A stretch of DNA of 64,000 nt from NCBI GenBank assembly GCA_037179385.1, contig CM074187.1, positions 43,744,879 to 43,808,878 of the forward strand, in the 5' to 3' direction. The notes under the pieces are model-generated. The model did not search any database, was not told the DNA's origin, and saw only the letters and a program-made list of their open reading frames with translations. Every line of letters starts with the position of its first letter. The first letter of the stretch is position 1. This document shows, piece by piece, positions 1 through 64,000 of the stretch. The position numbers were made by a program, and so were the translations under genes. Origin of the DNA: Holothuria scabra. Its lineage: Eukaryota > Echinodermata > Holothuroidea > Aspidochirotida > Holothuriidae.

Positions 1-83
1 CTGATGGCCATGGTGCCCTCCAAAATTAATGAATGACCAAGGCCAAATGGCGGTGCCCTCCTCCAACCTTAATTCCAGCCCTG

Positions 84-473
84 ATGACGTCACATTACGT
101 AATGGGAATTGCCCTGTACGAACCCGGTTCTCCCATTGGATAGTTCGAACTGCCTTCAAATCTGTCAACAACCAGACTGTAATTTTTTTTCTGCACGGGG
201 AACCTGCACAAGAAATGGAAAATGTGCAGATCAGAAACCCAGCATATACCAAAACATGTGTGCCCTGCCTCAAGCACATGCAACACGTACAGGTATGTAC
301 TGTACCGTAGAATTCCCCTAGCTGTGCTACAAAAAAAAATTGCATGCTCCATTCGTGCTGTCTTCACGTACAGCATGCATACAACAGGCGTTCTCAGCAT
401 TTACATACACTGGCTCAACGATGGGAGAACTGGATTCGTACAGGGCAATTCCCATTATGTAATGTGACGTCAT
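84..473. mobile_element. MITE with ~55-bp terminal inverted repeats
   Basis: A 390-bp non-coding element. Its left end (84-141) starts ATGACGTCACATTAC and its right end is the reverse complement with few mismatches; both ends continue into TAATGGGAATTGCCCTGTAC. The first bases contain the palindrome TGACGTCA, which has the form of a CREB/ATF site, but that may be chance. No clear target-site duplication was found, so the superfamily is unknown. The right end abuts the reverse transcriptase fragment at 474. Confidence 0.65.
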
Positions 474-650
474 TAAACCCTCAGAAAGTACCGGGACAGG
501 ATGGTTTAACCCCAAGAGTTAAAAAAGAGTGTGCCAAGAATGTTGCCCCTTTGTTACAACAAATTTTCCAAAAGTATATTGACCCATGAGATTTACTGGA
601 AGATTAGAATTAGGCCAATGTTTCTCCAGTTTTTGGTTTCGATGAAAAGA
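474..650 (+). pseudogene. Reverse transcriptase fragment, N-terminal part (non-LTR retrotransposon, CR1/jockey type)
   Basis: Translation of 485-590 reads VPGQDGLTPRVKKECAKN followed by PLLQQIFQKYIDP. This is the block just upstream of the palm in CR1/jockey-type reverse transcriptases (family pattern K-PGPDGI-P-LK). After a stop, the pattern NVSPVF follows. The next expected block, NYRPV, is missing here and is found at 5120, so this is the first piece of the copy continued at 5085-6736. It carries stops and is not functional. It was split by the AGGTCA-repeat element that fills about 650-5080. Confidence 0.65.
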
Positions 651-950
651 GGAACCTATGCATTCATGATGGGGTGCATGTGTATGTATGTGTGTATGTG
701 CATGTGTATGTATGTATGTGTGTGTGTTTGTGACACTTTGCTTGTTTACACGATATCTTGAGAAGGGAAGATCTGACAGTTCTCAAACTAGATAAAAAGA
801 TACCCCATACTGAGAGGAAGAACCGTATGTATTTTGGTGGAGGTCAAAGGTCATCTGGGGTCACAGGGGGGTCAAACCCCGGAGTCCTTGTTTACACGAC
901 ATCTCATGGTAGGAAACTTGGATTGATTTCAAACTTGATATGTTGATGCA
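645..950. repeat. AGGTCA tandem-repeat element, left part with TG-rich microsatellite
   Basis: It begins with a (TGTGTATG)n microsatellite at about 673-733, followed by cacgatatcttgagaaggg and one monomer of a roughly 145-bp unit (833-950). The monomer contains gaggtcaaaggtcatctggg, that is AGGTCA-A-AGGTCA, a direct repeat with 1-bp spacing. The order microsatellite, cacgatatct, monomers is the same at 53310-53480, so both belong to one family. The L2-like retrotransposon interrupts the array near 950. Confidence 0.75.
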
Positions 951-3865
951 TTATTATGGAAGAAAGAACTGTATTGATCTCAGAATTTATCATTTCCAAT
1001 CATATAGATATCATGGCTATCACTGAGACTTGGCTATTTGGCGATGAGAGAGACAATATCACAATTGCCGATCTAACAGCCACACTTCCTAATTTTACAC
1101 TACATCATGTCCCTCGCTTGAACAGAACAGGAGGTGGAGTTCTTGTATTTCTTCGTAGCTGTTTTAATGTAAGACCTTGTGAATCAAGGAGCTACCTCTC
1201 ATTTGAATACATTGAACTTGTATTATCACTTAAAAGTCAATGTCCTTTGCGTTTAATAATTCTATACAGACCCCAGCTGACAAAGGAGAAAAAATCTACA
1301 ACATCTACATTTCTTAACGAGTTCTCCAGTCTTATTGAAACACTCTTCACCAGGCAGGAATATGTACTGATTGCTGGTGATTTTAACTTTCATTGTGAGG
1401 ATTTAAGCAATCATGACACTTTATCTTTCCTTGATATGATACACGCTTTTAACTTGGAACAACATATGTCAGGTCCCACTCATCGTGATGGTCACACACT
1501 AGACTTAATCATTACACGTCAATCGGATATCTTTATCTCTGATATGCATCTATCAAATTACTTGCCTTCCGACCATTCTGCCATTTTCTGCTCTCTTCAT
1601 ATCGGTCGTCCACCCCCTCAGAGGATTGAAATTCAGACTCGCAAGCTTAGTCAAATCAATATCAGGGCATTTCAAGACGACATTTTGTCATCATCCTTGT
1701 ATACTTCACCTGCCCCTGATCTTGAGTCGCTCGTGAATCAGTATGACGATGTGTTGTCTTGTTTACTTGAGAAACATGCTCCACTCCAGATTCGTAGGGT
1801 CCGTTGCCGACCAAACGCACCTTGGTTCACTGACGAACTCAGATCATTGAAAAGGGAACTGCGACGCTCTGAAGTTCTTTGGCAGTCATCCAAGTTGGAA
1901 GTTCACAGGCAAATTTTCATTGAGAAAAGTAAACATTACAATGCAATGCTAAAACAAGCTAAAAGAAACTACTACTCCATAAAATTGTTGAACTGTAACT
2001 CTCGCCAACTTTTCAGTGAAATTGGAAAACTCACTCTGCCCACATCATCAACTACATTACCTAATGTTTCTGATGATGGTGCGCTTGCAAATCAGTTCTC
2101 GGACTTCTTTTCTAATAAAATTAGGCAGATTCAGAATGAAATTGCAAACAGCCATACATCAGTTATGTCAGACATCCCGATCAGAAGTAACATTTCGTCT
2201 TCTAATCTCTCAGAATTCTCAACTGTCTCAAAGGAAATGTTAATGAAAATAATAATGGAATCACCATCATCGTCTAGTAAGCTTGATCCTATACCTACCT
2301 TCCTATTAAAGAAATCCATTAATGTTCTGTTGCCAATAATATCAATTATTGTTAATTTGTCTTTGCAAAATGGCCATTTCCCAGACTCTCTCAAACGGGC
2401 TCTTATTAGACCCATCATAAAGAAGCCGAACTTGGACAAAAATGTCTTCAAGAATTATCGACCAGTCGCAAATCTCAAATTTCTGGCCAAAACAATTGAG
2501 CGTGCATGTTCTCTCCAGATTCAAAGCTATCTCTCCAAGAACAATCTCAATGGTCGTGTCCAGAGTGCTTACAGAGCTTACCACAGCACTGAAACGGCAT
2601 TGCTTCGTGTTTATAATGATCTCCTGCTCGCTGTAGATCGAGGTGATGAAGCTGTTTTACTTTTACTTGACTATTCTGCCGCATTCGACACCATTGATCA
2701 TAAGCTGTTGTTTGAGCGTTTTCAGAACCGCTACAATATATCTGGCACAGCTTTAAACTGGTTCATATCTTACTTTACAAACCGTTCACAAGTTGTTACC
2801 ATAAATGGCAAGGAATCTGCTGTACATGTTCCCTTGGAAGGTGTCCCTCAAGGTTCTGTCATCGGTCCACTGGCCTTCACAATGTATTCGGCCCCATTAG
2901 AAGACATTATTCAATCCCATGGTATCGACAGCATGATTTATGCAGATGACACTCAAATTTATTCATTCATGCCAAAATCTCTTGACAGCTGTTCCACCCT
3001 ATCAAAGTTGGAAGCTTGCATAGAAGACATCCGATCATGGTCCCTTGCTAATGGTCTGAAACTAAATGACAACAAAACAGAACTTATTCACATTTCTTCA
3101 AAATTTCGATCCGTATCTCCCGTTCAGTCATTCCAGATTGGACCTGCTCACATTGAACCTGTTCAACATGCCAGAAACTTGGGTGTAGTTTTTGATCGTC
3201 ACCTCACAATGGATCTACATGTTAATAATGTTTGCAGAGCTGCATCTCTGGCGCTCCATAAAATTGGAAAAATCAGAAAACACCTAGATCAAAGAACCAC
3301 TGAGACTCTAGTTCATGCTTTTGTGTCTTCAAGACTCGATAACTGCAACAGCTTACTCTATGGGCTTTCAAGTTCTCGTCTCAAGAAATTACAACATATA
3401 CAGAACTCAGCTGCTAGATTAGTTACACTTACAAAACCAAACGATCATATAACTCCAGTCCTCCTTAGCCTTCACTGGCTTCCTGTTGCTGATCGGATTA
3501 AATACAAAGTCCTCTTGCTGACATTTAAATGTTTACACAATTCTGCACCTGTTTACCTACAAGATCTTGTCCAAAATTACACTCCTACCCGCTGCCTTCG
3601 CTCCAGTTCTAAACTGCTACTCTCCTCTCCTCCAGTTTGTACTAATTATTACGGTTGCCGTTCTTTCCAATACTCTGCTGCTTGTCTCTGGAATAACCTC
3701 CCTGTTACAGTTAAAGAAGCAAGAACACTCGCAAATTTTAAGACCTTACTTAAATCTTACCTTTTCTCCTGTCTATGACTTTCATCTTTTCTTTTCTCAG
3801 CGCAAAGGGACTTCAGTGTGGTTTGCGCTTTATAAGAACTGTGTATTATTATTATTATTATTATT
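951..3865 (+). mobile_element. L2-like non-LTR retrotransposon, 5' truncated
   Basis: The copy carries one long open frame (956-3778), a short 3' UTR containing a GCGCTTTATAA-type word, and a (TAT)n tail at 3844-3865; a microsatellite tail is usual in the CR1/L2 group. It lies inside the AGGTCA tandem array: monomer sequence stops near 950 (gatgcatta) and resumes at 3866 (gattttggtggagg), as expected for an insertion. The 5' end is cut within the endonuclease domain and no ORF1 is present. A target-site duplication cannot be defined because of the ATT-rich junctions. Confidence 0.88.
956..3778 (+). CDS. Endonuclease-reverse transcriptase of an L2-like retrotransposon (intact frame)
   Basis: A 940-residue polyprotein would copy element RNA into nicked chromosomal DNA. 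The apurinic-type endonuclease comes first: ITETWL (22-27), GDFNFH (about 141-146) and SDHSAIF (205-211). The reverse transcriptase follows: YRPVANLKFLAKTIER, motif A LLDYSAAFDTIDH (Asp about 572 and 578), motif B GVPQGS (629-634) and motif C YADD (662-665) with both aspartates kept. The C-terminal block HWLPVADRIKYKVLLLTFK is typical of the L2/CR1 group. The expected start of the endonuclease (an NxRSL-like block) is missing, so the ATG at 956 is probably an internal methionine exposed by 5' truncation. No stop or frameshift occurs in 2.8 kb, which indicates a young insertion. Such a copy would be unable to start a normal cycle without its 5' end. Confidence 0.93.
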   Translation: MEERTVLISEFIISNHIDIMAITETWLFGDERDNITIADLTATLPNFTLHHVPRLNRTGGGVLVFLRSCFNVRPCESRSYLSFEYIELVLSLKSQCPLRLIILYRPQLTKEKKSTTSTFLNEFSSLIETLFTRQEYVLIAGDFNFHCEDLSNHDTLSFLDMIHAFNLEQHMSGPTHRDGHTLDLIITRQSDIFISDMHLSNYLPSDHSAIFCSLHIGRPPPQRIEIQTRKLSQINIRAFQDDILSSSLYTSPAPDLESLVNQYDDVLSCLLEKHAPLQIRRVRCRPNAPWFTDELRSLKRELRRSEVLWQSSKLEVHRQIFIEKSKHYNAMLKQAKRNYYSIKLLNCNSRQLFSEIGKLTLPTSSTTLPNVSDDGALANQFSDFFSNKIRQIQNEIANSHTSVMSDIPIRSNISSSNLSEFSTVSKEMLMKIIMESPSSSSKLDPIPTFLLKKSINVLLPIISIIVNLSLQNGHFPDSLKRALIRPIIKKPNLDKNVFKNYRPVANLKFLAKTIERACSLQIQSYLSKNNLNGRVQSAYRAYHSTETALLRVYNDLLLAVDRGDEAVLLLLDYSAAFDTIDHKLLFERFQNRYNISGTALNWFISYFTNRSQVVTINGKESAVHVPLEGVPQGSVIGPLAFTMYSAPLEDIIQSHGIDSMIYADDTQIYSFMPKSLDSCSTLSKLEACIEDIRSWSLANGLKLNDNKTELIHISSKFRSVSPVQSFQIGPAHIEPVQHARNLGVVFDRHLTMDLHVNNVCRAASLALHKIGKIRKHLDQRTTETLVHAFVSSRLDNCNSLLYGLSSSRLKKLQHIQNSAARLVTLTKPNDHITPVLLSLHWLPVADRIKYKVLLLTFKCLHNSAPVYLQDLVQNYTPTRCLRSSSKLLLSSPPVCTNYYGCRSFQYSAACLWNNLPVTVKEARTLANFKTLLKSYLFSCL

Positions 3866-4555
3866 GATTTTGGTGGAGGTCAAAGGTCATTTGGGGTCAC
3901 ATGGTGTCAAACCCCGAAATCCTTGTTTACATGATACATCATGGTAGGAAGTTTGGATTCATTTCTAACTTGATATGTTGATGCGTTACGATGTAAAGAA
4001 GAACCCAATTCATTTTGGTGGAGGTCAATGGTCATATGGGGTCAGAAGGGGACAAATCCTGAAAACCTTTTTAACACAATATCTCAAGGTAGGAAGCTTG
4101 GATTGATTTCTAACTTGATATGTTGATGCATTATGATGTACAGTAAGGAAGATCCCTTTTGATTTTGGTAGACCTCTAGGTCAAAGTCATTTGGGGTCAT
4201 AGTGTCAAACCCAGAAAACCTTGTTTAGAATTTAGTTCAAGGTATGAAACGTGGATGGATGGATTTCATAATTAGTCTGTGGATGAGGTATGGTGAGAAG
4301 ATGGTCTGTATAAGGTTTTTTTCGTGGAGGTGAAAGGACATCTGGGGTCATGATCGGTCAAACTTTGAAAACCTTGTCAAAATGGGATATCTCAAGGTAG
4401 GAAAATTAGGTGGATTTCCTTATTAGTATGTGGATGTGTTATAGTGAGTTGAAAGTACTGTACCTGTTGTTTTTGGTGGAGGTCAGTGGTCATCTGGTAT
4501 CGCCTGGCATCAAACTCTGAAACCTTGTTTGCAGAATACCTAAAGGCACAGTTTG
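3866..4555. repeat. AGGTCA tandem array, right part (about five diverged ~145-bp monomers)
   Basis: Monomers restart at about 3866, 4013, 4160, 4310 and 4465. Each contains a variant of gtggaggtcaaaggtcattt ggggtca followed by caaaccccgaaa and ctcaaggtaggaagcttgga. The 3866 monomer keeps a perfect AGGTCA-A-AGGTCA; later ones are degraded. A further isolated unit lies at about 4980. Nothing in this stretch is coding. Confidence 0.8.
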
Positions 4556-4918
4556 CAGGGCTCGATTTTCATGGTTGTCCGATTGTCCGGGACAACTAAA
4601 ATTTCATTCGGACAACCAAAAGTTTGAGGTTGGTTGTCCAATGGACAACTATTTTCCACTCAGACTGAAGAATTATGAAGCTGACTGATACACTCTTTCA
4701 ACTTTTTTCGTCTAGGCCTACCATGTTTCAGACTTGAAGTGTTTCTGTCTTTCAAACATCCTAGCCTTTTCTTCAAGACCAATAATACATGAACACAATG
4801 ACTGTTTTGTAATTGTCTGCAAAGTGTTTTGGACAACCAAATTTCATTGTGGACAACCAAAACTAGTGCAATGGTTGCCCGAAGAACAACCATAAATTTT
4901 CCTGAAAATCGAGGCCTG
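4556..4918. mobile_element. MITE, hAT-like ends CAGGGCTCGA / TCGAGGCCTG
   Basis: A 363-bp element with terminal inverted repeats CAGGGCTCGATTTTCA (left) and the complement of CAGGCCTCGATTTTCA (right). The 5-bp direct repeat gtttg lies at 4551-4555 and 4919-4923. Inside, the word ggacaacc and its complement recur at least six times near both ends, as subterminal transposase-binding repeats often do. The CAGGG termini suggest hAT, although hAT normally makes 8-bp duplications. The 77-codon frame inside on the minus strand resembles nothing I recognise and is largely made of these repeats. Confidence 0.75.
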
Positions 4919-5084
4919 GTTTGAAATTTGGCTTTTTGAATATAGAAGTGTTTTGGTTAAAAGAAAAACCAGTTACTTACAGATGGGGTCAAAGGTCACT
5001 TTGGTCACCAGTTGTTACAAGAAATGTAGCATTTTATTGAAAAGAGCATGTATGTATCATTGAAACCTCAATGCATTTTTGCAT

Positions 5085-6098
5085 TCTGGTTAGAAAAAGG
5101 TAAACGTTCCGACAGAGCAAATTACAGACCTGTTTTGCTAACATCGATTCCATGCAAACTTCTTGAACGTATTATTTTTACTAGTACTGTATCATGACTC
5201 ATCTGCAAAAACATAATATCCTTAACGATGAGCAGCATGGCTTTTGCAAGGGTCGCTCCTGTGAAACCCAACTTACCTTAACTATACAGTAGGTGACCTT
5301 GCCAAAATTTAAGATAAACAAGGTCAGGCATTATTATGGATTTCAACAAAGCTTTTGACCTAGCTCCCACCGAATACTGTTGTCAAAATTAAGGCATTTT
5401 GGTATTTCGGGCACTCTTCACACTTGGATTAAGAACTTTCTCACTCAAAGGACGCAACAAGTAGTTCTTGATGGTGCTACATCTTCATCTATAGCTGTTA
5501 CCTCTGGAGTCCCTCAGGGTACAGTGCTGGGCCCCTTACTTTTTTATCTTAATGACCTACCAGATGGATTATCATCCCAAGTCCGTCTTTTAGCTGGTGA
5601 TTGTATCCTGTATCGCAAAATAACTTCAATGGAAGATAGTATCTAGCTACAAAATGATATTAATAGTCTCTGACAATGGGAATCTAAATGGCAAATGAAA
5701 TTTAATGTTTCTAAGTGCTTTGCTACTTGTGTTACTCATAAGAAGAAACCTCCATTAACTGCGTACAAAATGAACAATAGTGTTCTACAAACAGTTCCCA
5801 ACCATACTTATCTTGGAGTGGATATTAACAGTAAATTAAGCTGGGATGATCACATTAATGGGATAACTCCCAAACAGAGTCCTTGGCTTGTTATGTCGTA
5901 ACTTGGACAGTTGTTCCCCAAAAGTTAAGGAAGCTGCTTATAAATCCCTTGTTAGACCAAGGTTGGAATACTGCTCAAGTATTTGGGATCGTTACCATCA
6001 GGAGCATATTTAAGCTTGAAGCAGTGCAACGCAGAGCTACCAGATTCGTCTGTAAAGACCAAAGACCTAAAAGTAGTGTTTCTTCAATGCTTGCTGAC
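5085..6098 (+). pseudogene. Reverse transcriptase pseudogene, central part (CR1/jockey type)
   Basis: Conceptual translation in shifting frames gives KGKRSDRANYRPVLLTS, a QHGFCKGRSC block, FGISGTLHTWIKNFLTQRTQ, SGVPQGTVLGPLLF, then LAGDCILYR where the catalytic FADD motif should stand, and later HTYLGVDINSKLSWDDHI and LEAVQRRATRFV. At least four stops or frameshifts are present (for example about 5280-5340, 5646, 5880 and 6010), and the second catalytic aspartate pair is altered to AGD, so it is inactive. It continues the fragment at 474-650 and is continued at 6404-6736 beyond an inserted MITE. Confidence 0.88.
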
Positions 6099-6102
6099 TT
6101 AA

Positions 6103-6399
6103 AGGGCCAAACCTCTCAACCCAAACTGCAATTTTGGTACCCGGGTACCGAAATTCCCAATTGGTTCAACTCTGTGATTGACAGCTAATTCAAACAATGC
6201 TGAGTACCAAAGCTTATATTACACAGCATGAATGGTACTGAGAGTGTTTTGATTATATAAATTGAGTTTTTCTATACTCACCTAGAAGCAATAAACTGAG
6301 ATTGTATCTGAATGAGGATGAATTTCAGACAATTGAGGGAGGGTCTTAAGTAAGAAGATTAGGAGAATTGGTACTGTTTGGGGTGAGAGAACTGGTCCT
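6103..6399. mobile_element. TTAA-targeting MITE, family T1, copy 1
   Basis: A 297-bp element between TTAA duplications (6099-6102 and 6400-6403). The terminal inverted repeats are AGGGCCAAACCTCTCAACCC and the complement of AGGACCAGTTCTCTCACCCC. Related copies occur at 19871-20168, 33525-33794 and 57687-58001. TTAA duplication is typical of piggyBac and Kolobok superfamilies; there is no transposase here. It interrupts the reverse transcriptase pseudogene: the codons before (..GCTGAC TTA) and after (A ACTGGCCTACT) join in frame when the element and one TTAA are removed. Confidence 0.92.
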
Positions 6400-6403
6400 T
6401 TAA

Positions 6404-6736
6404 ACTGGCCTACTTTGGAGGAATGCAGGATCAGTGCTAGGTTGAGTTTACTGTACAAGTATCTCCCTCACTTAGTTGCCATTAATCTAAACGGATATAT
6501 TTTAAGCCCGACAATAATGGAATCACTACTCGCAAGTCTTCATTGATCTCCTTTCATCACCCTGCTGTAAAAAGGACTGTTGTAGGTTCTCTTTTATTCC
6601 TAGGATAGTGGCAGAGTGGAATTGCTTACCCCCAGCCGGAAAGGATTCCCCATCTATTGAAACTTTTAGAAATCAAATACGCAAACTGAACTTGACATCC
6701 TTGAGGAGATCTGAATCTATTAATTGGATCTAATTT
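6404..6736 (+). pseudogene. Reverse transcriptase pseudogene, C-terminal part
   Basis: It continues the CR1/jockey-type copy after the MITE. The frame gives NWPTLEECRISARLSLLYKY, then LVAINLNGYI and, after a frameshift, HPAVKRTVVGS and WNCLPPAGKDSPSIETFR near the natural C-terminus. The block W-SLP followed by a phenylalanine-rich tail is the usual end of these polymerases. No microsatellite tail was identified after 6736. Confidence 0.8.
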
Positions 6737-8317
6737 GCTTGTCCGCTAGCGGTTACACACCTACAACTGTATATCCCGTTTGCAGAGAACTGCTTATAGT
6801 AACCAACCAGACCCAGAAGTTAGGAATTAGGCTAGCCTAGGCCTAATACTAACTTTAGTTAGTCTACACGTAGGATAGGCTAGGCCCGAAACTTAGTTAC
6901 TTAGCTATAATCTTTCTAAGGCTATCTTGCCTAAGTTGGTGCCACTAAGTTAGAGTTCTTAAAGATTCTCCAACATTTTGGCCGGGAGTAATTGCAGAAT
7001 ATCCCGCAACTTCCAATTATCTAAACCCCCTTAAAATGCATGGCACCAATGCTTTTCAGTTTTCAACCACTTGGTTTTCTATGGGTACTGCGTAGCTGTG
7101 TAAGATGCAGCCAAAACCTTCTTTCAGTGTAGCTTTTGCTCTGGCTCTTAGCCAGAGGTACATCTCACTGCCTTAGAGACTGTCAAAAAGGAGCCAGCTG
7201 TCAGCAGGCTATTGTGTTTGCATTTCAACTAGTACTGCATTCAAAATTCAAAAATCTTACTGTCGCTACTATAAATACTACTATATGAGTCTTTTAACTG
7301 CTTCACTGCTGGGCATTTGACATTTCCAACTAAGTTAGTTACATGGATATGGCATACCTACGGTATACAATAGCCTGCCAACTTTCTATCAAATCTCATT
7401 TACGAACACCAAAAATGATGTCACAACAAAAATTTAAATACTCAATTATATCTTGCATAAAAGGTAATATTTGTGCAGCGAATGTACGGCCTGGTAGGTT
7501 GTTTGCCCTTCATTGTATCAGTTGTATGTATGAAAATACACTATTCATACTTGTTCGTTCAAAGGCAGCACAAATGCCAGACCAGGCTATGCTGTGCCGT
7601 TTCGTGCACTTCATGCCCATCTCATGTTTACTAATTTATCCCTAAAAATGCGGGATTCCTGTAAATGGAAACTGGGCGAAGGTTTGCAGACTCTGTATGT
7701 TATACTGTTTTTAGACCTGTATTATGATTTTGAGAGAGCGCAATCTTTCTTCTACTGCAGAGTCTGCTCCACAGACTAGCCAAAAAGCCAATTGGCCAAA
7801 ACATAATGTAGATGCCCAAACTAATCAGGAACACCTTAAGAGCTAGAGGGGCCAAAAAAAGCCGCAGTAAGGAAAAAAAAGACCAGTAGATATTAAATGG
7901 GCACAAGTCATGTGCTGGTAGACTTCACAGCAAAATATAGTAGCTGGGGGCACTATATTTGCATTTGGCAGTGTTCTTATTAGGTCCCTAAACCCAAGAG
8001 TCCCTGAACCCTCAACTTTTTTTTCCAAGAGTCCCATCAAATTTCTGAGGGTCTCATATTTTTTGAAGAGTCTCAAGAGCATCAACAAAAAAGCAGTAGA
8101 CAGAAATGGAAAACCAACGGGAATGAGCGAAACAAATGTTTTATTTTAAACTACCATGTGCACAAAAACATTCCCAGGGAATAATCAGTGATGCTTCGCA
8201 GTTTCAATTCAGATGTTCTGCCATGATATTTGCAACATGCTGCTGCATAAAACTGGTCTGGCATTGGCAAGTGATGTTACTCTGGCTAAGCTGGACAACA
8301 GTGTGGCGGATGATCTA
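6737..8317. other. Non-coding stretch, no gene recognised
   Basis: It holds taggcctaggcctaatacta-type palindromic words (6835-6870) and otherwise unique AT-rich sequence. No splice-bounded open frame with family resemblance was seen. It could contain the missing PEX11 first exon or promoter, but I could not find one. Confidence 0.5.
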
Positions 8318-8513
8318 CAATCTTGGACAAAACTCCTTGGGACACCCCGCTCCCCTTCGCAATGTTGACCACAGTTAGCCTATTCATGGCATACAGTCAC
8401 TCTATCAGCGCAACATTGAAAGGGGGGAGTGGGAGAGGGGGATTCATGCAAGCCTTTGAACTGGAATTCAAGAATATTTTGGCAAAGTGTCCCAACAGTT
8501 TTGTCCAAGATTG
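8318..8513. mobile_element. 196-bp MITE, copy 1 (TA-type target)
   Basis: Terminal inverted repeats CAATCTTGGACAAAACT and complement, with TTGGGACAC just inside both ends. TA precedes the left end. The same element, also 196 bp, is at 9673-9868 and nearly identical (including an internal run aaaggggggag). TA next to CAATC ends suggests a Tc1/mariner-type MITE. Confidence 0.85.
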
Positions 8514-9672
8514 AGAATTTCGAGAAGTTAGCACTACTCGCGTCACATACTGTAGTAGAAAGTGTCACTTTGTCTTGATGGGTTGTTTTGCAAAAGGAAG
8601 TTTAAGCGCCTGATTGTTCAGGTATTTGTTCTCAACAGTGATCTGTTTTTGGTTTACACTGTCTTAGCAGGTAAAAATAAAAAAAATATTGAAAAGATGT
8701 TCGTGTTTATGTATTTAAATTTGTTCAAAACAGTGACGTGTTACCTGATTAGTGCATTTTGGAGAACAGAGACACTGTGGTATCCTGCCTATAACTTCAT
8801 TTTAAAGTAATTTACCTTGTTCTCTCAAGAAAAAAATATATATGCTGTACATGCGAACTTGACGAAACCAGCAGTAAAAGATAAGTTTAATCAAACGGTC
8901 TACCATTTATTTTGAAAGCAAATTTGGAAGCAAAACGCAATGAAATTGCTTCGGTTTAAAGAGGGAAAAAGCATGCATAACCAGTTTCATTTACCGTGAG
9001 AAATGGAGTCACATGGGGTGCAATTTGCTTCAAAATATGCCCAAAACCAGCCTTAACTAACGATCAACCATGGTTATAATTAAAAGCTTGGCTCTCAGAT
9101 GTGCTTTTAGCATTTGATGGTAGATTGTGGCGCTCTTTTAGTTAATATCTTGTCTCCATACCACCAGTTTGCAATAGGAGTCAGACTTTTCTATCCAGGG
9201 AAGATATTGTTTTGATTATATGTATATAAATGGTATCTATCAGAATAGAACGTATTCTGGTGATTACCCAGGTCTGAAAAATATTCAAAAGTCTCGTTCC
9301 GTATTTCAAATGTTAAATCATTGGCTCTAAAATTGTCTCCTCCAAGTTTAAATTTGTATTTACTTGAGTTTGCATCTGGATTAGGAGGTGGAATTGGTAG
9401 GCGTTCTGCCGGTACCTCCACCGATGGCTTACGAGCTGCAAATCCCGTGAATACCTGCAACAGCCTTTTCTTTATTATCGTCCCGACTCTAAATAAATGT
9501 AAACAAATGAATCAAACAACACATTAAAACAACTCTTTATGAGCAAACTTTCATTACGCTAAAACCCTCAGACCTATAAGCCTCCGAAGAAACTTCTCCG
9601 AAAAACTCTACCTGAAAAATTAACTATCATCTTTTGAATTTGTTCTCGTAAATAATACGCGTGGAGCTCAGA
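8514..9672. other. Non-coding stretch between two MITE copies
   Basis: AT-rich sequence without a credible gene. The minus-strand frame at 9191-9460 (89 codons) has no recognisable domain and no splice context; I regard it as chance. Confidence 0.5.
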
Positions 9673-9868
9673 CAATCGTGGACAAAACTTCTTGGGACAC
9701 CCCGCTCCCCTTCGCAATGTTGACCACAGTTAGCCTATTCACCGCATACAGTCACTCTTTCAGCGCAACATTGAAAGGGGGGAGCAGGGGAGGGGGATTC
9801 ATGCAAGCCTTTGAACTGGAATTCAAGAATATTTTGGCAAAGTGTCCCAACAGTTTTGTCCAAGATTG
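9673..9868. mobile_element. 196-bp MITE, copy 2
   Basis: Same length, orientation and ends as the copy at 8318. Here TA follows the right end (9869-9870), whereas the left flank is GA, so each copy retains one side of the TA duplication. Confidence 0.85.
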
Positions 9869-10674
9869 TAGTATACATGTATGTAGCACCGGAGATATCG
9901 CAGAACTGGGCCATCTAGTCTAGTCGGAGAAAGTTTTTTGGTCGAGTTGAATACGAACTGCGGTGATGAGAAACTTTGGTAGGCAGATTTCCTACATGAA
10001 TTTGGTGAAGTGACTTCTATAATGAACATTTCAAGGCAATGGGTTCGTGTGAACTTTTCAACACAAAACGTTCTATGCCTCCTTGCCAAAATTTGACATG
10101 CGTTTTGCAAGCAAATCCGGAGCGTCCCTGGGACGCACAGGATTTGTTTCAAGCATCTTAAGCTGAACTGGCGCGTCAGGGCCCCGGGAGCTTGGGTTAG
10201 TGAGAACCCTGATTGATATGCTATAGACAAATCTGATAAACCATGGGGTTTAGTGAGTGTAGGCAGCCATTAGTGGGGGCAATCCGTCTTAAATTGTCTT
10301 CATTTATTTTCTACATTTTTTTCAAACCCTCATGTTCAGTGAAATTGAGGGAATCAAGATACAATTCAGTGTACAACCATCCATAATACAGGTAAGCTAG
10401 GAAATTGAAAGACTGAAGGTAATGGGAACCAAGTTATGTCAGACTAAAATCCGACCATCACTTGACTGTCTGGATGTGTCCATAAAAGGCTGGTTAGGAC
10501 CATGAATTGTCCTAAGTACAAGTGATATAGATCACAAGGTTGTAATCAGGCAGAACTTAGTCTCTCAAAATCAAAATCCTGGTCAAACGGTCTGCTTGTT
10601 CTGTCTATTGATGTCATCAACTTTCTTTGGCAAATTTGCTGACGTAAATCTCTTCTTTTGTTTTATTTTGGCAG
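9869..10674. other. Non-coding stretch upstream of PEX11 exon
   Basis: No coding signal is recognised. It ends in a pyrimidine-rich tract and gcag acceptor for the exon at 10675. The minus-strand 135-codon frame (9823-10230) overlaps the MITE and is probably not a gene. Confidence 0.45.
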
Positions 10675-13600
10675 AACTGTTCAGTATGCAACAAGATTTA
10701 TTTTGTGGTATTTTGAGCAATATGGAGGAGCAAACAGTACCATAATAAAAGTCCAGAACTTAGAAAGTGCACTCACTACCTCCAGGAAGTGTAAGTACTG
10801 TATTTCACAATTCTGCAGTGAAGGTGTGTTGCTTAAGAAATAAACTGCATTTGTCTGACTACTATAAACTTTTGAGACTCCAAATTTGGAAAAATAATGG
10901 AGGAGGGGAAGTGGAGTTTGTTATTTCTTTCAAATTTGGAGTCAAGACAAGTTATTGACCAACAGTAATCTGACAAATGTGGTTTATTCCTTTTCTACCA
11001 CCAAAAAATGTTTTTTGGGGGGTTTACTTTCTGTTGGCATTCTAGTGGCTTCTGCAAATCATTATAATGGCTGGTGTGTTCAAGAATAACCTGTCAGTGT
11101 TTAACCAATCAGAATGCAGGATTCTACATTACCAGTCAGTAGAGGTGGTAGAATGGTTTATAATTCAGGCTTCTTATATTTGAAATGCTATGCCCCATTC
11201 TCCTTCACCAGTTTGTGATATTTTTTTGGCTGTGACCAGGTGTGGCACAATGGAGAACATTGAAGGGGGGGGGGGGCTGATTGCAAGCAATACTTTTGAA
11301 TGGAGCACCATCATCGGGTTGTACAAGAAAAGTTTTGACTTTGCACAACCCCCAGGTGGATAGAAACAGCACTCTTCCCAAGTGGTTTACTGTCTTATAA
11401 GCTGAGCTATGTGTTTAGAACTGTGCTAGTTTTGATGTCACTGGTGTAGTTGTGTGGCTCACATTCAGACTATGAAAGGCCAGGGGAACCCAATTTAGAA
11501 ATATCACAGTCTTCCAAGTCTAATGCTTTTATAATGAAAACATTTGTAATGTGAGATTCATCAAAGTATTGCCTGTCTGTTCCTGCTGTATTCTTCAAAC
11601 ACCCATACTGTAAATTCTAAAAATGTTTGTGTCAGTTAATGCTCAGTTTTGGTGATATTTATTTCATCTAATTTTTCAGATCTCAAAATCTCATTATCAC
11701 TTTTCATTATAAACTGAAGTAAGTTTTTTAATGTGTATACAGTATACCCGATTAGTTTGAAACTAATTAGGTGGATGTGTTTGCAGCCTCAGTGCAATTC
11801 TCAGTCTGATAATTTTGTTTCTTGCTCTATTAACAGTGTTTAGAATGGCCAGAACTTTGGATTTTTTACAAAAAGTTCTTGATGCTTTTAACAAAAAAGA
11901 TGAAACAGAGAGGTTTTTGGAGATTTTGGGATATTTAATGAAATCTGCTTGGCTCTTCACTGATCATATCATCTGGTTTGGGAAAATTAAAGTCATAACG
12001 GTTTGTACTGATTGAAAAGTTTTTCCTTCTGAAATTAAAACTACCTGTATATACATGCAGTTACAGGGTATACAGTTTACTACAGTAGTTTAACCCCATT
12101 GCTATGGTTTTGCTGCAAGACCATAACTTACCATAGCTATGTATGTATGGTTACCAGGGTTGTTGATTTTTTTAATTTTTTAAAAAAAATCACGATTTGA
12201 ATCAGTGATTTAAATCAAATAAATCAATTTAAATCAGATTTTTTTTTTATTAAATCATGATTCTTTTCAATTAAAATTATGATTTTAATTGTGATTTTAA
12301 TCAGGGTGATTTAAATCAAATAACCCTGATGGTTACTCTGCAAAACCATTGCACTGCTGTACCATGGGATGCTCCTCACGGTATACTGTAAACCAACCAT
12401 GTGTAATCATGATTTGGACATGGAATAGGCTTGAAGAGAAAACACTGGTACATATGTGTACCCTCTTGAACTATAGCGAAGTGCAGTTATGTTGGTCTTG
12501 ATACAAACACTTTGTTTGCGTCTTGTGTATACATTGTATATGGTGTGGCGGCTTTGACTTGCTCCATAGAAAAAGGTTAATTTTGGTGTATCAAACTTTT
12601 TGAGCTGATTTAAAGTTTATGGTACCTAAAGTCTGAAATTTCAAACAAATATTGCCAGACTTCAAAGAGGAATTCAAACAGTCCAACTCCCATCTTCCAG
12701 CTAAGATCTAAAACAATAAAGCTTATTCACTCAGTTTAAATGGCAGATCCCACAATATGTGATGTCATTGTTGTGCTACTAAAAGGGCAGTCTTTGTATT
12801 TCTTTGTTTTTCTGAAAGCTACTGCACTTTGTGCCAATATGTGGTTTCATTCTTGCTGGATTGGGGTGACTTGACTAAACAGGTCCTCTTTGCTCAACAT
12901 GCTATCCAAGATAGCAGGAAGCATTCAAGGTCATAAGCATTTTTAATTTCAAAGGGAAACAAAGCAGGTTATGGGAGTTGTACTACAAGACTGTACCAAA
13001 GAATTGTGCAATGGACTATTTCAATTCCAGTGAACAAATTTCAATATTTAGTACCTCATCAATCGAACAATCTATGTCAATGGGATTAAAATGGCATTCA
13101 TTGTGCTGCCTCTAAAACAAATATTTTTAAATCTAGAGTTAAGGAACACTGTAATTAGTTGTAACACTTAGACTGGAAAGCATTTCCCCAAGGTAATTTC
13201 AATTTTGCTCAGATTGTAGGGGATATGTTTCTCACTAGGTGCAATATCTGATTTAGCCTGGGCATAGAAAAGGAGATGATTACTTGACCCCACCCCCACC
13301 CATGAGGACTTATGTCCTAAAGTTCAGCAAAAAGTTGTAGAAATTTGGACATACATGGTAGAAATTCTGACAAACGTAGCTATTCAGAATACAATTTTTT
13401 TTTAGAAATGTGGGAAATACTTTATGGGATTTTGCTATAATTTTTCATGAAAGGCCCATAGATCTGGGACCAAAATTGGTCTGTCCCAAATTAAAATGTC
13501 CCATCTGCCTACTGTACCTAATAAATCTTACTGTACATACTGAGGTCATAAGATATACCCTGCAATCTATTGAGTTGGTTAGTTGTAAGGTGTTTTTATC

Positions 13601-14034
13601 TTCTACTTCTATATGTAATGTACCTAAACCCCTAATTCCTTCATAAACCAGAAATTATTTTTGTCAAGTTATTACATCAGTACATTTTTGCTTTCTGCAT
13701 CTTGTTTTAGATTGACACAAAGAAGTGGGGTCAAAACTCTGCCTGGTGTTGGCTGGCTGCAAACTCCACACTTGCTGCGCGAGACTTATACAAACTCCAG
13801 CAACTGCTACATCAGTACCAAGAACTCAAAAGAGCAGGGGATCCCATTCCAGGTGGCCATCTGAAAGATGAAATCAGAAAAACAAAACTACAACTTATGG
13901 TAGACCTTTGTGACATTACTATTCCTCTGTCTTCCCTGGGTTACACCAGTAAAGGTCTAGGAGCCGCTGGTGGTGTCGTTTCGTCAGTTGTTGGAGGTTA
14001 CCTTGTTTGGCAGAAGAACCTTGGTCCAAAGTGA
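10675..14034 (+). CDS. PEX11: PEX11-family peroxisomal membrane protein (peroxisome division), first exon missing
   Basis: PEX11 proteins elongate peroxisomal membranes before fission. Three exons are visible: 10675-10790, 11837-12000 and 13711-14034 (stop TGA). Acceptors are gcag, aacag and ttttag; donors are gtaagt and gtttgt, and phases agree across both introns. The first exon encodes RTVQYATRFILWYFEQYGG and ends SRK; the splice creates SRKLFRM, matching the family pattern GRKLFRLGN. The second encodes about 55 residues ending TDHIIWFGKIKVIT, equivalent to the family D-hhW-GK segment. The third encodes 107 residues: KKWGQNSAWCWLAANSTLA, a basic helix, DLCDITIPLSSLGYTSKG and a glycine-rich membrane segment (GLGAAGGVVSSVVGGYLVW) near the C-terminus. 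About 200 residues are present of an expected 230-260. The N-terminal amphipathic helix exon was not found upstream, so the 5' end is open. Alpha/beta-type is more likely than gamma. Confidence 0.9.
12155..12328. mobile_element. hAT-like MITE with perfect 8-bp target duplication, in PEX11 intron
   Basis: A 174-bp element with ends CAGGGTTGTTGATTT and complement of CAGGGTTATTTGATTT, flanked by atggttac at 12147-12154 and 12329-12336. The body is made of gatttaaatc-type self-complementary words. The 8-bp duplication and CAGGG end are classic for hAT. Confidence 0.9.
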
Positions 14035-14578
14035 TGTAGTTTATTAGACTCAGTTTTTAAGCCAAAATTGTGTCTGACATAGTTTTTCATGTCTTGCCAT
14101 AGTGCCAGGAATCTCAAACAATCATTGCATTATATGCCAGAAAAGAAAAAATCCATCCAAGAGAATGCATTAATCGACTTCCCTAAAACTGCTTGCAAAC
14201 AAAAAAATGTAGAGCAGATTGAGTGCTATTGTCTTACTTTTTGCTTTTATGAACATTTTCATTTTAGACAAGAGGCAGACTTGCTCACTTGTTGGAAGTT
14301 TTATAAGTTGATGAATGATCAATATATCTTCTACTTCAAGGGCTGAACGAATGACAGAAGTTTTTTCAAAATATGAGATTTGAATTTATTAAACTTCCAG
14401 AGGTTACTGTACATATTTTGAGGTATAAATGGTGTCTAGCACCTTGACTTCAATTGTAGATGTCTGTGAAAACATTGAACAGGAATTTCATTAGTTCTGA
14501 CTTGAATGGAAGCAGCAGGCTTTTACAAATTCTTTTTTAATAACTTGTCCATTGGACTGGCTGTTCTCTCAGTGTACA

Positions 14579-14584
14579 AATAAA
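14579..14584 (+). promoter_or_regulatory. Possible polyadenylation signal of PEX11
   Basis: AATAAA lies 545 bp after the PEX11 stop codon, in otherwise AT-rich sequence with no coding frame of note. It is the clearest canonical hexamer in the likely 3' UTR; cleavage position cannot be told from sequence. Confidence 0.4.
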
Positions 14585-14789
14585 TGTCCACATCAAAATT
14601 TTCTTGTACACTTTTAATATGCCTGTAAAATCCTTTGTGAGACTTCACATGGTCAAGAGTGTGCTTGCTTGAGTAGCTTAATACCCTGGACCACTGAACG
14701 TGGGGTTAATTGAAGCCGAGAAGCTAGTGTCAATCATCTCCTCAAGGGTAACCATCTGACTGTATCAGAAGAAACAAACTGGTTAATAG

Positions 14790-16127
14790 TAGTGTTTGCA
14801 CGGGTACTAAAAATTAGGACCCGGGTAACCGATCGCCATACCCGTCGGGTACCCGGGTTACCCGATGTTACGGTGACTAAAAGATATGAGCATTTTGTAA
14901 GGCATACTCCATAAGACATGCATGGTAACATTAACATCTGTATTGGATAGGTATAGCGATCACAGTTCCCAAGTTCAAAAACATTTGATTTGTTAGAAGG
15001 TTTAATCGTCTCGTTTTGTTTTAGATCAAAATGACAAGTAAAAAAAAAAACGTAACAGAAAACAGTCAAATAAGAAAATTATACTTCCCAAGGCCTATAT
15101 CAATTTGATATTGAATTTCGGGACGCTTTCCTGCTCGAAAAGCCAGCATAGTAAGAGCTCGAAGCCACCTGCTCGAAGCTTCTCTTTTTAAACCACTGAT
15201 TTAAAAATATCAACTAATCAGAGCCCTGTATTATGGTATTCTCTTGCAGGTCAAAAATTACTGATTGTAAACAAACGACGTCATGTTTGTGAACTTGCCT
15301 CATACTACTTTGCAATGTGTGTTGGAATTATCGCTAACGGGGTATGTACGTTCTTATGTAGCTAGCCTCGTGTCGACATCAAGGCACGGTAACATAACTT
15401 TCACAAACTTCGTAGTCTGCTCGAGCGCCATTTGGGGGCAAAATAACGAAATATATACTGGCCTGTTTTAAAAAAAAAATTGAGAATGTTTACGGTCTTA
15501 TTACATTGATGTCGTTTTACTTTGCAGATAGCGGCAAAGTGTTGATTTGCGTAAAACTGACACCTTTAACCATTAAGAAATATTCGAGGATTATACTCGA
15601 GGTGGCGTACCGTATTGATACCGTAATAAGATCGTATATACATGCAAGGCTCAGCTTACCTAGCATGCTGAACGTTACGGGCACTGTCTTTGCGAGCTGG
15701 GCGGGGGTGATACAGTATGCCTTGCTATGCCTGCGTGAAACAGTACGATGTGATTTTGAATCGGCCGTCAGATAGCTTGCTTGCGAGTAAGTTTATATGC
15801 GATATACATGTGATGTGTGAGAAGTAACCTACTACGTGACGATAGCGCGATTGGGCCGCACGCTGATAAAAATTTCAACTTCAGAAACGGAGTACAGACA
15901 ACTATCAAACTTACACATAATTTCTTGGGGCTCTCTTCATTCTCAGTCTCGGAGAATGTTTACCAAATTGGCAAACTATTTTAGTCCATTACCGTGGGCA
16001 ATGGCGTAAATGGGATGATCCTTTTTGCATGCATTTTTTTTTGTTAAGATTCGGGTAGTAGATTTGGAACCGGGTAATACGATGGCGGGCGGGTACCCGG
16101 GTACCCGGGTAACCCGTGCAAACACTA
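14790..16127. mobile_element. hAT-like non-autonomous element with 8-bp duplication
   Basis: A 1338-bp element with ends TAGTGTTTGCACGGGT and complement, flanked by gttaatag at 14782-14789 and 16128-16135 (perfect). Just inside each end lie runs of the self-complementary word gggtacccgggt (14840-14865, 16090-16115). The interior contains no transposase domain; the 89-codon frame at 15506-15775 is not recognisable. TAGTGTT-type ends with 8-bp duplications fit hAT. Confidence 0.9.
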
Positions 16128-17057
16128 GTTAATAGGATAAACCCATTTGAGTACTCTTGCCTTTTCAGCTGTTTCTCTTAGAGTGTACACTGGCCCTTGC
16201 AATTCCACAAAATACTGGTGTATCATTTCATGTTCACAGCTGCTCTGCAACCATATTAGCCTTTTTACGTACAATTTTTCACCTGTAGGATGATACAGTA
16301 ATTTTGAAGAAATATCCACCTTTGAGTAAGGACAGAGTCATTTATCAAACTGGCAGTTATTTTCTTGTCACTTTCACTCTTCCTGTGCCCAACTGCCCAT
16401 ATGGCCCAGTTCAGTAGTAGACTAGCTAGTTTTGCCAAATTTATGTTAACTTATATGTTTCCAGTAAATTGAACTTACCATTCCACCAATCCTAAAAAGA
16501 GGTTTGAACTTGGAACAAATTTGAAGTATTCATAGAAATAACTCAGTGTAGTAAATCATTCTGAAATATTCAGTAACATTTGCTGTGTGGTATTTGAGCT
16601 GTTAGCAAGTTTCCACATTTTCAACCATGCTGTGATGGTTCTTCTTAAAAATGCAACAAAAATATCCCAGTAGATCAAAGGCAGTGTGGGGTGTAACTGG
16701 TATCTGAGTTTGTTACATGATCTGTGCCTTTAAGTCTTTGCTTTCATTGTGTTCACGCTGTGTGCAAAGCAATTAACACATCCTTGACTGGTGTGTTAGC
16801 TCACCCTGAATGTTTGTAACTTTTGTGCATTTCGGTATATATGGTACTGTCAATTAAGCAACTTTTTAAGGTGACTATATTAAGCATATATAGTGTGCTT
16901 CATTTCCTCCCTTAAGCATTGAGATGTTATCAGGCAGAGAAGTAGAGTGTAACAAAAAGTAAGAAGGAAACTTTTCTCATGACAGCAAGCAAAATTGACA
17001 CAGGTCTTCAGCCAGGAATTGGATTTTTGTTGCTAGCATGAGTGCAAACTAAGCCCT
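16128..17057. other. Non-coding stretch
   Basis: AT-rich unique sequence with no gene, tRNA or element boundary that I can support. Confidence 0.45.
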
Positions 17058-17658
17058 GAAGAAGTGTTGTCCAGGGGCTTCCTTGTCTCTATTTATAGCT
17101 TACCAAATGCAAAGACATGCCTTCAGTATATTGTTAGCATAAAGAACAGAGCAAAAGTTGTGAAATGCTGAACATGGAACTTGCTTAGATTTATTTGCAA
17201 GTCGATTTTTTTTTTGTCACCATAGCTTCCATCCCTAAAGCAGTCTTTTAGTTGTCTCCGTTAAATTTGGTTTGTCTCAAAGGTTGTTAGACCAAAGAGG
17301 TTCTCCTGGTAGAACCTCCTTGGTTAGACATATCACTGGCTAAAGGCCTAGTGAAGAAGTGTTGTTCAGGGGCTTTCTTGTCTCAGTTTATAGCTTACCA
17401 AATGCAAAGACATGCCTTCAGTATATTGTTAGCATAAAGAACAGAGCAAAAGTTGTGAAATGCTGAACATAGAGCTTGCTTAGATTTATTTGCCAGTCTG
17501 TTTTTTTTTTTTTTGTCACTATTTTAGCTTTCATCCCTAAAGCAGTCTTTTAGCTGTCTCTATTACATTCGGTTTGTCTCAAAGACTGTTTATAGACCAA
17601 AGAGATTCTCCTCGTAGAACCTCCTTGGTTAAACATATCACTGGCTAAAGGCCTGGTG
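17058..17658. repeat. Tandem duplication, two ~300-bp units
   Basis: Units 17058-17352 and 17353-17658 both run from gaagaagtgttgt through tagcttaccaaatgcaaaga to ctggctaaaggcct. They differ by scattered substitutions and the length of a poly-T tract (about 9 versus 12). There is no coding content. Confidence 0.92.
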
Positions 17659-18445
17659 TGACATGCTTACCTCACATAAGTAAGACAACCTTTGTTTTAA
17701 ATTTGCATCATTCAGCATTTACCTCTCTTTATGAGATGAGCCTTTTCAAATGAATTTTATAAAAACAAAGATACTTGTTGTTTGTTTGTTTGTTTGCTTT
17801 ATATTTGTCACATTTTTAAAATGCTGCAGAATATTGATGGAACATATACAGAATGTTGAAATTAGGAGTGGTATCTTATTTAGATTGTATTCTTTTGAAA
17901 TAATGTTTATATACATGTGCTACTCATTGTATACATGTCTCTGCTAGCAGCAAAAATCTTATAATAAGTAAGCAAACTTTAAAAAAAACATGGATGGGGG
18001 ATTTTTAGAAGTTTGACTGCCAACTTGCAAGTATGTTCAGGTGATGATTAAATTGTAGGGAAATGCAATCCTGAGGATTTTATTGGAAAGTGTTGTACAT
18101 GTGATCAAAAGGTATTCCCCCCTTGAGAGAAGAAAGAAAAACCCTGCCAGGATGACTCACCATCATGTGGAATTTTGTTCTTTATTATACGTTCTCACAT
18201 CTCCCTGAAGGAGGGAGGGGGAAGAAGGGGGAGAGGGCAGTGTGTCCTGATACCACCTTTGACATATATTTTGTCATCTTTAATCAGAGCAATGTTAAAT
18301 GTAGTATCAAGCAGCAGGAAGCAACTTCCTGACAAAAGGTTTAATCAATGTCTTTTGTAAACCTCCCCCATTTTACTACTTTCCATTGTTTGTGACCACA
18401 TAATTTTCAGTACATGAGTAATATTAGAGATGGATGGATACTTAA
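17659..18445. other. Non-coding stretch
   Basis: It contains a ttgtttgtttgtttg microsatellite (about 17778-17796) and nothing coding that I recognise. Confidence 0.45.
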
Positions 18446-18857
18446 AGGGAAAATGTAGCCAGTCCACGGACTTCCTATATACATGGACTGAGCATGTAAC
18501 ATGTAGGTCCTATCTGTAGATTGTCGCCACTGACTGGGACAAAAAAAAGGCACACCAAGCTATAATTTGTATGATTTGACGACGTCTCTGTAACATTTTA
18601 AACAAAAGTTAAACTTAAATGGCTTACAATATCATATTCCTGCAGTACATGTAGTAATTTTGACCTTAGCTTCTATAATTTGGAAAATATTTCAACTTTC
18701 TTGCAAAATCTGTTGAATTACTTGAGGAAGTCTAAACTTTCACACAAAACCATAGCAGACAGCCATCTTGCTACGCCTTTTCTCACACGTATGGAGGCGA
18801 CAATCTAACCTGCAGTATGCTCTGTCCATGTATTGGAATTCTGTTAGCCAGCCCAAG
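18446..18857. mobile_element. TTAA-flanked MITE, family T2
   Basis: A 412-bp element between TTAA at 18442-18445 and 18858-18861. The inverted ends share a patchy outer part (about GTAGCCAGTCC against TGGGCTGGCTAAC) and a better inner block: acatggactgagcat at the left, with gattgtcgcc further in, and their complements at the right. Ends differ from family T1, so this is a separate TTAA-targeting family. Confidence 0.72.
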
Positions 18858-18861
18858 TTAA

Positions 18862-19866
18862 ACTAGTATGGTGAACTAGGATTCTGTTTCATGGATGGTT
18901 CTGGCAAATCATTTGAAAATATTTCTCTGGCTTAGCTGTGGAGTCATGGTTTGAATAACAATAAATATGCAATATCTTTGTCCAAGGTATCTTGAAAGAT
19001 ACTAAAAAGAGCAATATGAGGAAATTTGTAGGGCACATTTAACTGTAATTTTGAAATAAGTCCCTGTGAGTGCTTACTCCCTTTAAGGAAGATAACAATT
19101 GTCATGAAAGTAATGACTGGTTTAAGGTATTCATACACATAAGTAAATTGATCTGGAATCAGACTTTGAAAGATAGCGAGGTATCATCTCTATATTGTAA
19201 ATAAAATTAACAGTACTTTCCATCAAAGTAAAAGATGATGTAGTTTGTAACAATTACATGATTACCTGCTATGAGTCTTGTATTTTGAAAAACAATATAG
19301 TAAAATGTATTAATAAATATAAACTGAAATGTAACTTTTATTCTCTGTAAATTTTGGTGTGTTTAGGTATGTGGCAAGTTTAGTTCAATTCTGGCATTGT
19401 GACAGTCGTTGTATGCACAGAAGGGTTGGGCAAAGTGAAACAACTGTTCATAATGGTGTACAGTACCTCCAAAAGTTTGGCTCCTAGTCAGGTCATACTG
19501 AAGACTTTAATAATGGAATCCTGCCAATGTGCTTGGTGCACAGTGTAAGCAATGGAGTAGGGATAATAAGCCAGTGAGTGGCCACAGTTACTGGAAATAA
19601 GCATAGGATAGCCACAATTAAACCAATGAGTTAGAAACTTGACCGAACTGTAAAATCTCATCTAACTAACTCCAAAAGGTTGGCTGAAAATTTGCTAATT
19701 TGGGACATGCATGCTATTTTCACAGGCAAGTATGCATTAAATTTCCTGGGAATGCTGCCCCAACCACAGTAATGCTGCATGGTTATAGTGTTGGGGAATT
19801 TCATGTCTTACCTTTGGCAGACAAATACAGGCTGAAGTTGGTGGTGTAAGTATTCCCCTCTTAAAT
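18862..19866. other. Non-coding stretch
   Basis: AT-rich sequence. A short minus-strand frame at 18944-19138 overlaps it but shows no family resemblance. Nothing else was seen. Confidence 0.45.
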
Positions 19867-19870
19867 TTAA

Positions 19871-20168
19871 AGGCCCGATTAGCTCACCCCAAACAGTACT
19901 CATTCTCCTTGCCTTCTTATTTAAGCCCCTCCCACAATTGTCTGAAACCCATCCTCATTCAGACACAATCTGAGTTTATTGCTTCAGGGTAAGTATCAAA
20001 AAGCTCAATGTGAATAGTCAAAACATTCTCAGTACAGTTCATGCTGTGTAATATAAGCTTTAATAACTCTGCATTGTTGGAATTAGCTGTCAATCGAAGA
20101 GCTGAACCAGTTAAAAGTTTTGATTAACCCCTATAGGAATTGTATTATGGGGTGAGAGGATTGGTCCT
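19871..20168. mobile_element. TTAA-targeting MITE, family T1, copy 2 (reverse orientation)
   Basis: It lies between TTAA at 19867-19870 and 20169-20172. The ends are AGGCCCGATTAGCTCACCCC and complement of AGGACCAATCCTCTCACCCC. Internal words ctcccacaattgtctgaaa and ctcattcagacacaatct are the complement of those in copy 1. It is 298 bp, against 297 in copy 1. Confidence 0.92.
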
Positions 20169-20172
20169 TTAA

Positions 20173-21157
20173 GGAATGAGTTCATCTTATCGAGTTTCGA
20201 TAAGGAAAAGCCGAACTCAAATTTGAGGGATACTAGCCTCCCTTCTTCGCCTATGATAATGCTGCCTCTGTTTGCATAGATTTTAAATAGTTTCTTCCTG
20301 ATGTGCCCCATTGTCAAAGCTGTCAAGTTTTGTATTCTAGTAACGGGAGAAGAGGGCGATATATCATCACGAAACCGTACGGTTAACCTGCTGCATGTTC
20401 TTCGTCAAACAAGATTAAAAGTGCAATCATGTGGTTATAAAGTTATCAAGAAACATACGAGATGATGTATACACTCAAGGGGCGATTTGTTTTCAATACT
20501 GGGGGTGGTATTTCCCTATTTTCAAAATGATACTGTGTGAAAAGGTGAATGGTTAGTTTATCAAATATTGGGGGAGGGGAGCTTCGCGCTCGTGGTGCAC
20601 CTTGGGTACACATCTATTCCAAACCCTTACAACTATTGCTGGATCCGCCCTTGTGTACCCACCCAGCAGGAACGCAAAGTGGGCCATGGTCCCTATGATC
20701 AATGGGAGCGCTTCGCATTTCTCTGGATTCTTTCAAAGCCACTTAATCCATACCATATTGGCGTAGGGTGTCCAATGGATCGTTGTCGCCCTAATAAAAT
20801 GACAAAAGGTGATTACGTTTAATACTTTATTCAACAAACATATTGGCAACACCTAACACGTGTCAATATATTTCAAGTTTTGCAATTCGGGAATTCGAAA
20901 CAAATAATCTCAATTTGCGGAGAAAGTGGTTATATTAGCTTCGTTGGCTTTCTTCTTTCACTGCTTTTTTTTCTTGACGATTGCGCTGTCTAATCAGCCA
21001 GTCATATCAGTTCCGAAAGTTTTCATTTTCCAGAACCAGCCCCCAGATTGCCCCAGGCTGCGAACGTCACTGACAAATACATTACCCAGTACTGCCCAAA
21101 CGGTTTCTTCATGATAACGGTTGCTATAATTATTACTCGATCCCGATCGAAACTGCA
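20173..21157. other. Non-coding stretch
   Basis: No gene is recognised. The 84-codon + frame at 20568-20822 (proline, tryptophan and glycine rich) has no domain I know and no good splice borders. Confidence 0.4.
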
Positions 21158-21162
21158 TTTGT

Positions 21163-21326
21163 CAGGCGCAGATCCAGACATTCCAAAAAAAAGGGGGGGG
21201 GGGGAACCAAAGAGAAAAGAGGTGTGAGGGAGTTGCACTCTTATTTTTTCGTATGTTTTATTGTTGATTTGGCGAAAAGGGGAGGAATGAGGTCGTAAAA
21301 GCACCCCCCCCCCGGATCCGCGCCTG
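21163..21326. mobile_element. Short MITE with CAGGCGC ends and internal G/C runs
   Basis: A 164-bp element with inverted ends CAGGCGCAGATCC and complement of CAGGCGCGGATCC. A 5-bp direct repeat tttgt flanks it (21158-21162, 21327-21331). A long G run follows the left end and a C run precedes the right end, so the whole element can fold into a hairpin. Confidence 0.7.
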
Positions 21327-21331
21327 TTTGT

Positions 21332-22100
21332 TTAGAGGACATTTATTCGTATGGCCACTAACAGCATTGGTAGGCAACTTCGTTCCAAACAGAAAGAACA
21401 CATACTATAGACCTAAGCCGATATACACAGAGGTGCAGGCAGGGGGTCCATGAGTTCTACTTCCAAACCACACTTAAAAAGAACCATCTCCGTTAATTCT
21501 AGGGGGTCGATAGTACTTAGAATCCGGTGCTTCATGCTAACCTGTCATCTGCCGGGGGAAAGGGCCGTAGCGAAGGTGTATTCTTTGGGGGGGGGGAGGT
21601 GTAGAGATAATATTTTGCCGAGAGATCTAGTAAGTGTGACAGAAAATAAAATAGGGGACTGAAGAAAGGGGTGTTACCGTACCCTTTGGAAAATTTTGAA
21701 TACTGAAACTTTCTTTTTAGATTAGATACAATCTGACGCGACGCGGCCAATGCGCAAAACTTTTCGTTACTGGCTATAGGCTACTAACCCTAATCCCTAA
21801 CCCTTACAAAGAACAAAATCAATTCAATTCTACACAACAGGAGCGGCCAATGAGGAAACACTTTGTTTTACCGATTTTGTGTATTTGGATATTTGAAAAA
21901 ATGATACCGAAAAAAGCTCATTTTTTTTTAAGTAGCTTACAATTTCTATATTAGATCAGAGAGTACGTTACTTAAAGTTGAAACTAGCAAGAATGTGAAT
22001 TGTCACTGTCTTTCTAATTTCATGCTACAATATCTGATGAAAGTTTCATTTTTCCGCAAATAATATTTTATCAATATTTTTGGAAAGAGTAATACCATAG
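21332..22100. other. Non-coding stretch with a G run
   Basis: It contains a G run near 21588 and otherwise no supported feature; frames on both strands here are short and unrecognised. Confidence 0.4.
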
Positions 22101-22320
22101 TATCAGAGTCGTTGACTCGAGTCAACGACTTGCGACTCGAGTCCCGTTTTTTTACTTATGACTTGACTTTGACTTGAAGGGAACTTGACTTGCGACTTGA
22201 CTTGACTTGACTTGACTTGACTTGACTTGACTTGACTTGACTTGACTTGACTTGACTTGAGGAGTCTGAAAAATGAGTGACTCGTGACTTGACTTGAACC
22301 TATTTGACTCGTCGACATTG
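22101..22320. repeat. (ACTTG)n satellite headed by a perfect 22-bp palindrome
   Basis: From 22190 to 22260 the pentamer acttg repeats without interruption; variant gactcg/gacttg units extend both ways. At 22108-22129 the array begins with a perfect palindrome with arms gtcgttgactc and its complement. A second block of the same words is at 23320-23390. The minus-strand frame across it is simply a serine-lysine-valine-glutamine translation of the repeat. Confidence 0.93.
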
Positions 22321-22685
22321 GAGGTCATCATTTCTTTTAAGCTTTCTTCATACTCCCATGTACAGTAAGATTTTCCCGCTATTTACCCTCGAAATAAATT
22401 GAAGATTCGCATCTTTTAAAAAAAACATCGTAGTAGGCCTATATCGATAGCGCACATAAACTGCAGGCCTGATAACTAAACTGTGCATGTTTACGTATTT
22501 TATATTCACAGAAGAATGCAACGCACGTTACCACTTGCATCAAAGGCCAATCTCGTATTTACCGAATTTACCCGTATTCTGTTTCCGGAATAAATATGTG
22601 TGTTCTACAATTTTATAAGTTTGTGGCTCAAAAAGCCTCAGAAAAATTATTGCCTCTCTTCCAATTTTTTTTGAACTATTTACAT

Positions 22686-23047
22686 CAGGGGCGCAAATCT
22701 CTGTTTGAGAGTGGGGGCGAAAATGCTTATGATGTGCCCATGAGTATTAAACTGTGCACTCGTGGCGGGCATCGCGAGCGCGAAGCGCGAAAGCCCAGAG
22801 GGCCTCTGGTGGGATCCAGGGGCAAAGCCCCTGTGGAGGTCCAGAGGGCGAAGCCCGCGGAAGCTCTTGTGTTCTAGCATTTCCGAAGCTTCAGAAAAAC
22901 TTTCGAACGAAAAAAACCTGAAAAAGGTGACCGTATTTTTAGGTCTACTCAAATGGGGGGGGGGGGGGGCAAATTACGATTTGGCCCCCCACTTTTTCAC
23001 TGGAGGGGGCGAAGGCCCCCCCTTTCCCCCAGGGACTTGCGCCCCTG
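22686..23047. mobile_element. hAT-like GC-rich MITE with perfect 8-bp duplication
   Basis: A 362-bp element with ends CAGGGGCGCAAATCTC and complement of CAGGGGCGCAAGTCCC, flanked by atttacat at 22678-22685 and 23048-23055. The body is GC-rich, with gcgcgaagcgcg-like words, repeats of ccaggggcaaagccc, and a run of G near 22957. A related but rearranged body occurs at 38525-38720. Confidence 0.92.
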
Positions 23048-23055
23048 ATTTACAT

Positions 23056-24130
23056 CAAGATTAATCCTGAGGTCAATCAACTGAATGCATAAAGCACTCT
23101 TGTGTGGTACCAATGATCATGCATGTGACAGACAGGAGTGTCTTCTCATGTGCACAACTTTCTAGGAAAGGTAGACTGTTGCTTATCCTTGGTAACTCTT
23201 CAACCGGGGATTGGTCTGCTATACTTCAATGTCAAGACTGTCATTCATCATGTGTGGAGCTAGCTAATGGAGGTTATCTTGCATCTTTAAAAATTCATGC
23301 AATTTCACATAACATGACTTGTGATTGACTTGGGAGAATTGACTTGTGACTTGACCTGAAGAAATTGTGACTTGACTTGCAAGGAAGAGCGAAAGACAAG
23401 GGGTGTCAACACAGGCAGGCTGCCAGTAGAAATAGGCCTACTCCGAAATATGTAAAGCGTCCAGGCGTCAAAATATAAACAAGAAGTCAAAGAGTTCAAC
23501 ATTTTTAACGCCTGGGCTTATTTGAACACTCGGGTCTACTTGTTGAACACCTGAAGTATCTGTATAGTGTTCCAATTCTGAACGGCTGGTGTTCAAATAC
23601 TAAACGATAGCGTTAAATTTATAATTTGAACGAACAACATGTGCCTAGCATTTAAACAATAGGCGCATCAGATGTTCACATAAGGTAAGTGTTCAACTGC
23701 CCCGGCTTTCTAAAGTGGAAAAAGGTGTTAAGAATCTTACCACTTCAGCGTTCAAGATATACGGAACGTCACGATATGTTCTATATCTATTGCATTTTCG
23801 CGTTCAAAGGGGTTGTCTGAGTTTGCAGTTCTAGTATGCTCATGGTGAAAGTGGGGAATAATTTCCAGAAAGCAGTTTCTTATCTTAAGAATGTATTATC
23901 ATCCGAAATATCGTGCATATACGGAAGCCTTTGATTTCCTTTCTTTCCCCAAGTTGCCAACAGACCAGGTCACTCATCCAACTACATTGACGGCCTTTGA
24001 TACGGCTGTCACATGTAGGCTATGGCCAATTAGCTGACGGTCGGTAGGCCTAAATAGACGTAAATGGGTCAATTAGACGAAGAGCCGAAAATCAAAATAG
24101 CCGACAACAGATTGCCCGCGCGCTCCCGTT
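23056..24130. other. Non-coding stretch including outlying gacttg repeats
   Basis: It contains gacttg/gacttgtga words at 23320-23390, related to the 22101 array, so the two blocks may be one array split by the MITE and flanking sequence. No gene was seen. Confidence 0.5.
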
Positions 24131-24134
24131 TTCG

Positions 24135-24340
24135 TTTTTCCTTTTTTTTCCTTTTGAAACTCATTCTCCGTCTTCCCTTCTACTTTCTTTCTTTCTTAAT
24201 TTTTCTTTCCTTCTTTTCTTATTTCTTTTTTCTTTCTTTCTTTTTTTCTTTCTTTTCTTTTCTTTTCCTTCTTCTCACCCTTTTTTCCGACAGACCGAAA
24301 ATTTGCCGACAGCGGCCAAAATATGGGGGGGGGGGGGGGG
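24135..24340. repeat. Polypyrimidine tract followed by a 16-base G run
   Basis: About 150 bases (24135-24288) are almost entirely C and T with ctttctttctttc units. After 35 mixed bases comes an uninterrupted G run at 24325-24340. Such tracts can form triplex or quadruplex DNA. The long charged and hydrophobic frames predicted across it on both strands are compositional artefacts. Confidence 0.9.
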
Positions 24341-24628
24341 TGACACCCCCACACTCCCCGCTCGCTACGGCCCCGGCCCGATGACGAGTCCGTTTTTCGA
24401 AGTCGGTTTTTCCGTCCTGTTTTAGTTGCCACCATAGATCCCTGTTTTCATCAACCCTTTGTAAAGTACCAAAATTTTCGCGCGCTCCGCTCGCTTTCAG
24501 GCAGTAGTTCTTCCATGGTCTCAGCTGTAAGCAAGGCATAACATGAGTACATGATAAGTACATGATAAATTATCCTTCGCTCCGATTATGTCGATCGATC
24601 ATTGGTTCTGTTTTGGTTACATAGCTAG

Positions 24629-24940
24629 TCTACGGAAGCCGAGAACGGCGCGGTAGGAAGAAAACGCAAATCGATTTGTCTGTACCATGAATCCAACCAA
24701 AGAGAAGAGAGCGTACTTCAAGATCGTTTTGTAACAGCATGTAAAGTATTGAGTATAATCAAAATAAATGGACCAGTCTCAATGCTACTAGAAAGAGATT
24801 TGCAGACAAAATTTGGTTCCGTTTATTCCACCGTTTATAGAATAAACAAGAAAATCATGAGAGATACAGGGAAAAAAGTTTTTATATGTTTAGCGCAAAG
24901 AGCACAGGACTCGAAGATTTATAAAAACTATTCCAGGTAA
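24629..24940 (+). other. Unassigned open frame, possible exon
   Basis: A frame stays open for 103 codons from 24629 to TAA at 24938-24940, with balanced composition: ...GRKRKSICLYHES..., LQDRFVTACKVLSIIKING, LLERDLQTKFGSVYSTVYRI. It has no early ATG in frame (first at about 24782) and no family I recognise. ttttgtaacag at 24727-24737 could be an acceptor and ttccag/gtaacg near 24934 a donor. It may be an exon of an unknown gene or a decayed transposon frame. Confidence 0.3.
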
Positions 24941-26696
24941 CGAAGTCGAGCAATGCTTTCGAAAGAAGGTTCGAGCTAGCCTTTTTGCACGAGCACGGAA
25001 CTCATTTTTCGAGAGCCATTATGCTGATGGGAGTCTCTTTCTTGCAAAAGGAGGTTAAGATTAATCAGCTTAGAAGAGCCTCAGCGGTGCTATCTGCCTA
25101 CCTATTGACTTGGCGCCCCTATGAGCTGCGGTCGTAAAATATGACCACGGCATGGTCAATGTGATCTGGGGAACTTGCTGTCTATGCCTCACTTTCTATT
25201 ACAATACTATATCTATTTTAGATTTTTTTCATCTAATTTTCCTTCCTTTCAGTTTCGATGTCTCTTTACCTCTCTCTTTCCCCTTTTCCCCTAATTTTCT
25301 CTTTTTTATATTACGAAATAAGTAAGTCACCAAAAGGGGTTTCCATGGAGAGGATTTTGCGTCACCTCAGTCGAGGTATGCAATGATCATTTCTGTGGCA
25401 TTTTACACCCATGCATCCTACGATGGGAAGCTTGAATGGTTTAGGTAGTCTGTGAAATTTCAACGACAACCATCCGCGTCTGCTGTTTACTTTATTATCT
25501 CCAAATAATAAAAGGTTTTGCCTCATTTATGGAACAAACAAATTATCGGCAGAAACCCAACGCACGGTAACCTTTAACTAGAGCCCCAAATTCCGAATTT
25601 CCTTCAACCGAGTACAAATACTTGGCGTGCAAAGAACGACCAAAAATGAGCGGTCAATACTCTTACGAAGTCAATTTTGTCGGATCTATCAGTTGCTCCA
25701 CCGGAGAGCTCGCCCCTTCTTCATCGGAAAAATTCTAATGCTGCAATGACGGTCTCTTTCACAGACGATCTCGTAAAAATTAGTAAAAGATGAAACTTGT
25801 CAACCAATATTTGTCCGAGAGGCAAAAGCTTGAACGAATGACCATTGAAAGAATTATTATCTTTTTTCTTCAGGGGAAAACACACGTCATCATTATCAAT
25901 GTGTACATTGCACCACTCTCAATTTGCATTTAACAAACAGGAGATTTTCAGAGGTAAGAAATTGGCACGATATACATAGTTACAATTTTGCCAAAAATCT
26001 TCTGCAGAACTTCTGATCACCTGTGAGGTCGTCAGAGCAGCAAGTCAAAGCTAACAAAACGGATTCAAAGAGAATAATTAATCAAAAGGATACTTAAAGT
26101 GTAGTACGTAATTATTACTGTGAGAATAAACACAAAAGAATAAAAACCGCAAAACCCACAAAAAAAGAAATTTGAAAACTGACGCTATTCTCAAAAATTC
26201 TACATTAGATAAAAAAAAAAAGTTATTGCCACTTGCTGCAGGCTACGAAGTAGACGGTTGTTGCTAGGAAACATTGAAGGTCTACGTAACAATCCCTTCC
26301 GCGTGCTTGTGTTGCTGGGCCTAGGAGTTGAATAAGTGCGCAATTGTGATTGCATACAGTTTGTTTCATGCGCGGTGACAAGCGCGAATTTCGCGTGTTC
26401 CGTCGCGCTTGAATTGTTTAACCTACAGCTTATGGCAAACAAGGCAAAACAGCTGATAGCGTCATTTTAAATGACTCTTAAATTAGTGCAGTTTAAGTCT
26501 ATAAGCGTGATATGACATTAGACGCTCCATTTCACGCACTTATCGCAAAAGTGTTAAGCAAATGGCTTTATTACGTGGACCATCGATACGTCTTAGCAAC
26601 TGAAGTGTATACAGTAAACAAAAAGTGTTTTCACTTCAAACTGTTCGAACGTGCACAGAAAGTCTTCTCATCAAAGTCAGTGTTTTGCAACCTCAA
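24941..26696. other. Non-coding stretch upstream of the 26697 gene
   Basis: No element boundary was found. It is expected to hold the promoter and 5' UTR of the gene at 26697, but I see no convincing TATA box or initiator. Confidence 0.4.
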
Positions 26697-27366
26697 ATGT
26701 ATCCCAAAGCGAAAGTTCCGTTCAAGAAAAGATTTTCGGTCATGACCGATTCAGCAATTAGAGAATCGAAAGACTTTGGATATATGGAGCCTGTTAAAGT
26801 AGCGGTGAGTTACATTTCGCAGTTCTACACGTAGCAGCCGTACGAGGTACAAACTTGTGCGCCTTACCAATTGAGTTTTGTAAAATTTGATCAACACTTT
26901 ACGTCTTTAAAGTTTATTGAAAAATATTCAATAGGTAAATTTTCGTTTGTTACTATACGCGGTTTTAGGTATATCAAACTATTTCACTTATCACAATTTT
27001 GGCTTCTTTTTTCAGAAATTCTTTTCGATGGCTTTGACTTGCTGCTCTGACGACCCAAGGTCTTCACAGATGTCTTCCCAAAGTTTGCTGAAGGACTTCG
27101 GCAAAGTTGCCTCTATTTACTGGATCAAGTACGGACCACTGAAAGTCTCCTGCTTGTCGAATGCGAATTCATCTAAAAGTGTGTACAAGACACGAACTGA
27201 TAATGATGACGCATCTTTCCTTTCGGAAAACCTGATTGCAAAGGAAATTGAAGACCATTTTAAGGGGAAGGATATTAAGCAAACGCTTACTAGTGTTGTC
27301 CGTCGAAAACGTCCGAGGGAAGTTGACGTTAATGTTGTGCCGAAAAAACGATTCCGCTGTAACTAA
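26697..27366 (+). CDS. Two-exon gene for an unrecognised basic 152-residue protein
   Basis: Exon 1 is 26697-26804 (36 codons from the first in-frame ATG), donor gtgagt. Exon 2 is 27016-27366 (116 codons plus TAA), acceptor ttttttcag, both in phase 0. The protein has no membrane segment. It begins with a basic stretch (MYPKAKVPFKKRFSVM), has a cysteine-serine segment (ALTCCSDDPRSSQMSSQS), the hydrophobic-aromatic GKVASIYWIKYGPLKVSC, and ends with two basic clusters, RRKRPREVD and PKKRFRCN, that look like a bipartite nuclear import signal. Canonical splice sites, kept frame, and AATAAA 196 bp after the stop support a real gene. I do not recognise the family, and no function is proposed beyond likely nuclear location. 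Neighbours give no clue. Confidence 0.65.
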
Positions 27367-27561
27367 AGATATCGGTGTTTAAGAAAGGACCAAAGGGACC
27401 TCGAAAGAGTTCATTGTGCAATAAGTCCTTGGTGTGATGAAAGCAACCAAAGATTGTTTTTTACTTATTAAAATGAAAAGTTAATTCAACCATGTCGGCT
27501 ATTGTACTAAATATGTTTTTCTTTTTTATGTAAATCAGATGAGTAGACTTGGATTAATTAT

Positions 27562-27567
27562 AATAAA
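27562..27567 (+). promoter_or_regulatory. Polyadenylation signal of the 26697 gene
   Basis: AATAAA (with an overlapping second AATAAA) 196 bp after the stop codon, followed by a T-rich stretch (tttgttttgttttg near 27605) as usual downstream of cleavage sites. Confidence 0.55.
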
Positions 27568-29055
27568 TAAACTAAGCCTAAGTAACTGTTCATTCCTTTC
27601 CTTGTTTTGTTTTGTATTGTTCTGTCCTTGTAGCAATAATGCGGAGGAATGGACCTGTAAGCTTAAACTGAGCCTTTAACTGAGTTGTCACGCAGAAGGC
27701 AAATATATCATAAGATGAATGGTGGGGTGAACTTTCTTCTCTTTCCGACGTCATCAACTTAACTTTTTTTTAACTTCTAAGAGGGTTCTAATGAGGGCTA
27801 TATTTCCCTCCCGAGGTAAGAGGTTGCTAAAGCAAAACCAAATTGAACTTGAACCATGCTGAAGAATAAATTTTAACTTCTGAACTTTTTATCGAATTGA
27901 CTGACACTATACAACATATTCATGTTGGTGTGTCGTGAAAGGAATATCCCGGTGTCAATTTCACAATGTCTCAAATAAATGAGAATATTTTTTTATCGCA
28001 CTCCCTTCAAACCTCACATCATAGTTTGTTTAGTAGTAACTCAAGATAATTCTGTTTGAGGATAGGTTATCTTCGTCAAAACAGACTCCTAGTTGCTCCA
28101 AGCTTGCAAAATGTTATGTAATACCGGCAGATTTCTTCTAAAATCATTTGTTGTTCTTTAATATTGGAGTAAGTAATTTGACCTCGAAACTTCACACCAG
28201 TTGAACATTGAATATTGTTCCTTTGAGGTTGACCTGAAATTTTGTGAGCACATAGGTTGCAGCTCTAAAAGTGTCTGCATATTTCATTTGCATGCATTGA
28301 CATTACATAAACATACAAAAGATGCTCAATTAATCTGTCGGCATGACATCACAAATTTCCTTCAATGCAATGTGTTACTCTTACAGAGAATAAAAGTACC
28401 TTGATTTTTTCGAAGCTTTTGAAAATTGTCACCGGAATATCCATTGAAATCCCATCTATCTCTTTATCTTACTAAATATAACCAGGGCCTGACAGTTTTC
28501 TGTACGTAGGCCAAATTGATTATTTTAGAGATTTATTTGGAGATTGTTGGGCCATGCGCTGTCCTGGCTGAAAAAGGAAAAGAAAAAAGTCGGAATGAAA
28601 ATAAAGAAAAGGAGAAAATGAAAATCTCTGTCACAGAAGGAAAATCATGTACCTTAATCATAGGAGCTCTAATTTTCTAATAACGTGACCCATAATTATT
28701 ATCATATATTTGACTTAATCGGAGCCTATTTTAAAAGAATTCCATATTCGTTTAGAGGATGGAGTTGTAAGCTTTGTCTGGAATGTATTTTCAAATAAAT
28801 GAGAGACGTATATAGGTATAGCGCATTAGGCACAACCTTACGATCGTTATTGCTGACAAGTAATTCAATATATTAACAAGCTATGTGCGTGGCGCCAAAC
28901 CCACACCCCCCCCCCCCCCCCACCTCCGGGAAAAATAAAAAAGGAAAACAAGAAAGGAAACAAAAAGAAAAAAATAAGGAAGATTTGGATGAAAAGAAAC
29001 CACAACATGCAACCAACCATTTCCCGGTTAAAATAACCGAGGAAGACTTTTAAAT
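27568..29055. other. Non-coding stretch with a 16-base C run
   Basis: Mostly unique AT-rich sequence. The C run is at 28906-28921, followed by A-rich sequence. Nothing coding is recognised. Confidence 0.5.
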
Positions 29056-32000
29056 TTGCAGTGGCGGGGACACTAACGTGAAAGTCCAGCCACTTTTTGT
29101 GACCAGAAACGTAAAAGTTAGGTCCTACCAAAAAGACTTTACATGTAGGTTATGAAGGTATCCTCTACCGATTACGATCCATTTTCTGTATCAATAATTA
29201 ACCATGTTTACTATGCATTCACAAAATTTTTTGCGCGCTCCGCGAGCTTGCAGTCTCTTTTTTCACTTGCATATCAAACATACTCACATTTTTCATCGGT
29301 CTCTATGATCATGTCGATTGTTGTGGTGCAGAGTAAAGCAGGTATGGTTATGAAGGAACACAACATTTAGGAATTTGAAGACGAGGAATCGTCCCCTACC
29401 ATGTTTTAATGGAATCTGTAGTGAATGACCAGCCTGACAGCCTGAAACTGGCAAGCACATTTTAAGAAAACTGAAAATGTCTCGGTGCGCACTCTGCATA
29501 CAACTTTTCAGGAAAATAAATGATTTCTAGTGCAAAATTTCGACACGCGCACATCACACATTCGTAAAGCAGTTCGACCATTTCGAATTTAAACCATTTT
29601 CAGAGAAGCAAAATCACATTGACGTTCAGCTAGATAAGAGACTTCAATCTGGAATTAGAGGTGCACCTCCATCCTCTGTCTGCACATAGTGTATGATGAG
29701 GTGTCATTCGAAAGGACATATTTTAATGGTTTGTGTCATTAATCTTAAAACCGTAGGCCTATGCAACGGTGTCCCAGTTGTAGCCTACCAGTGGGTACCA
29801 CCCCACCCCCCCCCCCTCGATCATTTTCCCGCAGTAAATTGAAGTGTACTTTTGAAAAATTCATGGATTTATTTTACCCTCTTTCATTTCAAATGGTTGC
29901 TTACTATTAGAACTGTTGCACAAATTCTTCGCAAACTATCATAATTTTCGTCGTGATTCTAATTAATTGTAGAGTACATCCGGAATTTAAATTCACATTG
30001 ACCGTAGTCCGTTGAAGTACGGTAATTACCCACGGTTTCAAGACCATGTTTTGAAAATTTAGAGTTTGCTAGGAACTCAAATTCTCTCCAATAAAAGCTC
30101 CATATTCGTCATTATTGGCCATTACTTGTTTTAAAAAAAGCAAAATTTCCACCCGCTTCGCGCGTCGCAAATTGCCGTTCCTAAGCAGAGGTGCTCGTTC
30201 ATACCTTCAGTTTGGCAAATTTTTCAGAGCTCCGGAAGTTACAAAATCGGAAATTTGCCATATGTGGCACCAAATCATCAAGTGACACCGGTAACTACAG
30301 GGCTATTTTCATAAATTTTATTTCATAAAATTGCAAATTTTCTCCGATAAGTTCTTGACTAAATAAATTTCGTCAGAGAGCCTCATTACGTATGCGTTGC
30401 ATAACATTGTGTAGCAACAACGATCTTTGGTCCTTGCTCAATCTCAGATTTGCCAATAGGAAATGCAAATTCTTCAGTAATCCCAAACTTTTCAAATTTT
30501 CTTACAGGAAACCCAGAATCCAAACTTTTTTGCAATACAAGCTCCATATTTTCAAATATTTGTAAAAGGGCAATAATTTCAGGGCGCTTTGCGCGCCACA
30601 AATTACCCCCGTAGAACAGTGGTGTTAACACTTAAAATTGTAAAATTTGGATACTTGCCCATCCCTCCCCCCTCCCAGCAAATATGTCTAGCTACTGTTG
30701 CGTCGCCGGCCTCCAAGTCTTCCTTCAATCGTCGATGAATGTGGGGGGGGGGGTTGCAGGTGCTTCTGGGTAGCCCTGGGCTAGGGGTAGTAGAGTTACG
30801 GTGGGGGTGTGGAGGTATCCTGGTAACCCCTTGCAGCTGCCAAAACTACAACTAAACTTGACACATTATGACTCAAATAAATCAAGAACAAGTATTATAA
30901 GGTACCACTTCTTTTATTCAAGCTGGCGTTCAAGAATCAAAATCTTCACCAGCTTCTTCTTCTTCTCGATACATGAAAAACGTACAAGTGATCTCACAAA
31001 ACCTCTTCTTGGTTGCAGAAAACCCAGTAAATCTAGTTCCATTCGCTCTGTTGCCTGAAATTACATCCCCAATTATATCCTTAGAGCTTCAGATAAACTC
31101 ATAACTATTTTGACTGCCATATATTAAAAACCTCCCCATCGCAGTAAGTGACTGGTTTTGGTTTCCAATTTAGCTTAAGTTCCAAAGCTGTAACTCCCCC
31201 TTTAAAAGTAACAAAACTGAGCATTGCTCTGCTATGCTGAGCTCACCAATTTGTCCCTAACAAACAGCTCCAAAATTAAATCTTACCAGAGTGAGACATG
31301 TTAGTTCCTGTCCCATATTCTCCTGGAGTACTAAAATGGAAATATGCTCACCAAAGAATTATCCTCTCTCAAATTCACCAGTCTCTCCCTCCTGAAAGTA
31401 GCCCAAATCGCCAGAAATTCTTGACAGTAATTACGCACTTAGTCTATTTACTTCTTCTCGCTGTGAAGCCTAAATCTTGAATGAACCCTCCTAAATTTCT
31501 AACTTCTCAACTTTACAACTTCTTTCCTCCACCATACTCTTAGACACAGAGAAACATGCTACTCATTCATTGGTTAGCATGATTTAAAACTTTTCTGATT
31601 GGCTGGGACCTACCCAGGCAGCACTCATTTTGTGAACTAGGTTACTGAACTCAACTTCAACTGCACCTGCAGAATATTATTAAACAGTTTCTTAGAAATT
31701 CTCCCCAATTAGAGCAAGCCCCATCTGCATCTGCACAATGTCATTAAACAGTTCCTCAGAACTTCTCCCCCAATTAGGGCAAGTTTTGCTTCCCATCCTG
31801 TCCCATCACCTTGGTTTACAAATACCCCCACTTCCTATCCTTTGATCTAAGTCAACAACAGAATTAATTTGGAAGTGATTCACCCTTTTTGTTATAAAAC
31901 TTTGGGAAACACAGGATCTCTACTTCCAGATTCTCACAACATTTAACAGTTGTTTTGGCTTACCCATCCTGTGAATCAGCCAACTTCTCATTTCACTGAG

Positions 32001-32118
32001 AGAGCAAAGACCTTTTAGAATTTTTGCAACACTACGCCGCTGTAGACACTTTACCAGGACAGGAGAAAAATTTTTGGCCAGATGTCCCCCCTCTCTGAAA
32101 ATCAAATCGTCGCCCCTG
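29056..32118. mobile_element. Family X element (GGGGCGTCGATTTG ends), copy interrupted by a solo LTR
   Basis: 29056-30080 is a diverged direct copy of 37425-38435 (shared words: acatgtaggttatgaagg, gaggtgtc.ttcgaaagga, tttccccgcagta). 30085-30690 matches 39470-39665 plus 42499-42875, and 32036-32118 matches 42880-42958, ending cgacgatttgattttc complement and CGCCCCTG. Put together, these define a non-autonomous element of about 1.8 kb. The left terminus is missing here. The 1.3-kb gap is explained by the LTR at 30696-32031. No transposase frame is present. Confidence 0.75.
30696..32031. mobile_element. Probable solo LTR (1336 bp, TG..CA)
   Basis: The insert begins TGTTGC and ends GCAACA, with ctac directly before (30692-30695) and after (32032-32035). 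The paralogous sequence at 42865-42885 runs through this point without the insert (ctagctacgaacatgttgat), so the borders are fixed by comparison. It has no gag or pol frame and no second LTR. TG..CA ends, a short inverted repeat and a 4-bp duplication are LTR hallmarks. Inside is a roughly 63-bp near-duplication (31665-31785). LTR family unknown. Confidence 0.7.
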
Positions 32119-33520
32119 TTCACCATGCAATTTGCAAACGCATTTTTAAAGAACTTGAGATTTTAGGTGAATGGTCTTCATGCATCATTTGTCATAGAAT
32201 TCAGTAAATGATCTTTTCACAACGTTCGACCTGCCTGTCACTCATTCGTCACGGTTCACAATTTATAACCATTATAAGGAACATAAAATGAAAGTTTTCA
32301 GGCCATGGCACGAATCCGAAAATAAGAGGAATCCCTCCTTGCTGTTCAGGGAAATGCGAGGTGTCGTTCGAGCTTATTTTTATCCGTTTTACCAAATACC
32401 TTTCCAAAATTTCCAACATTTTGTCGCCCAAAGAAAGTTTAATCTTTGTTTTAACTGTTTTATTTTAAAAATAAAAGACAAAATATTGTTGTATACTATT
32501 TTTTAATATCGTCTCATTTGCATTCAGATTGTTCAACGGCGAAATGCAAAATGGGTTTCACAACAGTTCTTATGCAAAATTTCTGCTATATTCCTTCACC
32601 GTATTGCATGATACCCATGCTTCCGTTGCACCCGTATCAGGGGTATCGGGACTGCCAGGGTAAGCATGCCGACACCGCTTTATCGATTTCCAATTTTCCC
32701 GAAGGTTCCTACTGTAGTAGTATGAGGAGTACTTTACGCTGTATGGATCAATTTCAAACATGTTCTGTCATAAACGGATCTCATTTGAAGCTAACTATCA
32801 AATTTTTGGTGTTTGTACTGTGGCATATTGAAACTTTGCGCAAAACAATCAATTGCTCATTTTATACCAAAATTTCTAAATTGTTGCAAATTAAGGTAAA
32901 ATAAATTAGCTATTCCTCGAAATAATAAGTTTAGCTGAAAACAAGTCATAATATGCCGATTTTTATTCACAATACCTGATTTCTGATGATTTCAAACTAT
33001 GTGACGTCACAAATGGGGGAATTTCCCCCTAATCATGCCCCAAACCATGCAGTTTACACCGAACATATAGATGTGTCTAATAATATGAACGTCACAAATC
33101 TATAGTTTAGCCAGACATTTAAAGTAACCTCGAATACCACAACAACAAAAACCATGAAAATACTCCATGCGCCCACACACTGATAACTCATTTGCGAGGT
33201 TTATAACCTCAGCTCAGTAATACAAATAACCTCCTTTCCGTTGCAAATAGGTTTTGTGGGGACTGAAAGTCTTTCCATCTAGATCCGGAATACAAATTGG
33301 GTTAAGGAAATGAAAAGCGAAATTTCAACGCGCTTCGCGCGCTTTCGTCGCCGTTGCACCCCATCTCTTGACCAGGTCTACCATATACTGCATAGAATAG
33401 CTGAAATGTATATAAGTTCCGAAATTATCTCCATTTTGCATCTAGACCAACAAAAATCAACAAATAAAAAGGGAGGAGGCGAATACTGATGTGCTCAATC
33501 CCTCCTCTCAATAACACAAC
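32119..33520. other. Non-coding stretch
   Basis: No gene is recognised. A gcgcttcgcgcgc word at 33330-33345 resembles those inside the family X and hAT-like elements nearby, so part may be decayed transposon. Confidence 0.4.
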
Positions 33521-33524
33521 TTAA

Positions 33525-33794
33525 AGGGTTTGTCCTCTCAACCCAAACTACAATTTTTGTAGTAGTCCATACAAATTCTCTGTTGGTTCAGCTCTTTGAT
33601 TGGCAGCTTGTTCAAACAATGCAGAGTACCAAAGCATATGTTACACAACATGAACTGTACTGAGAGTGTTTTGATTATACACATTGAGCTTTTCTAAACT
33701 CACCCTTAGCAGCAATAAACTGAGATTGTGTCTGGATGAGGATGAATTTAAGACAATTGTGGGAGGGGCTTAAGCAAGGAGGCAAGGAAAATTG
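33525..33794. mobile_element. TTAA-targeting MITE, family T1, copy 4, truncated
   Basis: It follows TTAA at 33521-33524 with end AGGGTTTGTCCTCTCAACCC. The body matches copy 1 (ctgagattgtgtctggatga, gggaggggcttaagcaagg). It stops at aaaattggtaact, losing the last 25-35 bp including the right inverted repeat, and joins the L2-like pseudogene at about 33795. Confidence 0.85.
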
Positions 33795-34450
33795 GTAACT
33801 TGAAGACCGATCGAGTTTCTAATTATTCCCAAAAAATGCTTTCCAATATTTCTGTTAAGTCTATTTTAGTTGGTAGCATCGACAAACAGATAAATGCTGA
33901 AACCGAAGTCCGTAATCTCGGTGTATGGTTTGATAAGAATGTTTAGTTTGATACTCATGTTAGTAAAATTTGTAGTAAGGCATTTGTCCACCTGTTCAAA
34001 ATTAGACAAGTCATGAGGATGCTGTCTGAGGCCCGGATGCCTGCAAGAGTTTGCTCCATGCTTTTGTATCCTACCATTTCGACTATTGTAACTCTTTATT
34101 GTTTGGGGTTCCTGACAATCTTATAACCAAATTACAAAGTTTTCAACATGACAAGACTTGTCACTCTCACTCCGAAGTTCTATCACATTTCACCAATTTT
34201 GCATGATCTCCATTGCCGGGCTACCGACTTTTTACAGAATTCACTTTAAGGTGATTCTGTTGGTTTTTAAAGCCCTTAACGGTTTAGCCCCGGTTATTTG
34301 TCCAGTCTAGTGTTAAAGATGGCTGACTCCGCTATTCACTTAATTGTTTTTCGATTTAATACCTCTTTTGGTGAATCGTCGTTCTTTCACTGTGGCTGGT
34401 CCTCGCCTTTGGAATTCTCTCCCAGCTGATCTTACATTATGTCCCTCCAT
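33795..34450 (+). pseudogene. L2-like retrotransposon, decayed reverse transcriptase C-terminal region
   Basis: In shifting frames it reads VRNLGVWFDKNV, FDTHVSKICSKAFVHLFKIR, HAFVSYHFDYCNSLLFG and, near the end, LWNSLPADLTLCPSI. These are the late blocks of L2-type reverse transcriptase, the same as the 3' part of the intact copy at 956-3778. Several frameshifts and stops make it inactive. The sequence is interrupted after ctccat at 34450 by the foldback element, and its last residues and 3' tail are at 44821-45020. Confidence 0.85.
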
Positions 34451-34488
34451 TATGAAAACGTTAAGGTGCCGTCAAATTACAAACTTAG

Positions 34489-35300
34489 ATCCTATATTAT
34501 CTTAACATTTTGCAACAAAATGATGAAATGTTCACTTATTATCGTAACATTTTGCAGTTAAGTGATGAATTACAAACTTACCATATTTCAACAATTCAAC
34601 ATTTTGCAGAAAATTGATGAATTACCTACTTATCACAAGTAATCAATTCAACATTTTGCAAAAAATGATGAATCACAGACTTAACGGATTTCGACAATCC
34701 GACATTTTGCAGATAAGTGTTTAATTGCACATTTATCGGATCTCAACAATTAACCAATTTGCAGAAAAATCACGAATTCCACACTTACCAGATGTTAGCA
34801 AATCAACATTTTGCAGAAAACTGATGAATTACTCAGTTATTGGATCTAAGCAATTCAACATTTTGCAGAAAAATATTAAATTACACATATTAAAGATCTC
34901 ACCAATTCTACATTTTGCAGAAAATTGATGAATTACACAGTTAATGGATCTTAACAATTCTAAATTTTGCAGAAAATTGATGAATTATAGACCTAACGGA
35001 TTTCGACAATTCACCATTATGCAGATAAATGTTTAATTACACATTTATCGGATCTCAACAATTAACCAATTTTCAGAAAAATCACGAATCCCACACGTAC
35101 CAGATGTTAGCAAATCAACATTTTGCAGAATACTGATGAATTACTCAGTTATTGAATCTAAGCAATTCAACATTTTGCAGAAAAATATTAAATTACACAT
35201 TTAAAATATCTCACCAATTCTACATTTTGCAGAAAGTTGATGAATTATCGGATCTTAACAATTTAACAATTCGCAGAAAAATGACTAATTACGAACCTGC
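34489..35300 (+). repeat. 52-bp satellite, about 15 copies, left arm
   Basis: Each unit carries acattttgcagaaaattgat followed by gaattac and ends ...tcaacaattc. Unit starts are at about 34541, 34592, 34692, 34743, 34795, 34847, 34899, 34951, 35003, 35055, 35107, 35159 and 35211. A higher-order period of six units (312 bp) is visible: the block at 34692-34950 matches 35003-35262 better than neighbouring units match each other. The frames across it are repeat translations. Confidence 0.92.
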
Positions 35301-36027
35301 TTAAGATTCTATTTCCACATTTTAAAGAGGTAGAATAAAGTGTGCTGTCATTGAAACTTATCAATTACACGTTTTCATACCAAAACATTTTTGTGTATCT
35401 GTGTGTTAGGGGCAATCCGACCTCTTGAGGCGGGGGGGGGGGGGCGTAAAACTTGCAAAGAGCCCATTTGGGGTTGTGGCAATCCCCTCTTGTAATGCTA
35501 CTGGTTTGATATGTGTAAAAGGTGTAGTAGCATATCAGACTCTACAATTAAATCACTTTCTTTAAATTCTCTGCTATCTTCTCAAAAGGACCCCTATAAT
35601 TACTTGTTTTCGTTGTTATTGGGACGTTAATGTCAGCAAGGTCTAAACAGACTAAAAATTCAACACAACAGCTACAAATCTAAAGTTTGTTATAGTTTTC
35701 ACTTAAAGGCTGTACTAATCCTGGCTTGGTTTAAGACAAAAACAACAACTGGCATTTAATTATCCTTTTTGAAGCAGGATTCCTGAACCTACTTGTACCC
35801 CATTAATTCTTTAAGGCCGAACCATCGAGCAAAATTTCGTTTACAAAGTGCAGTCAACGATTATCACCTCATTTAATTCGGACTAGTTTAAAGGAATAAC
35901 TAAAAGATAACAACCTTTAAACACGTAAAGCGTACAGGTATGAAGCTGTTTCCGACAGAAGGGTGGAGAGGGAAGCTGAAAGGTATTCTTCGGACAACAT
36001 TTATTGCCACGGGTCTAAAGAAAGAGG

Positions 36028-36772
36028 GGCGTCGATTTGATCCTCAAAGGTGGGGGAGGGGGGAATCTGGCCTACATTTTTCTCCTTCCCTGGTAAGGTA
36101 TCAACATGTTCGTAGCTAGACATTTTTACGAAAAGGGGGATGGGCAAACATCCAAATTTTACGATTTTTTAAGTGTGAACACCACTGTACTAGGGACGTA
36201 CTTTATGACGCGCGAAGCGCGCTGAAATTTTTATTCTTTTTCCAATATATAAAAATATGGAGCTTGCGTTGCAGAAAAGTTCGTCGGAGAGCCTCATTCC
36301 GTAGGCTTTGGATAACATTATGTAGCAACAACGATCTTTGGTCGCCCCTCAATCTCAGATTTGCCAACAGGAAATACAAATTCTTCAGTAATCCCCCAAA
36401 TTAATTTTTCATGTCAAGGGCTTATATTGGGGAAAATTTATGAAAAGCACTGTAGTTACCTTTGTTAGTTGATGATCTGGTGTCACATATAGCAAATTTC
36501 CGGTTTCTTAACTTCAAGAGCTCGGAAAATTTGACCAAACTGAAGGTATGAGTGAGCCATTCTGCTTAGGAATTGCGATTTGCGGCATGCGAAGTGCCTG
36601 GAAAATTTTGCCTTTTTGAAACAAATAATAACGAATAAGAAGTTTTTATTGGAGAGATTTTGGAGTTTCGTAATTTCATGAGTTGTCAAACCACACAGTA
36701 GACTGGTTTCACAAATAGCAAGTTTCCGAATTCTTCATTTTTCAGAGCCACCTGCCTCCTGTAGCTACGCCA
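36028..36772 (-). mobile_element. Family X fragment inside the left foldback arm
   Basis: It starts AGGGGCGTCGATTTGATCC and is the inverted match of 42958 back to 42499 and then 39665 back to about 39361. It ends near gtagctacgccactg at 36760-36775. The junction at 36024 lacks 12 bp present in the right arm (between two cccct words), a microhomology deletion. Being present in both arms at the same place shows that X inserted before the arms were duplicated or homogenised. Confidence 0.75.
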
Positions 36773-36775
36773 CTG

Positions 36776-37365
36776 GGTGTCTAAGAGAGAGGGGGGGGGG
36801 GGGCAAATGCAAAATGGTTGTAAATGTTTCAATATTTTCTGTTACTGGGAAACTCCAAGCAGGCAGCACGACTATCTAAGAGGAGCGCCACCATTAGTTG
36901 GCGCGGAGGGTACAAGAAAATTTTTGACTTCACAAACCCTTCAGATGGTCGGAAACGGCACCTCTCGAGTGAGAATAATATGAAAAATAGTGCAAATATG
37001 AAATGACTACATACATCTAAATAGAGATGTCACATTTTGAAACTAGCACTTACAATTTTTACTTAGAGTAAAAGTGATTATTCACTGTAAAATCCGGGAC
37101 GTCATATGACATTATTTACTGTAAAATTTATATTTTTAAATTATTGTTAAAATCCCTTAGTCGAAATGTTGTGGCGGAAGTATGCTTTCGCACTATTTAA
37201 GATTGAATACCCCTTAATATTTCCTTTTTGAAAAAATGTAAAAATAAATTATTGTTATTTCCCTATAAATATTACCTAATAATATATTTCACTACATTAC
37301 ATTTGGGGACAATCAAATATTATTAATTTTTTCAAAAAAGAAAGGGGATACTCCCTCTCGCTACC
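36776..37365. other. Central AT-rich core of the foldback element
   Basis: A G run at about 36790 and a copy of the Y unit (gagcgccaccattagttggcgc, 36880-36960) are followed by AT-rich sequence with aaattattgtta words. No transposase is encoded. Confidence 0.5.
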
Positions 37366-38486
37366 ATGGGCGTCGATTTGTGGGGAACAGGGGGACATGT
37401 CCCCCCACTTTTTTGAGTGGAGGGGACACTAACGTTAAAGTCCCCCTCCCCCCGCTTCTTTTGTAACCTGAAACTTAAAAGTTAGATACAACCCAAAAAT
37501 ATATACATGTAGGTTATGAAAGGTGTGCTCTGCCGATTACGATCGATTCTCTGTATCAATAATTCCACATGTTTACTTTACAAATCCCCAAAATTTTCGG
37601 GCGCTTGCAGTCTCATTGATGTTCCTTTTTCACTTGCATATCAAACATACATTATTCATCGATCTCAATGGTTATGTCGATTGATTGTGTGCATAGGGCA
37701 GCAGATGTGGTTATGAAGGAGCACGACATTTAGGAATTTGAAGAAGAGGAATCGTCCACTTCTATGTTTTAATGAAATCTGTAACCTTTAGTGAATAACC
37801 AGCCTGGCAGGCTGAAATTGGCAAACACATTTTAGGGAAACTGAAAATGCCTCGGTGCACAGTCTGCATGCAACTTTTTCAAAAAATAAATGATTTCTAA
37901 TGCAAATTAATTTCGACACGCGCACATCACACATTCGTATAACGATTCGACCATTTCGTATTTAGATCATTATCAGAGAAGAAAAATCACACTGATGTTT
38001 GCTATATTAGAGAAGTCAATCTGGAATTAGAGGTACACCTCCATCCTCTGTCTGTAGATAGTGTATGATGAGGTGTCGTTCGAAAGGACATATTTTAATT
38101 TTTTTTGTATCAGCAATCTTACACCGGTAGGCCTATGCAACGGTGTCTCAGTAGCACCAGTGGGTACCACCCCCTCCCCCATCGATCTGTGATTTTCCCG
38201 CAGTAGACTGAAGTGTGCTTTTCATCAGTTCATGGATTTATCTAACCTTCTTTTAAAAATTTTTCTTTACTATTAAACTTTTGCAAAAATCCTTCGCAAA
38301 TTATCACAATTTTCGTTGTGATTCTATTCACTTATAGTACACCCGGTAAATTCACATCGACTGTATGGTCCGTTGAAGTAATTACACACAATCAAGATCA
38401 TGTTTTTAAGACTTTGGAGTTTCCTAGTAACTCAAAATATTGAAATATTTAGCACCATTTTGCATTTGGACCCCTTCTCTCAGGCA

Positions 38487-39368
38487 CCCAGTGGCTTAGC
38501 CAGCGGCGGCGCCAGAATGTCAAATTGAGGGGGGGGGGGCTGTGGGCAAAGGAAAATGCCGGGGAGCAAAGATTTTCGCGCCCAGGGCGAAACCGAGCGC
38601 AAAGCGCGAGGTCTTGCGGGTGGGGTCCAGGGGCCCGCCTTAGGACCCCTGGTAGGGTCCAGTGGCAAAGTCCCGGTGGGGCCCAGGGGGCAAAGCCCCC
38701 GGAAGCTCTGGGGTTGTACCATATTTCTGGGTGAAAAATTATGTCCCACGAGAGGTATATTATTTGATTTTTCGGTTGATCTAACTCCAAGGTTAACAAC
38801 TTTTTTTTTCTTTGAGAGTATCATTATATTTGCGCGGTGCCACCGAGTACCACTATAGTAGTCAGTGGCTAAACCAGACTTTTTAATTTGGGTGGGGTGC
38901 TGTGGATGGGCAAAGAGTTGAAATAGTGTTAAGCTGTAATGACACCATCTAAGCAGAACGCAATCATCAGTTGGCGTGCAGCCTACATAAATAATTTATG
39001 GATGTATGAGGGAGAATAAGAAACAATAGAAAAATAAAAGAAGCACGCTATGTACCAAACCGCGAACTGCCAAGACAAGGCAACTGTATATCATAAGTGA
39101 TATGCGTACCACATGTAGATTGGAAACACCTTACCCTAACCCGGAAGGATGATGTAGGCCTACTTCAAGAGCATGTAATTAGAAAAATTTTCGTCAGTAT
39201 CAATTGCACGTTCACCCAGGAGCCAGTGCACTCCCACCCCCAACACACACACTCATAGGCCACATGCACTTCCATTCCATCAGTTTTACTTGGGGGAGCA
39301 ACTGGGGGCAAGGAAAGAATTTGATGGGGAAATGCCCCCTCACCCCCCCCCCCCGTAGCGCCGCCAAT
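38487..39368. mobile_element. GC-rich hAT-like fragments inserted in X
   Basis: Two left-type ends, CAGTGGCTTAGCCAG (38487) and CAGTGGCTAAACCAG (38861), point the same way, and a right-type end lies near 39360 (gtagcgccgccaatg). The first fragment is GC-rich with cccaggggcaaagcccc-like words and a G run (38528-38537), related to the MITE at 22686. The overlapping open frames of about 100-116 codons on both strands reflect GC content. Confidence 0.6.
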
Positions 39369-40252
39369 GGGCGTAGCTACAGGGGGGAAGGCGGCTCTGA
39401 AAAATGAAGAATTCGGAAATTTGCCATTTGTGAAACCAGTCTACTGTGTGGATTGACAACTCATGAAATTACGAAACTCCCAATTATCCCCAATAAAAGC
39501 TCCTTATTCGTTATTATTTGTTTCAAAAAGGCAAAATTTCCCAGGCGCTTCGCGTGCCGCAAATTGCAATTCCCAAGCAGAAGGGCTCACTCATACCTTC
39601 AGTTTGGTAAACTTTTCCGAGCTCTTGAAGTGACAAAATCGGAAATTTGCTATATGTGACACCATGCAGATCAGTGGCGTAGCTACGGAGGGGGCTGGGG
39701 GCTCTATCCCCCCCACTGAATCGTCTATCTCCCCCCCCCCCCAGCAGCCCCCACTGGCGACCTGGGGAAAAAATATATTCACGCTGGCCGATGATAATAT
39801 TCAATCCGAGCTACCTGGCTACTATGACATAGGTACACTTGCGATAGATCCACTCTGAATGTCGGAATAAATTCAGGCAGACTGTGACAACTCGTCGGGT
39901 TTCTGGATGGATAATTTCCTAGCAGATTTGGAGTGGCTGAAATTGGCTACGGTACCTTGGTGTGGATTAAAGTGTGCTCCTAGCATCTAGCCTGTTTCTA
40001 TCTCCTGTAGGGATTTTTTTCAATTCCTGGGGATGCACAAATTTGTTCCAAAATCATACCTAGTGCGGTGGGTAGGATATTTGAGTCAAATTAGGTTGGA
40101 AGGAATTTGCACTTTGCACGGCCATTGCTGCCACTCATAGGCCAGTGCAACAACCAAACCCAAGTTGGGTCAATGCAGTCTCAAGGGTCGCAACCTTACC
40201 ACTATTACCTCATAGGACATCACTTAGTCCTTGGGAGGAGTGGACAAACCCA

Positions 40253-40990
40253 GTGGCGCACGAGACGGGGGCAAGGGGAAGACTACCCCAAATTTCCGCA
40301 AAATCTAAATTCGGGCAGGAATTTGGGAAAACTTCGGGCAGCAATTTGGAAAAAAATCGGACAGCGCTTTAATTTTGGAAAAAAGGGATGCTTTTTCAGA
40401 AAATTCCTAAATGTGTCCGAAATCTTAGATTGCCCGAAAAAAGGAAAGAAACGTCATATAGTCGCTTTCATATAGTCGTTTTCATGGAAACCCAAGTCGA
40501 GATTCCAAAAAATCGCTACACCTTCGGGCAGTGCAAAAAGCTTTTATTAGTGACTTTTACTTCACTTATAATCACAACACAATGCCCGAAATTGTCGAAT
40601 ACCCAAATTCTTTCAAGCAAATTCCCGAAAATGGAAAAGTACCATAAGTAAGGGTAACATAGTTACGAAAACTCAAACATATCAAAAAATCATGGCGCAT
40701 TTGGGAAGCCTGTGGCTTAAAGGAAACAATCGTTCTTGAGCATGTTTTTAAATGTTGTGCAACACAATACGGTACTCGAAATGGCCGATTATTTTAATAG
40801 CTTCAAATCTTTACCGCAAAACAAAAAAAGCTATTTTTAAAGTGACATTTTCATGGAAATTAACAAAGATCTGCGACACATTTGGGTAGAGTGTGAAAGA
40901 AAGTTTTCACCATCCCCACTTCATACTGTAGTCTTGCAAAAATTGCCCGAAAGGGTCAAATATATGGGCACAGGTTAAAAAAGATGCTGA
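40253..40990. repeat. Repeat C, copy 1
   Basis: It starts cagtggcgcacgagacgggg and includes aaatttccgcaaaatctaaa and attgcccgaaa words. It is the inverted, diverged match of 45025-45709. It lies inside the hAT-like insert. Not coding. Confidence 0.7.
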
Positions 40991-41399
40991 GACGTTTTCA
41001 AATGCCAAATTAATTCAACGCACGGACAGAAGGGTGTTTAGGTGCAGTGCCCAAAAGTTTGCCATCTATCCTGCTCTAGAGTCGAATAGGGGCAATGGTT
41101 ATGAAAATCGGGTAATTTGTTTTTCGATACTTTAATGACGCAGTGTGATAATGTCTTCCCATACGTCTGCTTGAAAATTCTTTAAACACACCTTGTAATG
41201 TTACATTTTTCAAAAGTAAAATCATATAAAGTCGGAATTTCTTGCAGTCACACAATTTTATCAATATATATTAAATTAGCCAAGAGACGTAATAGAGTAA
41301 AATTCATTAGTATGTTTTCAATTCAATTTTATGGTTTCCCCAGAAAATATGCGGGACCATTTCATCGATTGGTAGTGATACATTTTATCTGGTAATTTT

Positions 41400-42440
41400 C
41401 TGATTAAATAGCGAATGCTTAGATCTCCCCCTATAAGCCTGGGAAATGTCATTTTCGACTGTCTCAGGGGTACGATTTTTCAAAATTTTCTGTTCGCTCC
41501 GCGCCAACTAATGGTGGCGCTCCGGGTAGATAGTCTTCCCAGCAGAATTTTAGTTTCAAGTGGACATTATTTTCAAACGTAACCTCGAAGTAGCGACTGC
41601 TTAGACCCAATATAAGTATAGGAAATGCCATTTTTGACTGTCTGAGGGGTCAGATTTTTCAAAATTTCCTGTACGTTTCGCCCCAACTTATGGTGGTGCT
41701 CCACTTAGACCGCTTCATTACAGAATTTAAGTTCCAAGTGAACATTTTGTGCAAAAGAAAACTTACAATAACAACTGCTTAGACCCCCTATAAGCCTTGG
41801 AAATGCCATTTTCAACTGTCTGAGGGGACGGATATTTCAAAATTTTCTGTACGCTTCGCGCAAACCAATGGTGGCGCTCCGCTTAGTCTTTCCGGCTGAA
41901 TTTTAGTTTGGAGTGAACGTTTATCTGCAATTGAAACTTATAATAGCGACTGCTTGGATCCCCTCTATAAGCCTTGGAAACGTCATTTTCGACTGTCTGA
42001 GAGGTATGAATTTTCAAATTTTCTGGACGCTCCGCGAAAAACCAGTGGTGGCGCTCAGTTTTGACTGTCTTACGGGCAGAATTACACTTTTCGGGCAAAA
42101 ATCTCCTGTCCCCATACTGAAATGCTCCCCTACGCCTATGGAAATACCTTACTCATGCGTGCACTGGAACAGCTGCTTGCAATATACAGCAGGATTTTGG
42201 ATTTGCGATCCTAGGATACATAGTCCAGTGGAGTAATGAACTGAGCTAATCAGTATCTCAAAAGTGTGTTTGAAACTGAGAAAAATCACAAATTTTTCTC
42301 ACCAGAATTAAAGACATTTAAACCTGGCAAATGCTATTCCCAGCCATCTGGGAGGTGTTAAAATCTAAAATTTTCTTTGTACGCTCCGCGCCAACTGATG
42401 GCGGCGCTACGCTTAGATAGTAAACTCCAGACTTCCCCCT
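41400..42440. repeat. Y satellite, 178-bp units
   Basis: Units at about 41410, 41590, 41767 and 41944, plus a fifth detached unit at 42310-42430. Each contains gactgtctgaggggt, ttttcaaaattttctgtacg and aatggtggcgctccgcttag in that order. Inverted single units occur at 36880-36960, 46305-46395 and 46505-46620. Confidence 0.88.
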
Positions 42441-43124
42441 ACAAAAGTATCCCGCCTCCCCATAGCCTCCCCACGAAAAAAACCTAGCTACGCTACTGCA
42501 CCAGATCATCAACTGACAAACGGTAACTACAGTGCTTTTCATAAGTTTCATAAATGTTCTTTCATTAAAATTCCAATTTTCCCCAATTCAAGCCCTTGAC
42601 ATGAAAAATTAATTTGGGGGATTACTGAAGAATTTGCATTTCCTATTGGCAAATCTGGGATTGAGCGGCGACCAAAGATCGTTGTTGCTACAACATGGTA
42701 TCCAAAGCCTACGAAGTGAGGCTCTCCGACGAACTTTTCTGCAACGCAAGCTTTTATTTTCATATATTGGAAAAAGGGCAAAAACGTCCTAGTACAGTGG
42801 TGTTCACACTTAAAAAATCGTAAAATATGGATGCTTGCCCATCCTCCTTCCCGCAAAAATGTCTAGCTACGAACATGTTGATACCTTACCAGGAAAGGAG
42901 AAAAATGTAGGCCAGATGTCCCCCCCCCCCCCCACCTTGGAAATCAAATTGACGCCCCTGCTCTCTACCCCTCTTTCTTTAGACCGGTGGCAATAACGGT
43001 TGTCCGAAGAAAATCTTTCAGCTTCCCTCTCCACCCTTCAGTCGAAAACAGCTTCATACCTGTACGCTTTACGTGTTTAAAGGTTGTTATCTTTTAGTTC
43101 TTCCTTGAAACTAGTCCGAATTGA

Positions 43125-43378
43125 AGGTAAAGAGCAGTCCCTCCAAACTTATTTTGAAGAAAAAGCTAAATAGCACAATTTTCGTCTTATTTCTCTTCAA
43201 AGCATCTTTCATTACATTTTATGATTTAACTATTGCATATTCAAGGTAAACCAAGCAGTTATTTCCAGTAAATTTCACATTTGAAGAGAAAAAACATTGT
43301 CACGTGACCATCAACAGCCAATCATGAAACTGGACAGTCTCCTACACTACTTCATTTTGGGATGACTGCTCCTGCCCT
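43125..43378. mobile_element. TTAA-targeting MITE, family T3, in the right foldback arm
   Basis: A 254-bp insert between TTGA (43121-43124, mutated TTAA) and TTAA (43379-43382). The inverted ends have the form AGG(G)..AGAGCAGTCCCTCC and complement. The left arm keeps the empty site at 35871-35880 (catttaattcgg), so the borders are confirmed and the insertion happened after the arms formed. Confidence 0.85.
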
Positions 43379-43964
43379 TTAAATGAGATGATAAATCGTT
43401 GACTGCACTTTGTAAACGAAATTTTGCTCGATGGTTCGGCCTTAAAGAATTAATGGGGTACAAGTAGGTTCAGGAATCCTGCTTCAAAAAGGATAATTAA
43501 ATGCCAGTTGTTGTTTTTGTCTTAAACCAAGCCCGGATTAGTACAGCCTTTAAGTGAAAACTATAACAAACTTTAGATTTGTAGCTGTTGTGTTGAATTT
43601 TTAGTCTGTTTAGACCTTGCTGACATTAACGTCCCAATAACAACGAAAACAAGTAATTATAGGGGTCCTTTTGAGAAGATAGCAGAGAATTTAAAGAAAG
43701 TGATTTAATTGTAGAGTCTGATATGCTACTACACCTTTTACACATATCAAACCAGTAGCATTACAAGAGGGGATTGCCATAACCCCAAATGGGCTCTTTG
43801 CAAGTTTTACGCCCCCCCCCCCGTCTCAAGAGGTCGGATTGCCCCAAACACACAGATACACAAAAATGTTTTGGTATGAAAACGTGTAATTGATAAGTTT
43901 CAATGACAGCACACTTTATACTACCTCTTTAAAATGTGGAAATAGAATCTTAAGCAGGTTCGTA

Positions 43965-44760
43965 ATTAGTCATTTTTCTGCGTTTTTCTGCGAATTGTTA
44001 AATTGTTAAGATCCGATAATTCATCAACTTTCTGCAAAATGTAGAATTGGTGAGATATTTTAAGTGTGTAATTTAATAGTTTTCTGCAAAATGTTGAATT
44101 GCTTAGATTCAATAACTGAGTAATTCATCAGTATTCTGCAAAATGTTGATTTGCTAACATCTGGTACGTGTGGAATTCGTGATTTTTCTGCAAATTGGTT
44201 AATTGTTGAGATCCGATAAATGTGTAATTAAACATTTATCTGCATAATGGTGAATTGTCGAAATCCGTAAAGTCTGTAATTCATCAATTTTCTGCAAAAT
44301 TTAGAATTGTTAAGATCCATTAACTGTGTAATTCATCAATTTTCTGCAAAATGTAGAATTGGTGAGATCTTTAATATGTGTAATTTAATATTTTTCTGCA
44401 AAATGTTGAATTGCTTAGATCCAATAACTGAGTAATTCATCAGTTTTCTGCAAAATGTTGATTTGCTAACATCTGGTAAGTGTGGAATTCGTGATTTTTC
44501 TGCAAATTGGTTAATTGTCGAGATCCGATAAATGTGCAATTAAACACTTATCTGCAAAATGGCGAATTGTCGAAATCCGTTAAGTCTGTGATTCATCATT
44601 TTTCTGCAAAATGTTGAATTGATTACTTGTGATAAGTAGTTAATTCATCAATTTTCTGCAAAATGTTGAAATGTTGAAAAATGGTAAGCTTGTAGTTCAT
44701 CATTTATATCCAAATTGTTAAGATAATAAGTGAACATTTCATCATTTTGTTGCAAAATAC
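43965..44760 (-). repeat. 52-bp satellite, right arm (inverted copy)
   Basis: The complement of the array at 34489-35300, with the same order of unit variants. An extra cgtttttctg duplication at 43980-43992 is specific to this arm. Confidence 0.92.
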
Positions 44761-44820
44761 TAAGATAATATAGGGACTATGTTTGCAATTTGACGGCACC
44801 TTAACGTTTCCATACTCCAT

Positions 44821-45020
44821 CGACATTTTCAAAGGTAAACTTAGGACTCACCTTTTTGAGCAAGCTTTTAATGTGTAGTTCTCTTTTACTTTTGTGTTTT
44901 ATTTTTTTTTTTTCTGTTTCTTTGGTTTGTTTTATTTTTTATTGTATAGCGCAACAGATTAAATTTTTATAGTTGTGGCGCTTTATAAATTATAATAAAT
45001 AATAATAATAATAATTAATA
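44821..45020 (+). pseudogene. L2-like retrotransposon, last codons, 3' UTR and tail
   Basis: It starts in frame with IDIFKGKLRTHLFEQAFNV then TAG, the natural end of an L2 polymerase. A 3' UTR with gtggcgctttataaat and the tail ataataataataataat (about 45000-45018) follow. This is the other half of the copy at 33795-34450. Confidence 0.9.
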
Positions 45021-45024
45021 ACCT

Positions 45025-45709
45025 TTACCCGAATATTTTACCATTTCGGGTCGCATTTTTTTTTTGCAAGACTATAGTATGAAGTGGGGATGAGGAAAAC
45101 TTTTTTCACAAGCTATGTCATGATCTGAATGTGTCGCAAATCTTTGTTATCGTTTATATTTTCCATGAAAATCAATACTTTAAACATAGCGTTTTCTGTT
45201 TTCCTGGCAGCTTAGATTTGAAAGTATTAAACAGTTAAAACGGTCATAAAAGATTTAAAAACAAGCTAAAGAATGATTGTTTCTTTTAAGCCCCAAGCAT
45301 TCAAAATGAATCGCAATTTTTGTCTCTCCAAGGCTTTTGATTTACATATAGGCCTATGTTACCTTGAAGATGATACTTTTCTATTTTCGGGCAAATGCTG
45401 AAAGAATGTGGATATTCGACCATCTCGGGCATTGTTTTGTGAAAAACGACTCACGAATAACAGTTTTTTCGCGCTGCCCGAATGTGTACCGAATTTTTGG
45501 ATCCTTGATTTTACCGCGACTATGGTTATGACTATATCCTTTTTTCGGGCACATCTTTAAAAGATTTTGAGCACATTTAGGAATTTTCCGAAAAACCATG
45601 CATTTCTTTTAAACTTTGTGGCTATCCGAATTTTTCCTGTCCGAATTTTAGATTTTGCGGAAATTTGGATCAAGCTCACTCACCCCGTCCCGACCACGAC
45701 CCTTCCCGT
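45025..45709 (-). repeat. Repeat C, copy 2 (inverted)
   Basis: The inverted match of 40253-40990, interrupted at its inner end by the L2-like retrotransposon tail and at its outer end by the hAT-like element at 45710. Its outer sequence resumes at 47760 (tcctcttttg). Confidence 0.7.
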
Positions 45710-47751
45710 CAGTGGCATAGCTAGGATTTTTTCCAGGGGGGCAAAGGTATGAAATTTCCCCCAAATTTTCCCGGTCAATGTGTATGTATTTCATATAAAA
45801 ATGCAAATTTAAAAGTATAACAACATTACCATGTCATTATGTAATATTAACTGTATTTTTAATCTTTAAGTATAACATAGAGCGATTGGAAATAACAACT
45901 CTTAGTATATTATTTTGGTCAACAATATCTGGTTTATTTGTATGTACTAACGCAGTGGCGTACCAAGAATTTCTCTGAAGGGGGGGGGGGGGGGCATGCA
46001 GTATGGTCTAAGGGGAGGGTTGTCCGGAAATTTTTTGACGTTTTCAACGAGCCTAGATGCAAAATGGTGCAAGATTTTCGACTTTGACAGGAACAGTGTA
46101 AAAAGTTGAATCGTGGTGGTTCATGAGGATAAAACTGAAACTTTTATGTCTTTACATGCATTCTTATGCCATTTATGCTACCTTACTAAGTAAAATTTGT
46201 CATTAAATTTGCACACTTTTAGGAGTCAAAATAAAAGAGCATTGATCGGTATAAGATTTGTGGTATTCCGGCCACAAAACGTTATTTTGTCATAAAGATT
46301 ATCTAAGCGGAGCGCCACCATTATTTTGCGCCGAGCTTAGAGAAAATTTCGAAAAATCAGACCCCTCAGATGGCCGGAAATAGCATTTTCCATACTTATA
46401 CGAAGAATCTACCCAGTCGCTACCTTCAAAATATGTTCGCAAACTGCAAAGTGATCAGAGAGTAGGCCTATAAGGGGTAATTTGATCCAAAAATGTAATT
46501 TTGCCCAAAAAATTGAGCGAAACGCCACCATTGTTTGGCGTGGAGGGTAAAAAAAATTGAAAAATCAGACCCCTCAGATGGTCAAAAATAGCGTATTCAT
46601 GCTTGTAAAGAGAATCTAAACATGTAGTCTTTATTTTTATCGATGCCACCAGTGGGGAACAAAGTCTACCTTTTAAAGTAAAAATTGGAATTTGACAGAA
46701 TTTGCCTATTTGTAGGAATTAAAATATTGGCATCACTGAGGGACGTACTTGCAGAGACAATCCTTCTCCTTTGAAAATTTTTGAAAAATTGGGTGTTCTT
46801 ATATGCAACCTTGTGCCACAAGTGCTATCTTTTGAAGTAAAATCTGTGTTACTAAAGTTTAACTACTTATTTTTAAGAACAAAGAAAAAGGGCATCTGTG
46901 AGGGGGCATGGCCCAATGGTCCCGCCTTCGTAGGCCACCAAAAGGAGGCCTAATAGTGGCTCGATCACACAGGATATCCTGTTAGAACAGAAGTCTGTTA
47001 AGTGAAGAAGGCTATAAGGTACTCATGGACCCGTTTATGGTTACGCCCCAAGTGAGCAGAAAGCTTTTTTCCCGAACTAGCCTGTAAGCCTCCAAGGATA
47101 AGGCTAAGTAACAAAATCTAAGTATGCCAATGGATCCTGTTCATTCTAATTTCTGGACTAACTTTTAAGTTAATCGTTGGCCATGGATTGTTTCACTGAG
47201 TTCCATCCATCGTTGTGTACACAGAGTAAAATCGGTATAGCTACAACTATTTTGCGGGACAATATAATGAACTCGGGGGGGGGGGGGGGGTCTACGTTAG
47301 TGACTTGTCAGTTTTCAAATTCTTTTACTGAATTCCCAAAGTGTACAACCCAGAGACTGTGTACAAGGGGATAAGTTCGGGTTTACAGCCTTCCAGTGTT
47401 AGTTGTACTGTATCAGCTGTTGTTAAATTCCTGAATAAAAGCTTCATGTGCACTGAAATGCACTGATCATGAAAACCGCGCGTATACAAGAGAACCTTCA
47501 ATCTGCTACGCGGCGAGGCCTGTGGAACGCGAGTAGCGCCGGTTCATGCAACACTGACGATATCTCAAATCTGGGTTAATTTGTTGCATGAAAATACGAA
47601 TTATGTATGAGAAATGTCTCAGAATTTTTATTTTAACAAAAATTTCTCAAAATTTTTTGTTAGAGTTAGAAAATTCATCAAATTTCCCCAAAATATTTTC
47701 CGGGGGGGGGGGAACTTGCCCCCGTCTGCCCCCTCAGTAGCTACGCCACTG
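45710..47751. mobile_element. hAT-like non-autonomous element with perfect 8-bp duplication
   Basis: A 2042-bp element with ends CAGTGGCATAGCTAGGATTT and complement of CAGTGGCGTAGCTACTGAGG, flanked by cttcccgt at 45702-45709 and 47752-47759. It contains another left-type end (CAGTGGCGTACCAAG at 45956), two inverted Y units and G runs at about 45979, 47276 and 47702. No transposase frame. Confidence 0.92.
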
Positions 47752-47759
47752 CTTCCCGT

Positions 47760-48306
47760 TCCTCTTTTGTAAAATCCATGCTATATCATATGAGCCGGGC
47801 TCGAGCCTGAACATCAATCCAAAACCACAGTTCTTCACGTCCCAAACAAAGTCTATTATCAGATTAAAAGTAACAAATAGGTTGAGTCATTATTGCCACT
47901 TCTTTCGGAATTTCGGGGAAAGAGAATGGAAGAATGACAGCAATGTGGGTGAATTTTTCCTCAAAAATCTTTTTTCCCCACTGGATAATGGAAATTATAT
48001 TTTTACATAGCTTAATTTTTTTTTTTTTCAATATTCAAAAAGGTTGATATCTCTGTGAAATATTAGGAAATTTCTTTCCTTGTAATTTGAAACATTTCAA
48101 AGCTTGTTTGCTCACAGTTGTGGGAACAATTACGAAGATTGTAGGATGACCACATCAGATATGCATGATTCACCGGCCCATATTATTGCACGCGAAACAT
48201 AGAGATCAGACAGTAAACACATCAATTGAGACAGTCGTCGAGGAAGGGCGTGCTGTAGTGCGTTGTTTACTGTCATTACAATGGTTATCTAGTGTGATAC
48301 GTTGAA
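47760..48306. other. Non-coding stretch upstream of the metallopeptidase gene
   Basis: It is expected to contain the promoter of the gene at 48307. cacgtgca-like or TATA elements are not convincing. Not repetitive as far as I can see. Confidence 0.4.
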
Positions 48307-51300
48307 ATGTTACTCGAGAATTCGACCTTATTGGTCGGAGTTTTCTTTATTCTTGTATGTTCAGCATATTCAAAGGATTTCGTGGAGTCGGCCTGTCGAC
48401 ACAGCCCAACAACGAAGGTACGTTACCGTGGCCCAGCATTTAAAAACAACAATGTAGAACGTTAGCTAGCCTAAATGTGTTAATGATGGTGTAGCCAAGG
48501 TCAGTACTATTACTAACGTTAGTACTGTTAAACATAAACAGCAACAGGCTGACAGTGTAGCCATTTAGGCTTAAGGCCTAGTCTCTGTCAATCCTGGTTA
48601 AGCGCAAGTACAATAGCGCAATGATGGTCTTTGGTAACATCGTAGTCTAAGTCCAATCCTTTGATTTATTCAACCAAACTAAGGCCTAATCAGGCCTAGG
48701 CCTAAGCCCAGTTCACACTACACTACAGCAATATCGGAGCGGATTACGTTGTGATTATTGTGAGTTTCACTTAAAGTCGCCTCCATATTTAGATAAAAAA
48801 AGACAAAAAATTTGCCAACCTGTGTAAATATGGGACTTTTATCACAGAACAACCAAAATCTGAGTTAGGCCTAGGCCTATACTCCTTATTCTGTGACATC
48901 AAATACGTGGACAGCTTTTATATCAGACACGCATAGGCTAGTCCAATATCAAAGCTACTTGTCACTGTGGTGTCACGAAAAGAAATAGTTTGCATTTCAT
49001 TTCCATTGTCCTCTCATACTGATCATATATTTACACAAGATGGCAAATTTTTGGTTCTTTCCGACAGTTGGATGGAGGAGATTTTAACTGACAAAAATTG
49101 GATAGTAATCCTTTCCAATATTGGTGCAGTGGGACCTGGGCTTTAGCCTATGCTGTAGTTACATCTAGGCCCTAGGCCATAATTATAGTGTGGCAAAAGA
49201 ACTTTGACAGCCTTTTTTTCTTCTCTATGTTATAGTTCAGAACTGGTGTGTTTGTGGAGTCAGCTCATTCTGTTCACAAACGAAGCAACTCCCAACCACT
49301 TCGAATCCATGTGGAATTTAGCCAAGAGGTGGATGAACTCCCACCAGAGCACCTTCATCTGGTCAAGGTAAGTACTTTTTGGATCATGTCTAGCACTTAT
49401 CTTAAGGCCCTTTCACACTATTACGGGCAGGCTACACGTGCTTGTTGAGGGCACGGAATTTGTTGCACGCAGGTAAATTTCTGAGGACAGGCCAAGGTTT
49501 GGGTCAATTTTGCGTGGAACTTGCATGCTGGATGCGTGATACATGCGAGGATCTTGCGTGTTCTCCATGTGACATGCGTGCCACACGCGTGAGAGTTCCA
49601 TTTTAGCTCAGGGACACATACGGGCATTGCGGGTTACCAGCGTGCAGGTTACATGTCACCTGCGTGGGAGTTGCCTGCAATGCGCGAGGTCTATGCGTGC
49701 CAATGGCAGGAATATGTATGGCAGAGGTAGTCGCTGAATGCCAGCAACTTGCCCGCAGCAAGCCCTCAGATTACCAGCAGGGAGGCAGTAACTTGCCCGC
49801 AACATGCCCTCACTTTCCTTGTATACCTCCCTCCATACCCCCAGAAATGACGGGCTACACGCAGATTGCCAGTGCCAACACTGTTCATTTCCAGCAAAAC
49901 GCACTCTCCGTGCCCGCATCTGACACGCGCTTCGGCGAAATTGTCACAGCTCCACGGCCATCCTACTTTCTTCAAGTGGGTTAACTGCTTGTGACTTGCG
50001 GTCGCTACGGGCCCCCTGTTGGTGTTCTGTGGGAACCTCTGCGGGCAAACTCACGCAATTTACCCAGAGCAAATTTTGAGCATGTTCAAAACTTGGCTGC
50101 GGGCAGCTCGGACTTGCGTGCGCACCTGGGGGGGAAGATCCGGCCGAGACACTGTCAGGTCCGTGCTAAATGCGGGGACCTGCAGGCAGCAAAAATTGTT
50201 ACCCGCAACTTGCACGCAGTGCTTGCCCGGAATAGTGTGACAGGGCCTTTAGGATAACACTGTGTAGTGGAGGCTGTGCGGTCTTGCATCTGTGTGGATT
50301 TTTTGTACGCAACAAATATTTAGAAATTTTTATTCAACAGTAATTAATACAAATTTAATGTTTCTTCCAACCTGAAGAGCCTCTTTAATGTTTTTAAATA
50401 TTCTGGTAAACAATCAGTTAAGAAGGAAAAATGAGGTGGTGGAACAAAAGGGATATTCTCTGTCAAACTCTGATTGCCCTTTTAAATGGGGTGACTGAGT
50501 CAATCTACATGAATGGTTGGTGTTGAAAGGTATTGCCAGATGACAAAGCTTTACATACAGGTAAGCATATTAGGTCAAGTTTCACATGTGTCCAAAAATT
50601 TTTCAGAAGGTTTTAAATTTAAATATCACATCCAAAAGTGTTGGAAAAAGTTTAAGTTAAAACATTAAGTGTTTCTTCCAAGAGGGAGAGGGTAAAGGGG
50701 GATTTGTCTCCCTTTTTCCAGATCAGAAGGTGGTTAAATTCTCCTTTGCCTCCTCTTTTCATTTCCATATAAATACATTAAAAAATGACAGTCTCTGGGT
50801 TTTTAACTTATAAAGAAGAGGACGTTTTTGCAGCAATGATAAGGCCCTTGCAAACAAGATATTGGCTACGACAAAAAAAATTGCTGAAATAAAAAGGTCT
50901 GACTTTGGCAAAAAAACACTTTACATCAGCATAAGTATTATTAGGTAACTTATCGATGCAAACAACAGTAAAAGTCATGCAATTATAAGTGTATGGGCAA
51001 GTTAACGATAATTGTTTACACACTTGGTATGGCACTGTACTGTACGTAAACATAATTTGTTTCAGAAGTTCTGGAATTCCATTCATAAAACCAACACAGT
51101 CGCTTCGAGAATTTTTCCCCATATAAGTATGTATCAAAAAGTTAAAATGGCTGGTTCTTTAATCTAAAGGTCATTCTCTGCCATGCCACGTTCATGTGAC
51201 ATGTGCAGCACTGCTGTACTGTGTGCAGTAATCACTTCTTGACAGTGGTGAGTTATGTACATTCCATAAATACCTATTGTAGTTAACTTTTTCAATCAAG

Positions 51301-54300
51301 AATTCCTTTTAAAACTTGAAAAAATGCAGCTATGTTTTGTTTGTAAAGAAATAATACTGAATACATTTGCTCAAATTTCTAACACAGATGAAATTTTATC
51401 ATAAAACGGCTTCTCTGCAAATCATTACTCAAAGCTTAGGCCTAATTTCGAGCTGTGTATTGTGCAACTTTTGTACTGTTACGCTCCCGTACAATGTCAC
51501 AGAATTTATGGCCCTGGCAAAATTTTTGCCGATGTTGAATTGATTCGGTCTCCTGTAGCATTGGGATCAATTCTAGTAGACAAATAACCAATGAACATAT
51601 TAATTTTGTTTGGCCTTAACTGAATTATAATGTTCTAGAGGGTTATCAACTAGCACTGACACTTGCAAGAGATAAAAACCCCAATAACACTGAATATGTA
51701 CTGTGGATGCCCCGATGCTATATGGACACCGGTGAAAATGGTGTCCGTGATCATTCACTGATGATAAAAATTTCCATTTGGCTCAATTCCTCCCCACATT
51801 TAGTTTTACCTCTTGGTTACTACACAGCTCCTATGAAACTAGTAGTTGACTTGATCAGATCAGACTTAGTCCATTAAAAATGAAATATGCCTTCCCGATG
51901 CTACACAATTCTCCCGATGCTAGATTGCGGACACTGCAGCATCTTTGCTGAAATTACAAAATTGTGTGTTGCAGCTATTCAACAAATCATGTTTCATTGG
52001 AATCTTCTTGCTAGCTACTTCCTAGGACGTGCCCATTTCTCTCAGTATCAGTTCTTTTCTTGCAAAGAGACATGTGTGATGTTATCAAAACTCCCGATGC
52101 TACAATGGACACCACAATAAAAGTTAATGATATTTTCCTGTGAAAATTTTGAATGCAGTATTATTTGGGCAGAAATGCCTGTGAAGTTAATTCTTGACCA
52201 CTGTCATAATATTTTGAACACAGATTAGCAAGAATAGAACACCATGTGTGTTCAAGGTAGACTGTACAAGCTGATACTAGTACTGTGGACACCACATGCA
52301 GCATCGGGATAAAAATTTTCATTCTTCCATAATTTTGAAAAATACATTGTTCCTGTTTTGTTTACTGTTTCCAGGGCATGGGTACTGTAGGTTGATACTG
52401 TACTAATGGATAAGATAGTAATTTCTGGTGTTCCATTCCCTAATTGCTGAACAATCCCCACATTAAAAACATCAATATTTAATGTCACAAAATGTGCCCC
52501 CAAAAAAGGGTTAAAAACCTTAAACAATGGCTCATAAAAGAAAAAATCGTAGGAAATATAAACTTTATTTAACTTGCAGATGATAGTTCCACCAAAGAGC
52601 TACTCAAAAAAAAAAACTTTTGAAAAAAAACTGCTGACATATATAAAATTATTTTTTAATTGTGCCATTAAGGATACTGCCAATAAAAATCATTGTGTTC
52701 GTTGTAAGCAAACATTTGCACCAGGTATATTGTAGAATGCGTTAATAGCAAGGAAACATGTCTGTTTGTCATGTAGCTACAGTACTGTATGTAGCTATGA
52801 AAACTAATGCAGTAATGTTTTGTAGTCTTCTGGTACTCCATGGATCTGAAAATTACAAGTTTAAGCCACAATTAGTTTTGTTTTCACAACTTTTGTGACA
52901 ATATTGCTGCACCATACTGTACAGGTAACTGTTACTGTACCAGTCACCATGTCAAACGTGATCGGTCACTGTGAATAGGATGCCTTCCTGTCTTACATAT
53001 TAAAAATGTATGTACCTGGAGAAACGTTTAAACAATCATTCAACTGCAATTAAAACAATAGGCCTAACTACTGTAACATTTTTTCTTACTTAAAACTTAC
53101 AGTAGATCAAGCAATGTCTCCTTACAGTTAGTACAATCTGTGAAAATGCTCACTGCAGAAAAAAGATAACAGTTCTGGAACAAAAGGTTTATTTTCTCTG
53201 TCAAATTAAAATTTTTTGTAAAGATTACTTCAAACTTAAATTTCTGTCACCTCACATTTTTCACAGGGTAACATTTTTGATTCCTTGCCGTAGGCAGGCA
53301 AGGAATCTATGCGATGGTGATGTCGTGTGTATATGTGTGTGTGTGTGCGTATGTGATGCTTTGGGTGGTAAACACGATATCTCAAGAAGGGTAACTCCGA
53401 GGGATCTCATACTATCCCTATTGTTTCTGGTGGACGTCAAAGGTCATTTGGGGTCACGAGAGGACAAAAGGTCAAAACTTCATAGACACGATATCTCAAG
53501 AACGGTACATGTGACTATGCTCATATTTGGTGTGTGGGTTGGTCATATTGAGTAGATGAACCCTATCGATTTTCTTGGAGGTCAAAGGTCATTTGGGGTC
53601 ACGAGAGGTCAATGGGTAAATTCCTTAGAAATTGCTTGTAAACATGGTATCTCAAGAAGAGTAAGTGTGACTAACCTCATATTTGGTGTGTGCATTGGCC
53701 ATATTGAGTAGATGATCCCTATTGTTTTTGGTGGTGATCAAAGGTCATTTGGGGTCACGAGAGGTCGAAAAGTCAAAACTTCGTAAACACGATATCTTAA
53801 GAACAGTACATGTGACTGTGCTCATATTTTGTGTGGATGTTGGTCATATTGAGTAGATGATCCCTATTGTTTTTGGTGGACGTCAAAGGTCATTTGGGGT
53901 TACGAGAGGTCAAAAGGTCAAAACTTTGTAAACACGATATCTCGAGAATGATACGTGTGACTATACTCATATTTGGTGTGTGGGTTGGTCGTATTGAGTA
54001 GATGATCCCTATTGATTTGGTGGACGTCAAAGGTAATTTGGGGTCACAAGAGGTCAAAAGGTCAAAACTTCGGAAACATGATATCTCGAGAACGGTACAT
54101 GTGACTATGCTCATATTTGGTGTGTGGGTTGGTCATATTGAGTAGATGATTCCTGTCGATTTTCGTGGAGGTCAAAGGTCATTTGGGGTCACGAGAAATC
54201 AATAGGTAAATTCCTTAGAAACTGCTTGTAAACACGGTATCTCAAGTAGAGTAAGTGTGACTAATCTCATATACGGTGTGTGCATTGGCCATATTGAGTA

Positions 54301-57300
54301 GATGATCCCTATTGTTTTTGGTGGAGGTCAAAGGTCATTTGGGGTCACAATAGGTCAAAAGGTCAAAACTTCGTAAACACGATATCTCAGGAATGGTACA
54401 TGTGACTGTGGTCATATTTGGCAAGTGTGTTGGCCATATTGAGTAGATAATCCCTATTGTTTTTGGTGGAGGTCAAAGGTCATTTGGGGTCATGAGAGGT
54501 CAAAAGGTCAAGACTGTAAACACGATATCTCAAGAATGGTACATGTGACTGTGCTTATATTTAGTGTGTGGTTTGGTCATATTGAGTAGATGATCCCTAT
54601 TGATTTTCTGAAAGGTCAAAGTTCATTTGGAGTCAGCATGTTCAAAGCCTGACAAGCTTTCCTGCACAGTCTCCCAAGAAAGGTCACTTGTAGGGTCCTG
54701 TAACTTGTCCTGTAGATGTCACATAGTGAATACATGGTCCCAGAAGTTTTTGGTGGAGGTCAAATGTCATTTGGGTTCACAACGAGCAAGGGGGATCTCA
54801 ATGTAGGAAGATTGGATGCCTTGCATGTGTACTTTGTGGGCACATTATGGGAGCCCTGTTAATTGAAAAACATTGCAAAGCAATGTCAATGTGGAAAAAG
54901 GCCTTACATTTCAGCGGCAAGGAATCACTAAGCCTTTTGGCTCTCTGGTTATCTTTGTCTATTGCGACACCTTTTAAACGTCAGTCAGAGTTCTACTGTA
55001 CAGTATTCTCTATGACTTAAAAAGTTCAGTTTAAGATATCATTTAAATTTCAAACCCTCAGACTTTTCTACTTGACTTTTATTTACCCAGTGTCACATCA
55101 ATTGTGCTTTCCTTATCAAGGGCTAAATGTATGTCTTTGTATGTATGGTGCCATCTTGGGAACATTGTTTTCAAAACCATTGTTGTTGTAAGTTGAAGTA
55201 GCACGAACATAAAGTTGCTAGGGATTTCAAATGTTGTTTTGAGTTGCCTCTTATAAAATATCGGTCAGTTGTCCAGTTATTTCCACAAGGTAATAAAACT
55301 TGAGTTGGAAAAACAATGGAACAAGTCCATTGTTTTTGCTGCAATACAATGGACAAGAGCTACATTGAACTATGGAGATTCCTTGTACAGTACCAAGCTT
55401 GCTGTTGGTGAGCACTTACTTCCTGTCGGGTTAAGTACTTGTTATTCAAAGGTGAAATTGGGTCTGTTAGTCATTTTCTGGTGCATAAACTTTTACAAAC
55501 TTCGTTTTTAATATGCACCAATGCATGAACTAGTTGAAGCCAGTACATTTATAAATCTTCAGACTTGAGGTCAAACCATAACAGTCCAATCACTTTACAG
55601 TATCCCCTAAAACATAAAAGGAAGATTCCTAGAAGGTCATTGTTTAAATTTTAAAAAGATTGGGTGAAAAAAATCATTCTTGAGAAATAAGCAAATTTCT
55701 CTCTGTGAGCAACTTCTTTCTTAGAAAGTAGGGTAGTGTATCCTCACTATCCTGTATCATTTGAATTAACTTTAAAAAAAGGTGACTTCTTGGTTTTCAT
55801 AAACAAAACCTACTGCATGCATTGATGTTGGTGTTCCCTTTTATTTTTTGGTGGAGGTCAAAGGTCACCAGCGTTCAAACACTGAAAACCTTGTTATCTC
55901 ATTATGTCAAGGTACAGTAGACAACTTGGATGTATTCATATTTTGTTAATTTTTGTATACATGTGGATACATTACTGTGTAGTGAGAGGATGGTCCCTAT
56001 TGTGTTAGGTAAGGGTAAAAGGTTATCTTGGGTCCCCAGGGAACAAACATTGAAAACCTTGTTACAGTAACTGATTATCTTAAGAGAGGAGAAACTTGGA
56101 TAGATTTTATACTGTGTACAGTATGTGGATAGTCAGTTTTGAAGTATGGAGCTTGAGAAGCTGAGAGTAGTGGCTCCTTCAGGTAGATTCCTTACTGTAC
56201 TTCTGTAGAACTCTTCATGATCAATCATGCAGAAGGCAACAAACCACATGTTCAAAAATTTGTGTTATCAGGTATAGTGTGTACTATTTTCTATAGTCTG
56301 TAAACATGACCCAGCCTTGCAGGCATCTAATGGCACTACTTTCAGTACTGTAGCTGTATATAACATACCAATAGTTATTAAAACCATTGATGTGTGAATC
56401 AAGTTAGAAGGGTCATGCTTGACTGATTCAGTGAAACAGATTTTAGACACTTTTAACGTTCACATATTTATCTGTAGTTCGTAATACTGTACTGTACATT
56501 GATAAGGCTTTGGGCCAATGCAGAGTTCAGTTAAAGCATAGTGGCTGGCTGTGAATGTGAATATTGTTTCCTATAAATGTGCATAGGGTTTCCAATTGAT
56601 CTTTATGGTGACTGTGATCTTGTCAAGATCTGATTTTTGACTACTAATTATTTTTATACAGTGAATGTTTCACTTACAATATTGTGTTAATGTATAGTTA
56701 TTGTTTCGGAACTTTCGGATATTGCCTGGGTTCTTATCCTTAAAATGCACAGTAATAGTAACACACTGATAATTACAAGCAGTACTGTATTCTGGTACTG
56801 CAATAAAGTTGAATAAACCAATAACAGTGTAATTGTTGAATGATAATTTGTAGTGACTTGAACACAACATCTTTACATGAAATAGTCCTTTGAACCTTTT
56901 TTTCTGCCCTGGTTCTAACACTGGTTCTTGAGATGAAGACAATCAACCAAGTGACCAGCAAATTTATATACTTGCTGGTATTTTACTAACTAACAACCAG
57001 ATAAAAAGGTGAATTTTGAAATGTAGTTTCAAATATGATTCAAGACTACAGGTTCAAATGCAGTCCAGATATGCACATATAAGGTCAAAATCCTTCCCTT
57101 TAAGGCTTGATCTCACATACCCTGTGACACTCGGTGTTACCTCGTGTTTACAATAAGGCAAAACTGCAGGTTAACCCTGTGTTTTCCAGTGTGTTCTCAA
57201 GTACCCTGTGTTTCTTGATTGAATAGTGCTACTAGTAACGAGGTCAAATATTTCACATACCGATTGCTGTAAAATGTAAGGAAATACCTGTCATCAGTGC

Positions 57301-59268
57301 CATAAACGCCTGTGACATTGCGTGATTAAAACAAACACAGAATTTAAATCGCTTAACCCTGAGTTTTAAGGTGGATCTAAATTTAAACACCGACCCCGCA
57401 TTAACCTGCATTCCCACGTTACTCGAGCGCGAGGTAACATAGGGTTACCTCGAGCGAGGGGTACGTGAGACGACAGTGTTAGTTGCCTCAAGACAGGTGT
57501 TAATTATGTACTGTGAGCATATTCTACAACCCCCTAGCCAAGGAAGGTGGAGGATTAACCTGAAATCATTGCAATATTGAGTGGACCATGTACAGTATGC
57601 CCAAAGCTTTTACTCAAACATTCACAACAAATAGTGACATTTGTTTCACATCTGCTATGTGTATGCATATGGTGTATTGTATTTAAAGACCCAATTCTCT
57701 CACCCCAAATAGTACAAATTCTCTTACCTGTAACCTTCTTAGTTACTGTAAGTCCCTCCCACAATTGTCTGAAATTAACCCTCATCCAGACACCATCTCA
57801 GTTTATATTGCTTCAACGTGAGTAAAGAAAAGCCTGTTGTGTATTTCAAAATATTTTCAGACTCAGTACAGTTCATGCTTTGTACTAAAAGCTTTGTTTC
57901 TCTGCATTGTTTGAATTAGCTGTCAATCAAAAAGCTGATCCAATTGAGGGCTTCTGTAACCCCCTACATTAAGTGTAGTTTGGAGTGAGAGGATTGGCCC
58001 TTTAACTTAACAAGTCCAAATTACTCTACTTCATAATATCAGTGCAAAAAGTGTATGGTTTAGATTGTTTGTTTTATTTGATCCTTTAATGTGGGAACTC
58101 AGCAACCCCCCAATGAAGGGGTATAGACACCAAGCTGGCAATGCCAGTCTCGTGAGACAAACTCACAAGTTAACGTCTATGATTAAGGGATAGCAGATAA
58201 ACTACAACTCAGAAAACTAGATGACATTTTTAATGATGGAACTGGGACTTGAACTCAAAACCTCATGACTAGAAGATGCAGATCATTATCACTGTACTAC
58301 TTGCTCCTGAAACTGTAAGATATATAAGTATGGTACACTGTAGCTCATGGAATTAGATTTGTTTTAATGTTTAAATGATATCTTTTGCAGAACCAGTTAC
58401 TACCAACTGCTACAGAATTCCTCTCAGAAAGGATTCAAGTTAGAAGGCCATTGACATCTCCATTGCTATTGTACAGGTACAGTATGGTCATTTTAAGAGA
58501 TATTTTTAAAATCATCCAGCAGATTTGTTTTTATTTGTTTTTACTTTAATTGTGATGTTGTAAGAAATGTATATATACACCTGTACGGCTACTGTACACA
58601 TATCCCACTAAACAGTGGATGGGCTCAGTGTAAACATCTAAATTTCAGGAGGCTTTGCCTGCCAGGAAGTCTATACTGTGGTTTCATTAGTGTTAGTGAC
58701 TCACTTGACATATTGACACAGTTTGAAGTTTTTGACTGTAGATTTATCCTTGTTTAACTGTCAACTTATTGACTACAACTTACAGTTGCATATTTCCTTT
58801 TAAATGCTACAGTAGTAGTAATTGCATCTTCCCTACTCTTTTTCAAGTACAATTTCTCTTTACAAAGCTAGTAACAACAAATAGAGCAAGCCATGTCTGT
58901 ATCATTACTTATCTGTCATATCAGCAAACAGCATCATCATAACTTTTTATCTGTCAAATGGTACTTTTGAAGTTGGTTACTGTTAAAGTTAGTTATGGAA
59001 GTTGCAGTGTTCTCCTGCTATCATGCTTATAGTCATGAGTCATTCAGTTTTTTCAATACAGTACTTTACAACTGTCTTATGGTGTACATGATAATTTTGT
59101 TGAATGCATGCTTGTTTAAGTGTTCATTTTGGACAATGCTTGTATTACAGGGATTGCAATGATGACCGTACTTATAGACCTAATGGTGAAACACACCAGT
59201 ATTGTTGGAATGACTGTCACAGAATTACTCAATGCGGTAGTGTAACAATTCCAGAAGACCATCTGCAG
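48307..59268 (+). CDS. LMLN: Leishmanolysin-like (invadolysin, M8) metallopeptidase, 5' exons
   Basis: M8 proteases are zinc enzymes of the secretory route and membranes; animal invadolysin acts in cell migration and division. Four exons: 48307-48417, 49236-49367, 58391-58476 and 59151-59268, donors gtacgt, gtaagt, gtacag and gtacag; phases agree. Exon 1 starts with a signal peptide (ENSTLLVGVFFILVCSAYS). Exon 2 gives HSVHKRSNSQPLRIHVEF and EHLHLVK. Exon 3 gives NQLLPTATEFLSERIQVRRP. Exon 4 is cysteine-rich: DCNDDRTYR, HQYCWNDCHRITQCG, TIPEDHLQ. The order PLRI, LLP-A, VRRP, C-rich, VPE-HLQ is the N-terminal half of the family. About 133 of 600-700 residues are present; the HExxH zinc site and GPI/anchor region are absent and presumably lie beyond 64000. 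Intron 2 is about 9 kb and full of repeats. Confidence 0.9.
48703..48845. repeat. Dispersed repeat P, copy 1 (intron 1)
   Basis: It contains agttcacactacac, atatcggagcggatt, cgcctccatatttag and aaaaaatttgccaacctgtg, in the same order as 60072-60190. The two copies are about 75 percent alike by eye. Confidence 0.6.
49403..50252. mobile_element. GC-rich MITE in intron 2
   Basis: About 850 bp with inverted ends TAAGGCCCTTTCACACTATT and complement of TAAAGGCCCTGTCACACTAT, continuing into cgggca on both sides. The interior is GC-rich and built from short words such as acttgcccgcaac and gcgtgcaggttac and their complements. A target duplication is not clear. Open frames on both strands come from base composition. 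Confidence 0.72.
50253..53278. other. Intron 2 interior with cccgatgct motifs
   Basis: Non-coding. The word cccgatgcta followed by tggacacc or a variant recurs near 51714, 51895, 51914 and 52093, and inverted near 52290. Otherwise AT-rich with tacagtactg words. No exon was found here; exons 2 and 3 join in phase without one. Confidence 0.55.
53279..54926. repeat. AGGTCA tandem-repeat element bounded by GATTCCTTGCCG inverted ends
   Basis: Left end gattccttgccg (53279-53290), itself the start of a hairpin with ggcaaggaatc; right end cggcaaggaatc (54915-54926). After a tgtgtgtgtg microsatellite come about ten monomers of 145-150 bp (from about 53385 to 54800). The typical order is gatatctcaagaacggtaca, tgtgactatgctcatatttg, ggtcatattgagtagatgat, ccctattgtttttggtgg, aggtcaaaggtcatttgggg, then aggtcaaaaggtca. 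The 4-kb element at 645-5080 is a relative. Confidence 0.88.
55845..56110. repeat. Degraded AGGTCA-repeat fragment
   Basis: Two diverged monomers: ttttggtggaggtcaaaggt followed by caccagcgttcaaacactg, and a second starting near 55995 (gtccctattgtgttagg). It is the same family as 53279-54926 but older. Confidence 0.7.
57687..58001. mobile_element. TTAA-targeting MITE, family T1, copy 3 (reverse orientation)
   Basis: It lies between TTAA at 57683-57686 and 58002-58005. The ends are AGACCCAATTCTCTCACCCC and complement of AGGGCCAATCCTCTCACTCC. It is 315 bp, the longest copy, with the same internal words ctcccacaattgtctgaaa and catccagacaccatctcagt. Confidence 0.92.
58235..58308 (-). repeat. tRNA-like sequence, possible SINE head
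   Basis: On the minus strand it begins ggagcaagtagtacagtg and contains gagttcaagtccc, which fits the tRNA B box, near the end. The acceptor stem pairs only partly and no clean anticodon loop is seen, so it is not a functional tRNA. It may be the head of a tRNA-derived SINE extending to about 58080. Confidence 0.35.
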
Positions 59269-60071
59269 GTACAGTAAGAATCAATTGTTAAACTCTTCCC
59301 TGTCATTAAAGTGTCATTTGCAGACCTTGAATTTTGAGGCATGTAAGTGCATTTGCACAGCACCATTCTCCTCAAATCACAGGGAGAGATGGGATTTTTA
59401 CATCCCTAGATAAAGACATGAGCTCATAGAAATCTGTGAAAGTTTAAAAAAACAGCACACCTACCACACTCCTAAATTTCCTGAGAAGTGTGATTTGTAG
59501 CACACTTGGAAAATCTAAAACTCAAGGCCTGCATTTGGTAAAGGTAGACGTAGTCATATAGAGCTTTTTTTTCCAGAGGTATTAAAAGTTTTACTCAATT
59601 TTGCAATGGAATCCTTCCTTCTCCTTCTCTTAATGTGACAGAAGCCAAGTCATTGACTCTAGTCATCTAAGAAGAAATTGTAATATAATTCCTCAGGTCA
59701 TTCCCATTTTGCAAATTAGTGACTCAAGCAGTGATCCTTTACAACTCTGGATTTTAAGGAGCAGAGGAAGCACCCTCCATTGGGGGCATGGGCATATCAC
59801 CAACATGTATAAACCTCAAAACCTAAATGCCTTTTTCACATCCTGGTTCAGTTTTATGCTTCGCCTTGTAAATTTCTGGTTTAATTTAGTGGTAGCCTAT
59901 GGCCTTTTTTCAATTTTGGGGCACTGGATTGTTTTCTCTGCTCTGTTGCTTATGTGGAGCATCATACAGTACAGCAGTACTGTAGGTTCCATTTGTGATG
60001 TCAATATTTAAATTGATACTAAATAGCAGTCAGGTGGACCTTTGTTTAAATACAAGTCCCCTTTTACTGAA

Positions 60072-60190
60072 TCAAGGCCAGGTCACACTACAGTGATATC
60101 GGATCGGATTTCACTCCGTTTTTGTAAGTTTTTATTAATATCTCCTCCATCTTTGGTCTAAAAGAAACAAAAATTTGCCAACCTGTATGG
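60072..60190. repeat. Dispersed repeat P, copy 2
   Basis: Matches 48703-48845: aggtcacactacagtgatat, cggatcggatt, ctcctccatctttgg, caaaaatttgccaacctgta. Not coding. Confidence 0.6.
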
Positions 60191-60556
60191 TCATTTTCAC
60201 GGTAAAGGGTGTAACTTTGGATTTTGACACATTTTGATCTGTAGTAAGCTAAGGAAGATTCAGAATCAAAACATTTTGCACCAGGTAACTTACTTGAGTG
60301 GCAGCTACCTTGGGTAGCATACATTTTTTGAGAGCTTAATATGTTCAGTTTTTCCAGAGCTATAAGTACCCAAAATCTGACCTTTTTTATGACAAAATTA
60401 TTGAGTCATTTTTCCAAAATCATGCCTCTGTTACAAACACTTCATGGATTATGTGTGTTATGTATTATTTGTTAGGAAACGTCCAGCAGAAACTACAGAA
60501 CTAATATCAGTTGTTACTTATGTTCCAATTTTGAGTAATTGACGTCTGTATTTGTC

Positions 60557-61525
60557 GTTTCGGAGGCTTCATTTTCCGTTAACATTTGTTAACAGACATT
60601 TCAGTATGGTTACAATGATAAAATACTGCTTGCAGCTCTCCAATCATTCTTTATATAATGTGTTTTAACACTACTCCCAGTTGGAAGGTAACTTAACCAG
60701 ATCCCAGGACTTTCATTGATTTTATGAAAGCGGAATTCAAAAGAGTGAGTTTTCCGTTAACATTTTTGAAGCCTCCGAAACAAATTGCTTGACCCTCCCA
60801 TATGAGCAGGAAATACAAAGGTATTCTACTTTGCCTCCACAAATGTATGTTTCTAGACCCTCTGTTCACTCATTCATAAAAAGTTGAGATTTGCCTCATC
60901 ATTTTGAAAAGTGAGTCGATACCAACTTTCCGTTAACACTTGAAGCCTCCGAAACACAATGAAGCCTCCGAAACACCAGTTACAATAATATTCATATTTC
61001 TGCATTTTAAGTTAAATGTTTCATTCTAAATTTGCTTTCAAATTATCAGCAGAGAGGTGAATTCTTGCCCAACACCAAACAAAACCCTGTTTTAAAATAC
61101 ATGTTTGATAGACTCGTCAGTGACTGTAAAAACTTGTTTCGGAGACTTCATACATGTGTTAACATCAACGTTAATGATAGTGTTGTCTTTGAAATCAACA
61201 TTGAGGTATGTTTTTTTGTTTCATGTTCTGATACTGCATACTGCTAATGGAAAGAAACCAATTTGGAGCTGATAGCTGTGTTTCTAAATTATTCTCAACT
61301 GATATAGCCTAATAAATTGATATTTTCCAAAGGATGAAAGTACTTCCAGTCATCTTGTCCCTGTTAAAAAAGTTACAAAAAGGTGTAATTATTATTTCAT
61401 AATGGGTATACAGGTACAGCCAAATTCTAAGAATATGTCAGTAATTACCTAATATAATGTAGAATATGTTTTGCCATGATGTTTAGGTGCCCAAAAATAC
61501 CTCTTGACCTGTTTCGGAGGCTTCA
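60557..61525. repeat. Cluster of six GTTTCGGAGGCTTCA boxes
   Basis: Forward boxes at 60557-60571, 61136-61150 (one mismatch) and 61511-61525; reverse boxes at 60767-60781, 60941-60955 and 60960-60974. Most are followed, on their inner side, by ttttccgttaaca or a gttaaca word. This looks like ends of small inverted-repeat elements, for example 60557-60781 (225 bp), nested or arranged in series. Confidence 0.75.
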
Positions 61526-64000
61526 TTGAATATGTTAACAGATCTGTGTTATGATTTTAAAGGCTGGCCTTGAGGGTAAATGAAATTGTCTCAGCTTTAC
61601 TAACCCCCACCCTTGATTCTCTTTTCTCATGGTCTATTACAAGTGTTTGTTGGTGCATTTGTGATCATACCAGTGAAAGTGGAGAGGAGACAGTGTCACT
61701 ATCTGATGATATTGAGTTGTGGAACTGTTACATTTTTAAGGTAGAATACCCAATAAACATCATATTCTACATGATGTACTGCAAAAGTGAGTTTGGTTTA
61801 CTTTCAATGAGATAGTTAAGCCTACTGTAGGAGTTTCATAGAAACCAACCACAGCTTTTCTTTCCTTTGTACACAGAACATGGTCAGATTTAGTCTTTGC
61901 AGAGGTACAGTACAGAACTGTAGGGTGTAGTTTCTAAAATATAAGCATGCTCAATAAGATGTCAGAACCATTATTTTTTTCTGTTTAATTCAACACCTGG
62001 CCGGGGGTAAACCTTAATTTTACAAGTCAGTCTTTGAACTTCACTTTCATACTGTAAACTAAAAAAGCAGTGTTGGGAAAGGCAAGCTGGTTTGATGTGT
62101 GAGGTACTGTAAAGGTTGTTTCCTACTGTAATTAGTGTTGGGGCTGTTGCTCTGTTTTTGGCTGCAGAGATTTTTCTTTATATTCGATGCTGTTTAGTGG
62201 CTTCTAGTTAAGGTGATCTCTTTGGGTAAATATCTGTTGTCAATGGTAAAAAGTCATTTTAATAAATTTCTTGTTTTCTTTTCTCTGTACAATTGGTCTC
62301 ATCACTAGAGGGTCTGGTTTACCCTTTCATTTTTTTGCTTTACTTTCTTTTATTCATTTTCCTTTTCTTGTGAATATGTCTCCATAATTCTGATCTTGCG
62401 AAAGTGCAAATACAGCTTCAAGGGATAAAAAAGTTTCAAACCTGTACTGAACTTGAGTTTTGTGACCTTCTAGTGAATTTCAAAGAAGGATGAATTCATT
62501 TAATTGATATGATTTATGATGAGTTCAGATCAATGCAGTTACTGTACAATACAGTAGTTACAGTACTGCACCTTTGAGCAGTACAATACCATCCCTGTAT
62601 TGTAGCCATTTATATATATGTTGGAATGGATTGTCGTTACTTTTGAGTCTACATTACGCATCATAATATTTGTTACAGATTTCATGTGAGGATTGGTCAC
62701 CTACAGTACAGTATGCACATCCAGGTTTTTGCATTGAAATATTGGCCTTTAAATTCAAAACAGTTCCTTTCAAGAAAGAATTTTGAAAGAGAGAGAAAAG
62801 GCTTTACAGTGTCTTTCAAATGGTCTCCATAGTCCTGGGGCTCCTTAGGGTGCACTTAGCACCTCAGCTAAGGGTAGGCCTATATGCTTACATGGATACC
62901 ATACAGTATACCCAGTGCTGTAGGATTTCTCGGGGAAGGGTTGGCTCTCCAACATTTCTAAAACATGCCTAGTGTATTCTTTTTACAGTTCTTGCTTTGT
63001 AGCAAGACAATTGAAAGCAGTCCATGAATTTTTGGCTTTTTAATTAGGGATGTTCTCTCTGATAACAGGTACTGTACTGTATGTCAGCAAACAGTAAGTT
63101 ACAGTAATTCAGTGGCAGTGCTTTGAAGAGTTTTAGTTGGGAAGTTTGACACCTGAGTACAAATTCTGTGGACCCATGAGCTAAAGATATTCATCAAATG
63201 TTGGCTCACAAACTTTGTCTTTGTCAAAACATCTGTAAATGTACAATACAGCATAGTCCAGACCATTAATTAGTTTGAGTGTTACAGTAGGCTATATCAC
63301 TAGGGAGTTGTTCGTAATAGTAACTTTGCAACTGCCGGTTTTTGCTTTATAGTACTGTACAGTAGTCTGAATAATTTGAAACAGCAAACCCCTCTTCCTT
63401 TGTCAAATGTCATAATTACTATGCAATTTGCATGCAATTTCATTTCGGTTATATTGCATTTAGCATGTCGATGCGTAACTTGCTATTTCAGTTTAAGTAA
63501 GAACTGTAGCTTCAAGGAGACTGTAGTCTTCTTGATGGTATGTTGTACAGTTGTGATAGCCATGCCAAAAGTAAAACAATCAAGGTTGATCTGATCTACC
63601 CCAGTGGGTCAATCAAAATGGGTGGATCTTCATTGTGAGTATTGTGATTCTGCACCCTTATTAGAGTTTGAACCATCATACTCACTCAAATGGGAGCATT
63701 GCCAAAACACTGAGTTTGATCTAAGAGAACTCTGTTCAATACAACAAATCCTCTCCAAATTTCTTAATGATCCCTTTTTAATGTGGAATTGTTCATGTTG
63801 CTTTATTCTACCGCAAGTTGAAACATCTTATAGATGTTAAAGTTGGATTTGCTTTGTATAAAACAATATACTTGTTGATTGGATGTCAACTTGATATAAG
63901 TTCCAAACATTACTATTGGGCTCCGAAAATGCGACCCAGGTTTCCTCTGAAGTTGCATGTGGTCCATATAATGAACATTGGTGGAAGGTATTGCGGAATG

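Follow-up and report, generated by a model that had tools for sequence, protein, structure and literature searches.

A non-coding foldback element of Holothuria scabra with IS3EU/GingerRoot-like ends and candidate rva_4 partners

In this study we describe a foldback element in Holothuria scabra that is very probably a non-autonomous IS3EU/GingerRoot transposon in foldback form, moved in trans by a transposase of the rva_4 type. The window analysed, a stretch of 64,000 nucleotides, holds one copy with its left end TATGAAAACGTTAAGGTGCCGTCA at position 34451 and its right end ..TGACGGCACCTTAACGTTTCCATA at 44814 (Table 1). The foldback reported by a first-pass annotation of this DNA is confirmed, and its coordinates, with CTCCAT at 34445 and 44815, were exact. 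The genome that holds this foldback also has rva_4-bearing elements whose ends are similar, whose duplications are equally long and whose array units can be aligned with its own, which makes the role of the arm arrays testable, together with how a 10-kb non-coding element stays mobile.

Table 1. Coordinates of the foldback element, its parts and its flanks (window positions)
Feature	Position	Strand	Remark
Whole foldback element	34451..44814	.	10364 bp, a length around which the exact-end pairs of the genome cluster
Left TSD copy CTCCAT, 6 bp	34445..34450	.	
Right TSD copy CTCCAT, 6 bp	44815..44820	.	
Left terminal core TATGAAAACGTTAAGGTGCCGTCAAATT	34451..34478	+	TATGG.. in 20 fetched copies
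Right terminal core	44787..44814	-	same 28 bp, with TATGG, inverted
L2-like retrotransposon frame, C-terminal end, left of insertion	34374..34450	+	
Same L2-like frame, continuation to stop	44821..44878	+	TAG at 44876-44878
Left outer arm	34451..35876	+	96.7% identical to right outer arm
Right outer arm	43379..44814	-	partner of left outer arm
52-bp tandem array, left arm	34495..35292	+	about 13.5 units plus degenerate edges
52-bp tandem array, right arm	43983..44719	-	about 13.5 copies
Left arm, inner part	35872..36482	+	82% to 42499-43125, 80 gap positions
Right arm, inner part	42499..43125	-	partner of 35872-36482
Innermost left arm	36478..36805	+	89% to 39333-39664
Innermost right arm	39333..39664	-	partner of 36478-36805
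Spacer (loop)	36859..38413	.	
Passenger within right arm, ends CAGTGGCGTAGC..GCTACGCTACTG	39672..42498	.	CACCATGCAGAT before, CACCAGAT after

When the element was deleted in silico and the flanks were joined with a single CTCCAT, the frame read ..RSFTVAGPRLWNSLPADLTLCPS up to the junction and IDIFKGKLRTHLFEQAFNV from there to the stop, and it aligned without a gap over the junction with the C-terminus of a second retrotransposon ORF (window 947-3778), bearing out the earlier claim that such a deletion restores the interrupted retrotransposon, which we take to be L2. The annotation had named differing borders in other copies, or a CTCCAT belonging to L2, as grounds against its own definition of the element; the borders were the same, and the duplication differs from copy to copy, thus CTCCAT is not a feature of L2.

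Genome-wide there are 312 exact occurrences of the 24-bp end, which is beyond chance, as a reversed control has none. Exact 35-bp ends number 73 of the left type and 60 of the right type, from which 49 elements can be paired, and 29 of the 42 pairs of a left with a right end measure 9.4-10.5 kb. The window copy begins with TATGA and not TATGG, the sole such case among the 73 listed left-type ends. All 20 further copies fetched, which are 20 of the 40 best matches to the left 200 bp and not a random draw, start TATGG at the same base in different insertion sites; the likeness of several flanks comes from their position within satellite arrays that resemble each other. A 6-bp duplication had been claimed earlier, with a call for duplication lengths to be tabulated; the tabulation gave an exact 6-bp duplication in 13 of the 15 copies with both ends read, the exceptions being L018 (5 of 6 bases) and L024 (none), and the count leaves out the 6 of 21 copies without a right end read (L009, L012, L013, L019, L021 and L025). 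All 15 right ends read finish in CCATA, of which ..CATA was demanded by the search expression itself, and the first 28 bp are equal at both ends save for a single base each in the window copy and in L020. Over the first 200 bp, left ends are 99.1% alike among 13 copies, and left and right ends 90.7%; the copies of about 10.3 kb were amplified recently from one master, with left and right ends distinguishable.

The outer arms align over 1438 columns, and degenerate arm sequence reaches further inward, up to about 36858 and 38414. Among the 20 fetched copies, 7 have the spacer together with the innermost arms in inverted orientation. The passenger of the right arm, presumably hAT-like, is missing in copy L018 and in a related stretch at 30240-30290. 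That it is a private insertion of the window copy was rejected: all or part of it is present in 18 of the 20 fetched copies (L018 is without it, and the sequence of L025 stops short of its position), thus the passenger belonged to the amplified master.

Neither the window copy nor the 20 fetched copies, over their first 9.1 kb, gave a transposase frame, and ten of the long frames matched reverse transcriptase, endonuclease, a weak coiled-coil or nothing in Pfam. In a script comparison, the 91 rva_4 matches listed, which come from 150 scored of 329 candidates, all fell outside the 49 pairs, a list in which foldbacks with altered ends are absent, and an autonomous member with the exact foldback ends (TATGGAAACGTTAAGGTGCC) was found nowhere among these places and pairs. 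As a transposase-encoding element with exactly these ends was not found, mobilisation in trans is what we infer; of the earlier proposal that other copies supply the transposase, supply from elsewhere is likely, but the source would be larger families with related, non-identical ends. C1:32393022, considered as the nearest autonomous case, turned out to hold an rva_4 element of its own, 3.4 kb long and with different ends. As for type A ends (..GTGCCATCA), the only paired case read, L046, lies within a foldback of greater size that ends TACGGAAGCGTAGAAGGGCC; a clear duplication is missing, and L046 has no frame that reaches 100 aa.

The candidate partners carry PF24764 (rva_4), which has at least 91 matches in the H. 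scabra genome and none in 14 control genomes. Ends of the form TAYGGAAGCGTATAAGTGCC pair around rva_4 matches in 13 cases, delimiting elements of median length 14.9 kb with a 430-codon integrase-like rva_4 frame; of these, 11 were checked for duplications, two further pairs (C3 and C9) being left out, and 9 are flanked by a perfect one of 6 bp, while a 1001-bp element with partner ends has 5 of 6 bases. Copy C10 (14884 bp), read whole, has 94-bp arrays, and its single open frame of 150 aa or more, among unspliced frames, is that of rva_4. The 430-codon frame is open in L052, L053 and the C10 copy, and D142, D201 and E242 are invariant across 24 aligned sequences; its first ATG does not come before codon 118, thus the candidate gene would need an upstream exon or another start. 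The second rva_4 element (C1, 3406 bp, ends TACGGAAGCGT) has CATTAC on both sides, a 6-bp duplication in the one copy checked, and 41-bp arrays in both arms. The fold predicted for an rva_4 homologue (pLDDT 86) best matches MuA, TnsB, IstA and retroviral integrases, the top Foldseek matches having low TM-scores (0.16-0.35 by query length) and, for most, probabilities near 1; by sequence, the transposase profile found no solved structure at E up to 1. In the literature on rva_4/PF24764, the matches listed used the string for unrelated things.

IS3EU elements are described with TA..TA termini and TSDs of usually 6 bp in the part of PMC10045372 consulted, and with the signature TAYGG..CCRTA and 6-bp TSDs in excerpts of PMC12730594. 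The foldback has both the 6-bp TSD and such termini (TATGG..CCATA), and its terminal inverted repeats (TIRs), with arms of 1.4 kb at 97%, are far longer than the 30 bp to be exceeded in IS3EU; a DDD/E transposase of its own was not found in the sequence read, the integrase-like DDE transposase being carried here by the rva_4 partners. The Repbase rule for non-autonomous members, as given in a passage of PMC4455052, asks for TSDs of equal length and no more than one mismatch over the aligned positions 1-11, and across these 11 bases the foldback has one mismatch to the sole TATGG end among the partners (C16) and two to their TACGG majority. Equating rva_4 with IS3EU is putative, and goes by ends, duplication length and integrase-like fold and not by a tree. 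Foldback forms, kilobase arms with arrays and non-coding members of 10 kb are not mentioned in the portions of PMC10045372 and PMC12730594 consulted, and a published IS3EU foldback was not found in the literature searched. The first-pass annotation was right in suspecting a distinct family, but since the superfamily IS3EU/GingerRoot can be proposed for it, the family would add a new kind of element to a superfamily already known and would not be unclassifiable.

Past the first 20-odd bases, the foldback and C10 have in common only short array stretches and matches within their middles. Among the five comparisons of the array-unit alignment test, two set the 52-bp unit of the foldback against the 94-bp arms of the partner, and 1 and 2 of 500 shuffles were as good; the one that a single shuffle equalled scored 24 (shuffled mean 13.5). 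Satellite II was rejected as a relative of the 52-bp unit, being at chance level (356 of 500 shuffles as good), and its likeness to the 94-bp unit is weak (30 of 500).

FB of Drosophila and TU of sea urchin also have foldback arms of tandem units, with duplications of other lengths, and the duplication of Galileo is 7 bp; no paper on TU was found in the literature searched. Galileo is like the present element in its long arms with internal tandem repeats, which hold extra transposase-binding sites there (PMC3688188, in part), and unlike it in belonging to the P superfamily, with a THAP transposase and different ends. Tetris of Drosophila virilis is a non-coding foldback with tandem-repeat arms and a variable middle whose autonomous partner has been sought elsewhere; in the part of PMC4079207 consulted its duplications are 8-10 bp, Mutator is suggested and its authors found no autonomous copy, whereas a candidate partner is present in H. 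scabra. Most foldbacks have been assigned to Mutator (PMC4079207, in part), Galileo (P) not being one of them, and the search for an autonomous partner failed in some cases, Tetris among them. While tandem-array arms and a variable middle recall FB, Tetris and Galileo, it is very unlikely that the present element belongs with the Mutator or P foldbacks and merely departs from them in duplication length, because the 6 bp found in 13 of 15 copies fall short of the 8-10 bp of Tetris, and its ends are like the ends of elements with rva_4 in this genome.

Long arms are typical of Polintons, Polinton ends are AG..-like, and the autonomous elements carry polymerase and capsid genes. A non-autonomous Polinton/Maverick would explain the long inverted repeats, as well as the 6-bp duplications through Polinton integrase (Polinton TSDs are 6 bp in the part of PMC10045372 consulted), but the ends differ and the gene content probably does: the foldback has TATGG..CCATA (TATGGAAACGTTAAGG), and C10, the one partner with similar ends that was read whole, holds, among unspliced frames, none of 150 aa or more besides rva_4, so that we regard this origin as highly improbable. 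Dada has a similar duplication length of 6-7 bp and inserts into specific small RNA genes, but it is without TIRs (PMC3706591, in part), whereas those of the foldback are long. Long inverted repeats with arrays are difficult to assemble, and a local rearrangement or assembly artefact might be suspected behind the palindrome; this reading is refuted by the 49 paired copies on many contigs, mostly of similar size and with private 6-bp duplications, and its probability is negligible. The identity of the mover within an IS3EU-like scheme is a closer matter. That a further rva_4 family with closer ends moves the foldback, and not the TAYGGAAGCGTATAAG family, is a serious possibility only somewhat short of probable: rva_4 matches form several score groups, ends were read for two families only, and the foldback reads CGTTAAGG at the position where the TAYGGAAGCGTATAAG family reads CGTATAAG. 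On the other hand, sites with the variant end patterns TACGGAARCGTTAAGRTGCC (14 sites) and TAYGGAAACGTTAAGRTGCCY (2 sites) all lie more than 25 kb from the 91 listed rva_4 matches, and the array unit of the foldback can be aligned with that of the TAYGGAAGCGTATAAG family.

For the preferred reading, an IS3EU/GingerRoot foldback moved in trans, we propose that rva_4 transposase from relatives, an integrase-like DDE enzyme, would bind related array units together with the terminal motif, pair both ends, cut them and join them to the target at positions staggered by 6 bp. By analogy with Galileo, the arrays are probably series of transposase-binding sites. Passenger DNA between the arms would travel along, and recombination between the inverted arms might flip the spacer and swap arm types. 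The affinity of the transposase for arrays may also pull new insertions into the arms of relatives. We tentatively suggest, as an idea more doubtful than probable, that the arrays are docking sites and landing pads of one IS3EU transposase, with insertions at a fixed phase in relatives' arrays, and that satellite-armed foldbacks thereby create a safe place for their own insertions and disperse satellite DNA. Should the preference for arrays as insertion sites hold, transposons would have a definite way of spreading satellite DNA. The motif NTTWTC was counted only after it had caught attention; it borders the element in 6 of the 10 insertions into arrays, in 3 of these 6 confirmed as duplication, and in none of the 11 others. 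Copies sit in arrays of the foldback/partner clan in 10 of 21 cases, against 0 of 20 arbitrary sites (stretches of 300 bp at hand-chosen coordinates), and flanks with a 52/105-bp periodicity of 0.45 or more were found in 7 of 21 cases, against 0 of 20.

The foldback element is delimited exactly as the first-pass annotation had it, with CTCCAT on either side, and its definition is nearly certain. Deletion of the element together with one CTCCAT yields an unbroken retrotransposon frame up to the stop, as had been claimed, and over the junction this restored frame gives a gap-free alignment with the C-terminal end of the second retrotransposon ORF in the window. The interrupted retrotransposon is presumably L2, a label taken over from the same annotation. 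Both outer arms contain 52-bp tandem arrays. A diverged relative of the spacer (the loop between the inner arms) and of the inner right arm sits 2.3 kb upstream of the element; neither the array-bearing outer arms nor the passenger had a match there.

Coordinates of the foldback element, neighbouring features and related elements
Feature	Location	Size	Remarks
Foldback element	window 34451-44814		
Outer arms	window 34451-35876 and 43379-44814		96.7% identity
Passenger	window 39672-42498		inside right arm
Diverged relative	window 29055-30695 and 32041-32121		~80% identity
Second retrotransposon ORF	window 947-3778	open over 943 aa	RVT_1 and Exo_endo_phos (endonuclease) matches
Dispersed repeat, four copies	window 6090-6404, 19866-20173, 33518-33797, 57682-58014	280-330 bp	
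145-bp tandem repeats	window 3863-4140 and 53414-54635		rich in AGGTCA-like words (GGTCAAAGGTCA)
Second rva_4 element	L077:3259-6664 = C1:32391758-32395163	3406 bp	TACGGAAGCGTATTG ends
Element with partner ends on both sides	L074, C12:30266348-30267348	1001 bp	GTAGCA/GTAGTA, 5/6

A search of the genome (1.19 Gb, 31 contigs) with the first 200 bp of the element, as the first-pass annotation had proposed, recovered further copies of the full-length end at other sites. Among 1025 candidates 40 were scored, all matching at 98-100% identity across the 200 bases, with weaker array matches following, and 20 of these 40 were examined. All 20 copies start with TATGGAAACGTTAAGG and occupy different insertion sites; several flanks resemble each other because they are located in similar satellite arrays. 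Since exact ends alone were counted, the genome-wide numbers of ends and pairs are lower bounds: 161 + 151 copies of the 24-bp end are present (reversed control, 0); 35-bp ends, which tell the types apart, occur 73 times as left and 60 times as right type (controls, 0); and when facing neighbour ends less than 20 kb apart were taken as one element, 49 elements were paired, comprising 42 left-right, 5 left-left and 2 right-right. The left-right pairs have a median span of 10268 bp (range 7253-19770), 29 of the 42 spanning 9.4-10.5 kb. Both ends were read in 15 of 21 copies (the window element plus the 20), and in 13 of these 15 the target duplication is exact at 6 bp and at none of the other lengths compared, from 4 to 9; the duplication of copy L018 is imperfect (AGAAGC/AGGAGC), and copy L024 has no duplication.

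Over the first 200 bp, the left ends of 13 copies are 99.1% alike and the right ends 98.4%, and left and right ends differ by about 9% in each copy, therefore we trace the copies to a single master whose two ends could be told apart. In alignments with the window element, main blocks share ~93-99% identity (90-96% in L013, the most rearranged copy), and the high identity between copies would imply recent moves of the foldback. The passenger is present, whole or partial, in 18 of 20 copies and absent from L018 (7253 bp); the spacer is inverted in L014, L015, L016, L018, L019, L020 and L023, and L012 has a larger inversion. The left-left and right-right elements, with both arms of one type, point to arm exchange. 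Open frames of at least 150 aa were listed for the initial 9.1 kb of each of the 20, and none of the ten long ones scanned against Pfam was transposase-like: frames of L012 and L025 matched reverse transcriptase, L025 had one further frame with a weak endonuclease-domain match and another with weak coiled-coil models, and five had no Pfam match.

IS3EU transposons are characterized by TA..TA ends and 6-bp duplications, and more fully by the signature TAYGG..CCRTA, according to PMC10045372 and PMC12730594, respectively. The TA..TA ends and 6-bp duplications of the foldback, together with this signature, pointed to IS3EU. We took the Pfam domain rva_4 (PF24764) as a possible IS3EU transposase. 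Searching this genome with it gave at least 91 matches (top E 1.3e-65), with scores computed for 150 of the 329 candidates, and 14 control genomes gave none. Two partly read copies, L052 and L053, each have a frame open over 430 codons, are 97.8% alike across 4.3 kb and start with TAYGGAAGCGTATAAGTGCCACAACATC, an end occurring 28 + 21 times genome-wide (control, 0). Facing ends of this kind surround an rva_4 match in 13 cases, hereafter partners. The 11 checked measure 12.5-21.2 kb (median 14.9 kb), and 9 of them, all but those on contigs C13 and C10, have exact 6-bp duplications; the 1001-bp element, perhaps a miniature member, was excluded from these counts. The C10 partner, read whole, is 14884 bp long. 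It has arms of ~830 bp at 88% and 94-bp arrays (5.8 and 12.9 copies), and no frame of at least 150 aa other than the rva_4 one. The second rva_4 element has CATTAC at each side, a 212-aa rva_4 frame and 41-bp tandem arrays in both arms, thus both rva_4 families read have array-bearing arms.

Among homologues of the rva_4 protein with a species name, that of Holothuria leucospilota is closest at 61%, followed by that of Lytechinus pictus at 51%; two metagenomic ones outscore both. The order of the named ones hints at a holothurian source genome. Residues D142, D201 and E242 (400-aa query numbering) are among those invariant in 24 aligned sequences and plausibly form a DDE triad. The AlphaFold model of the homologue P0002 (pLDDT 86) has a helical N-terminal part and a mixed sheet-helix core, and its best Foldseek matches are MuA, TnsB, IstA and retroviral integrases, with probability near 1 for most and low TM-scores. 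The 430-codon frame has no ATG ahead of codon 118, and homologues such as P0002 have their starting methionine near its beginning, so that an upstream exon or alternative start is likely.

The foldback ends read TATGGAAACGTTAAGGTGCC, those of the partner TAYGGAAGCGTATAAGTGCC. Alignment of the 52-bp unit with the 94-bp right-arm consensus scored 24 (shuffled mean 13.5; equalled by 1 of 500 shuffles), and with the 94-bp left-arm unit 21 (2 of 500); satellite II, another array from arms in this clan, showed no demonstrable kinship to the 52-bp unit, 356 of 500 shuffles being as good. The foldback is likely a non-autonomous IS3EU/GingerRoot element, at odds slightly lowered by the lack of an early ATG in the transposase frame; whether the TAYGGAAGCGTATAAG family itself moves it is about an even call. 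No described IS3EU foldback was found in the literature searched, which lay outside Repbase and most subscription journals. An oyster satellitome table lists two satellites with similarity to IS3EU, and a beetle study describes one satellite half of which resembles IS3EU. The arrays of Galileo contain transposase-binding sites, according to PMC3688188, and on this model we propose that the foldback arrays might serve as docking sites for the transposase.

One of the three arrays known from clan arms (52-bp, satellite II, 94-bp) matched the left 300 bp of 10 of 21 copies at E <=1e-6, versus none of 20 equally long stretches from arbitrary places in the genome (Fisher p 0.0005); by periodicity alone the figures were 7 of 21 and 0 of 20. 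NTTWTC or its complement makes up the 6 bases immediately to the left in 6 of 10 array insertions and 0 of 11 others, and it fits 2.2-2.3% of array positions. New insertions might thus be targeted to clan arrays, which we offer as a hypothesis because the motif was picked after inspection, the sample is small, and array insertions may just be tolerated, arrays being non-coding. The odds of targeting are slightly lowered since three of the six NTTWTC cases (L014, L026, L028) alone are confirmed duplications; the right end was not read in L013 and L025, and L024 lacks a duplication.

TACGG-type ends also follow TTTTC in the right arm of L009 (TACGGAAGCTTAAAAGTGCCAC; L029 reverse complement, base 160) and, in L034, within array-like sequence near copy L021 (TACGGTGGTTCTGAG). 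A related family ending ..GTGCCATCA (L046, with L049 and L050; C4:43248253-43257415) is nested symmetrically in a larger foldback whose ends are TACGGAAGCGTAGAAGGGCC and whose 52-bp satellite is a different one. Within the window, the four dispersed repeat copies are 76-83% alike and lie in both orientations, and the first 145-bp repeat directly follows the second retrotransposon ORF.
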